This document shows, one piece after another, positions 1-51,044 of a stretch of 51,044 bases of DNA. The notes under the pieces are model-generated. The model was not told where the DNA came from, searched no databases, and was given only the letters and a program-made list of their open reading frames with translations. The stretch lies in the NCBI GenBank assembly GCA_013812655.1, contig JACCTC010000011.1, positions 1-51,044 of the forward strand. The letters run 5' to 3'. A program made the translations under genes and the position numbers. This stretch comes from Deltaproteobacteria bacterium. GTDB lineage: Bacteria > Myxococcota_A > Polyangia > Haliangiales > Haliangiaceae. Each line of letters begins with the position of its first letter. Positions within the stretch are counted from its first letter, which is position 1.

Positions 1-2
1 GC

Positions 3-569
3 ATCGATGTCACCCCGCCGTGGCCGCGGCTCACCGTGCGCCAGGCGATGCAGCAGTGGGCGAACGTCGAGGTGATCGGCGACGAGTCCGCAGCCACGCT
101 CGTCGCTGCCGTGCGAGCGGCGGGCATCGAGGTCGCCGCCGACGCGGCGTGGGACGATGCATTCTTCGCGGCGTTCCTCGCACGCGTCGAGCCGATGATC
201 GCGGCGCTCGACCGTCCGCTGATCCTCGAGGACTGGCCGGCCCCGCTCGCCGCCCTCGCACGCCGCCGCGCTGATGATCCGCGGACCGCGCTTCGCTTCG
301 AGGCCTACGTCGGAGGGCTCGAGCTGGCGAATGCGTTCGGCGAGCTCACCGATCCGGTCGAGCAGCGCGCGCGCTTCGAGGACGATCTGCGGATCCGCCG
401 CGCGCGGGGCAGGGCCACGTATCCGATCGACGACAAGCTGCTCGCCGCGCTCGCCGAAGGGCTACCGCCGTCGGCGGGCATCGCGCTCGGCTTCGATCGC
501 CTGGTAATGCTCGCGACCGGCGCGACCCGGATCGATGACGTGCTGACGTTCAGCGCCGGCGAGCTTTGA
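3..569 (+). CDS. epmA: EF-P lysine ligase EpmA (GenX/PoxA), 3' part
   Basis: This is the C-terminal 188 residues of a class II lysyl-tRNA synthetase-like protein; the 5' end lies outside the window and the frame is open from base 3. EpmA enzymes are about 320 residues, so more than half is present. Visible features are the class II motif 2/3 neighbourhood: a GGLELANAFGELTDP segment, which in EpmA/LysRS binds the lysine substrate, and a terminal GIALGFDRLVML motif 3 with the ATP-binding Arg. EpmA attaches beta-lysine to elongation factor P and lacks the anticodon-binding domain of LysRS. Because the N-terminus is missing, a true LysRS cannot be excluded, but the GIELANAF-type signature fits EpmA better. 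Confidence 0.75.
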   Translation: MDVTPPWPRLTVRQAMQQWANVEVIGDESAATLVAAVRAAGIEVAADAAWDDAFFAAFLARVEPMIAALDRPLILEDWPAPLAALARRRADDPRTALRFEAYVGGLELANAFGELTDPVEQRARFEDDLRIRRARGRATYPIDDKLLAALAEGLPPSAGIALGFDRLVMLATGATRIDDVLTFSAGEL

Positions 570-570
570 T

Positions 571-990
571 CTAGGGCAGCTCCATCAGCGTCCAGTACTT
601 GTTCAGCGTGGCCATGACCTCCGCGAACGTGTGGAACGTGACGGGCTTCAGGAGATAACCGGAGACATTGAGCTGGAACGCGTCGACGCGGTCGCGATCC
701 TCGTTCGAGGTCGTCAGCACGACGACCGTCAGGGTCTGCAGCGCCGGGTCCTTGCGAACTTCACGCAGGAACTCGAGGCCGTTCATCTTCGGCATGTTGA
801 GGTCGAGCAAGATGATGCGGCGCTGCGGTGGGATCGTGCCGCCACGCAGGAGCTCGAGGGCCTCGAGTCCGTTGGACGCCACGAACAGCCGGTTGGTGAT
901 ATTCGCCTTCTGAAATGCCCGCTTGACGGTCATGACGTCGACCTCGTCGTCGTCGACCAGCAGGATGTTGAGGGCTCGCTCGTCAGTCAT
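571..990 (-). CDS. Single-domain response regulator (Rcp1/CheY-like)
   Basis: A 139-residue receiver domain with no output domain. The acidic pocket is at residues 13-15 (VDDDE), the phospho-acceptor is Asp63 in LLDLNMP, the switch Thr is in VVLTTSN (residues about 91-95), and the conserved Lys is at 115 in YLLKPV. The insertion around residues 48-58 is typical of Rcp1-type regulators that pair with bacteriophytochromes and other GAF-containing kinases. Its start codon overlaps the stop of the upstream sensor kinase gene by 4 bp (ATGA, 987-990), so the two are translationally coupled and probably form one phosphorelay. With no output domain, it most likely passes phosphate on or acts by protein contact. 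Confidence 0.9.
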   Translation of the reverse strand: MTDERALNILLVDDDEVDVMTVKRAFQKANITNRLFVASNGLEALELLRGGTIPPQRRIILLDLNMPKMNGLEFLREVRKDPALQTLTVVVLTTSNEDRDRVDAFQLNVSGYLLKPVTFHTFAEVMATLNKYWTLMELP

Positions 991-3080
991 GTGCTGCTTT
1001 CCCCATCAAGCTCAGCGGGCCACGTGAAGAAGAACGTGGCACCGGCGTCGGGCCGAGACTCGACCCGCGTCGTCCCACCCAGGGACTCGACGATCTTGCG
1101 CACGATCGATAACCCGATTCCAGTGCTCTCGACTTTGTCGCGTCGCTCTAACGTTTGGAAGAGCCCCCAGATCTTCTCGTGATACTCGGGTGCGATGCCG
1201 ACCCCATTGTCGGCTACAAAAAACTCGTACTGGCGCCCACGCTTGTTCATGCCGACGTCGATCACGAGCTCGCGACCGGGGTTGTACTTCACGGCGTTGC
1301 TCATCAGATTCATGACGATCTGCTGGAGCTGGGTGCGTGACGTCATCAGCACCGGCAGGTTCGGCTCGACGACGAGCTTCGCGGTCGGTGGCGGCGCGAG
1401 CAGCTCCCACGTCTCCTTGACGAGCCTCCCGACGTCGATGCGCTCGACCTCCCCGCGATCGCGGCCGGCGCGGCTGTAGGCGAGGATGCCCGCGATCAGG
1501 TACTCGAGGCGGCTGACCCGGCCGCGCAAGAGGTGCAGGTGCTCGCGCGTCTGGTCGTTGAGCTGACCCTCGAGGTCATCCTCGATCCACTGGGCGAGGT
1601 TCGCGATGCCGCGCAGCGGCGCCTTGAGGTCGTGGGACGCGACGTAGGCGAACTGATCGAGCTCGCGGTTGCTCTTCTCGAGGGCGGCGATCAGCTCGTG
1701 CGCCTCGCGGAACAGCCGCGCGTTGTCCATCGCGATCGCGGCGGTCGACGCGATGCCTTCGATCAGGCGCTGGGTCTCCGCGGTGAACGCACCCACACGC
1801 TCGTGGCCGAACATCAGCGCACCGATCCGCTTGCGATCGCGGCCGGTGACGGGCACCGCGAGGTAGCTCGTGATCGGCGGATGCTCGGGTGGTAGCCCGA
1901 AGTGGGGCCCGGTCCGCCCGTACTGCTCGCTCGCGCGCAGATCGTCGATCCGGACGACCTTCTGCTCGATGAACGTCGGCGCCAGCAGCGTCGTGCTGCG
2001 CGGTACCGCGAGCTTGTCGAACGCCTCGCGCGGCGCGCCGGAGATCGCGTAGAGCATGAACTCGTTCGGCAGGTTGTAGAAGAACACGCCGAGCTGGGCG
2101 CCGGCGAGCCGGGTCGCGGCGTCGATCACCTTCTGCACGAGGACCTCGACATCGAGCACGGCCGCGAGCTGCTGGCCGAGGATGTGGAGCACCTCCAGAT
2201 AGCCCGCTTGCTTGCGCAGGCGATCCTCGGCGTGGCGGCGCGCGACATCCGCGGTCTTGCGATCGATGCCGAGCGCGATCGCGTCGGCGATCGACGACAG
2301 GCTGTTCAGCATGTCGTGATCGATCTTGTTGCGCGAATAGAGCGCCATCACGCCAACGATCCGATCCTGGATACGCAGCGGATAGCCCGCGAATGCGACG
2401 ATCCGTTCGCTCCGGATCCACGCGGTGCGGCCGATGTGCAGATCGGTGGCCGCATCGTTCGTGAGGTACGGGTCGCCGTCCTCGGCGATGATCCCGACCT
2501 TGTGCTCGCCGAGCTTGAGGACGTTCTGCTGCGGGTCGCCGGTCTCGATGCCCGCGCTGCCGCACAGCGTGAGCTCGCCCGCGTCGTGATCGACCGTCCA
2601 GATCCGGACGAGCGCGGCGTCGAGCTGGCGGACCATCGCCTGTGCGCAGCGTACGAGCGCGGACCGCAGGGACTCCTCGCGGGTCAGCGCGTCGCCGATC
2701 TCGGCCATCACGAGCGCGGTCTTGGCCTGGCCGGTCTCGATCGTGTGCGCGTTGACCTGCCGCATCGAGATCAGCAGGCCGCCATCGGGCGTCGGTCGTG
2801 CGCGAGCCTGGCACCAGCCAATTGCCGGCAGCGAGCTCTCGCTCAGCAACTCCGTGCGATCGGCCATCGCGTAGCGAAAGCCCGCGGCGAACGCGGTCTG
2901 CTCGAGCGCCGGGCAGCGCTCCCACAGCGTGGTGCCCTTGCTGCCGAACATCCGCTCGGCCTCTGGATTCGCGTACAGCACGCGCCAGTCCGGTCCGACG
3001 ACGAGCACGCCGTACGCCAGGAGCCGCAGGATCATCTGCGGGTCGGCTACGGCATTGTCGGCGGCAACCACAGGCGTCAC
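987..3080 (-). CDS. PAS-GAF-GAF sensor histidine kinase
   Basis: A 697-residue soluble histidine kinase with no membrane segment. Domains in order: PAS-like (about 15-110), GAF (about 120-275), second GAF (about 300-460), HisKA dimerisation domain with phospho-His in YVASHDLKAPLRG (about 485), and a HATPase_c domain with N-box NLMSNAVKYNP, G1 DNGVGIAP and G2 STGIGLSIV. The HASHDLKxPLR form and the Rcp1-like partner encoded immediately downstream resemble phytochrome-family kinases. No chromophore-binding Cys or PHY domain is evident, so a light signal is not supported. The start is GTG at 3080; no in-frame ATG lies near it. The ligand is unknown. Confidence 0.9.
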   Translation of the reverse strand: MTPVVAADNAVADPQMILRLLAYGVLVVGPDWRVLYANPEAERMFGSKGTTLWERCPALEQTAFAAGFRYAMADRTELLSESSLPAIGWCQARARPTPDGGLLISMRQVNAHTIETGQAKTALVMAEIGDALTREESLRSALVRCAQAMVRQLDAALVRIWTVDHDAGELTLCGSAGIETGDPQQNVLKLGEHKVGIIAEDGDPYLTNDAATDLHIGRTAWIRSERIVAFAGYPLRIQDRIVGVMALYSRNKIDHDMLNSLSSIADAIALGIDRKTADVARRHAEDRLRKQAGYLEVLHILGQQLAAVLDVEVLVQKVIDAATRLAGAQLGVFFYNLPNEFMLYAISGAPREAFDKLAVPRSTTLLAPTFIEQKVVRIDDLRASEQYGRTGPHFGLPPEHPPITSYLAVPVTGRDRKRIGALMFGHERVGAFTAETQRLIEGIASTAAIAMDNARLFREAHELIAALEKSNRELDQFAYVASHDLKAPLRGIANLAQWIEDDLEGQLNDQTREHLHLLRGRVSRLEYLIAGILAYSRAGRDRGEVERIDVGRLVKETWELLAPPPTAKLVVEPNLPVLMTSRTQLQQIVMNLMSNAVKYNPGRELVIDVGMNKRGRQYEFFVADNGVGIAPEYHEKIWGLFQTLERRDKVESTGIGLSIVRKIVESLGGTTRVESRPDAGATFFFTWPAELDGESST

Positions 3081-3251
3081 GATACGAAACGGCTCGACGG
3101 CAGCCGCATCGTCGACGGTGATACCACGGTGAGACGGCGCCGAGCGAACGCGCTCATATCAGCGGCGGCTGCCTCAGGTCCCTAAAGGGACTCCCTTCGG
3201 CCAAGGTGATTTCCATCGGCGCTCCACGCCGACAGAAATCGATCGGTTGCC

Positions 3252-6221
<2,970 letters not shown>

Positions 6222-6230
6222 AGGCCGGAC

Positions 6231-6259
6231 ACCCTACGGAGCGGATGTTCAGGTGTCAA
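6231..6259 (-). promoter_or_regulatory. Putative sigma-70 promoter of uvrA
   Basis: On the minus strand a perfect TTGACA (6259-6254) is followed by a 17-nt spacer and TAGGGT (6236-6231). Only 9 nt separate the -10 box from the uvrA ATG at 6221, so a transcript from this promoter would be almost leaderless. I see no SOS-type operator. Confidence 0.45.
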
Positions 6260-6408
6260 GGCAAGCAGTTATGTCCGATCAGTCAGTCAGCCCAATGCTG
6301 ACAACCTGACGTCAGCTTTGGGGAGCGGGTCGGATGTGGACCGCGGGTCGGAGCCTCGCGAACGCCTCGGACGCCGATCGCGGGGGATCGCGACCGGGAC
6401 CTCACAGA

Positions 6409-6445
6409 ACGAAAACCGGCGACTCCCTGTCGAGGAAGTCGCCGG
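6409..6445 (-). terminator. Rho-independent terminator of the DEAD-box helicase gene
   Basis: About 45 bp past the stop codon on the minus strand, arms CCGGCGACT (6445-6437) and AGTCGCCGG (6424-6416) form a perfect 9-bp stem with a 12-nt loop. A T-rich tail TTTTCGTT follows. The remaining sequence up to uvrA (6260-6408) shows nothing else convincing. Confidence 0.75.
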
Positions 6446-6489
6446 CCGAGACCCGAGGTCCTCGGGACTCGCGGATCAGGTGTCGTCGA

Positions 6490-9570
<3,081 letters not shown>

Positions 9571-9799
9571 CAGTAAGAACCTTGGCGTGTTTGTGCTCTC
9601 CGAGATCGTCCAGTCGGAGCACTGGCTCGCGGGATGCCTGGGGATTCGCAGGCACTGGACGACATCGTCCGTGGCTGCCCCATAGCTCTTCGCTGAGGCA
9701 GAGCTCGCGCTGTGGATCGGCCTGTAGACGGCACCCCACGCGTTCCCGAGCTCCAGTGTCAGTAATCATCGCGTTTTCAACGGACCTTGATTGCCGCGA
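9571..9799 (-). other. Long 5' leader of the DEAD-box helicase gene
   Basis: About 230 nt without a convincing gene between the candidate promoter and the helicase start. Long structured leaders are common on cold-shock RNA helicase genes, where they control translation or stability. I could not identify a specific known motif; several GC-rich inverted segments are present. Confidence 0.4.
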
Positions 9800-9828
9800 A
9801 CCTTAGTCGCGCCCCCCCAGCCGGTCAA
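9800..9828 (-). promoter_or_regulatory. Putative sigma-70 promoter of the DEAD-box helicase gene
   Basis: TTGACC (9828-9823), a 17-nt spacer, and TAAGGT (9805-9800) on the minus strand. This places the transcript start about 220 nt upstream of the helicase ATG. Confidence 0.4.
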
Positions 9829-9839
9829 GGACCATTCAC

Positions 9840-9905
9840 CGCCGGGTGACCGCCGGGTCACCGCCGGGTCAGCGCCGGGTCAGCGCCGGGTCAGCGCCGG
9901 GTCAG
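9840..9905. repeat. Six tandem copies of an 11-bp repeat
   Basis: Unit CGCCGGGTCAG on the plus strand (TGACCCGGCGC-like on the minus strand), with four identical copies and two single-base variants. The last copy contains the stop codon of the lipoprotein gene ending at 9902, so every unit carries an in-phase-independent TGA after the gene. The repeat lies just upstream of the helicase promoter. Confidence 0.9.
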
Positions 9906-11653
9906 CGAGGGAGCGTCAGCTGCAAACGGCCGTCGGCGTCGGCGATCCCGCGCCCGACCAGCGTCGCCGGTACCGAGCAGCTCGCAGGCGGGTTCTTGAC
10001 GAGCGTGCACAGCGTCTGCGCCTCGTCGATCCGGTAGAGCTTGAGCTCGGCGCCCTCGAGCAGCGCGCCATCGGCGTCGCGCACGTTGGCGCGCACGAAG
10101 GCGGCGTCCGGCAGCTCGATCGGCGGCAGCGTCACGGTCGTCGACGAGGTCCGCGGCAGCTCGATCCCGAGCAGCGTCATGTTCGGCGCGTGGCTCTGCG
10201 GCGACGGCTCGAGCACGAGGTCGTAGTGGCCCCAGATGTCGATCAGGTTCGGATCGACCCACACCACGAACTCGCCGGTGTTCGGCGTCACCGTGGTCGC
10301 GGCGGGGATCGCGGCGAGGAATGCCTGGGCTGCCGTGGTGTCGAGGCTCCACACGAACTTCAGCGATGGCCGGGCGGTGACCGCGATGTCCTTGAGGGGC
10401 TCGCCGTCGTGGCTGTAGACGACGCCGCGGAGTGCGACGCGGTTCGGAAGCTGGCGCGTCGGGTAGGGGCCGACGACCATGAACGGCTCGTCGAAGATCA
10501 CGCCTGTCGTCGCGTTCGCGGGCGGCACGATCGACAGCCGGTACGCCGCCGCGAACAGCGTGCCGTCGAGGACTCCGAGGGTGATCCGGCCGTTCTCGTC
10601 GGTCGTGCCCTCGACCTCGACCGAGGTCGCACCCGTCGGGGAGGTGACCCGCGCGCTCAGCCGCACGCTCGCGCCGCGGACCGGCACGACCTCGCCGCTG
10701 CCGTCGACACCCTTGACGTCGAACGCGACCACGCGCTCGCTACCGACACCCTGCGGCCACGCCAGCGTGATGCTCGCCATCCCGGTCGACCCCGAGATCC
10801 CGCCGAACCGCAGCGTCGGGCGCAGCCCCGGCGACGTGGTGCTCGCCATCGAGCTCGCGACGACCTCGACGTTGCCGGACAGCGCGCTCGCGAGCTGGAT
10901 CGAGAACTTGCCGTCGGTACCCGTGAAGTCGACCGTCGACACCTCGCTCGGCGCGGACGTCGCGTCCCAGCGACCAAGCGCGACCACGCGATAGTTTGCG
11001 AGTGGCTGGCCGGCCTCGTTCTTGACGATGCCGCTGACGGTCGGCAGGTTGATGCCGCCGAGCTCGAAGGTCCGGCCGGCCGTCGTGCCGGCGATGCTGA
11101 GGGTCGTGCGGAGCGGCGGGAACAGCTGCGCCGGGCTCGGCGGGTTCGCGGGCTGGTCGCGGCCATCGGGGACGATCGTGATCGTGTACGTTGCGTCGGC
11201 GCTCGCCGGCACCGCGATCTGGAACCCGTCGGTTCCCTCGGCAGACACCACGCTGCGGAAGCCGGGACCGCCGGGGAAGCTCGACGGCCGGGTGATCGTG
11301 ATCTTGGCGTCGAGCGACGACGCCTCGCAGGTCAGCGGCGCCGCGCACGCGAGCCGCGCGGTGTAGAGCGCCGCGCGCTCGAGCTGGATGTCATCGATCC
11401 AGCCGTCCTGGTAGATGCCGATCTCCGTCAGCTCGCGCGATGCCAGCGTCGGTCGCTCGCTCGGTGGCGAGACGACGGCGGAGAACGGACCGGCTGGCGG
11501 ATTGCCCCAGCAGATGCCCTCATCGCAGACCTCGCCGTTGAGCTGGTCGCAGTCCGACGACGTGCTGCACATCGGCACCTCGCGGTCGGGTACCGAGAGG
11601 CAGCCACCGAGAATAGGAACGGCCGCGGCGAGCATGGCGCGGATGCCCGTCAC
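9902..11653 (-). CDS. Large surface lipoprotein with carboxypeptidase-regulatory-like repeats
   Basis: A predicted 583-residue lipoprotein. The N-terminus has a short signal peptide with lipobox ILGGC, followed by a Cys-rich stretch (PMCSTSSDCDQLNGEVCDEG) typical of myxobacterial surface proteins. The rest consists of several beta-rich modules like carboxypeptidase-regulatory or Ig-like domains, with phrases such as VSGIVKNEAGQPLANYRV and VRDADGALLEGAELKLY. The GTG start at 11653 is chosen because it overlaps the upstream stop by 4 bp (GTGA) and gives the signal peptide a positive N-region; an ATG at 11635 is the alternative. It probably sits on the outer membrane with its upstream partner. 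The exact role is unknown. Confidence 0.75.
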   Translation of the reverse strand: MTGIRAMLAAAVPILGGCLSVPDREVPMCSTSSDCDQLNGEVCDEGICWGNPPAGPFSAVVSPPSERPTLASRELTEIGIYQDGWIDDIQLERAALYTARLACAAPLTCEASSLDAKITITRPSSFPGGPGFRSVVSAEGTDGFQIAVPASADATYTITIVPDGRDQPANPPSPAQLFPPLRTTLSIAGTTAGRTFELGGINLPTVSGIVKNEAGQPLANYRVVALGRWDATSAPSEVSTVDFTGTDGKFSIQLASALSGNVEVVASSMASTTSPGLRPTLRFGGISGSTGMASITLAWPQGVGSERVVAFDVKGVDGSGEVVPVRGASVRLSARVTSPTGATSVEVEGTTDENGRITLGVLDGTLFAAAYRLSIVPPANATTGVIFDEPFMVVGPYPTRQLPNRVALRGVVYSHDGEPLKDIAVTARPSLKFVWSLDTTAAQAFLAAIPAATTVTPNTGEFVVWVDPNLIDIWGHYDLVLEPSPQSHAPNMTLLGIELPRTSSTTVTLPPIELPDAAFVRANVRDADGALLEGAELKLYRIDEAQTLCTLVKNPPASCSVPATLVGRGIADADGRLQLTLPR

Positions 11654-12171
11654 GTGCCGCTCCGCTTGCAGTCGAGGTGGAAGACCTTGCCGGTGGACAG
11701 CCCGCCCTCGGGCATCGCCTGGAACAGCGGTGTTCCGGTCTCGAGCAGCGCCCGGTCGAACACCTTGACGTTCATGTCGAGCAGCTTGCCGACGTCGAGT
11801 TCTTGGCAGAGCGCGGTCGCATCGCAGGTCACCGTGCGCTTGACGTCCCCCGTCGACGCTGCGGTGCAGGTCGAGCGTGCCGGCTTCGGGGCGTCGAGCT
11901 GGTAGTCGACGAACACCCGGACGTAGAGCGTGTCGAGCAGATCGGTATCGATCAGCTCGACGTTGAGGCTGCCTTCGCCGGGCACGAACACCACGGTGCC
12001 GAGCTCGGGGAGCTCCGACTGCTCGCCACGCACCGCGATGACCGCGGGCGGCGAGTTCGCGCCGGCATCCTGGTTGTCGACGGACAGCGAGGGCGTGATG
12101 ACGCACCCAGTGAGCTGACTGACGACGATCAAAGATAGGAGAGCTCCCACAGCCGCAGACCGATCATGCAC
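11650..12171 (-). CDS. Small lipoprotein of unknown function
   Basis: A 173-residue lipoprotein upstream of, and translationally coupled to, the large lipoprotein gene. With the GTG start at 12171 it has a 23-residue signal peptide ending in QLTGC. The frame is open further up and an ATG at 12264 exists, but that would leave the hydrophobic segment too far inside. The mature part has a beta-rich region (VVFVPGEGSLNVELIDTD) and four cysteines. No family is recognised. The two lipoproteins may form a surface complex. Confidence 0.65.
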   Translation of the reverse strand: MHDRSAAVGALLSLIVVSQLTGCVITPSLSVDNQDAGANSPPAVIAVRGEQSELPELGTVVFVPGEGSLNVELIDTDLLDTLYVRVFVDYQLDAPKPARSTCTAASTGDVKRTVTCDATALCQELDVGKLLDMNVKVFDRALLETGTPLFQAMPEGGLSTGKVFHLDCKRSGT

Positions 12172-12301
12172 CGCACGCGCCAGCCGTGATCCTCCGAGCG
12201 TTCTCGCATGGTTACGCAAGAGATCGCGGGTGGATCGGGCGGGGAGGTCGGACATTCGCGTCATGGGGAGGAACACGGTGGGACGATCTGGATCACAGCG
12301 G

Positions 12302-14106
<1,805 letters not shown>

Positions 14107-14107
<1 letters not shown>

Positions 14108-15003
14108 CAGTCGTTCTCCAGGGACAAACCGAGGCCCGCGCCGCTCGGCAGCAGCACGGGACCAAGACGCAGGCGATCGCGCAGCGAGGTCTTCTTCTTC
14201 TGGGGCGTCGGCTTCTTGAAGTCGCGCAGGTCGGGCGGCAGCAACGAGTCGTCGGCCTCGACCTGTTCGCGTGGCTTGTAGTTGAGCAGCGCGTCGACGA
14301 CGCTCCACGCGTAGATCCCGAAGAACGCGGCACCCGTCGCGATCTCGATCTGCTGGAGGCGCCGCACACCTGGGCCGTCCTCGAGCGGTACCTTGCCGAC
14401 GAGGCCGTACTTGGTGGCGAGGTAGAGGAAGATGCCCGCCGAGGTCCCGAACGTCACGCCCTGGCCGGACGCGAACAGGATGCCCTTCGCGGTCTGCTTG
14501 TTCTGGAACTGACCGGCACCGAACGGCACGAAGTTCACGAAGTACGGCCGGGTCTCGACGACACGGAGGCTCTCCTTGAACTTGCGGATGCGGTCGCGGT
14601 CCTCCTCGAGCTTGCGGAGCTCGGCATCGCGCCGCGCCTGCGCCTCGACGTCGGCGCGCACCTCGTTGAACAGCCGGACCTGACCTTCGGTGAACAGCAG
14701 CGGCTCGAGCGTCTTGCTCGGATCGAGCGCGAGCGCCGCCTTGAACTCGGTCTTCGCCTCCTCGCGGTTGCCGCCCTCGTAGTGACAGACGCCGAGCAGC
14801 ACGTGCGCCTCGACGAGGTCGGTCGGGTTCGCGAGCTGTGGTTTGGGATAGAGCAGGTAGTTCAGCAGCGGCGCCGCGGACGGGCAGTCCTTCGCCTTGA
14901 AGTTCGCGCGCGCGCGATCGAGATCCTGGCTCGGGCCCGCCGTGGCGACCCGACTCGCGAGCACGCCGGCGAGCACGCCGACCGCGATCAGCGCGGCACG
15001 CAT
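14107..15003 (-). CDS. TPR-like exported membrane protein
   Basis: A 298-residue protein with an N-terminal signal peptide (MRAALIAVGVLAGVLASRVATA). A helical, TPR-like region follows (about 25-115, including EAKTEFKAALALDPSKT), then a charged coiled segment (about 125-150), two hydrophobic segments (about 165-220) and a basic C-terminus with a Pro/Lys patch. The N-terminal part resembles envelope scaffolds in myxobacterial kinase clusters. It overlaps the upstream kinase gene by 16 bp and the downstream activator gene by 1 bp, so it belongs to the same operon. A link between the envelope and the kinase/FHA pathway is an inference. Confidence 0.7.
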
Positions 15004-16775
15004 GTCACCTCCGCGCTGCCGCCCGCGTTGACCTTCTCGACGATGGGTTTGGGCTCGACGCCCTCGCCGAGGAACTCGACCTTGACGTTCTTGCTCGACG
15101 ACAGCGTGTTGCCGAAGGTGACGGTGTACGGCTTGTCGAGCTGCCACGTCTTGCCATCGACGGTGACCCGCGCGGTCTCGTCAGCGCACTTCGCGGTGAG
15201 CTGCGCCGGCAGGAACGGCGTCGTGATCGTGGTGTCCTCGCCGGGCGAGAGCTTCTGCGTGAACGGCTGGCAGCAGCCGCTCTGGTTGCGGACCGAGATC
15301 GTGGTCTCCGCGGCGAGATCGAGCTCGACGATGCCGTTCGCGGGGACTGGCCGCCACGTCGGATCGCCCTCGACCTGGTACTCCGCGTTCTTCTCGGGGA
15401 ACGCGCGGAGCTTCGTCCGCTTGCCAGCGACCACGGTCCCGCCGGCATCCGGCGTGACTGCAACGGTCGGACGATTCGAGCCGGTGGGATTGACCGGGTC
15501 GTCGACGCTCGCGACGCCCGCATCGACCGGCGCGGGCACGATGTCGTGCGCGGTCTGGGTCGACGGCACTGGCGTCCACGCGAGCGTGCCAGGACCGAGC
15601 GTGCTCGGCACGTCGACCTCTGGAGGCTTCGAGCGCCGATGGATCATGTACGCGCCGAACGCGATCACGCCGATCGCGCAGATCGCCATCGCGCCCGCCT
15701 TGATGCGCGTGCGGCGATTGATGCCATCGAGGATCGCGATGACCTTCGCGTTGTCGGCGTCGATCGTGAGGACGCGGTCGAACACGTCGAGGGCGTGGGC
15801 GCGGTCGTTCGCGGCGAGCAGCGTGATGCCGTGCCGGGTCAGGTGATCGACGAGCCGTTCCTCGAGCGCGAGCTCGTAGGCGCCGGGGCTCCCGAAGTAG
15901 CGGCCGAGCTCGGCCTGCACCTTGTCGGCGGCGATGCCGCTCTCCTCGAGGTACGCCTCGAGCGCGGTCACCATCTCGCCGATCGCGGGAAACCGATCGT
16001 TCGGCTCGATCGCCATCGCACGCAGGATGATCTTGCCGAGCCGGTTGCCGATCCGCGCATTCGCGGTCCGCGGGTCGACGAACTTGCACTCCGCGATCCG
16101 CTTGAGCACCTCGTGCGGGTTCTTGCCCTCGAACGGCAGCTTCCCGACGGTCAGCTGGTAGAGCACGATGCCCGCGGCGAACACGTCGGTGCGGTAGTCG
16201 ATCGGCCGGCCCTCGACGTGCTCGGGCGCCATGTACGCCGGCGAGCCGAGCAGCTGCCCGGTCACGGTGAGCCGCTCGAGGTCCACCATGTGCGAGATCC
16301 CGAAGTCCATCAGCTTCACGACCCCGTCGGAGCGGATCATGATGTTCTCGGGTTTGACGTCGCGGTGGAGGATGCCGGCGGAGTGCGCGTGGGCGAGCGC
16401 GCGGCAAACTTGAAGGATCACCATCGCCCCGACCTCGGGGAACGTGATCGGGCGGTCGGTGATGACCTGCTTGAGGGTGCCGCCCTCGATGAACTCGGTG
16501 ACGATGTAGCTCGAGCCGAGCGCGGCGGCGTCCTCGGATCCCGAGTAGTCGAAGATCTCGAGGATGTTCTCGTGGCGGAGCTTCGCGACTGCCTGCGCCT
16601 CGCGCTCGAAGCGATCGCGCGCCTCCTGGTAGTCCGACAGGTGCTTGTGGAGGATCTTGACGGCGACGACGCGCTTGAGCGACCGGTCGAGCCCGCGATA
16701 CACGACGGCCATCCCGCCCTGGCCCACGCGCTCGAGCAGCTCGTACTTGTCGAGGACCTGGCCGACCTGGATCAC
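14988..16775 (-). CDS. Transmembrane Hanks-type Ser/Thr protein kinase
   Basis: A 595-residue kinase. The N-terminal catalytic domain (about 10-275) has the Gly-rich loop GQGGMAVV (18-25), catalytic Lys40 in VAVKIL, HRDVKPEN (137-144), DFG (157-159) and APE. A juxtamembrane helical region (about 300-355) precedes one transmembrane helix (about 360-378). The C-terminal 210 residues lie outside the cytoplasm and contain Pro-rich and beta-rich segments with a CC pair. All catalytic residues are present. It heads an operon with a membrane protein and an FHA-containing sigma-54 activator, so it probably phosphorylates Thr residues that the activator reads. Confidence 0.93.
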   Translation of the reverse strand: MIQVGQVLDKYELLERVGQGGMAVVYRGLDRSLKRVVAVKILHKHLSDYQEARDRFEREAQAVAKLRHENILEIFDYSGSEDAAALGSSYIVTEFIEGGTLKQVITDRPITFPEVGAMVILQVCRALAHAHSAGILHRDVKPENIMIRSDGVVKLMDFGISHMVDLERLTVTGQLLGSPAYMAPEHVEGRPIDYRTDVFAAGIVLYQLTVGKLPFEGKNPHEVLKRIAECKFVDPRTANARIGNRLGKIILRAMAIEPNDRFPAIGEMVTALEAYLEESGIAADKVQAELGRYFGSPGAYELALEERLVDHLTRHGITLLAANDRAHALDVFDRVLTIDADNAKVIAILDGINRRTRIKAGAMAICAIGVIAFGAYMIHRRSKPPEVDVPSTLGPGTLAWTPVPSTQTAHDIVPAPVDAGVASVDDPVNPTGSNRPTVAVTPDAGGTVVAGKRTKLRAFPEKNAEYQVEGDPTWRPVPANGIVELDLAAETTISVRNQSGCCQPFTQKLSPGEDTTITTPFLPAQLTAKCADETARVTVDGKTWQLDKPYTVTFGNTLSSSKNVKVEFLGEGVEPKPIVEKVNAGGSAEVTCVPR

Positions 16776-17025
16776 GTGCTCGCTTGTCGTTGTCGTCGGT
16801 TGTCGTTGGGCTGCGAACGCGACGCCATGACAGTGATGTCAGACCCGTTCGCTTCGATCATCGGACTGTTCAGCGGTCCGATCAGGTTGTCTAACCCGTC
16901 AAGCCTACACCGCTTGTGGGAGCGCGGAAACAACGCTGGCGGACTGACCCGTGACGCGCCGGTCACCTCTAGTCACGGGCTTCGGCGATGTCCGCGCCTC
17001 CCGTGCAGGACCCGATCTCGAAGCC
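16776..17025. other. Intergenic region upstream of kinase operon
   Basis: About 250 bp without a gene. It includes an imperfect inverted repeat with TCGGAC (16861-16866) and GTCCGA (16876-16881) flanked by GATCA and TCAG, which could be an operator for the kinase operon. No convincing promoter for the minus strand was found. Confidence 0.35.
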
Positions 17026-17054
17026 TTGACTAGTCGCGTGGCCTCTAGTAGTTC
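17026..17054 (+). promoter_or_regulatory. Putative promoter of tRNA-Val
   Basis: TTGACT (17026-17031), 17-nt spacer, TAGTTC (17049-17054). The tRNA begins 12 nt downstream, a normal distance for a tRNA precursor. Confidence 0.45.
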
Positions 17055-17065
17055 AACCGCACCAC

Positions 17066-17137
17066 AGGCACATAGCTCAGTGGGAGAGCATCACCTTGAC
17101 ACGGTGGGGGTCTGCGGTTCAATCCCGCATGTGCCTA
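17066..17137 (+). tRNA. tRNA-Val(GAC)
   Basis: A full cloverleaf can be drawn: acceptor AGGCACA/TGTGCCT, D stem GCTC/GAGC, anticodon stem TCACC/GGTGG with loop TTGACAC (anticodon GAC), T arm TGCGG/CCGCA with loop TTCAATC, and discriminator A. CCA is not encoded. Its 3' half from the anticodon loop onward (17096-17140) is supplied by the integrated element and keeps the tRNA intact. Confidence 0.95.
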
Positions 17138-17140
17138 CGA
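17096..17140 (+). repeat. attL: left 45-bp core repeat of the integrated element
   Basis: A 45-bp stretch from the anticodon loop to the end of tRNA-Val, identical to 26213-26257. Identity stops abruptly on both sides. It is the left junction of the element and also rebuilds a functional tRNA 3' half. Confidence 0.92.
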
Positions 17141-17156
17141 ATATTGGGAAAAGATA

Positions 17157-17186
17157 ACGGCCGGTTGCTGATGAGGCGCTGGCCGT
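17157..17186 (+). terminator. Element-borne tRNA terminator hairpin
   Basis: Arms ACGGCCGG (17157-17164) and CTGGCCGT (17179-17186) just after attL. A near-identical hairpin lies after attR (26273-26302). The element therefore appears to carry a diverged copy of the sequence that normally follows tRNA-Val. The T tract is weak. Confidence 0.6.
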
Positions 17187-17210
17187 TGTCCGTTTCGGAG
17201 ACCGGCCGAT

Positions 17211-17229
17211 CACCACCTGGATCACCACC
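17211..17229 (+). repeat. Left inner 19-bp repeat, probable integrase arm site
   Basis: CACCACCTGGATCACCACC, identical and in the same orientation to 26099-26117 near the other end. It lies 70 bp inside attL and contains two ATCACCACC-like units. This arrangement fits arm-type sites for a tyrosine integrase or its excisionase. Confidence 0.6.
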
Positions 17230-17335
17230 GGACCTATGCGCAACCTTTGCACCCATCCGAACACCGGCCACTACCCGATTCGGGCTGCAGGGCATGTGAT
17301 CGATTGCCTGCCGGGTGGACTGAGCGCCGTCGCCG

Positions 17336-17989
17336 TCAGTCTTTCTGCGCAGCCACTGCCACGTCGTACTCCGATCGATGTCGGCGATCAGCGGCAGCGT
17401 GGGCGGCAGTTGAGCGAGCCTCCTCCTCGGCCGCCTCTGCGGGATAGAGCTTCGCATAGCGCGACCACGCCTCCGCGTTCGTCTTCCACTCGGCGACGGC
17501 ATCCTCGTCGGTCAGCAGTTCCACGAGCTCGCCGCAAAACGGGCACTCCTTGGTGCCGGGCGGGAACACGACATCGTGCTCCTGGTCGCAGTGCGAGACG
17601 GGGCACCACAGGTCGGCGGGCTGAGATGCACCCGGATACCCCATCTCGGGGAAGCAGAGCTGCGAGTCGAGATACCTGCAGCGAACGCCGCGGCTGGCGG
17701 ACTCGGCGACCAGTAGTCCACGAAGCTCTGCGCTCTCCCCTTTGCCAAGCGTCTCTCGCATGGTGGCGTCGTCAAGGTCGAGGAGGCGCGCCTTGTCGTA
17801 CAACCACTCGATGACGCGGCGGGCGGCCTTCGCCTCCTCGAACCCGGCGGCAATCTGCGGAGCCATGCGCACCGCCGCATCGATCGCGACGTGTACCGCG
17901 ACGGCGCGTGCTTGCGATTCCTGGGCTCGCATCATTCGCCAGAGGAAGTAGACGCCCACGACAACACCCACGACGATGACGAACCCCAT
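17336..17989 (-). CDS. Membrane-anchored protein with zinc-ribbon motif, unknown function
   Basis: A 217-residue protein on the opposite strand to the rest of the element. Residues 1-18 form one hydrophobic segment (MGFVIVVGVVVGVYFLW), then a helical region with many Ala/Arg/Glu (about 25-85). A central domain carries paired cysteines (LWCPVSHC and CPFCGELVELL, about 125-160), a plausible zinc ribbon. The C-terminus is an Ala/Glu/Arg helix. The ATG at 17989 is chosen because it starts directly at the hydrophobic segment; the frame is open further upstream. No family is recognised. Its solitary orientation at the left end suggests a cargo gene with its own promoter, but that is inference. Confidence 0.65.
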   Translation of the reverse strand: MGFVIVVGVVVGVYFLWRMMRAQESQARAVAVHVAIDAAVRMAPQIAAGFEEAKAARRVIEWLYDKARLLDLDDATMRETLGKGESAELRGLLVAESASRGVRCRYLDSQLCFPEMGYPGASQPADLWCPVSHCDQEHDVVFPPGTKECPFCGELVELLTDEDAVAEWKTNAEAWSRYAKLYPAEAAEEEARSTAAHAAADRRHRSEYDVAVAAQKD

Positions 17990-18220
17990 AGCGCATGCTC
18001 GCACGGGTTGGATGCGGTCCGATCGCTTCTGACTCGCGCACTCGACGCCCTCGAGCCCAAGCGAGCCGCCAAGGGCTGACCTCTGACGTGCGTCGTCGGA
18101 CCCCCGTGCGAGTCTTGGGTGACCGAGCAACCATCCAGGCTGATCCCTTGGACGGGGCCGCTGCTCCCCGGCGCGGCCTGCTCGGTACTTCGTAGAACCG
18201 GGGCGGACCGGGGACTACGA

Positions 18221-19009
18221 GTGGCGAAGAAAACAGCGCGCGCACAGCCTGCGCCAAAGCCGCAAAAACGGAGGCAACGAGCTGAACCGCCGGAGCCGCT
18301 CGATCTCGAGATCTCAAGCATCGGGCATGAAGACCCCGACGTTCGGCGCGCTCGTCAACTCGCGATCGTTGCCGCTGCCAATGCTCGTATCGCGGCGGAC
18401 CCGAGAGCGTTTGACGCCGCGCTGGCCGCGTTGAAAGGCAAGAGCAAGAGCACGAGAGACGCCGGTACCGACGACACTGAACAGGCGGCCTCTGCGATCA
18501 TTTCGACTTCGACTGACCGCGCGGCGAACGTCGAGCGTTGGGCCGCGCTGCTCACGATGTTTCGCGAGGCTCGCAGACGTGACATCAAGATAGCGAAGGT
18601 GCGCGACAACTTCGAGGCGCTCGGATCCGGCTTCAACGCATCGGAGACCAGGCCGCCCGAGTCGCGGTTTGCTCGTCCGGGTGACCGCGTGCAATTCATG
18701 CCGCAGCCGTCGCGAGCAGTAGAGATGGCGCGGTCCTCGGGCGCGTTGAACAAAGCAGGATACGCCGAGCGCGGCGTGCTCGAGCCTGTCGAGTGGCGAT
18801 GGGCACGCAGCATCGCGGAGTTCATCCACTGCCAAGAGGACCGCGAGGCGACGGCAGAGGCGTACGCGCGTGCGGACAACGTCGCATGGCCGCCGCGCAC
18901 GCCGGCGGGCGCGATCGATACGGTTGCCGTGAAGGCCTCGCTGGAGAAGATTCGCTCTCTCATAAATCGGGCGACCGCATCCAATGAACGTCGACGGCCG
19001 CTGCGGTAG
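18221..19009 (+). CDS. Basic protein of unknown function
   Basis: A 262-residue protein with a Lys/Arg/Pro-rich N-terminus (KKTARAQPAPKPQKRRQR) that could be a flexible DNA-binding tail. Two helical regions follow (about 50-85 and 115-155), and a C-terminal domain contains WRWARSIAEFIHC and a Cys. The GTG at 18221 follows a GGGGA sequence; an in-frame GTG at 18119 would add 34 residues. No family is recognised. It precedes the excisionase-primase cassette by about 65 bp on the same strand, so it may act in replication or its control. Confidence 0.6.
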   Translation: MAKKTARAQPAPKPQKRRQRAEPPEPLDLEISSIGHEDPDVRRARQLAIVAAANARIAADPRAFDAALAALKGKSKSTRDAGTDDTEQAASAIISTSTDRAANVERWAALLTMFREARRRDIKIAKVRDNFEALGSGFNASETRPPESRFARPGDRVQFMPQPSRAVEMARSSGALNKAGYAERGVLEPVEWRWARSIAEFIHCQEDREATAEAYARADNVAWPPRTPAGAIDTVAVKASLEKIRSLINRATASNERRRPLR

Positions 19010-19074
19010 CTGCTGCCCGTACGCGAGCCCCCTCCCCATACGTACTTCGACATAGCGGGGTCGTCGCACATAGC

Positions 19075-19389
19075 GTGCTGATAGTGAGCACGACGAAATC
19101 AACGCACGTCTACGGCTGGCCCGACGTTATGCGCACGGCCATCGCCGCGCAGTACATCGGCGGGTCGCGCTGGATGATTCTCCGCGCCGTCGAGGCCGGG
19201 CAGTTGGCGCCCGCAGGGAAGCGGGGCCGATCCTTCACGTTCACGAAGGAGTCGCTCGATCGCTTTCTGATCGGAGAGAGGCAGGGACGGCCAGTTGCAT
19301 CGGATAACGCATCGCCGCGAGCTCGCGCTGCGTCGGTGTCGGGTGACGCCCTCGATCGACTCGCGGCGCTTCGGCGAGGTGCGCGATGA
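19075..19389 (+). CDS. Excisionase-like HTH protein
   Basis: A 104-residue protein with a MerR/excisionase-type winged helix-turn-helix (about 18-65: AIAAQYIGGSRWMILRAVEAG, then a wing and RSFTFTKESLDRFL). This resembles HTH_17 excisionase/regulator domains that bend DNA during phage excision or act as element regulators. The GTG start at 19075 is uncertain; another GTG at 19084 is equally plausible and neither has a good Shine-Dalgarno. It is the first gene of a four-gene cassette whose members overlap by 4 bp each. Confidence 0.72.
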   Translation: MLIVSTTKSTHVYGWPDVMRTAIAAQYIGGSRWMILRAVEAGQLAPAGKRGRSFTFTKESLDRFLIGERQGRPVASDNASPRARAASVSGDALDRLAALRRGAR

Positions 19390-19655
19390 CCGCGCGCCCC
19401 ATCACCGAGCTCGAGCAGTTGGCAGACGCCCGCTTGCGGTTCGCCGGCCTAGTCGAGTTGCTCGGACCCGACGAGCTCGCGGCTCTCGAGCTGTGCGCGC
19501 ATGGGCTCGTGCGGGGCCGTGACGTGTACGGCGAGCTCGTCGTTAACACCGACACCCGTGACATGCGCGACGAGGCCATCGCCGAACTGCGGGACGCGAT
19601 GATCTACAGCGCGGCCGGGCTGCTGCGATTGCAGCGCACCCGAGGCACGCCGTGA
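19386..19655 (+). CDS. Small helical protein of unknown function
   Basis: An 89-residue, mostly helical acidic protein (LGPDELAALELCAHGLVRG in the middle). Its ATG overlaps the excisionase-like gene stop (ATGA, 19386-19389), and its stop overlaps the primase GTG (GTGA, 19652-19655). This coupling suggests a role in the replication module. No family is recognised. Confidence 0.65.
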   Translation: MTARPITELEQLADARLRFAGLVELLGPDELAALELCAHGLVRGRDVYGELVVNTDTRDMRDEAIAELRDAMIYSAAGLLRLQRTRGTP

Positions 19656-20707
19656 AGGCCGAGGACCTTCGTGCCGCGTTCTCGCCGGGATTCCCCGTGA
19701 TGTTCCTCGATCACCTCGGCGTGAAGTACCAGCGCCGAGGCGACGAGCTGCGGACGAAGATCTGCCCCACGTGCGGGCCGCGCAACCGAGACGCGGTGTG
19801 CATCGCGGCGGATCACGGCGCATGGGTTGACCAGGCGCACGGCTGCAAGGGGGACATCTTCGCGTTAGTCGCCGGCTACGCGGGGCTCGATATCAAGCGC
19901 GACTACCCCGCCGTGCTCAAGCTCGCCGCCCAGATCGCGGGCGTCTCGGATGACGGTCCGGATCCGGATCGTGCGCGGCGAATCGACGAGCAGCGGCGAC
20001 GCGCCGAGGAGTGCGAGCGCCAAGCGAGAGCCGAGCGCGCCGCAGTCGTGGCGACCATGCCGGCTCGGTGGGCATCGCTCGATCGCGGCAACCCTGCGGG
20101 CGAGTCGTATCTCCTCGCGAGAGGGATTGACCCGGCGGCTCTGCGCGGACGAGGGGACGTCGTGCGGTTCGCGCCGAACGGAGATCCGGCGGTAGCCCTC
20201 CGCGACCTCGAGACGGGCGCGATCGTCGGCATTCAGTACCGCCGACTCACCGGCGATACGAAGCTCATCGCCGAGCGGGGCTCGCAACTCGCAGGCTCGG
20301 CGCTATTCGGGCGCCTCGACGACATCGATCCGGAAGGCGTGGACGTCGCGATCATCGTCGAGGGTCTCGCCGACACGCTCGCCGCGTGCCTCGCGTTCCC
20401 TACGGTCGCCGTGTTCGGCGCGCCGGGCGCTAGCCAGATAGCGCGCATCGCCTCGGCGGTGGCGCCTCGCATCGCCGCAGCTCGTGGATGGTTGCTCCTG
20501 GTCGTCGACAACGACGCCGCGGGCACCGACAACGCAAGCGATGCCATCGTGGAGGCAGTCCGGGCCGGACTGAGCCTCGCCGATGCGGAGGCCGGGCTCG
20601 ATGGTGCCAGCACGATCCGGCTCGTCGACATCGGCTCGCACCATGACCTCGCAGACGCCTACGCCGCGGGCTGGCGTCACGAATGGCCGCGGGCGGTGGC
20701 CTCATGA
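19652..20707 (+). CDS. Zinc-finger/Toprim DNA primase
   Basis: A 351-residue DnaG/phage-type primase. An N-terminal CHC2-like zinc module uses Cys38, Cys41 and probably Cys50 or Cys65 (KICPTCG...HGCKGDIFALV). The linker (about 105-135) is Arg/Glu-rich. The Toprim domain has Glu237 in IIVEGLADTL and the DxD pair in VVDNDAAG (Asp286/Asp288). It lacks the C-terminal DnaB-binding domain of cellular DnaG. It should prime replication of the element, together with the DnaB-like ATPase encoded directly downstream with a 4-bp overlap (ATGA, 20704-20707). Toprim phage primases often occur with an adjacent helicase, as here. Confidence 0.85.
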   Translation: MKAEDLRAAFSPGFPVMFLDHLGVKYQRRGDELRTKICPTCGPRNRDAVCIAADHGAWVDQAHGCKGDIFALVAGYAGLDIKRDYPAVLKLAAQIAGVSDDGPDPDRARRIDEQRRRAEECERQARAERAAVVATMPARWASLDRGNPAGESYLLARGIDPAALRGRGDVVRFAPNGDPAVALRDLETGAIVGIQYRRLTGDTKLIAERGSQLAGSALFGRLDDIDPEGVDVAIIVEGLADTLAACLAFPTVAVFGAPGASQIARIASAVAPRIAAARGWLLLVVDNDAAGTDNASDAIVEAVRAGLSLADAEAGLDGASTIRLVDIGSHHDLADAYAAGWRHEWPRAVAS

Positions 20708-21957
20708 CCGGGGCTGAGGTCGCGCGCGCGAAGGCGACGCAGAAGCTCGCGCTCGTGCCACCCGACACCGACGAGATGGGGACCGCCGTGGATGAGATCG
20801 ACGAGAACGGGAACCAGATCGAGATCGAGGCAGGCGAAACGATCGAGCCCGGCCTCGGTCCGGCGAGCGCGGATTCAGAGCCGGCCGGTCCTGCTGCGCC
20901 AATCGTGCGAGCCGATCCGTTGATCACTGTCGGGCAGGCGATCGAGAGCCTAGTGAAACTGTCAGCCTTGCCGGTCTACCCAACACCGTTCCCGACGGTG
21001 AATGACGCGATCGGGTTCGGCGGGTTCAAGGCCGGACAGAAGTACGACGCGGCCGCAGGGACCGGACGCGGCAAGACCAGTTTCGTCACGTGCATCGGCA
21101 CGCACCACGCGGCGCACGGGGACACGCTGATCGCCACCTACGAAATGGCACCGGCCTACTACGTGGCGCGCGCTGCGAGCGGGGCCCTCGGTGTCCATAG
21201 CAACGCGATCGTGCGAGGCGAAGTTCCCGCTCGCGATGTTCTGCGGGCCTTGCCTCAACGGCTCGTCTTTCTGCACCGGCCGACCCTCGCGATCCTTTGC
21301 GCGCAGGCCAAGCGCATCGCCGACAAGACCGGCCGCGCGCCGCTCGTGATCGTCGACTACATGCAGAAACTCGCCGAGCAGATCATGGCAGGTCAGCCGA
21401 GGGCCGATGCGCGGCTCGCGACCTCGGAGGCAAGCGCCGGGCTGATCGATCTCGCAGACGAGACGGGCGCCGTGGTGCTGGCGGTGTCCGCGACTTCGCG
21501 AGCCAACGGCAAGCGAACCGCCGATCCGCGCAAGCTTGCTCCGTACGATCTCGTAGACGTGGCCAAGGATTCCGGCTCGGTGGAGTACGACTCGGCCGGG
21601 CTGATCGTCCTGTCGCTTGGCGAGGAGTACGAGGGCGACGAGCGACACGCCACGATCACGGTCGCCAAGGCGCGGTTCGGGCAGGAGTGCCACATCGAGG
21701 CCCGATTCAACGGACCGCGCGGTACGTGGCGCGACCTCGGCCGCATCATCTCGGGCGACCGCGGCAAGAGCGCTCTCAAGCAACCGCTGCCCGATGCCAT
21801 CCGGGAGGCGCTGCGGATGCCGGCAGCAAGCCGGACCGAGCTCGCCACCCGTGTCAGGCGGGGCAAGGGAGCAACGCTCGCGGCGATTGGTCAGATGATC
21901 GAGGCCGGAGAGATCGGCGAGACGGATGGCCGGCTTGAGATCCTGAGGGTCGAATAA
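20704..21957 (+). CDS. DnaB-like replicative helicase (RecA-fold ATPase)
   Basis: A 417-residue ATPase. A Glu/Asp-rich N-terminal 70 residues precede a RecA/DnaB C-terminal-type fold with Walker A AAGTGRGKTS (about 117-126), a DnaB-like EMAP segment, and Walker B PLVIVDYMQKL (about 213-223). The C-terminal 60 residues (about 355-417) look like a separate helix-turn-helix or winged module. The DnaB N-terminal primase-contact domain is absent. The ATG at 20704 overlaps the primase stop by 4 bp; a longer start at 20683 exists but does not fit the coupling pattern. It probably unwinds DNA for element replication. Confidence 0.82.
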   Translation: MTGAEVARAKATQKLALVPPDTDEMGTAVDEIDENGNQIEIEAGETIEPGLGPASADSEPAGPAAPIVRADPLITVGQAIESLVKLSALPVYPTPFPTVNDAIGFGGFKAGQKYDAAAGTGRGKTSFVTCIGTHHAAHGDTLIATYEMAPAYYVARAASGALGVHSNAIVRGEVPARDVLRALPQRLVFLHRPTLAILCAQAKRIADKTGRAPLVIVDYMQKLAEQIMAGQPRADARLATSEASAGLIDLADETGAVVLAVSATSRANGKRTADPRKLAPYDLVDVAKDSGSVEYDSAGLIVLSLGEEYEGDERHATITVAKARFGQECHIEARFNGPRGTWRDLGRIISGDRGKSALKQPLPDAIREALRMPAASRTELATRVRRGKGATLAAIGQMIEAGEIGETDGRLEILRVE

Positions 21958-21977
21958 TGGCCAAGTCGCTCACAGGC

Positions 21978-22167
21978 GGTTCTGAGAGCCTGGAACCGAC
22001 CCCCGTACAAGCGGTTCAGAACCGCTCTAGAACCGGTTCCAGCGGTTCCCCTAAAGGGGGGAGAACCCGGAACCGGTTCCAGGAAATCAGGCATCCCTTG
22101 ACCAGCGGCGGCTCCACTGCGTTCCGCCGCACGCGGTCCGAGACAGGGAATGCCGTGGAGCGGAACC
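21978..22167. repeat. GAACC/GGTTC palindrome cluster, candidate replication origin
   Basis: In 190 bp there are eleven half-sites, five GGTTC and six GAACC. They include two perfect GAACCGGTTC palindromes (22030-22039 and 22070-22079), the 15-bp palindrome GCGGTTCAGAACCGC (22011-22025), and outer arms AACCGCT/AGCGGTT that nest one palindrome in another. A CCCCTAAAGGGG hairpin sits at 22048-22059. An 80-residue open frame here (21957-22199) overlaps the helicase stop but has repeat-derived, low-complexity composition, so I treat the region as noncoding. The position between two replication helicase genes suggests an origin or operator array. Confidence 0.7.
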
Positions 22168-22195
22168 GGCTCAACCGAGCATGCGGGACCGTCCG

Positions 22196-23746
22196 ATGAT
22201 CCTCCGCGTCTACCAGGTCGGGGCCGTCGAAGCGGTCCGCGAGCAGTACCGAGCCGGCTGTCGTTCCACGCTGATCGAGCTCCCCACCGGCTGCGGCAAG
22301 ACCCTCGTCTTTGCGGAGATCGCGCGGCTGGTCGTGGAGCGTGGCCGCCGCGTACTCGTGCTGGCCCACCGAACCGAGTTGCTCGATCAGGCTCTCTCGA
22401 AGCTCGAGGCGGCTGGCGTGCGTGCGGCCATCGAGCAGGGAGCGAAGCGGGCCGGTGATGCTCCGGTGGTCGTGGCGAGCGTGCAAACCCTCCGAGGCGC
22501 ACGGCTGGCGTCGTGGCCGGTCGATGCGTTCGCTCTGATCGTCATCGACGAGGCGCACCACGCGACCGCTGCCAGCTACCGGGCGGTGCTGGAACACTTC
22601 CGGGCCGCCCGCGTGCTCGGAGTGACCGCGACCCCCGATCGCGCGGACGGCCAAGCGCTCGGGCAGGTCTTCGAATCGGTGGCCTATCGCTACGGGATGC
22701 GCCAGGCGATCCGGGACGGATGGCTCTCTCCGATCCGGGCCCGGCGCGTCCTGGTCGATGGAGTCGACCTGGGAAGCGTTCACGCGCGCGCTGGCGACTT
22801 GGACCGGGCCGAGCTCGCCGTTGTCATGGCGGACGAGAAGGCGCTCCACGGTGTTGCTGCGCCGCTGCTCGAGCTCGCGGGCGACCGCCGAACGATCGTG
22901 TTCGCAGTAGACGTGGCGCACGCCCGGAGTCTCGCCGAGGTGCTGAACCGCTACGAGCCGGGCGTGGCCATGGCGATCGATGGGACCGCGACCGCGACCG
23001 AACGGGCCGCCATGCTCGAGGCGTTCAGGGCCGGGGCGTTCCGCGTGCTGGTCAACTGCGCGCTGTTCACGGAGGGCTTTGACGAGCCGAGCCTGGCTTG
23101 CGTCGCCATCGCTCGGCCGACCAAGTCGCGCGCCCTGTATGCGCAGATGATCGGCCGAGGGACCCGGCTGTATCCCGGCAAGGCCGACTGCCTCGTGCTG
23201 GACTTCACGGGGCCCGCGGGCCGTCATCGCCTCGTAGGACCGGCCGATGCGCTCGCAGGCGAGACGCTCGACGATGACGTGCGCGACCTGGTGAACGCGA
23301 TGATCGCGGCCGAGGGCTGGCAGCTCGAGCTCGAAAGCGTGCTCGAGGCCGCAGCCGTCGACGCCGTGAAGCAACGCGATCAAGCGAAGGTCACGGCCAT
23401 CGCGCGATACCGAGCCGAGGCGCTCGATCCGTTCGTCGGTGACATGCCGGCGATGCAAGCGGACCGATGGGCGCGCGATCTCGCAACCGAACGCCAGCGG
23501 CGCGCCCTCGAAGCGTTCGGCCTCGACAAGCTCCCCGCCGAGCTGACCAAAGGCGAGGCGTCACGGTGGTTCTCGGCGCTCGAGGCTCGCCGCGTCGCCG
23601 GCCTCGCGACACTTCGCCAGGTGCGAAGGCTCAAGCGGTACCGGATCGACGCGCGGCGGATGACGGTCAAGCAGGCCGGGGAGACTCTCGATCGCTTGAG
23701 CGCTGGCGGGTGGCGTCCCTCGGCTCTATGGGGTGTGGCCTCGTGA
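22196..23746 (+). CDS. SF2 DEAH-type DNA helicase
   Basis: A 516-residue superfamily 2 helicase of the XPB/SSL2-ComFA-like class. It has a QxxAV-type N-terminal motif, Walker A LPTGCGKT (29-36), DEAH at about 118-121, TATP at 144-147, and motif VI QMIGRGTRLYPGK in the second RecA lobe. The C-terminal 130 residues are basic and helical. The ATG at 22196 is preferred over the ATG at 22181 because a GGGAC sequence sits 6-8 nt upstream. It lies immediately after the palindrome cluster, so it may act at origin melting or replication restart. A defence role cannot be excluded. Confidence 0.85.
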   Translation: MILRVYQVGAVEAVREQYRAGCRSTLIELPTGCGKTLVFAEIARLVVERGRRVLVLAHRTELLDQALSKLEAAGVRAAIEQGAKRAGDAPVVVASVQTLRGARLASWPVDAFALIVIDEAHHATAASYRAVLEHFRAARVLGVTATPDRADGQALGQVFESVAYRYGMRQAIRDGWLSPIRARRVLVDGVDLGSVHARAGDLDRAELAVVMADEKALHGVAAPLLELAGDRRTIVFAVDVAHARSLAEVLNRYEPGVAMAIDGTATATERAAMLEAFRAGAFRVLVNCALFTEGFDEPSLACVAIARPTKSRALYAQMIGRGTRLYPGKADCLVLDFTGPAGRHRLVGPADALAGETLDDDVRDLVNAMIAAEGWQLELESVLEAAAVDAVKQRDQAKVTAIARYRAEALDPFVGDMPAMQADRWARDLATERQRRALEAFGLDKLPAELTKGEASRWFSALEARRVAGLATLRQVRRLKRYRIDARRMTVKQAGETLDRLSAGGWRPSALWGVAS

Positions 23747-23876
23747 GGGCGATCGAGCGTGGCCGGAACCACACGGGGGAGGGGCCCGCGCCTGGCCCCC
23801 GGCGTCCTAGGGGGTGAGTGGGCGCTCGCACGAATTCTCAGCGAAATGGCAGGCGAACTTTTGAAAGGAGCACCGA

Positions 23877-24077
23877 ATGAGGAACACGAAGGCACGATCG
23901 CGCAACGCTCAACCCCGAACAGTCGATCCACTCGCCGCGCAGATCGCGATGTGCGACCAGATACTCGCGGTCGGACACGCTGCTCTCGCGAAGTTCTACG
24001 CACACGCCGTACGACGCGCCGAGAGCAAGCCGCGGAAGCCGCGCAGGAAGCCGCGCAAGCCGCGCAGGAGTGCATGA
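23877..24077 (+). CDS. Small basic protein with Lys/Pro/Arg tail
   Basis: A 66-residue protein preceded by a strong Shine-Dalgarno (AAAGGAG, 7 nt before the ATG), so I regard it as real. The middle (LAAQIAMCDQILAVGHAALAKFY) is a short amphipathic helix, and the C-terminus is a KPRKPRRKPRKPRR tail built from DNA repeats of about 9-12 bp. The tail suggests nucleic-acid binding. Its stop overlaps the next gene by ATGA (24074-24077). The 130 bp before it, from the SF2 helicase stop, hold no other gene. Confidence 0.6.
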   Translation: MRNTKARSRNAQPRTVDPLAAQIAMCDQILAVGHAALAKFYAHAVRRAESKPRKPRRKPRKPRRSA

Positions 24078-24490
24078 TGGGGAAGCACACGAAGCTCTCC
24101 GCGCCCGCGCCGAACGCCAGCGGCCCGACGGCTCGCCATGCTCCACTGCGCGCGCCCGATGCGCCGCTTGTGCAGGATGTGGAGGCACTCGTCCGCCGCA
24201 CGGCCACGCACCTGGAGCGCTTGCTGACCTCGGTCGAGAACGCGCTCGCAGCCGGCGAGGCGAACAGCTCCACGATCCGCGAGTCGGCGGCACTGGCGCG
24301 CGCGATCTCGGGACTGTCGACCGAGATGCGAGCTCGCGAGAAGGCCACACGGCAGGCCGAGGAGGCCGAGCGTCGACGCTTCACGCACGAAACGGCGCTC
24401 GCGTTCGTTCGCGGACTGCCCAAAGCCGAGCGGCAGCACTTCATCAGCATCCTGGCCGACATCGACAGCGGCCGATCGGGCCTCGCGTGA
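24074..24490 (+). CDS. Coiled-coil protein of unknown function
   Basis: A 138-residue protein coupled to the small basic protein gene by a 4-bp overlap and preceded by AGGAG. Residues about 1-35 are Pro/Ala-rich; about 40-105 form a long Ala/Glu/Arg helix likely to be a coiled coil; the C-terminus (RGLPKAERQHFISILADIDSG) is a short helical module. The frame is open well upstream, but the overlap and ribosome site favour this start. No family is recognised. Confidence 0.6.
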   Translation: MMGKHTKLSAPAPNASGPTARHAPLRAPDAPLVQDVEALVRRTATHLERLLTSVENALAAGEANSSTIRESAALARAISGLSTEMRAREKATRQAEEAERRRFTHETALAFVRGLPKAERQHFISILADIDSGRSGLA

Positions 24491-24520
24491 GGACTGAATT
24501 CGGGTGTGCCGAGTTGATTG

Positions 24521-24558
24521 CGATTGCGCATGACGAAATCGATTGCGCATGACGAAAT
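24521..24558. repeat. Two adjacent 19-bp direct repeats, possible operator
   Basis: CGATTGCGCATGACGAAAT occurs twice without a gap (24521-24539 and 24540-24558), preceded by a partial copy. It sits 44 bp upstream of the RHH-integrase operon and overlaps a weak promoter (TTGCGC at 24543-24548, 18-nt spacer, TAGGCT at 24567-24572). This fits an operator bound by the ribbon-helix-helix protein. Confidence 0.55.
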
Positions 24559-24601
24559 AGACCCGGTAGGCTTACCCTCATGACCCAAGGAGCCAACTAA
24601 G

Positions 24602-24829
24602 ATGCGCCTCGAGATGTCACCCACCAAGACGAAGACCAATCCGCTCGGAGCTGGCAGGAATCCACGCGCGGGCGAGCCGGCCGACTACAGATTGACGATC
24701 AGGCTCACGGTCGCCGAGCGCGCCGCGTACCAGTTAGCCGCGGCTGCCGCGGAGCTGACGCTCACGGAGTGGGTCCGCGCGGCGTGCGCAGCCATGATGC
24801 GCGGCCGACGGGCGAAGGGAGGGCGGTAG
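24602..24829 (+). CDS. Ribbon-helix-helix-like DNA-binding protein
   Basis: A 75-residue protein with a MobC/CopG-like pattern: a short beta strand (YRLTIRLT) followed by two helices (VAERAAYQLAAAAAELTLTE and WVRAACAAMM). It is preceded by a good AAGGAG ribosome site 9 nt before the ATG. The stop is 2 nt before the integrase GTG, so it is cotranscribed with int. It probably binds the nearby 19-bp repeats as an autorepressor of integrase expression. A mobilisation role like MobC is possible, but no relaxase is present. Confidence 0.7.
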   Translation: MRLEMSPTKTKTNPLGAGRNPRAGEPADYRLTIRLTVAERAAYQLAAAAAELTLTEWVRAACAAMMRGRRAKGGR

Positions 24830-24831
24830 CT

Positions 24832-26196
24832 GTGGCCAACTGGATCGAGCGCTGGGGGGATGTCATCGCCAGCAAGCCCGAGCAGCCGGGCGTGTGGAAG
24901 CGCCGCGACGGAGGTTTCCACGTGCGAGGTCGCGCGACGGACCCACGCACCGGCCGACTCCGCGAAGTGAATCGCGCGCTCCCCGACTGTCGGAAGGCTC
25001 GCGAGGCCGCGTCCGTGCTCGAGGGCGAGCTTGGGAAGGTCCGCGCGGGGGGCGCATCGCAGGAACTTGCCGGGTTCCCGCGGTTCGCCGATTACGCCGT
25101 GGACTTGATGGAGCGCAAAGTGTCGACGGGCGTGATCGCGTCCGCGGCTGGTCGCGAAAAATGGGCGAGCATCCTGGCGAAGCACCTGATCCCGCGGTTC
25201 GGGGACTGGTACCTCGACAAGATCACGAAGCGCGAGATCGAGGCGTGGAAGGTGGACGTAGCGAACGCCGGCTATGCACCGACGACCGGAAACACGCTGC
25301 TCGCGGTGCTCAAGACCATCACGGCCGCTGCGAGCGATGACTATGACGGCCTCGCCGATGCGGCTGTGAAGGTCAGCCCGTTCGAGACCAAGGCGCATCG
25401 GGTCTACACCGACGAGCAGCCCAACGCGTTCCGGCTCGAGGACGTGGTCCCGTTCCTCGACTCGATGCGAGTCCGCTGGCCCGCGCACTACGCGATGGTC
25501 TACCTCGGCATGTGGACCGGTCTGCGGCCGTCGAGTCTTCGCCCGCTCCGTCGACGCGGGCCGCAGCCGGATATCGACTGGATAACGGGCACGCTGCGGG
25601 TTCGCCGGTCGCATACGGTCGGCAACGAGACCATGCTCGGCACGAAGAACGGCCACGATCAGGTCCTCAAGCTATCCCCCGAAGTCGTGGAGGTGCTGCG
25701 ATGGCATGTCGAGCGGCTCGAGCTGGAGAACGTGAAGCGGGCGAAGCGCTCCCCGGAGAACGCCGCCGCGATGGATGCGAGCGAGCTCCTTTTCCCGGCA
25801 GAGCCGAACGGCCGAACGCGGGGCGGCGGGTTCCGCACGAAGTCGTCGCTCGGCCTGGCCTTCGAGGACGTCGGCAAGGTGATCGGCCTGGCCTACAACG
25901 TCACTCCGCGCGCGCTGCGGCGTTCGTTCCAGGATCTGATCCGGGCGGCTGCGGTGAGTGATGTCGTCGCCCGCGCCGTCTGTGGCCACCGGACGCCCGC
26001 GATGACGGCGCACTACTCGACCGTTCGCCCTGACGAGCAGGAAGCCGCGATGGGGAAGATCATCCACCTGGCGACTGCTCGGCGCGCGCTTGCCGAAACA
26101 CCACCTGGATCACCACCCGAGCGCTCCGAGACGCTCGCTGCTGCACCATCACCACCGGGGCAACCTACGGAAACCCAAGAGCGAGCGAGCGGTTAG
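24832..26196 (+). CDS. Tyrosine recombinase (integrase)
   Basis: A 454-residue integrase. The N-terminal arm-binding-like part (about 1-75) is followed by a SAM-like core-binding domain (about 85-175) and a catalytic domain (about 200-400). Catalytic residues seen are Arg232 in GLRPSSL, Lys272 near TKNGHDQ, Arg363 in TPRALRRSF, His386 in CGHRTPAM, and Tyr395 in HYS. The first position of the usual HxxR box is Arg360, not His. The start is GTG at 24832, 2 nt after the RHH gene stop. It ends 16 bp before attR and its last codons include the inner 19-bp repeat, so it is adjacent to its attachment site as expected. Confidence 0.92.
   Translation: MANWIERWGDVIASKPEQPGVWKRRDGGFHVRGRATDPRTGRLREVNRALPDCRKAREAASVLEGELGKVRAGGASQELAGFPRFADYAVDLMERKVSTGVIASAAGREKWASILAKHLIPRFGDWYLDKITKREIEAWKVDVANAGYAPTTGNTLLAVLKTITAAASDDYDGLADAAVKVSPFETKAHRVYTDEQPNAFRLEDVVPFLDSMRVRWPAHYAMVYLGMWTGLRPSSLRPLRRRGPQPDIDWITGTLRVRRSHTVGNETMLGTKNGHDQVLKLSPEVVEVLRWHVERLELENVKRAKRSPENAAAMDASELLFPAEPNGRTRGGGFRTKSSLGLAFEDVGKVIGLAYNVTPRALRRSFQDLIRAAAVSDVVARAVCGHRTPAMTAHYSTVRPDEQEAAMGKIIHLATARRALAETPPGSPPERSETLAAAPSPPGQPTETQERASG
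26099..26117 (+). repeat. Right inner 19-bp repeat, probable integrase arm site
   Basis: An identical copy of 17211-17229, CACCACCTGGATCACCACC, inside the 3' end of the integrase gene. It lies 96 bp inside attR. A related CATCACCACC sequence follows 40 bp on. Confidence 0.6.
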
Positions 26197-26212
26197 GATC
26201 GACTCGGAGTCT

Positions 26213-26257
26213 TTGACACGGTGGGGGTCTGCGGTTCAATCCCGCATGTGCCTACGA
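26213..26257 (+). repeat. attR: right 45-bp core repeat (tRNA-Val 3' half remnant)
   Basis: A perfect copy of 17096-17140: anticodon loop, T arm and acceptor 3' strand of tRNA-Val(GAC) with no 5' half. It marks the right end of the element. Confidence 0.92.
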
Positions 26258-26272
26258 CGATTGAAGAAACTG

Positions 26273-26302
26273 ACGGCCGGTCGCTGACGGAGCGCCGGCC
26301 GT
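26273..26302 (+). terminator. Chromosomal copy of the tRNA-Val terminator hairpin
   Basis: Perfect 8-bp stem ACGGCCGG (26273-26280) and CCGGCCGT (26295-26302) following attR. It is the counterpart of the hairpin at 17157-17186 and probably terminated tRNA-Val before the element inserted. Confidence 0.6.
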
Positions 26303-26333
26303 TCGACGTTGGCGGTCCAAGCGCCGTTCGGCG

Positions 26334-27365
26334 CTACCGGATCGTCACGAACCGGCCGTTCATCGTCAGGAACTGGGCGTTGACCCAATCGGGGTCGCGA
26401 TAGGTGCGCGACACCCGGACTTCGTCGAGCGCACCGATCATCGAGGTGTTCTGCGAGCCCAGCTTGAGTCTCGCGGGTCCGGCGGTCACTGCGATTGGCG
26501 TGGGCTTGGGGTCGACGCTCGCGAACTGGCCGTTCTGGTACATCCACAACGTCTGGCCGTCGTAGGTGTAGACGATGTGGACCCAGCGCCGGAACGAGAA
26601 GACCGTGTTGAGGTACGAGCTGTTGTCGCCGAAGTGGGTGTCGATCTGGAGCCAGACGATGCCCTGCGCGATCCCGAGATCCTTGACGCGTCCGAGCTGA
26701 ATCGAACCTCCGCGGTCGAGGAACATCGCCTCGTCCGTCGTCGACAGCTGGCCGCTCGCGTAGTCCGCGTAGACCCAGAGCTCGAGCGAGAACTGGGTCC
26801 AGCCGTCGAGCAGCGGTTCGGTGTTCGGGAGCTCGGCGAAGCCTGGCAGGCCGATCGCATGGCCGAGCGCGCCGGGCTTGCGGCTGATGCCGCTCCCCCG
26901 GGTCGTGTAGTCGGCCGCCGCGGCGTTCGTCAGGGTGCCGTCGGCCTGCGCGTCGTGGATGACGAGGTCGTAGTCGGCCCACACTGCGGCGGGCGCGGCG
27001 AGCCCGCCTGCATCGCGCCCGGAGTACATGACGATCTCGTCGGTCTTCGAGCCGGCATCGATCCGCGGCACCTTGACCCAGACGAGCGAGGACCCGGCGG
27101 GATCCCAGACGTCGACGTCGAACGGTAGATCGGCATCGCTGTCGGGATCGTGGAACCGCAGGTCGCGCGTGGGGTCGTCGACGTCGACGACGCCAGGCTC
27201 GAGGACGACGAGCACGGGGAACTCGACGAGATCGGTCGCGCTCGCGCTGTTGTCGAACACGAGGCGGCGTGGACCACTGCCGATCGTCGCCGTCTCGTCG
27301 AGCGCGAAGACCGAGTTGCACCCCGCAAGCAGCAGCACCGAGGCGAAGCGGACCGCAGAGACCAC
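26334..27365 (-). CDS. DUF2341/LamG-domain surface lipoprotein
   Basis: A 343-residue lipoprotein with a very short signal peptide and lipobox LLLAGC. The middle (about 25-130) resembles DUF2341 (PVLVVLEPG...DLRFHDPDSD). The C-terminal half (about 150-340) is a concanavalin-A/LamG-like jelly roll (FSLELWVYAD...GALDEVRVSRTYRDPDWVNAQF). Such lipoproteins are numerous in myxobacteria and probably bind polysaccharide on the outer surface. The target is unknown. Confidence 0.85.
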   Translation of the reverse strand: MVSAVRFASVLLLAGCNSVFALDETATIGSGPRRLVFDNSASATDLVEFPVLVVLEPGVVDVDDPTRDLRFHDPDSDADLPFDVDVWDPAGSSLVWVKVPRIDAGSKTDEIVMYSGRDAGGLAAPAAVWADYDLVIHDAQADGTLTNAAAADYTTRGSGISRKPGALGHAIGLPGFAELPNTEPLLDGWTQFSLELWVYADYASGQLSTTDEAMFLDRGGSIQLGRVKDLGIAQGIVWLQIDTHFGDNSSYLNTVFSFRRWVHIVYTYDGQTLWMYQNGQFASVDPKPTPIAVTAGPARLKLGSQNTSMIGALDEVRVSRTYRDPDWVNAQFLTMNGRFVTIR

Positions 27366-27623
27366 GAGGCCAGGGTACCGCGTTCGCGTTCGCTCGGCGT
27401 GATCCGGATCGGCGGACCCGCGTGCTCGGCGTGCTCGTGCTCACCACGGCGTCGACCTCCGGTGATCGACGTCGGCTTGGCTGTCCGGCAGCTGGCCGGA
27501 TCTCGGACGCGGCGTCCGTGGGCCGGCCATTGCGGACACGTCGACACGCGCGTTCGCGGACTTGCGCGTGGCGCAGTGAGTGCAACGTGCCTCGCGGTGA
27601 CCTCAGCTGGTAGATTCGGATCG

Positions 27624-28169
27624 ATGCGTGCCGTGGTGCTCGAGATGCCTTCCCACTGGCTCGAGGAACGTCGCCGGCACGGGCTCGATCGACGCGACGA
27701 GGTCTGGGATGGAGTGCTCCACATGGTGCCGTCACCTGGCCCGCCGCATCAGCGGTTCGCGGGCGATCTCGAAGCCGTGCTCCGGCCGCTCGTCAAGCTC
27801 CGCGGGCTCGAGGTGATCCGCGAGACCAGCGTCTTCGCCGCGCGCGACGAGAAGAACTTTCGCGTGCCCGACCTCGTCGTCGTCGCCCCCGATCAGCTAT
27901 CGCGGCGCGGTGTCGAGCGGCGCGCCGAGATCGTGATCGAGATCCTGTCGCCGAACGACGAGAGCCGCGACAAGCTGCCGTTCTATTGCGCGTGCGGCGT
28001 GGTCGAGACCTGGCTCCTCGATCCGGTCACGCGAGGCTGTGAGGTGTTCTCGCTCGCCGACAGCTACGCCATGGCAAGCCGCGTTTCCGCGGTGCTCGGG
28101 ATCGAGCTCGCTGTCGTGTCCGGACCACGGCTACGCATGACCTGGACCGACGGCACCGCCGACATCTGA
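27624..28169 (+). CDS. Uma2-family putative endonuclease (DUF820)
   Basis: A 181-residue protein of the Uma2 family, a PD-(D/E)XK nuclease-like fold common in cyanobacteria and myxobacteria. The conserved core is visible: YxxxGVxxxWLLDP, PDLVVV, and EIVIEILSPND, which carries the acidic catalytic residues. Function in vivo is unknown. It is monocistronic. The 258 bp between it and the LamG gene are without a recognisable gene. Confidence 0.85.
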   Translation: MRAVVLEMPSHWLEERRRHGLDRRDEVWDGVLHMVPSPGPPHQRFAGDLEAVLRPLVKLRGLEVIRETSVFAARDEKNFRVPDLVVVAPDQLSRRGVERRAEIVIEILSPNDESRDKLPFYCACGVVETWLLDPVTRGCEVFSLADSYAMASRVSAVLGIELAVVSGPRLRMTWTDGTADI

Positions 28170-28335
28170 GTCAGCCATGTCCAACGAAGGTCGCGGGGCG
28201 GGCCCTGGCGGCCCGGAAATTGACCGGATCATGCTCCCACCCAAGGGATCCCCGGGGTACAACCTGCGCCTGCCACAGGCAGAGGAGATTCGCAGAACAC
28301 ATGCTCATGACTCATTTTGATCTCGGAACGCGGCG

Positions 28336-29109
28336 ATGGTAGGTCGGCCGCCTGGACGTTTTGATCGCCGCCGCCCCGAAGCGGGCTTGCGCATCAATCA
28401 CCGTATTCGCGTCCCGGAGATCCGGGTCATCCTCGAAGAAGAGCAGCTCGGCATCATGCCGACGCATGAAGCGCTGCGGCTCGCCGAGGAGAAGGGGCTC
28501 GACCTCGTCGAGATCTCGCCACGCGCATTTCCTCCTGTCTGCCGGATCATGGATTACGGCAAGTACAAGTACGAGGAAGCGAAGAAGAAGCAGCAGGCAC
28601 GCAAGCGCGCTTCGACGGTCGAGACCAAGGAGATCAAGTTCCGGCCCAAGACCGAAGGCCACGACATGGACTTCAAGGTGAAGCACATCCGTCGCTTCCT
28701 TGAAGGCGGGAACAAGGTCCGGCTCGCGGTCGTGTTCCGCGGCCGTGAGATCACACATCCGAAGACCGGCATGAACGTGCTGAACCGCGTCGTCGAGCTG
28801 TGCGCCGACATCGCGACGGTCGAGGCGACGCCGAACATGGAAGGCCGCCGCATGATCATGGTGATCGCGCCGAAGCCGGGCGTCGTGCGCAAGGCGCAGG
28901 AGGCCAAGAAGGCCGCCGCCGCCGTTGCCGCGCAGCAGCTGACCCAGAAGAAGGATCAGCCGGGCAAGCAGTCACCGGGCCTTCAGGTGGCTCCGGACGA
29001 TGACGACGAGGACGATCTCGACGAGGACGCGATCAACGCGGACGTCGAGGAAGACGATGACGACGAGGCGCCGGCCGACGCGCCCGACGCGACCGACGTT
29101 CCGGCGTAA
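28336..29109 (+). CDS. infC: Translation initiation factor IF-3 with acidic C-terminal extension (DsgA-like)
   Basis: A 257-residue IF3. The N-domain has RINHRIRVPEIRVILEEEQLGIMP and PPVCRIMDYGKYKYE; the C-domain ends in GRRMIMVIAPKP. Standard IF3 is about 180 residues; here an extra ~70 residues follow, Ala/Lys/Gln-rich and then strongly acidic (DDDDEDDLDED). Myxococcus xanthus DsgA is also an IF3 with a C-terminal extension needed for normal development, so this supports the myxobacterial assignment. The chosen start is the first ATG after an in-frame stop; the ribosome site is weak. The leader (28170-28335) may hold the promoter. Confidence 0.95.
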   Translation: MVGRPPGRFDRRRPEAGLRINHRIRVPEIRVILEEEQLGIMPTHEALRLAEEKGLDLVEISPRAFPPVCRIMDYGKYKYEEAKKKQQARKRASTVETKEIKFRPKTEGHDMDFKVKHIRRFLEGGNKVRLAVVFRGREITHPKTGMNVLNRVVELCADIATVEATPNMEGRRMIMVIAPKPGVVRKAQEAKKAAAAVAAQQLTQKKDQPGKQSPGLQVAPDDDDEDDLDEDAINADVEEDDDDEAPADAPDATDVPA

Positions 29110-29160
29110 CGCGCACGCACGACGTTGCGAGCTGACCGGCGAGGCACCTGCTTCGCCGGC

Positions 29161-29518
29161 TCAGCCGCGCGCGCGATCCGGATGATCGGAGCGCGGGCGA
29201 TAGCCGCCGTGATCGACGTGGACGAGCGGCCTCGCTCCGACGCGCTCGCCAGCAGCGCCGTCGCGATGACCGGATCGTAGGTCCGCGCGCGCGGGATCCA
29301 CCACGCCTGCACGCGGTGTCTGGGCGCTTGCTCGGTCGGGCATCGCGTCGCGAGGCGGTCGACGAGACCCGCGAGAACGATCGACCGGGTGTCGCGCCAG
29401 GCATCGAGCGCGAGCGCGAGTGCGCGCGGCCAGTCCGCTCCTGCGATCGCGGCGCGCAGCGCGTCGAGCAACCTCGACGGTATCGCGATGCGCAGGCCGG
29501 CGCGACGACTGCGAGTGC
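29161..29518 (-). pseudogene. Possible TIGR02996-like gene fragment
   Basis: About 360 bp between infC and the deacetylase gene that shows coding-like composition on the minus strand (phrases such as ALRAAIAGADWPRALALALDAWR, read from the frame after the deacetylase stop). No convincing start codon is present, and the frame runs into the antisense of infC; a second frame gives a natural-looking C-terminus ending at 29161. It may be a decayed or frameshifted gene. The similarity to a myxobacterial repeat-companion domain is only an impression. Confidence 0.3.
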
Positions 29519-30388
29519 TCAGCGCGCCATCGCCGGTCGCGATCCGAGAACCGCGAGCGCCGCGCGTGCGGTGTTCTCGTGGATCTCGAGCACCTTCGGG
29601 ATCGAGCCATCCCGCTCGACCTGATAGCCACCGGCGAAGTTCCAGGCGACCGGCACGTCGAGCGCCGCGAAGGTCTCGAACACGATCTCGTCCCGCCGGC
29701 GCAGCTCGGCCGTCGTCAGCCAGCCGCCGAGCGGATCGTCGACATGCGGGTCCGCGCCGGCCTGGTACAGCACGACGTCGCAGTCGTGCATCGAGCGCGC
29801 GATCGCCGGTAGCCGGGCGAGGAACGCGTCGGCCTGATGCGGATGCTGGTACTCCGCGCCGGCCGTGAAGTGCACGATCCAGTCGCCGAGGTCGCCGGCC
29901 TCGATCAGCTCGTCGGTGCCATCGCCATAGTGCATGTCGCAATCGAGGATGCCGACGCGGCGCGCGTGTCCGCCGGCGCGCAGCGCGCACGCCGCGACGA
30001 CCAGGCCGTTGAACGTGCAGAAGCCACCGGCGCGGTAGCCCGCGTGATGAAAGCCGGAGCACGGCGCACACGCGATGCCGCCATGCGCGACGGCGTGCTG
30101 CGCCGCGGCCAGCATCGACCCCGAGGTGTAGACGAGCGACGCCGCGACCTCCGGCGAGCAGTTGCCGAACCCGTTCGGTTCGCGGCACGCGAGGATCGCC
30201 TCGACGTATGCGCGATCGTGCACGGCGGCGAGCTCGTCGAGGGTCACCGGCGCGGGCTCGATGATCTCGAGCGGCAGCTGCAGCGCGCGCCACGACGCGA
30301 CGACCGCGGACGGCTTCGCCGCGCTCGGGGACATCGAGTTGGAGCTCGCGACCATCCTGGGCGTGTAGAAGACGGGCAGGGTCCTCAT
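29519..30388 (-). CDS. HDAC/acetylpolyamine deacetylase family protein
   Basis: A 289-residue class II-type histone-deacetylase fold enzyme. Characteristic motifs are seen: FHHAGYRAGGFCTFN (catalytic His dyad and entrance), LDCDMHYGDGT (zinc-binding Asp and His), AGADPH (zinc-binding Asp), and FAGGYQ near the C-terminus. Family members deacetylate acetylpolyamines, acetoin-pathway proteins or other small acyl substrates. The substrate here is unknown. Confidence 0.88.
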   Translation of the reverse strand: MRTLPVFYTPRMVASSNSMSPSAAKPSAVVASWRALQLPLEIIEPAPVTLDELAAVHDRAYVEAILACREPNGFGNCSPEVAASLVYTSGSMLAAAQHAVAHGGIACAPCSGFHHAGYRAGGFCTFNGLVVAACALRAGGHARRVGILDCDMHYGDGTDELIEAGDLGDWIVHFTAGAEYQHPHQADAFLARLPAIARSMHDCDVVLYQAGADPHVDDPLGGWLTTAELRRRDEIVFETFAALDVPVAWNFAGGYQVERDGSIPKVLEIHENTARAALAVLGSRPAMAR

Positions 30389-30571
30389 GATAGTGTCACA
30401 GTGACACCAAGAGACTCGCGATGCAACTGCGATCTCGTGAAGCACGTGAACCGCGGCGCGCGCTACGCCGATGCCGTACGCTTCATTCATCACGAAGGCG
30501 CACTGATGCTGGCTCGTCACGACGACACTTCCCTGACAAACCCCGCCGCCTCGCGGTCCGTTGGAGCAAGC

Positions 30572-30991
30572 ATGCGCACCTTCGCTTCCCTCGCCTTGCT
30601 CGTCCTCGCCGTGACCGCGTGCAGTGGCGGTCAGACCTCGACGGCGCCGACCCCACCTCCGCCGACGTCGCCACCGGACGCCGCGCTCCCACCGGATGCC
30701 GACCTGTCGCCGGTGCAGACCCCGCAGGCGAGTACGGCGATCCGCGCCTCGAGCTATCGCCAGGACTGCACGCGCGACGACGAGTGCGTCGCGGTGTTCG
30801 AGGGCAACGCCTGCCAGGCCTGCCGGTGCGCGTTCAACGCGATCCACCGCGATGCGCTGCCGAAGTACCGGGCGGACCTCGGCGCGTTCTGGTCGTGCCA
30901 CAAGCCCGACGAGTGCGCGGCCGACTGCATCCAGGTCACCGGTGACGCCGCCAAGTGCGAGGCCGGCATCTGCGTCTTACCGCCGCGGTAG
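30572..30991 (+). CDS. Cys-rich lipoprotein
   Basis: A 139-residue lipoprotein with a 17-residue signal peptide and lipobox VTACS. A Pro/Ala-rich linker (about 25-50) precedes a Cys-rich domain (CTRDDECVAVFEGNACQACRC...CHKPDECAADC). GGAG lies upstream of the ATG. The 180 bp before it (30389-30571) separate it from the divergent deacetylase gene and should hold both promoters. Function unknown. Confidence 0.75.
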   Translation: MRTFASLALLVLAVTACSGGQTSTAPTPPPPTSPPDAALPPDADLSPVQTPQASTAIRASSYRQDCTRDDECVAVFEGNACQACRCAFNAIHRDALPKYRADLGAFWSCHKPDECAADCIQVTGDAAKCEAGICVLPPR

Positions 30992-31098
30992 CTCGGGAGA
31001 TCCCGCCGTCGCGGCGAACTGTATGGTTCTCGGTGGTTGGGTGACGGCCGGTCAGCGCTGACATCATCCGCCGAGGCTGCGAACAGCGCCGAAAGGAC

Positions 31099-31127
31099 TT
31101 GTCATCGTCCGGGCGGTCGGGCATAAG
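31099..31127 (+). promoter_or_regulatory. Putative promoter of rpmI-rplT
   Basis: TTGTCA (31099-31104), 17-nt spacer, CATAAG (31122-31127). The start codon of rpmI is 25 nt downstream. It suggests rpmI-rplT is transcribed separately from infC, which lies 2 kb upstream. Confidence 0.5.
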
Positions 31128-31151
31128 AACCAGCCTCTCACGGACGTAGCT

Positions 31152-31352
31152 ATGCCCAAGGTCAAGACACATTCCGGTGCCAAGAAGCGGTTCACGCGCA
31201 CGGCGACCGGCAAGTTCAAGTTCGGGCGGGTGTTCAAGCGCCACCTGCTCACCGGTCGTACGAAGAAGCGCAAGCGCCAGCTCCGCAACGCGGGCTACGT
31301 GCCATCAGCGCATCATCACCAGATCGAAGTGCTGCTTCCTTACAAGGATTAG
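31152..31352 (+). CDS. rpmI: Ribosomal protein L35
   Basis: A 66-residue, Lys/Arg-rich L35 with the family start [20 protein letters not shown] and the [15 protein letters not shown] core. It precedes rplT by 4 nt, the conserved infC-rpmI-rplT order being interrupted here by 2 kb of other genes. Confidence 0.97.
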
Positions 31353-31356
31353 TTCG

Positions 31357-31695
31357 ATGCCCCGCGCAAAACGAGGATTCAAGGCGCGCCGTCGCCGTAA
31401 CCGTGTGCTCAAGGCTGCCAAGGGCTTCCGCGGCAAGCGCTCGAGCTGCCACGCGGTCGCCAACGAGGCCGTCCAGCACGCGTGGATGCACATGTACCGG
31501 TCGCGCAAGGTTCGCAAGCGCGACTTCCGCTCGCTCTGGATCATGCGCATCAACGCGGCTGCTCGCGGCCTCGGCCAGAGCTACTCGAAGTTCATCGGTC
31601 AGCTCAACACCGCGGGTGTGCAGCTCAACCGCAAGATGCTCGCCGAGATCGCCATCAGCGACCCGGTCGCGTTTCAGGCGATCGCCAAAGCGTAG
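31357..31695 (+). CDS. rplT: Ribosomal protein L20
   Basis: A 112-residue L20, an early assembly protein of the large subunit that binds 23S rRNA. Family signatures: MPRAKRGFKARRRRNRVLKAAKG and RDFRSLWIMRINAAARGLGQSYS. In other bacteria L20 autoregulates this operon; no such site was identified here. A strong terminator-like hairpin follows. Confidence 0.97.
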   Translation: MPRAKRGFKARRRRNRVLKAAKGFRGKRSSCHAVANEAVQHAWMHMYRSRKVRKRDFRSLWIMRINAAARGLGQSYSKFIGQLNTAGVQLNRKMLAEIAISDPVAFQAIAKA

Positions 31696-31719
31696 CGAGT
31701 CGCTTTTCATGTGATGAAG

Positions 31720-31755
31720 ACGGCGGCTCCGCAAGGGCCGCCGTTTTGTTTTGTT
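31720..31755 (+). terminator. Rho-independent terminator or attenuator between rplT and pheS
   Basis: Perfect 8-bp stem ACGGCGGC (31720-31727) and GCCGCCGT (31737-31744) followed by TTTGTTTTGTT. It lies only 25 bp before the pheS ATG, so it either ends the ribosomal-protein transcript or attenuates pheST. Confidence 0.75.
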
Positions 31756-31779
31756 CGCACCACCGCCTCGGGACCTCCC

Positions 31780-32838
<1,059 letters not shown>

Positions 32839-32839
32839 G

Positions 32840-35356
32840 ATGAAGGTCCTCTGGAGCTGGCTCCTCGAGCTCTGCGATCTCGATCGTCAACCGACGGTCG
32901 AGGAGGGCGCGCGTGCGTTGACCCGTGGCGGCCTCGAGATCGAAGGCATCACCGATCTCGGTGCGGGGTTCTCGGGCGTCGTCGTGGCCGAGGTCGTCGG
33001 CAAGCGTCCGCATCCTCAGGCCGACAAGCTGACGCTCGTCGATGTCATCACCGAGCGTGGTGGCGCGGCCACCCAGGTCGTGTGCGGCGCGTCCAACGTC
33101 CCCGAGCCGGGCCGCAAGGTCCTGTGGGCACAGGTCGGCGCGACGCTGCCGAACGGCCTCGTGCTCGCACCCAAGCCGGTCAAGGGCATCGTGTCGCCGG
33201 GCATGCTGTGCGCCGAGGACGAGCTCGGGCTCTCCGAGGATCACGCCGGCATCGTCGTCCTCGACGATGACGATCGGACGCCCCTCGGTGCGCCCGCGCA
33301 ACGCGCGCTCGGTATCGAGGACTGGCTGCTTGAGCTCAACGCACCCGCGAACCGCGGCGATGTGCTCGGCCACCTGGGCATCGCGCGCGAGCTGATCGCG
33401 GTGCTGCGCGGCAAGCTGGTGCCGCCCGATGTCGATCTCTCGGCGCACCTGGCCGCGCACCTGGCCGCGCCCCTGGCCGGCGCGGGGCCTCGCGTCGACA
33501 TCGTGATCCAGGATCCCGAGGCGTGCCCGCGCTACACCGCGCGCGTGATCGATGGGGTCCGCGTCGACAAGGTGGGCAACGCGCTCGCCCGACGGATCGC
33601 CCAGCGGCTGCGCGGGGTCGGCGTGCGCCCGATCTCCAACATCGTCGACGTCACGAACTACGTGATGTTCGAGCTCGGCCAGCCGCTGCACGCGTTCGAC
33701 GCGCAGACGCTGACTGCGGGCGTGATCGGTATCTCGCACGCGAGCGACGGCGAGAAGTTCACGACGCTCGATGGCATCGATCGCACGCTCGTCCGCGGCG
33801 ACCTGATGATCCGCGATGGCGGGCGTGGCATCGCGCTCGCCGGTGTCATGGGCGGTCTCGAGTCCGAGGTCACCGACAAGACGACGCGCGTCCTCCTCGA
33901 GAGCGCGAGCTTCCGTCCGCTGACGGTGCGCCGCACCGCGCGCCGGCTCGGCCTGCACTCCGAGGCGTCGCATCGCTTCGAGCGCGGCGTCGATCCGGAG
34001 CTCGCGCAGCTCGCCTCTGCACGGGCGGCACGGCTGCTCTGCCTCGTTGGCGGCGGCCAGGTGCTCGGCGACGTCGTCGACGCGTATCCGCAGCGCCGCA
34101 CGGTGCCCGCGATCCCGGTGCGGCTGTCGCGCGTCCGCATGCTGACCGGCGTCGCGCTCGAGTCCTCGACGTGCCGCGATGCGCTCGAGCGTCTCGGCTG
34201 CGTCGTCCGGAGCTCCCGAGGCCGTCCGGCCGAGGGAGCGGTAGAGGACGCGCGGATCAACAGCGGCGACGAGACGTTCGACGTCACGCCGCCTTCCACG
34301 CGCGTCGACATCACGCGCGAGGTCGACGTCATCGAGGAGATCCTCCGCGTCGTCGGCTACGAGCAGGTCACGTCGACGCTGCCAGCGATGCGGCAAGCGC
34401 CAGGTGTGCGCCCCCGCGATCGAGCCGAGCTCGCGCGCGCCGCGCTCGCGCAGGCGGGGATGGCCGAGGCGATCACGTTCGGCTTCCAGTCGATCGAGCG
34501 CAACGCCGCGCTCGGGCTGCCGGGCACCGATCGACGGATGCAGCCGATCACGATCCGCAACCCGATGAGCATCGACCAGGCCGCGATGCGGACCTCGCTC
34601 GTCCCGAACCTGGTCGCGGCGATCGCGCGCAACGCGAGCCACGGTCGTCCCGATGTCGCGCTGTTCGAGGTCGGTAGCGTGTTCTTGCGCCGTGGCGAGG
34701 GCGTCTCCGAGCGTCCCCTGCACGAGCTTGCCGACGAGCCGGTGTGGGCTGCGGGCGTGCTTGCCGGTCGTCGCCCCGGGCACATCGGTGCGGGCACTCC
34801 GTGGGACGCGCTCGACGCCCAGGGGTTCGCGCTCGTCGCGATCCGTGCCGTCGCGGGCGACGTCCGTGTCCGCACCCGCGCGGTCAAGACCGTCAGCTAC
34901 CTGCACCCCGGCGTCACCGGCGAGCTCGTGATCGGCGCGGACATCGTCGGCTGGTTCGGCGAGCTCCACCCCGAGGTGCGTAACCGGCTCGGTGTCGAGG
35001 GGCCCGCGTACGCGTTCGATCTCGATCTCACGAAGCTCGCGCTCGCGGCGCCGTCGCAGATGCAGCCGATCGCGCGGTTCCCGGGCTCGGCCCGCGACGT
35101 GTCACTGCTGCTCGGCGAGGATATCCCGGCCGCACGGATCGAGGACGTGATCGAGCAGGCGAACGAGCCGCTGGTCGCCGCGGTGCGCCTCCTCGAGGAC
35201 TATCGCGACGCGAAGCTCGGCGAGGGCAAGAAGAGCATGCTGTGGTCGATCGCGTACCGCGCGGCCGATCGCACGCTGACCGACTTCGAGGTCGACAAGG
35301 CTCACGAGAACATCGTCGCGCGACTCGTCGACAACCTGCCGGCACAGCGCCGATGA
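32840..35356 (+). CDS. pheT: Phenylalanyl-tRNA synthetase beta subunit
   Basis: An 838-residue beta subunit. It shows the EMAP/tRNA-binding domain near residues 45-155, B3/B4 editing region (LQPLHAFDA-like GQPLHAFDAQTL; GGLESEVTDKT), B5 domain, class II-like core (VIEEILRVVGYEQV) and the C-terminal anticodon-binding FDX-ACB domain (PIARFPGSARDVSLLL). Length is slightly above the usual 790-800. The lipoprotein gene downstream overlaps by 4 bp. Confidence 0.96.
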   Translation: MKVLWSWLLELCDLDRQPTVEEGARALTRGGLEIEGITDLGAGFSGVVVAEVVGKRPHPQADKLTLVDVITERGGAATQVVCGASNVPEPGRKVLWAQVGATLPNGLVLAPKPVKGIVSPGMLCAEDELGLSEDHAGIVVLDDDDRTPLGAPAQRALGIEDWLLELNAPANRGDVLGHLGIARELIAVLRGKLVPPDVDLSAHLAAHLAAPLAGAGPRVDIVIQDPEACPRYTARVIDGVRVDKVGNALARRIAQRLRGVGVRPISNIVDVTNYVMFELGQPLHAFDAQTLTAGVIGISHASDGEKFTTLDGIDRTLVRGDLMIRDGGRGIALAGVMGGLESEVTDKTTRVLLESASFRPLTVRRTARRLGLHSEASHRFERGVDPELAQLASARAARLLCLVGGGQVLGDVVDAYPQRRTVPAIPVRLSRVRMLTGVALESSTCRDALERLGCVVRSSRGRPAEGAVEDARINSGDETFDVTPPSTRVDITREVDVIEEILRVVGYEQVTSTLPAMRQAPGVRPRDRAELARAALAQAGMAEAITFGFQSIERNAALGLPGTDRRMQPITIRNPMSIDQAAMRTSLVPNLVAAIARNASHGRPDVALFEVGSVFLRRGEGVSERPLHELADEPVWAAGVLAGRRPGHIGAGTPWDALDAQGFALVAIRAVAGDVRVRTRAVKTVSYLHPGVTGELVIGADIVGWFGELHPEVRNRLGVEGPAYAFDLDLTKLALAAPSQMQPIARFPGSARDVSLLLGEDIPAARIEDVIEQANEPLVAAVRLLEDYRDAKLGEGKKSMLWSIAYRAADRTLTDFEVDKAHENIVARLVDNLPAQRR

Positions 35357-35928
35357 AGCGGCTCGTGTTCGTCGCGCTCGCGGCATGCGGCGGTCGTGGT
35401 GGCGGTGGCGACGTTCCGGTGCCCGACGCGTCCGCGATCGATGCACCCGACGGTGGCGGTTTCGGAATGTGCGCGGGGACGTGCCGGACCACGGCGCTCA
35501 CAGCGGTGTTCAGTGCGACCCGCACGCTCGATCGCGCGGTCTACGGGTTCACGCAATCGCCGCCGACACTCCACGTCGAGGCCTATCGCGGCGGCTCGCC
35601 CGGGTGTCCGACCGAGACCTCACCGGCGACCGACTACACGCTGATCCTCGGGCGCGTCCCGGTCCCGACCTCGACGACGGCCTCGACCTCGCCCGGCAAC
35701 ATCCTCGACTTCAAGGGCGACCTCCTCGGCGGTCCGCTCGGCGCGCAAGCGACGACAGTCACGATCAACCCGGTCGCCGCCGATGTCTGCCCCACCTGCT
35801 TCGGGATGCCGGCGCCGAGCGACCCCGACGGCTTCGTCGCGCTCGACGTGATGCTGACGTTCCCGAACGGCACGGTGACCGGGCACATCTTCGCGACCCA
35901 CTGCGACTCGCTCGACGCCGCCAACTGA
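35353..35928 (+). CDS. Lipoprotein inserted between pheT and ihfA
   Basis: A 191-residue predicted lipoprotein with a short signal peptide and lipobox ALAAC, followed by Gly and Asp/Pro-rich linker and a beta-rich domain with four cysteines (GMCAGTCRT, CPTCFG). Its ATG overlaps the pheT stop (ATGA, 35353-35356). That coupling to a housekeeping gene is unusual. No family is recognised. The pheT-ihfA linkage is widely conserved, so this is an insertion. Confidence 0.75.
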   Translation: MKRLVFVALAACGGRGGGGDVPVPDASAIDAPDGGGFGMCAGTCRTTALTAVFSATRTLDRAVYGFTQSPPTLHVEAYRGGSPGCPTETSPATDYTLILGRVPVPTSTTASTSPGNILDFKGDLLGGPLGAQATTVTINPVAADVCPTCFGMPAPSDPDGFVALDVMLTFPNGTVTGHIFATHCDSLDAAN

Positions 35929-36037
35929 TCCCCGATGCACCCGCCCGCAACGCGAGCCGTCCACTCGGGTTACGGGGATCGGTAGAGATTCCAGGCGCTT
36001 ATTGCGCAGCGCGCCGGGACTCGTGTAGCGTTTGGGC

Positions 36038-36337
36038 ATGGCACGCATGACCAAGGCCGACATCATCGAGGCCGTCTACGAGAAGGTGGGTGGGTTCTCC
36101 AAGAAGGAAGCCGCCGAGATCGTGGAGACGGTCTTCAACGTCGTGAAGGAGACCCTCGAGCGCGGCGAGAAGATCAAGATCTCGGGCTTCGGGAACTTCG
36201 TCGTCCGCGACAAGAAGGACCGCATGGGTCGCGATCCGCAGCGCGCGGTGCCGATCCTGATCCCGGCGCGGCGCGTGCTGACGTTCAAGCCGAGCCAGGT
36301 CCTCAAGAATATCCTCAACGGCCTGCCGCCCGTCTGA
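36038..36337 (+). CDS. ihfA: Integration host factor alpha subunit
   Basis: A 99-residue HU/IHF family DNA-bending protein with MTKADIIEAVYEKVGGFSKKEAAEIVE, the KISGFGNFVVRDK beta-arm base and the RVLTFKPSQVLKN end. Its location after pheST matches ihfA in many proteobacteria. IHF may also help recombination of the tRNA-Val element. The ATG at 36038 follows a weak ribosome site. Confidence 0.93.
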   Translation: MARMTKADIIEAVYEKVGGFSKKEAAEIVETVFNVVKETLERGEKIKISGFGNFVVRDKKDRMGRDPQRAVPILIPARRVLTFKPSQVLKNILNGLPPV

Positions 36338-36365
36338 TCGGTTTCGGAACCCGATCGCTCGTGGG

Positions 36366-36394
36366 TTGACGGTTCCAGTAGATGAGGGTATCCA
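36366..36394 (+). promoter_or_regulatory. Putative promoter of tRNA-Pro
   Basis: TTGACG (36366-36371), 17-nt spacer, TATCCA (36389-36394), 14 nt before the tRNA. Confidence 0.5.
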
Positions 36395-36407
36395 ACACGT
36401 CCTCTGA

Positions 36408-36481
36408 CGAGGCGTAGCGCAGCCTGGTAGCGCACCAGACTGGGGGTCTGGGGGTCGCAGGTTCAAATCCTGTCGCCTCGA
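36408..36481 (+). tRNA. tRNA-Pro(GGG)
   Basis: Acceptor CGAGGCG/CGCCTCG, anticodon stem CCAGA/TCTGG with loop CTGGGGG (anticodon GGG), T arm GCAGG/CCTGT, discriminator A. CCA is not encoded. No duplicated 3' end is seen nearby, so it is not an occupied att site in this window. Confidence 0.95.
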
Positions 36482-36489
36482 CGAGAACC

Positions 36490-36521
36490 GCCGGTCGCCC
36501 CCCAGGCGACCGGCACCTTTT
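36490..36521 (+). terminator. Terminator of tRNA-Pro
   Basis: Perfect 10-bp stem GCCGGTCGCC (36490-36499) and GGCGACCGGC (36505-36514) with a 5-nt loop, followed by ACCTTTTC. Confidence 0.75.
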
Positions 36522-36541
36522 CATGCCGCGCTGATTCGACC

Positions 36542-37306
<765 letters not shown>

Positions 37307-37308
37307 CC

Positions 37309-37683
37309 ATGGTTCGCGCAGCTCTCGTGACGGCGTACCTGACGCTCGGTGCGCTCGTGGCTTGCGCGTGTCCCAGCAAGCAGGCAACGACCGCCACCAC
37401 GACCGGTAGCGGGAGCGCCGGCACCGAGCCCGTAGTGACTGGCTGTGAGAGCACGCGTCAGAAGGTCGAGCGGATGTACCGCAGCGAATCGACCGACACG
37501 GACGCGGCGCGCCTCGAGGGATCGATCGCCGACAACACCGCGATGGTGATGAACGACTGCGCGAAGGCGCCCGACAAGGTCGTTGCTTGCATCAACGGCT
37601 CGACCACCATCGCCGAGCTCGAGAAAAACTGTCTCGTGCAGCTCGACGACGAGGGCACCGACGGAGAGGCCTTGGGCAAGTGA
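37309..37683 (+). CDS. Small lipoprotein, unknown function
   Basis: A 124-residue protein with signal peptide and lipobox region LVACACPS, Thr/Gly linker, and a helical domain with three cysteines. A GTG at 37303 overlapping the surE stop is an alternative start. No family is recognised. It is followed by a similar-sized lipoprotein, so the pair may be related. Confidence 0.7.
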   Translation: MVRAALVTAYLTLGALVACACPSKQATTATTTGSGSAGTEPVVTGCESTRQKVERMYRSESTDTDAARLEGSIADNTAMVMNDCAKAPDKVVACINGSTTIAELEKNCLVQLDDEGTDGEALGK

Positions 37684-38147
37684 AACCAGCATCCGCACCC
37701 GGTGTCTCGTCGATGATGAGTCCGTTCCTCGCTGTCACGCTTGTCGTCGCATCGGGCCTCGGCTTCACGCTCGCCGCGTGCGGCGGCAAGCAACCGACCC
37801 CCGCCGGTAACGGCTCGGGCGATCCGCCCGGCGTCGTCTCCGATACCCGCACCGAGCTCGAACGGCGGCGCGACGCTGGCTGCGAGAAGCTCGAGCCCCG
37901 CCTCGTGCAATGCGCGGTCGACGACGCGAAGGCCGAGCTCGACGCGGGCCGGATGTCGAAGAAGGACTACGACCTCAACACCGCTCCCGAGATCCGCGCG
38001 CAGCTCGGCAAGAAGTGGATGGAGGGATGCCAGGTCGAGATGTCATCGCGCCAGGTCCGCGTCCTCGAGGTCTGCTTCGAATCCGAGACGCAGTGCGGCC
38101 CACTGCTCGGTTGCCTCGAGCACCTGAACGCCGCGCCCGCGAAGTAG
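37680..38147 (+). CDS. Small lipoprotein, unknown function
   Basis: A 155-residue predicted lipoprotein; GTG at 37680 overlaps the previous stop (GTGA). An ATG at 37713 would start directly at the signal peptide (FTLAAC lipobox). The mature part is charged and helical with six cysteines (GCEKLEPRLVQCAVDDAKAE). It resembles the preceding protein in layout but not clearly in sequence. Confidence 0.7.
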   Translation: MKPASAPGVSSMMSPFLAVTLVVASGLGFTLAACGGKQPTPAGNGSGDPPGVVSDTRTELERRRDAGCEKLEPRLVQCAVDDAKAELDAGRMSKKDYDLNTAPEIRAQLGKKWMEGCQVEMSSRQVRVLEVCFESETQCGPLLGCLEHLNAAPAK

Positions 38148-38213
38148 CGCTCGCTACTCTGTTCGCGTTTCTCGGTGCGCTTGCCTGCCCGGGCACGCTC
38201 ACGACGCCCACGT

Positions 38214-39101
38214 TCAGCGCGCGTCGGGCGGCAGCGTGCCGATCGGATGGCGGCGCCGGGCCATTCCGAGCGTCTTCATCACGTCGCTGAGCTCGTCGTG
38301 AAAGTCCGCGGCCGAGCGGTGCCGGTTCGCCGGCTGCTTCGCCATCGCGTGCGTGATCAGCGCCTCGACGCCGGGCTCGATGCGCTCGCCACGTCGCGCC
38401 GATGGTGCGTCGGGCACCTGGTTCAGATGCGCCATCATGATCTCGACGACGTTGCCGGCGAACGGAAACGCGCCAGTCAGCATCAGGTAGCCGAGGACGC
38501 CGAGCGCGTAGATGTCGGCAGCGACGCTCGGTGGCTGACCCGCCGCGCGCTCCGGCGCGAGGTAGTGAGGGCTGCCTCGGACCTGGGCCTCGTGCGCGCC
38601 ATCACCACGCCGCGCGAGCCCGAAGTCGAGGAGCCGGGCGACCCGGCGGCGGCGCGCCCCGGTTGGCTCGACCGTCATCAAGATGTTCTCTGCCTTGACG
38701 TCACCGTGGATGATGCCGCGCGGCTGGATGTGGTGGATGTGGTGCAGCGCCTCGGCGATCTGACCGAGCACGTCGCAGACCCGGCGGACATCCATCGGCG
38801 CACCGGCGTGCCCGATCAGCGGCTCACCTTCGACGAGCTCCATCACCATGTACGCGCCGAGCGTCGGGTCCTCGCCGAAGTCGACGACCGAGACGATGTT
38901 CGGATGCGTGATCTCGCTCGCGAGCCGCGCCTCTTCGTTGAACCGCACACGCGCGAGCTGATCGAGCGCGCACGCCGGCGAGATCAACTTCAACGCGAAG
39001 GGGGTGCCGTGCTCGCGATGGATGGCGCGATACACGCAACCCATCCCTCCCTCGCCGAGCTGGCCCCCCAGTTCATACCGTCCGCAGACCGTATTGTGCA
39101 T
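38214..39101 (-). CDS. Cytoplasmic Ser/Thr kinase with HGD catalytic loop
   Basis: A 295-residue Hanks-type kinase without a membrane segment. It has the Gly-rich loop GEGGMGCV, Lys38 in FALKLI, DFG (159-161), and APE in YLAPERAA. The catalytic loop reads HGDVKAEN (132-139), so the usual Arg before the catalytic Asp is Gly and the Pro is Ala. This is a non-RD-type kinase; such enzymes are often active without activation-loop phosphorylation. The substrate is unknown and no partner is adjacent. Confidence 0.9.
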   Translation of the reverse strand: MHNTVCGRYELGGQLGEGGMGCVYRAIHREHGTPFALKLISPACALDQLARVRFNEEARLASEITHPNIVSVVDFGEDPTLGAYMVMELVEGEPLIGHAGAPMDVRRVCDVLGQIAEALHHIHHIQPRGIIHGDVKAENILMTVEPTGARRRRVARLLDFGLARRGDGAHEAQVRGSPHYLAPERAAGQPPSVAADIYALGVLGYLMLTGAFPFAGNVVEIMMAHLNQVPDAPSARRGERIEPGVEALITHAMAKQPANRHRSAADFHDELSDVMKTLGMARRRHPIGTLPPDAR

Positions 39102-39214
39102 GACCAGGTTTTTCGATGGTGGCGGCTAACCCCGTTGCAGTCACCTGATATTGTCGGCCACCTGCGGTACCAGCCGCGGCGCGATGGTCCGACCGCAGGC
39201 GATACACGAGCGGA

Positions 39215-39487
39215 TCAGGAGCGTGATCGCGGTGCGGTCAACGTCTCCCAGCGGATCAACATCGCCATCGCATCGCTCGCCGAGTCACCACACATCTCGT
39301 GTGACGGCCGCAGTCCCGAGCAGACGCGTGGACGTTCGGGTTTGCCGAACAAGGCGCACGTGATGTCCGCGAGCAGGTGAGGGCAGCGATCACCGGCGCG
39401 CTTGCCGTCGGGAAGCGCAGGCCACGACGGCGAGATCGACGGCGCGATACAGCACGCACCACAGGCCGGTCGACATGCCGCGCTCAC
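39215..39487 (-). CDS. YkgJ-type cysteine-cluster protein
   Basis: A 90-residue protein with the YkgJ/CxxxCxxC metal-binding pattern: CGACC near the N-terminus, RCPHLL...CALFGKPERPRVC, and HEMCGDS. Family members bind zinc or an Fe-S cluster; their role is unknown. It is complete at both ends. The flanking stretches 39102-39214 and 39488-39596 show no other gene. Confidence 0.8.
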   Translation of the reverse strand: MSAACRPACGACCIAPSISPSWPALPDGKRAGDRCPHLLADITCALFGKPERPRVCSGLRPSHEMCGDSASDAMAMLIRWETLTAPRSRS

Positions 39488-39596
39488 GGCCGACCCTAGC
39501 CCCGAACCGGCTGGATCGATATCGCAAAGTTCGAGGCCAGGTTACGCGATCATTCGTTGACGCTGCGCGTCGACCTGCGGTACTGCCCGCGACGTG

Positions 39597-40952
39597 ATGA
39601 ACGCTCTCGTGCGTGGTGTGGTGGTTCTCGGGTTCGTGGCGCTGGCTGCGTGCGGGCCCAGCAGCGGTTCCAATCATGATGTCGGCGGCGACGACGGCCC
39701 CGATCCGACGGTCGACGCGCCGGTCGCCCCGACGATCGATGCGCCACCGTCGACCACGGGCGTCGCGCCCGGTGGTGCTTGCTCGTGCGACACCGACTGC
39801 GCCGCCGACGGCACGCATGCCGGGGTCTGCATCTACGGCGTCTGCATGACGAAGGCTTCCGCTGCGTGCGCATCCGCTGGTTCGCAGGCCGAGTGCGCGA
39901 CGGGCTCGCGATGCTGGAACCTCGACGGCGTCACCGGTTCGCTGTGCTGGCCCGACTGCGCGGCGCACACCTGCAGTGGCACGTGTGACAGCGATGGCTC
40001 GTGCTCGCCGGGCTCCGCGAGCGACTGCGATCCGACGTGCGGCACCGCGTGCTCGTGCACGGCGACCTCGTGCGGCGCCGGCAAGACCTGCGTCAACGGC
40101 GAGTGCGTTCCCGAAGCAGGCGCTGGCCCGGGCCCGGGCCCCGGACCCGCGTGCACCTCGCTGCCGGCGCGCGATTGCACCGGCACGACCTGCGGGCAGC
40201 TTGTCTCGTTCAACCCGCGCACGAACACGGCGTGGGACGATTATCCGATCAATGGCGAGACGGCGGCGAACCAGTACCGGAGCCACCTGCGGCGCGATCT
40301 GATGATGCTCGTCAGCTATGCAACGTCGAAGACGGCGTGCAAGTCGGCCGCGTGGACCGCGGGCAACGGCGGCGCGCTCGGCCTCGGTGACATGAGCGAG
40401 GCGAATGGCGCGATTCCGGGCACCGCGATCAACGACCCGGGCCACCCGCCCGGCACCCACGTCAACGGCTACGACATCGACCTCGCGTACTACCAGACCG
40501 GCACCGCCGACAACCGGCTGCGCCCGATCTGTACGCACACGGACGCGAGTGGGCAGGACGTCTATCACTGCACCGGCGACGTGACGAAGCTCGATCCGTG
40601 GCGCACCGCGATGTTCCTCGGCGCGATCTTCGAGTCGTCGCGGACGCGCGTGATCGGCGTCGACGGCAAGGCCGGCCCGGTCCTGCTGTCCGCGCTATCG
40701 ACGCTCTGCCAGCAGGGCTGGCTCAGCGGGCTGTCGTGCGGCAACGTCGCGCTCGCATACGAGACCACCAACATGGGACAGGGCTGGTACCGGTTTCACC
40801 ACCACCATGCCCACATCAGCCTGAAGCCTGCGTCATTTACCGACGCGGTCGCCTGCGCTGGGGGCGACGGTGGACCGGGTTGCGACCCGATCGTTAAGTC
40901 GGTGCCGCGCCGCCAGGCCGGAATCCATCGCCTCGTCCCGAGCCAACCCTAG
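39597..40952 (+). CDS. MepA-like murein endopeptidase lipoprotein with Cys-rich stalk
   Basis: A 451-residue lipoprotein (lipobox ALAAC at about residue 20). A Pro/Asp linker and a Cys-rich region with many C-x-C pairs (about 60-185) form an extended stalk, with a Gly-Pro run at about 178-186. The C-terminal domain (about 190-430) has the LAS-type zinc peptidase motifs HVNGYDIDL (HxxxxxD) and HHAHISL (HxH), as in penicillin-insensitive endopeptidase MepA. Probably a cell-wall or prey-wall hydrolase. The Cys-rich stalk is unusual for MepA. Confidence 0.8.
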   Translation: MNALVRGVVVLGFVALAACGPSSGSNHDVGGDDGPDPTVDAPVAPTIDAPPSTTGVAPGGACSCDTDCAADGTHAGVCIYGVCMTKASAACASAGSQAECATGSRCWNLDGVTGSLCWPDCAAHTCSGTCDSDGSCSPGSASDCDPTCGTACSCTATSCGAGKTCVNGECVPEAGAGPGPGPGPACTSLPARDCTGTTCGQLVSFNPRTNTAWDDYPINGETAANQYRSHLRRDLMMLVSYATSKTACKSAAWTAGNGGALGLGDMSEANGAIPGTAINDPGHPPGTHVNGYDIDLAYYQTGTADNRLRPICTHTDASGQDVYHCTGDVTKLDPWRTAMFLGAIFESSRTRVIGVDGKAGPVLLSALSTLCQQGWLSGLSCGNVALAYETTNMGQGWYRFHHHHAHISLKPASFTDAVACAGGDGGPGCDPIVKSVPRRQAGIHRLVPSQP

Positions 40953-41039
40953 GCACTACGCCAGCCTGCGGCACTTCGCTTGCAGTCGGCAGGAGCCGCT
41001 GGCAGAGTGCCTGGGCTTCGCCGGCCGGCCGGTCGCGAG

Positions 41040-41113
41040 GATCCCATAGCTCAGTTGGATAGAGCGGCGCTTTCCTAAAGCGTAGGCCGCAGGTTCGATT
41101 CCTGCTGGGATCA
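41040..41113 (+). tRNA. tRNA-Arg(CCT)
   Basis: Acceptor GATCCCA/TGGGATC, D stem GCTC/GAGC, anticodon stem GCGCT/AGCGT with loop TTCCTAA (anticodon CCT), T arm GCAGG/CCTGC with TTCGATT, discriminator A. No duplicated 3' end is seen downstream. Confidence 0.95.
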
Positions 41114-41176
41114 CCCGTCTGAGGGTTACCGCAGGACGCCCCTTCACGTGTCGCGGGAGTGGGCGACTCATCTGTC

Positions 41177-41416
41177 ATGGGTATGGCGAAGCGACACGAC
41201 AGCGAGACCGTGAAGATCCCGCGCAGCGACCTCGACTTCACGCGGCACGACGGTGACGTCGTCTTCGCGGCAGACGGCGTCAAGCTCATCAGGTTCGCCG
41301 ACGGTACTCGCGAGCTACGGATCTCCGACCACGCGCTCGACAGCATGGAGTCAACGTTCGACGCGATCGTGCTTGCGATCTACGGCCTCGCGCGACCCAA
41401 GTCCGAGGCGAAGTGA
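41177..41416 (+). CDS. Small conserved-looking hypothetical protein
   Basis: A 79-residue protein with alternating strands (DVVFAADGVKLIRFADGTRELRIS) and a C-terminal helix. An in-frame GTG at 41159 is an alternative start. Its stop abuts the convergent stop of the SIS-domain gene (TGATCA at 41414-41419). No family recognised. Confidence 0.55.
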   Translation: MGMAKRHDSETVKIPRSDLDFTRHDGDVVFAADGVKLIRFADGTRELRISDHALDSMESTFDAIVLAIYGLARPKSEAK

Positions 41417-42433
41417 TCAGCGCGTCCGCGTGATCTTCGCGAGGTGCGGCGGGGCGTCGGGATCGAGTCCGCGGGCGGCGGCGAGCTTCGGCAGCGCGAG
41501 GTAGCAGCTCTGTACCTGGCAGAGGGGCGCGAGCAGCGGCGAGATCGCCGGGACGGTCGGCAGCAACGCGGTGCCCGCGACCGCGAGCGTCGACCGGACC
41601 TCGGCACCGAGCGAGACCAGGCGCGCGAGCGTCTCGCGGGTCGGCTCGGTGGTCGCATCGTCCTGACCGAGCGCGATGATCGGAAACCCGCGATCGACGA
41701 GCGCGAGCGGACCATGGAGCACCTCGGCCAGGCTGAACGCCTCGCCATGCAGCCGGCAGGTCTCCTTGAGCTTGAGCGCGATCTCGAGTGCGGCCGCGAG
41801 CCCGACGCCGCGGCCGAGCACGTAGAGGCTCGTCGCCGATACGAGCGATTGCAGCGCGGGCGTCCAGTCGAGCGCGGCGGCAGCGGTGAGTGCAGCCGGC
41901 GTGGCGGCGACGGCATCGTGGAGCTCCGCGCTGTCGGTCCACGCGGCGGCGAGCTGGAGGAACGCGACGCCGGCGAGCAGGAAGGACTTGGTCGCGGCGA
42001 CGCTGCGCTCCTCGCCGGCGCACAGCGGAAACATCACGTCGCACGCGGCCGCGAGCGGCGAGCTCTCGTCGTTGACGAACGCGATGGTGAGCGCGCCGCC
42101 GGCACGCGCGGCCGCGGTCAGCGCGAGGAGATCCGGGCTCGCGCCGCTCTGCGAGATCGCGATGAACAGCGCGCGGTCGTCGATCGGTGCTCGTCGATAG
42201 CTCGTCGCGACGCTCGGGCCCACCGAGGCAACCACGCAGCCGGCGGTCAGCTCGAGGAGGTACTTGCCGTACGTCGCGGCGTGGTCCGAGCTGCCACGCG
42301 CGCAGGTCACGACCACGGCGGGCGGTCGGTCGCGCAGCCGGTTGCCGAGGTCGCGGAGCTGCGGCCCGCATCGCTCGAGCTGTCGCCTCGCGCCGTCGGC
42401 TGCCTCGGCCGCCTCTCGCGCCATCCGGGTCAT
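41417..42433 (-). CDS. SIS-domain glucosamine-6-phosphate deaminase/isomerase (NagB-II/AgaS-like)
   Basis: A 338-residue protein with two SIS domains like the isomerase half of GlmS: CARGSSDHAATYGKYLLE, ISQSGASPDLL and FAISQSG-type phosphosugar-binding loops, GRGVGLAAALEIALKLKET in the second half, and the characteristic EVLHGPLALVD. It lacks the glutaminase domain, so it is probably a deaminase/isomerase acting on glucosamine-6-phosphate or a related amino sugar. It is divergent from a PIG-L deacetylase gene 45 bp away, whose product could supply deacetylated amino sugar. Confidence 0.88.
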   Translation of the reverse strand: MTRMAREAAEAADGARRQLERCGPQLRDLGNRLRDRPPAVVVTCARGSSDHAATYGKYLLELTAGCVVASVGPSVATSYRRAPIDDRALFIAISQSGASPDLLALTAAARAGGALTIAFVNDESSPLAAACDVMFPLCAGEERSVAATKSFLLAGVAFLQLAAAWTDSAELHDAVAATPAALTAAAALDWTPALQSLVSATSLYVLGRGVGLAAALEIALKLKETCRLHGEAFSLAEVLHGPLALVDRGFPIIALGQDDATTEPTRETLARLVSLGAEVRSTLAVAGTALLPTVPAISPLLAPLCQVQSCYLALPKLAAARGLDPDAPPHLAKITRTR

Positions 42434-42478
42434 CGCAAAAGCTTGCCACGCTTCGGGGGCGGAGCCGTACACTGAGTC

Positions 42479-43333
42479 GTGGGCACGACGCTCGTGGTGT
42501 CGCCGCACCTCGACGATGCGGTACTGTCGATCGGCGGATCGATCGCGTCGTGGATCGCGGCCGGCGAGCGCGTCGTCGTCGCGACGGTCTACACGACGGG
42601 GCCACCGCTCGATCGGGTGGCGCCAGCGATGCGCAAGTTCGCCGACTACGAGGCCCGGCGCGCCGAGGATGCTGCTGCCTCCGCGGTGCTCGGCGTCGAG
42701 ACCCGCTGGCTCGGTCAGATCGAGCGCGCATTCCGGCCGCCGTACCTCACTGGCTGGTCGTTCTTCACGACGCCGCCGGATCGCAGCGGCTTCACGACGC
42801 TGCCGGCGGTGACCGCCGCGCTCGCGCCGCTCGCCACGCTCGCACCCGATCGCATCCTGATCCCGCTCGGCATCGGCAACCACGTGGATCACGTCGAGAC
42901 GCTGATCGCAGCGACCGACTGGACGCTCGTGCATGGCCTGTTCGATCGCGCCCGGTTCTACGAGGACTTCTACGCGCTCTCCGGGACGATGCGCCGCCGC
43001 CATCCGGTCGCGAAGCAGCACGGCTGGCGGCGCTGGCGCTCGCCGCTACTGAAGGCCCGCCGGCTCGCGGCGATCCTGCGCACGATCGCACTCGCGCGCC
43101 GCGGCCCCGAGCTCGAGAGTTTCCTCGCGCCGGCGCTGCAGCACGCGAGCTGGGCGCACACGCGATCACCGGTGACGACCGAGGCCGAGGCCCGACAGCT
43201 CGCGGCGATCGAGTGCTACGGCTCGCAGACCGCAGCGTTCGGCGGGTTCTCGGGGATCGCGCGCGCGACCCGGGCGTACCACCGGCGCTGGGACCGCGCC
43301 GAGCCGCTGTGGCACGCGACGCTCGGTGCGTAG
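42479..43333 (+). CDS. PIG-L-family zinc deacetylase
   Basis: A 284-residue deacetylase with SPHLDDAVLSIGG (zinc ligands His-Asp-Asp) near the N-terminus and NHVDHVET further on. Family members deacetylate GlcNAc derivatives. GTG start at 42479; no better start exists. It is divergent from the SIS-domain gene, sharing a 45-bp intergenic region, so both are probably co-regulated for N-acetyl-sugar use or cell-surface glycan turnover. Confidence 0.9.
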   Translation: MGTTLVVSPHLDDAVLSIGGSIASWIAAGERVVVATVYTTGPPLDRVAPAMRKFADYEARRAEDAAASAVLGVETRWLGQIERAFRPPYLTGWSFFTTPPDRSGFTTLPAVTAALAPLATLAPDRILIPLGIGNHVDHVETLIAATDWTLVHGLFDRARFYEDFYALSGTMRRRHPVAKQHGWRRWRSPLLKARRLAAILRTIALARRGPELESFLAPALQHASWAHTRSPVTTEAEARQLAAIECYGSQTAAFGGFSGIARATRAYHRRWDRAEPLWHATLGA

Positions 43334-43338
43334 CCAAG

Positions 43339-43974
43339 CTACTGCGGCTTCGGCGGCAAGATGTAGCGGCCCTCGATGAAGGCACGCTCGACCTCGGGCA
43401 AGAGCTCGGCGCGCGCGCGGACGATCGATCGCTCGAGCTCCTGCTTGCGCAGGAAGATCCACAGCATGCCGGCGGCGGCGAGGAGCGCGATGATGATCAG
43501 CGGTCCCGGTCCCTGGAAGAAACCGGGCTCGGCGACCTCGACGACGTCCGCCTCCGGATCGTAGTTGGGATCGTCGGGCGGCTTCTCCTTCTTGACGGCC
43601 ATCATGATCGTCAGGGCGAGCGCGCCGACGGTCATCATCAAGCCGATCTTGGCCTTCGTGATGTGCCCCTTGAAGCCCATCACCACCGCGCCGCCGAGCG
43701 CGTCGTACGTCGGCCGCCCGGCCTGCGCGATGATCGACGGATCGCGTGTACCGACCATCGCGATCGTCTTCATCGTGCCGGCGAGCGGCTCGAAGAAGGT
43801 CCCCGGCATCGTCTTGCAGACCGCCTCGGCCTGGTTCGGGTTCGTGCGGAGCAGGTTCGTCATCATCAGGCGCGCACTCGGGTAGCTGAGGTTTCCCTTG
43901 AGGGCCTTCAGCAGCGACAGCACCACCATGCCGAGCCCCAGCAGCGCGAGCCCGTACCCGAGGAGCAGCTTCAC
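43339..43974 (-). CDS. Membrane protein of unknown function
   Basis: A 211-residue protein with three hydrophobic segments (about 1-22, 110-127, 155-172), a cytoplasmic-type Lys-rich loop and a C-terminal charged helix. No family is recognised. It lies 13 bp upstream... in transcription order it follows the secreted DNRLRE protein gene and may be cotranscribed with it. Confidence 0.65.
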   Translation of the reverse strand: MKLLLGYGLALLGLGMVVLSLLKALKGNLSYPSARLMMTNLLRTNPNQAEAVCKTMPGTFFEPLAGTMKTIAMVGTRDPSIIAQAGRPTYDALGGAVVMGFKGHITKAKIGLMMTVGALALTIMMAVKKEKPPDDPNYDPEADVVEVAEPGFFQGPGPLIIIALLAAAGMLWIFLRKQELERSIVRARAELLPEVERAFIEGRYILPPKPQ

Positions 43975-43987
43975 GATCGCAAGCGTA

Positions 43988-45961
43988 TCACTTGAGATAG
44001 TACGGCGTCGCGACCGCGCTGCGGCACTGCCAGTTGAAGCTGCGCATGTGCGGCGAGCTCGCGTAGCTCTTGTGACCGGCCAGGAGCTGGGTCGCGGCGG
44101 TCTTCAGCGTCGCGTCGCTGCGACCACCGTGGTGCCACGCCATCGCGACGACGTACGCCGACTCGGCCCAGTGCTCGTGGTACGGGTCGACCTCGTCGGC
44201 CGCGCTGCCGATCCCCATCCAGTAGTACGGCTTGCCGTTCGAGTCCCGGCCATCGCGGGCCATGATCTTTCCGAGCTTGACGATCGCGCTTCGCGCATTG
44301 GTCGCGCGCGCGCCGCCGCGATCGGTCGCGTAGACATCGAGGCCATCGGCGAGGATCGCGCTCATCCACGGGCTGCAGCCCCACGTGTTGTAGCTCTCGC
44401 CGTGCGAGGCAGCGGTGTGCCCGAAGCAGCGGGCGCCGAGATCGGACCAGTTGGTCGGGTAGGTGCCCTGCATCGAGAGATAGGCATCGACGGCCGCGTC
44501 GGCCTTGCCTTCGAAGTACACGGCCATGTCGTCGGTGACGATCCGCGCCCACACGTATGCGAGCAGCGCGAAGCCGGCGTTGCGCTCGGTCCAGAAGTCG
44601 CTGCCGCCCGCGTAGCCCGGGCTCGTCCACAGCGCGTACGCGCGCTGGCCGACATCCTCGGCGCTCTCGCGGAACCGATCGTCACCGGTCAGCAGGTAGT
44701 GGATCGCGAGGTTCTGGGTGTAGTGGTACTTGAGATCGTCTGCCGCCGTCGGCACGCCGATCCGGGTCGACGCATCGACGCCGGTGATGCCGTTGCGATA
44801 GATCGCGGTCTCGCGATACGCGGACTCGAGCGTGAGCAGATCGCCGCGCCGCGCATAGCCGCGGTACATCATCGTGCCGCGGTCGTAGAGCCAGACGTCG
44901 CGGCTGGTCTGCAGCGACAGGAACTGGGTGACGGTGTGGTTCTGGTAGTCGCAGCTGGTGTCGAATGCGTCGAGGGTCGTGCCCTCGACCGAGGCCTCGG
45001 TCACCGTCGGGCCGGTGATGCCACTCGCGGACAGCCACGCCGCCGGCAGTCGCACCCAGACCTTGGGGCCCATCGAACCGTCGGCGGGCTCGAGCGTCGT
45101 CGACACCGCGACCATCGGGATCGCGGCGGTGGTCGGCATCTCGTTCGCGCGGATCTGCAGCACCTTGCCGGCCGTGACCGTGGTGTCGAGCTGGATCTGC
45201 ACGCTGCGGATGCTGCCGTCCGGATGAAGCGCGAGCTCGCGGCGCGCCGCGCGCTGCTCGACGCCGGCGGACATCACGCGGATCGCGTCGGGATCGAGGA
45301 GCTGGCCCGGGGCAAAAGGCACCGCGAAGTTCACGCGCTGGGTGCCGGAGATCCCGCTGCGCGGCTGCAGCGTGGCGTCGACCGTGAGCACGGTGCCGGT
45401 CGGCGGCGGTGGGGGCGGCGGCGGCTCGGCGGTGATCGCCGAGGTCTCGACGACGAGCTGCGGCTTGTAGGTCGCCTCGCGCGAGTGATAGGTCGAACCG
45501 TCACCGCTCGGGCCCGACAGCAGGAAGTCGTAGGTGCCGTTCGCAGTGACGACCGAGGTCACGTCGTACTCGATCCAGGTGCCCGAGGTCGCGACCCCGA
45601 TGTCACCGAGCGCGCTACCGATCGGCGCGGGGCGGTTGTTCCAGTTGACCGAGAGCTCGCTCCACGTGCTCGAGGTGCGGTAGAGCGCCGGGCCGTCGGC
45701 GCTGGGATCCGACACGAACAGCCGGACCTTCGCGCGGCTGACGGTCCCGCTGAGACCGGCCACCGCGAAGCGCAGATAGCTCTGGATCTTCGGCGTGCCA
45801 TCGGCGACGACGCGGGTCGCGGTGCCGTAGCTCGCCGTCGGGAAGGTGGAGTCGACCTTGGCGTCCGCGGTCGCGGTGAACGTGGCGGTCGCGGCAAGGC
45901 TAGGTGTTGCTCCGAGGAGCAGGCCGAACCCGGCGAGCGCGATGACCTTGATGCGTGTCAT
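43988..45961 (-). CDS. Secreted DNRLRE-domain protein with alpha-toroid catalytic-like domain
   Basis: A 657-residue exported protein with a signal peptide ending at SLAATA. Residues about 25-175 match the DNRLRE (CBM96-like) pattern: ATADAKVDSTFPTASYG, SYLRFAVAGLSGTVSRAKVRLFV, and WIEYDVTSVV. A Pro hinge (PPPPPPPP) leads to a beta-rich region (about 190-330) and a helical region (about 340-650) resembling alpha/alpha-toroid polysaccharide lyase or glycoside hydrolase folds, rich in His/Tyr/Trp. Probably acts on a polysaccharide. Catalytic residues cannot be assigned. Confidence 0.75.
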   Translation of the reverse strand: MTRIKVIALAGFGLLLGATPSLAATATFTATADAKVDSTFPTASYGTATRVVADGTPKIQSYLRFAVAGLSGTVSRAKVRLFVSDPSADGPALYRTSSTWSELSVNWNNRPAPIGSALGDIGVATSGTWIEYDVTSVVTANGTYDFLLSGPSGDGSTYHSREATYKPQLVVETSAITAEPPPPPPPPTGTVLTVDATLQPRSGISGTQRVNFAVPFAPGQLLDPDAIRVMSAGVEQRAARRELALHPDGSIRSVQIQLDTTVTAGKVLQIRANEMPTTAAIPMVAVSTTLEPADGSMGPKVWVRLPAAWLSASGITGPTVTEASVEGTTLDAFDTSCDYQNHTVTQFLSLQTSRDVWLYDRGTMMYRGYARRGDLLTLESAYRETAIYRNGITGVDASTRIGVPTAADDLKYHYTQNLAIHYLLTGDDRFRESAEDVGQRAYALWTSPGYAGGSDFWTERNAGFALLAYVWARIVTDDMAVYFEGKADAAVDAYLSMQGTYPTNWSDLGARCFGHTAASHGESYNTWGCSPWMSAILADGLDVYATDRGGARATNARSAIVKLGKIMARDGRDSNGKPYYWMGIGSAADEVDPYHEHWAESAYVVAMAWHHGGRSDATLKTAATQLLAGHKSYASSPHMRSFNWQCRSAVATPYYLK

Positions 45962-46181
45962 GCACGCTCATGTAAATGTTCCGTGCGCCCACGTCGCTGT
46001 GTGCTTTGTCCCACGGTGAAGGGACTTAGCTCATCCGATTTTTTCGGGTGAGCATTTTGTCGACGGTCGGCGGTGTCGTCACGCTCGACTCTCGCGAGCG
46101 TGGTTACGTTTGTGTTGCGCCGAGAGCAGGCAAAAATTTATGAGACCCGAGTGTCATTCGGTGACGACGCACGTCCGTAGA
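45962..46181. other. Intergenic leader with two hairpins
   Basis: About 220 bp upstream of the secreted protein gene. It contains a 10-bp stem with one G-T pair and a T5 loop (46029-46053) and an 8-bp stem CACGCTCG/CGAGCGTG (46080-46102). It is the most AT-rich stretch of its surroundings (AAAAATTTATG near 46131-46142), a likely promoter/leader. Confidence 0.5.
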
Positions 46182-46505
46182 TCACGCAGGCGGCTCGAAC
46201 ATCTCGTCCTCGGAGGCTTCCTCGTCCTCCTGCAGATTCGCGAAGCGAACCCCGGGACCGCTCGGTACGCAGAAGATCCGCGCCTCGACCTTCGCCTTCG
46301 TGATGGCGAGCTTCGCTTTCTCGAGCGTCTCCTGTGGGGTGGTCTTCTCGATCAGGTAGAAGCCCTTGGGCAGCCGGAAGGGCTTGCCGGTCTTCTTGCC
46401 GACGATCGTGCGAACAAAGCCTTGCTCGCCCATCGCTTCCCACAGCGGCGGATAGGCATCGTTGTCGGGCTCGATCAATTCAACGCGTACGAAGGTCCTC
46501 GCCAT
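46182..46505 (-). CDS. Small hypothetical protein with ferredoxin-like pattern
   Basis: A 107-residue protein with alternating strand/helix pattern: RTFVRVELIEPD, a helix PPLWEAMGEQGF, a strand RTIVGKKTGKPFRLPKGFYLIE, and helix/strand TLEKAKLAITKAKVEARIFCVP, then an acidic tail. This resembles a ferredoxin-like fold as in Cas2/VapD-type proteins but no nuclease motif is evident and no cas genes are nearby. Function unknown. Confidence 0.6.
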   Translation of the reverse strand: MARTFVRVELIEPDNDAYPPLWEAMGEQGFVRTIVGKKTGKPFRLPKGFYLIEKTTPQETLEKAKLAITKAKVEARIFCVPSGPGVRFANLQEDEEASEDEMFEPPA

Positions 46506-46625
46506 GGCGCACCATAGCCCGGCACCCACGCCGGATCGGTCATGATCGGGTCGGAACCCGCCTCGCTGGCGTGAATGATGGCGGGGTCGTCGGGATCGTC
46601 GGCACCGGCGCGGTACGCTCGCTGC

Positions 46626-48092
46626 GTGAGTGGGAAGCGCCTGAGTCCGAGCGACGCGATGTTCATCTACGGCGAGTCGCGCGAGACGATGATGCACGTC
46701 GCCGGGCTCCTGCCGTTCTCGCCCGCGCCCGACGCCAGGCCCGATCACCTGCGTCACCTGATGAACGAGATCCGCGAGGGCGCGAAGGTGCACCGGCCGT
46801 GGAACATGCGGCTGCGCACGCCGGATCTGCCGCGCAACCCGCTGCAGAGCTGGGTGGAGGACGACGTCGATCTCGAGTACCACGTGCGGCGTTCGGCACT
46901 GCCGTCGCCTGGCGACGAGCGCGAGCTCGGCATCCTGGTCTCGCGGCTTCATGCAATCCCGGTCGATTTTCACCGCCCACCGTGGGAGGTCCACCTGATC
47001 GAGGGGCTCGAGGGCGGCCGGTTCGCGATGTACGCGAAGGTCCATCACGCACTGGTCGACGGCTTCACCGCGATGCGGATCCTCGCGAACGCGCTGTCGA
47101 CCGATCCGGAGGAGCGCGACCGTCCGCTGTTCTTCTCGGTGCCGCAGCCGACGCGCGACGCGAAGCCGGAGAAGCCCGCCGCGAAGGACGCGAAGGACGC
47201 GAAGGACGCGAAGGACGCGAAGGACGCGAAGGATGCGAAGGACGCGAAGGACGGCAACGAGGGCGGTCTCCACTTCCCCGAGCTGCTCGCGGCGGTCCGC
47301 GCGCAGTACGGCGCGTCGAAGAGCGTGGTGCGCGCGCTGATGAATGTCGTGCAGTCGTCGCGGTCGGGACACCACGACCTCGTGACCCCGTTGCAGGCAC
47401 CGAAGTGCGTGCTGAACGCGCGGATTAGCCGGAATCGACGGTTCGCGACCCAGCGGCTCGAGCTCGCGCGGATCAAGGCAGTCGCGCACGCGGTCGGCGG
47501 CACGATGAACGACGTGATCCTCGCGCTGTGCTCGGCGAGCCTGCGCCGCTATCTGCACGAGCTCGAGGCGCTGCCGGCCGCGCCGCTCGTGACGATGCTG
47601 CCGGTCGCGATCCGGACCAAGGACGACACCGGCGGTGGCAACGCGGTCGGCGCGATCCTCGCGTCGCTCGCGACCGACCAGGCGGATCCGGCGAAGCGGA
47701 TCGCGACGATCGTCGACTCGACGAAGCACGCCAAGCAGCAGCTCCAGGGGATGTCGAAGGCTGCGATCCTCCAGTACAGCGCGCTGCTGACCGCACCATC
47801 GATGCTGCAGATGATGCCGGCCGCATCGGGACGCGTGAGGCCGACGTTCAACGTCGTGATCTCGAACGTGCCCGGCCCCGAGCATCCGCTGTACTACCGT
47901 GGCGCGCGCCTCGAGGCGTCCTACCCGGTTTCGATCCCGGTCCACGGCCAGGCCTTGAACATCACGTGCAACAGCTATGCGGGCTCGGTGTGCTTTGGCT
48001 TCACCGGGTGTCGTGACACGGTTCCTCACCTCCAGCGCCTCGCCGTCTACTGCGGCGATGGCCTCACCGAGCTCGAACAGGCGGTCGCATGA
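46626..48092 (+). CDS. Wax ester synthase/diacylglycerol acyltransferase (WS/DGAT) family
   Basis: A 488-residue acyltransferase. The catalytic HHALVDG is at residues 140-146, and PWNMRLRTPDLP and FNVVISNVPGP are family segments. These enzymes join fatty acyl-CoA to alcohols or diacylglycerol to make storage lipid, consistent with myxobacterial lipid bodies. A run of eight Ala-Lys-Asp repeats (186-209) sits in the linker. GTG start at 46626 is chosen to match family length. The stop overlaps the methyltransferase start by ATGA (48089-48092). Confidence 0.9.
   Translation: MSGKRLSPSDAMFIYGESRETMMHVAGLLPFSPAPDARPDHLRHLMNEIREGAKVHRPWNMRLRTPDLPRNPLQSWVEDDVDLEYHVRRSALPSPGDERELGILVSRLHAIPVDFHRPPWEVHLIEGLEGGRFAMYAKVHHALVDGFTAMRILANALSTDPEERDRPLFFSVPQPTRDAKPEKPAAKDAKDAKDAKDAKDAKDAKDAKDGNEGGLHFPELLAAVRAQYGASKSVVRALMNVVQSSRSGHHDLVTPLQAPKCVLNARISRNRRFATQRLELARIKAVAHAVGGTMNDVILALCSASLRRYLHELEALPAAPLVTMLPVAIRTKDDTGGGNAVGAILASLATDQADPAKRIATIVDSTKHAKQQLQGMSKAAILQYSALLTAPSMLQMMPAASGRVRPTFNVVISNVPGPEHPLYYRGARLEASYPVSIPVHGQALNITCNSYAGSVCFGFTGCRDTVPHLQRLAVYCGDGLTELEQAVA
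47181..47252. repeat. Eight tandem 9-bp repeats encoding Ala-Lys-Asp
   Basis: GCGAAGGAC repeated eight times in frame; the sixth copy has T for the last C. The repeat lies in the interdomain linker of the acyltransferase gene and could vary in copy number between strains. Confidence 0.95.
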
Positions 48093-48673
48093 AACGCTTT
48101 GCACCGGCCACAGGCCGCAACCGCGAGCCGATCCGGGAGGTGCTCGCGAAGCACCTGCCGGAGGCTGGCCTCGTCCTCGAGATCGCGTGTGGTACCGGCG
48201 AGCATGCCGCGTACTTCGCGGCGGCGTTCCCTCACCTCGAGTGGCAACCGACCGACGTCGACGCCGACGCGCTGTCGAGTGCGACCGCCTGGTACGGCGA
48301 GGCCGGGCTCGCCAACCTCCGCGTGCCGATGCGGCTCGACGTCGTCGATGCAGCGTGGCCGGTCCCGAGCGCGGCGGCCGTCGTCTGCATCAACATGATC
48401 CACATCGTGCCGTGGGACGTGACGCTCGCGATGTTCGCGGGTGCCGCGCGCACGCTGCCGGTTGGCGGACTGCTCTATACGTACGGCCCGTATCGCTTCG
48501 AGGGCTCGACGGCGCCGTCGAACGAAGATTTCGATCGCTCGTTGCGTGACCGCGATGATCGATGGGGCGTGCGCGACGTGCGCGACCTCTCGGCGATCAC
48601 CGAGTTCAAGCTCGAGGAGACGATCGCGATGCCGGCGAACAATCACTCGTTGATCTTTCGTCGCGCGCACTGA
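48089..48673 (+). CDS. DUF938-family methyltransferase
   Basis: A 194-residue SAM-dependent methyltransferase-like protein with the glycine-rich VLEIACGTGEHAAYFA motif I (about 27-43), TDVDADALSSA motif and CINMIHIVPW. Family members are of unknown substrate. It is coupled to the WS/DGAT gene by a 4-bp overlap. Its 3' end overlaps the convergent methyltransferase gene by 68 bp. Confidence 0.88.
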   Translation: MKRFAPATGRNREPIREVLAKHLPEAGLVLEIACGTGEHAAYFAAAFPHLEWQPTDVDADALSSATAWYGEAGLANLRVPMRLDVVDAAWPVPSAAAVVCINMIHIVPWDVTLAMFAGAARTLPVGGLLYTYGPYRFEGSTAPSNEDFDRSLRDRDDRWGVRDVRDLSAITEFKLEETIAMPANNHSLIFRRAH

Positions 48674-49136
48674 CCCCGAGCGCGCTGTCCTCGTCGGCGC
48701 AGCGCACGAGCGAGAGTGGCACGAGCACCGCGATCGTGATCGCGGCAGCGCCGATGCTGCCGAGCGCGGCGGCGGTGCCGGCGGCGGCCGCGAGCAGCCC
48801 GACCTCCGAGGGATGACGCAACCAGCGATAGGGGCCGCTCGTGACCCGTCGATCGGGCGCGAGTGTCGTCGAGACGAAGCGCGCGCCGAGCGTGCGGATC
48901 GCGGAGATCCGCAGCGCGATGCCGCCGGCGATCGCGAGGACGCCGAGCATGCCGAGCACGCCCGCCGATGTGGCATCGCGTGCGAGGTGCTCGCCGATCG
49001 CGGTCACGTGGACGGCGAGCAGGGTCATGCCGGTGGCGAGCTCGCGTGGTAAACGTGCGTGTGGCTCGGCGGGCGACGCTGCGCCCTCGAGCGCGATCCA
49101 CGCCACGATCGAGGCGACCACGAAGGCGAGCAGCAC
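48606..49136 (-). CDS. ICMT/PEMT-like membrane methyltransferase
   Basis: A 176-residue membrane protein with four or so hydrophobic segments and the SAM-binding motif SGPYRWLRHPSEVG (about 100-115) of isoprenylcysteine carboxyl methyltransferase and phospholipid N-methyltransferases. GTG start at 49136, 7 nt after the upstream TerB-like gene stop, so probably cotranscribed. Its 3' end overlaps the convergent DUF938 gene by 68 bp. Substrate unknown. Confidence 0.7.
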   Translation of the reverse strand: MLLAFVVASIVAWIALEGAASPAEPHARLPRELATGMTLLAVHVTAIGEHLARDATSAGVLGMLGVLAIAGGIALRISAIRTLGARFVSTTLAPDRRVTSGPYRWLRHPSEVGLLAAAAGTAAALGSIGAAAITIAVLVPLSLVRCADEDSALGVSARDERSTSDCSPASRSSPRA

Positions 49137-49143
49137 GCCGCGC

Positions 49144-49815
49144 TCAGTTCGGCGGACCGGCCGGTGCCGCTGGGGCAGCCGGCGGCGTGTCGCGCGTCAT
49201 CTCGGTGACGACGCCAGTGAAGTGCGCGCGGCTCATGTTGAGCGCGGTCGCGATGGCCGCGAGGGCCTCGCGCTCGGACTGATCGAAGTTGCCGTCGGCC
49301 GAGGCGACGAGCAGCGCCGCCTTGATCACCATCTCGCGGCCCGAATCGTTGAGGTAGCCGGCCATGCTGCGGCAGTAGTGCTCGATATCGGTCGCGTCGA
49401 TCTGCGCGCGGCTGACCTCGCCGTCGATCTCCTCGCGCGGTACCTCGCGGTCCTCGAGCTTGCCGAGGATCGACTGGATCGCCTCGATCTCCGACTGCTC
49501 GACGACGCCGTCCGCCAGCATCATCAGCACGAGCACCCGGCGCATCGCGCCCCGGAACGCCGCCTCCTCGCGCGCCTCGGCGGCCTTCGGATCGAAGTCG
49601 AGAATCGAGGTCTTGTACGTGCTCGTGCAGCGCTGGCACTCGATGTACTCGCCGAGCAGGTCGAGCGGGATGAGCGGGATGAAGTACAGCGTGAAGAATC
49701 GGCGGACCTTGCGATGCCGGTACTGCTCCTTGCCCTCGCAATCGGGGCAGTGGAACTCGCCGCCTTCCGAGCCGTACGTGACGCCGCGTGTCCCGAAGAA
49801 GATCAGACCGAGCAT
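49144..49815 (-). CDS. TerB-like protein with N-terminal zinc ribbon
   Basis: A 223-residue protein. A zinc-ribbon-like module (FHCPDCEGKEQY...YIECQRCTSTY, about 20-70) with a hydrophobic segment (FFTLYFIPLIPLDLLG) precedes a TerB-fold helical domain (about 90-205: MLADGVVEQSEIEAIQSIL and SADGNFDQSEREAL). TerB domains bind metal and scaffold membrane complexes in stress response. The C-terminus is Pro/Ala-rich. Confidence 0.8.
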   Translation of the reverse strand: MLGLIFFGTRGVTYGSEGGEFHCPDCEGKEQYRHRKVRRFFTLYFIPLIPLDLLGEYIECQRCTSTYKTSILDFDPKAAEAREEAAFRGAMRRVLVLMMLADGVVEQSEIEAIQSILGKLEDREVPREEIDGEVSRAQIDATDIEHYCRSMAGYLNDSGREMVIKAALLVASADGNFDQSEREALAAIATALNMSRAHFTGVVTEMTRDTPPAAPAAPAGPPN

Positions 49816-49886
49816 GGCGCTCGATGGTACACGAGCGCGCTACGGATGCGACGGCTTACGGTCTCGTCGACGACCGTGCGGCTCGG

Positions 49887-50711
49887 TCATCGCGACCCGC
49901 GTACGTGGACCGCGAGCGAGGCCAGTAGCGCGAACTCGAAGTCCTCGAACGGGAGGTCGATCGGCAGCAGCAAGCCGATGCCCGGGCGCAGATCACCGGA
50001 GGCGAAGCGTGCGCCGATCGTGAACGTCGATCCGGTGTCGTCACTCTCGTCGTCTGGATTGGCGAACACGTTGACGAGCTCGGCGAGGATCTGCGCGCCG
50101 CCGAGATCGATGCCGCCGCCGACGTTGAGGTGAATCACGGGCGAGTACTCGATCGCGTTGTCCTCGTCGAGCGCGAGATCGATGCCGGCATCGGCGCGCC
50201 AGAACAGCGAGCCGACGCGGCCCATGGGCGACATCCCGAGGCGGAGCCACGTCGAATTCTGGATGCGGTGCACGAAGTCGCCGAACCGGGTGAACGAGGC
50301 GAGGCCCATGAAGTCCGCGGCGCCATCGTCGGACGACGTGCCGAGCACGAGCCCGCCGTGGAAGAGCAGCGCGGTCGAGCCGAAGTGCCGTGCGAGGAGG
50401 CCACCGACCTCGAGGTTGCCAAGCGCGAGCTCGGTGTCCTCGAACGGACCGATCCGGGCGTCGATGTACGAGAGCGGTATCGTCAGGTAGCCACCGACGC
50501 CGCGCCGGTTCACGAAGTGCCCCGCGAGGTTGATGCTCATCACCTTGAGCTCGGTGGTCGCGGTGTCGTCCCAGACCTCGTACCCGAAGTCAAAAGCGAG
50601 GGTCGTGACCGGCGTGAGCCGATCCATGCTCAGCGAGTCGAAGGTGACGTCCGCGTGCGCGGACTGGGGGGCCGCGAACGCGATCATCGACAGCATGGCG
50701 ATGCGTTTCAT
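49887..50711 (-). CDS. Predicted outer-membrane beta-barrel protein
   Basis: A 274-residue exported protein with signal peptide MKRIAMLSMIAFAAPQSAHA and a mature part of alternating amphipathic strands (YLTIPLSYIDARIG, LGNLEVGGLLARHFG, HLNVGGGIDLGGAQ) ending in FALLASLAVHVRGSR. This pattern fits a small outer-membrane barrel. No ligand can be assigned. Confidence 0.7.
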   Translation of the reverse strand: MKRIAMLSMIAFAAPQSAHADVTFDSLSMDRLTPVTTLAFDFGYEVWDDTATTELKVMSINLAGHFVNRRGVGGYLTIPLSYIDARIGPFEDTELALGNLEVGGLLARHFGSTALLFHGGLVLGTSSDDGAADFMGLASFTRFGDFVHRIQNSTWLRLGMSPMGRVGSLFWRADAGIDLALDEDNAIEYSPVIHLNVGGGIDLGGAQILAELVNVFANPDDESDDTGSTFTIGARFASGDLRPGIGLLLPIDLPFEDFEFALLASLAVHVRGSR

Positions 50712-50873
50712 GGCGGTGATGATCGCGTCCGAATCCGCCTCGGACAAGCGTACGAGCCGATTCCGCCGTGATCGTGATCGCATGATCTCGGGCAGTTCGC
50801 GAGGGCAGGGCGATTTCGCTGCGCCGGTCGGCCGCGGCTTCCGTTGTATGTTCGAACCCTCACAGGAGCCCGC

Positions 50874-51044
50874 ATGACGTCGAAGATCCGCAAGCTCTAC
50901 AACGTGCTCGTCGTCGGAGGCGCGATGGCCGCGACCACCGCGTGTACGAAGGCCGAATCGAAACAGCCCGCACCAGCGCCGGTCGTGACCGCGCCCGCCG
51001 CCGCGGACTCTGTGGCCGCGCCGACGCCCGCGCCGGTCGCGGCG
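50874..51044 (+). CDS. Lipoprotein, 5' part (runs off the window)
   Basis: At least 57 residues: signal peptide with lipobox ATTACT, then a Pro/Ala-rich linker typical of myxobacterial lipoproteins. AGGAG sits 7 nt before the ATG. The C-terminal domain lies beyond the window. Confidence 0.7.
   Translation, partial: MTSKIRKLYNVLVVGGAMAATTACTKAESKQPAPAPVVTAPAAADSVAAPTPAPVAA

Follow-up and report, generated by a model that had tools for sequence, protein, structure and literature searches.

We propose that positions 17096-26257 of the window (the whole 51,044 nt stretch of DNA analysed here) are occupied by a hitch-hiker of phage origin that can excise and replicate itself, and that this is most likely a phage satellite needing a helper to package it; we rate the chance that this reading is correct as slightly better than even. 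The interval would then be an integrated mobile element built from temperate-phage early genes. Its integrase, with the HTH_17 protein, would target the 3' end of tRNA-Val(GAC) for insertion and could also excise the element; the excised circle would be copied by a primase, a DnaB-like ATPase and an SF2 helicase, starting at a motif cluster that separates dnaB from the SF2 gene; and the DNA would most likely move from cell to cell in the particles of a tailed phage infecting the same cell, as in PICMI and comparable minimal satellites. In size and content, the element fits the generic description of a phage satellite in the available text of PMC13376191: it is bounded by att sites, falls within 7-20 kb, and has integrase and replication genes and no recognisable structural genes.

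Borders and target site

A preliminary description of this DNA had reported 45-bp perfect direct repeats at a tRNA-Val gene, and we find these at 17096-17140 (attL core) and 26213-26257 (attR core), both on the forward strand and 9117 nt apart, start to start; over 51 nt, their identity is 96%. An exact repeat of 45 nt is far beyond chance. The repeat sequence is the 3' end of the tRNA-Val(GAC) gene (17066-17138, forward strand; ARAGORN), which is an intact insertion target, and this location fits the expectation for a tRNA-targeting integrase. The 9.1 kb between the repeats is ~90% coding, with the main ORFs intact, and the element is flanked by a protein kinase gene on one side and the infC-rplT-pheS region on the other. 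A hairpin inside the element, right after the tRNA gene (arms 17153-17162 and 17181-17190), is possibly a replacement tRNA terminator brought in by the element, and a second, identified by eye past attR (26273-26302), is probably the host tRNA terminator moved away by the insertion; neither is assigned to a strand. Comparable hairpins were seen by eye 3' of tRNA-Val in relatives.

The preliminary description had also suggested a search for the empty tRNA-Val site. Of the 26 relative loci examined, nine include the tRNA gene in the stretch compared, and in eight of these nine the element was not found downstream by BLASTN or by TBLASTN, the latter queried with related integrases and the proteins of the element (93 to 1503 bases checked per locus; the sole BLASTN exception was one 41-nt match). 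Genomes of the same genus have the tRNA-Val site without the element. From the att repeats, together with the genes present and these relatives lacking the element at the site, we infer that it inserted here and can be excised. In the ninth locus, in genome G005, a homolog of the excisionase adjoins the same tRNA-Val, and another contig of this genome has an integrase 74-75% identical to that of the element, after which come an att core with 43 identical nt and infC. The G005 contigs with the tRNA-Val end (C816), a primase (C976; 57-60% identity) and the integrase end (C335) do not overlap at their termini by as much as 15 nt, and hence we do not treat them as one proven element, a point against the satellite reading.

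Recombination and regulatory genes

All the genes named in the preliminary description (an integrase next to attR, a primase, a DnaB-like ATPase, an SF2 helicase, an excisionase-like HTH protein and an RHH protein) are present by profile matches, those for HTH, RHH and Toprim_3 being under cut-off. The tyrosine integrase (24832-26196, forward strand) has the motifs TGLRPSS, TPRALRRSF and GHRTPAMTAHYS, and matches phrog_1 (6e-32) and Pfam Phage_integrase (4e-5, under the curated cut-off); judging from the sequence and an alignment, its start is most likely the GTG at 24832 rather than the longest-ORF start at 24769. The excisionase-like HTH_17 protein, of the Xis/AlpA type, is encoded at 19075-19389 on the forward strand (HTH_17 1.3e-4, under cut-off), and homologs of it adjoin related integrases.

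Two bases upstream of int, on the same strand, lies the gene for a ribbon-helix-helix (RHH) protein that is weakly NikA/MbpA/MobA-like (24602-24829; best Pfam match NikA-like, 6.7e-5, under cut-off; NCBIfam MbpA/MobA, 0.07-0.13). Just upstream of this gene are two perfect tandem 19-nt repeats (24521-24558, no strand assigned), a candidate operator or Int/RHH binding site. That the best matches of the RHH protein are mobilisation proteins counts against a satellite. Together with the tandem repeats, they would fit an integrative element carried by a conjugative relaxase, through the NikA-like RHH protein and an oriT. We nonetheless consider this route improbable: every RHH match with a curated cut-off falls under it; RHH regulators are common; the element has no recognisable relaxase, and no PF03432 relaxase was found in the host genome; and neither the integrase nor the primase has a relative at E 1e-5 among 72,556 plasmid records.

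Replication genes and an origin-like motif cluster

Three consecutive forward-strand genes encode a Zn-finger and Toprim primase (19652-20707; phrog_2249 7e-7; Toprim_3 0.003, under cut-off), a DnaB-like replicative helicase/ATPase (20683-21957; Walker A GTGRGKTS; DnaB_C 3e-19) and an SF2 helicase of phage/RadD-like type (22196-23746; ResIII 1e-31; phrog_16 6e-93). To judge by their sequence, these replication genes are phage-type, which favours a link to phages over one to conjugation. The SF2 helicase is 53-55% identical to proteins of IMG/VR contigs L122-L124, and DnaB adjoins SF2 in L123 (DnaB identity 41%) and L124 (48%). Contigs L122 and L124 continue into profile-tested terminase genes, and L124 into a portal gene, neither of which is present in the element. 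The primase is 50% identical to one in IMG/VR contig L114, which was found only with an alignment query, initial scans for the primase in viral contigs, phages and plasmids being empty; the integrase is 44% identical to one in IMG/VR contig L117, which is 47 kb long and has a minor-tail match. No structural gene was seen by eye in the available stretches of L114 and L123.

The gap between dnaB and the SF2 gene (21957-22181, no strand assigned) contains a cluster of GGTTC/GAACC motifs that looks like an origin, with 11 motifs against a mean of 0.94 over 1000 shuffles, none of which reached 11. An 80-aa ORF, in a different frame from the SF2 gene, covers the cluster in the window. In the early regions of L122-L124, DnaB and SF2 are likewise neighbours and a motif cluster lies at the equivalent position, which in L123 and L124 lies within an open frame, possibly the 5' end of the SF2 gene. 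As a general mark upstream of SF2 genes the cluster was rejected: only six of 77 SF2 loci had it at ≤1/100 shuffles, as did three control stretches, including L122's own, and at least one locus lacked a control. The signal is clearest in close relatives (three of three with SF2 identity >50%, plus L150, L174 and L178). This patchy occurrence among SF2 loci counts against the favoured reading, and we call the cluster no more than "origin-like"; it provides a candidate that could be tested directly as the replication origin of the element and of related phages.

A replication module with an origin-like region could also belong to an integrative plasmid-like replicon, whose excised circle would spread by natural transformation or vesicles with no dedicated helper; transfer of a satellite by competence has been reported in Streptococcus thermophilus, in the available text of PMC13376191. 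Profile searches recognised no partition or copy-control gene, and no plasmid relative of the integrase or primase was found, making this a poor prospect in our estimation.

Missing functions

The preliminary description had recognised no capsid, packaging, lysis, relaxase or secretion gene, and our profile searches (Pfam, PHROGs and NCBIfam) agree, apart from a weak, untrusted match to a holin PHROG (0.004). Four of the ten main proteins (217, 296, 89 and 138 aa) are without assignment, as are ORFs of 66 and 80 aa; the phrase "no virion or transfer genes" therefore means none recognisable. The same searches gave no match in the element to TerS or another packaging-redirecting gene, to sid, psu, delta or capsid-size/remodelling genes, to capsid genes of its own (a cfPICI feature), to relaxase and type IV secretion genes (an ICE feature), or to terminase, portal, capsid and tail genes (features of a complete prophage). 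Profile searches also identified no antiphage gene in the element, and the host genome has no clear resident helper genes (no portal or HK97 capsid by profile search, and a sole, weak terminase-profile match at 8e-4); we count both, and the lack of TerS and capsid-remodelling matches, against the satellite reading.

The element might instead be a decaying prophage, i.e. a temperate phage without its late genes that has retained int, xis and the replication block. Consistent with this, tailed-phage contigs encode relatives of the replication and recombination proteins that we recognised, and related integrases lie inside 14.7-18 kb elements bounded by tRNA repeats (L073, L077 and L081), one of which (L073) has terminase and tape-measure matches. 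We regard decay as unlikely, since this densely coding element, with intact main ORFs and perfect att repeats, showed neither a truncated late gene nor a long remnant of non-coding DNA, and since another small primase-bearing locus, G005:C671, is also compact, with ~7.7 kb from primase to integrase; six further proteins scanned there gave a weak head-scaffold match (8.7e-5) as the sole virion match.

Comparison with known satellites

Among the systems compared, the phage-inducible chromosomal minimalist islands (PICMI) of Vibrionaceae are, in the available text of PMC10803314, likewise small integrated elements with a primase, a small gene overlapping or adjoining int, and no identifiable packaging or capsid-remodelling genes. 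PICMI also have an integrase and an AlpA/HTH_17-type regulator, for which the element gave the phrog_1 match (6e-32) and the Pfam integrase (4e-5) and HTH_17 (1.3e-4) matches, these last two under their cut-offs. By contrast, PICMI have a DUF3987/DUF5906 primase and integrate beside fis (PMC10803314), whereas the element has Toprim matches only, with separate DnaB and SF2 helicases, and lies in tRNA-Val between the protein kinase gene and infC-rplT-pheS. The element fits none of the named satellite families compared.

P4-like elements and PICIs share with the element an integrase, an excision regulator, their own replication genes and the lack of a full virion set. PICIs feature TerS or a packaging-redirecting gene, and P4-like elements the capsid-size and helper-control genes sid, psu and delta, whereas the element has no recognised TerS, sid/delta/psu-like or capsid-size gene, and its replication genes look like individual early genes of tailed phages. 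The tycheposons and VEIMEs described from marine bacteria are also small and integrative, carry genes for a recombinase and for replication, and have been proposed to travel in phage particles; the likeness to the element lies in this general description. All four groups are named in PMC11389934. In the parts of the open-access literature available, we found only a general article on virus social interactions for phage satellites in myxococci, no use of SatelliteFinder on Myxococcota, and, for Kofleriaceae prophages, only a genome paper. If the element is a satellite, it extends such parasites to Kofleriaceae, and its gene set could escape models built on other primase types or TerS.

Relatives in the bacterial family

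Our analysis supports the preliminary description of an integrated element that brings recombination and replication genes of its own. Relatives of its modules occur in the same bacterial family, probably the Kofleriaceae. The suggestion of an undescribed family fares less evenly: primase matches occur in seven of 30 family genomes and integrase matches in 19 of 30 (host genome counted in both), but these relatives occur in mosaics. A search for the primase-ATPase-SF2-RHH-Int order in related genomes recovered relatives of the modules, but the complete order primase-DnaB-SF2-O8-RHH-Int (O8 being the 138-aa protein) only in the window, i.e. in one genome, and so we claim no conservation of the package, which counts against the satellite reading. 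Elsewhere, the primase is accompanied by helicases that are D5/DUF5906-like or of other kinds, and by different integrases. A primase scan of genome contigs gave two loci, L115 and L116; two large proteins in L116, virion-like by eye, matched no PHROG. DnaB matches in 26 of 56 genomes (own included) were set aside as relatives, being mostly at ~30% identity and probably including host DnaB.

It is conceivable, though we hold it doubtful, that the small phage satellites of Kofleriaceae form a family not yet described, with a single primase lineage at its base, which would have kept a phage-type origin (the cluster between the helicase genes or in the SF2 5' end), swapped helicase and integrase modules, and competed for tRNA-Val and tRNA-Gly sites; some members, such as that in G005, may have a stand-alone scaffold-like protein that redirects the helper capsid.

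Proteins without functional assignment

The 217-aa protein (17336-17989), encoded on the reverse strand, opposite to the remaining genes, has by eye a membrane-like N-terminal stretch and zinc-ribbon-like C-terminal cysteines; it matched no family over cut-off in Pfam, PHROGs or NCBIfam, the untrusted holin match being its own. O2, of at most 296 aa with an uncertain start (18119-19009, forward strand), had no match among the other 34 genomes of the order searched, and its predicted structure (mean pLDDT 40) was set aside as too poor. Neither protein had a relative in the viral-contig scans.

O8 (24074-24490, forward strand) is predicted with low confidence to be helical. We tried and rejected it as a small terminase, the single-sequence AlphaFold2 model being helical but weak (pTM 0.32); a structure search gave no match at E ≤0.001, and two viral-contig scans no relative. 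An O8 homolog (38-40% identity) is present in the G029:C203 locus, which bears an integrase and a primase and in which no flanking direct repeat marking att sites was found. The 66-aa basic ORF (23877-24077, forward strand), which overlaps O8 by 4 nt, has no significant similarity to the 88-aa ORF upstream of the O8 homolog. The gene for the 89-aa protein (19386-19655, forward strand) overlaps each neighbour by 4 nt, and a partial homolog of this protein (46% identity over 58 aa) is encoded near a primase in G027:C572.

Integration at tRNA-Val(GAC) and unoccupied sites in relatives

The element lies in a contig that was analysed whole, one of 508 in an 8.1-Mb assembly that is 93.5% complete. 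Its proposed integration at a tRNA-Val gene between 45-bp perfect direct repeats was confirmed: the target, tRNA-Val(GAC), is at 17066-17138, and the repeats (17096-17140 and 26213-26257) consist of the final 43 bases of the tRNA and two more; extended to 51 nt, they are 96% identical. Both flanks look chromosomal: to the left lies a protein kinase gene, to the right are genes identified by eye as infC, rplT, pheS and pheT.

The left flank had matches in all 30 genomes of the family (probably Kofleriaceae), many of them to other kinase genes. We examined 26 relative loci for the insertion site, and the tRNA was within the fetched stretch in nine. A site free of the element, which the preliminary description had suggested looking for, was found in relatives: in eight of the nine loci, neither BLASTN (one 41-nt hit excepted) nor TBLASTN with the element's proteins and seven related integrase and excisionase sequences detected it downstream of the tRNA, where 336 to 1503 bases of sequence were available (just 93 in locus L092). 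Genomes G010 and G006 have the tRNA followed by infC. Several relatives have, by eye, a GC-rich hairpin immediately 3' of the tRNA; in the window the matching hairpin sits beyond attR, with a similar one just inside attL. The ninth locus, in genome G005, is occupied: its tRNA side carries an excisionase homolog (41-47%), and a different contig of this genome has an integrase 74-75% identical to that of the element, followed by the core, identical over 43 nt, and infC.

Gene content

Eleven ORFs, ten on the + strand, cover ~90% of the sequence between the repeats. We scanned the ten main proteins against Pfam, PHROGs, NCBIfam and PADLOC. The four principal assignments made from sequence were all matched by profiles: integrase (phrog_1, 6e-32; a Pfam integrase match of 4e-5 is below the curated cut-off), DnaB-like ATPase (20683..21957; DnaB_C, 3e-19), SF2 helicase (22196..23746; phrog_16, 6e-93) and primase (phrog_2249, 7e-7; Toprim_3, 0.003, below its cut-off), the last with zinc-finger and Toprim motifs kept across alignments. 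The excisionase-like HTH protein (HTH_17, 1.3e-4) and the RHH protein (NikA-like, 6.7e-5) were matched below curated cut-offs, and their assignments stand more tentatively. In PADLOC, two of the ten had matches: the SF2 helicase and, at a weak level, the primase. The 217-, 296-, 89- and 138-aa proteins (the last at 24074..24490, +) received no functional assignment from the four collections, and the 66- and 80-aa ORFs matched nothing in Pfam or PHROGs. A weak PHROG match (0.004) of the 217-aa protein to holins is not trusted. The reported lack of recognisable virion (including capsid), packaging, relaxase or secretion genes was borne out by the Pfam, PHROGs and NCBIfam scans of the element's proteins, with the unassigned proteins leaving room for one.

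A replication module with phage relatives

Judged by its homologs, the replication module is of phage origin. DnaB adjoins SF2 in IMG/VR contigs L123 and L124 (DnaB 41 and 48%, SF2 53% identical to the element's), and in L122 an SF2 gene (55%) is next to a DnaB-like gene; a terminase large subunit gene was detected in both L122 and L124, and L124 also has a gene for a portal protein. In the stretch of L123, inspection by eye recognised no structural gene. The SF2 protein matched 2,281 of 50,697 phage records. A 9.9-kb IMG/VR contig (L114) encodes a 50% identical primase, and a 47-kb IMG/VR contig bearing a minor-tail match encodes a 44% identical integrase; searches of the phage and plasmid records at E 1e-5 recovered no relative of either protein. 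Locus L039 (G376:C50) combines an SF2 homolog (38%), a partial primase match and a terminase gene.

The 224-bp gap between DnaB and SF2 contains 11 GGTTC/GAACC motifs, whereas 1000 shuffles averaged 0.94 and never reached 11; the densest non-overlapping 224-bp stretch elsewhere in the window (sampled every 20 bases) has four. Phage origins can sit inside replication genes, and by this analogy we read the gap as a putative replication origin with iterons. The equivalent position has ten GGAACC/GGTTCC in L123, seven CGTTCC in L124 and nine CCCGCA in L122; the motifs sit within, or overlap, reading frames. Clusters were significant at six of 77 SF2 loci, versus three control stretches, so they are not a general feature.

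Related modules in the family

The suggested search for this gene order in related genomes recovered its separate modules. Counting the element's own genome, 19 of the 30 genomes gave a match to the integrase and seven to the primase (57-60% for that of G005:C976), while the complete order primase-DnaB-SF2-138-aa protein-RHH-Int was not found outside the window among the relative loci examined. The 296-aa protein had no match outside its own genome among 35 genomes of the order. Five loci with integrases at ~50% identity were fetched; four are at tRNA-Val or tRNA-Gly, the contig of the fifth (L075) stops before any tRNA, and their remaining content is unlike one another's.

An ~11-kb locus in G029:C203 encodes an integrase, an HTH_17 protein, a DnaB-like protein, a homolog of the element's 138-aa protein and a primase. 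A further protein of this locus, 1153 aa long, matched an internal-virion profile very weakly (0.018), and a search for att repeats there found none. G005:C671 has primase, DnaB and integrase, in that order, in ~7.7 kb. Among six other proteins scanned there, a 138-aa one has a weak head-scaffold match (8.7e-5); its homolog in G005:C976 has no head-scaffold PHROG match. The small protein family of these primase-bearing loci (14749-15165 in G005:C671; 125-487 in G005:C976), beside which no capsid gene was recognised, is possibly a capsid-hijacking factor.

Comparison with known satellites

The element fits a published generic description of phage satellites as att-bounded elements of 7-20 kb with an integrase, regulation and replication, and without structural genes (PMC13376191). 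Satellites can be without identifiable packaging genes, as PICMIs demonstrate (PMC10803314). The element cannot be assigned to PICMI, PICI, cfPICI, P4-like or ICE families, because a defining feature of each was sought and not found. For IME the indications are mixed, with no relaxase recognised in the element and a weakly NikA-like RHH protein. The open-access literature searched yielded no described myxococcal satellite.

We propose that Int and Xis would excise the element from tRNA-Val, that the excised form would replicate from the DnaB-SF2 motif cluster, and that its DNA would travel between cells in a helper's particles. The element's own genome has no match to PF03432 (relaxase), PF04860 (portal) or PF05065 (capsid), and a single, weak terminase-profile match (8e-4). 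This result is not decisive, since hitch-hiking elements can, according to one review, be present even where a genome offers no possible helper (PMC11389934).

Other elements with related genes

Two loci of genome G018, L076 (C73) and L078 (C303), near tRNA-Gly and with a related integrase, have ten gene families in common; L075 and L074 (G026:C524 and G024:C16) have, by eye, the same gene set. L076 encodes an M23 peptidase, an SLT transglycosylase and numerous small proteins that look membrane-associated; three of its proteins were compared with PHROGs and had no match. The set may represent a lineage of membrane-containing (tailless) prophages. A 15.8-kb element with the same integrase type (G018:C8, 2305-18110), bounded by tRNA-Val(CAC) 3'-end repeats, encodes a protein that matches the terminase large subunit, as well as a tape-measure protein and one of ParB-like/methyltransferase type. 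In G022:C11, a 14.7-kb element in tRNA-Val(GAC) (2495-17264) encodes a 1472-aa protein with weak baseplate-like matches; its integrase adjoins the tRNA, whereas that of the window element does not. Two short contigs of G024 (C172 and C153), both of which encode a primase and an ATPase, have near-identical first and last genes and different middles, and are a repeated host context carrying variable inserts. Lastly, an ~18-kb island in G024:C80 (1705-19707), bounded by tRNA-Gly 3'-end repeats, contains more than one integrase and genes that by eye look like those of a type I restriction system.
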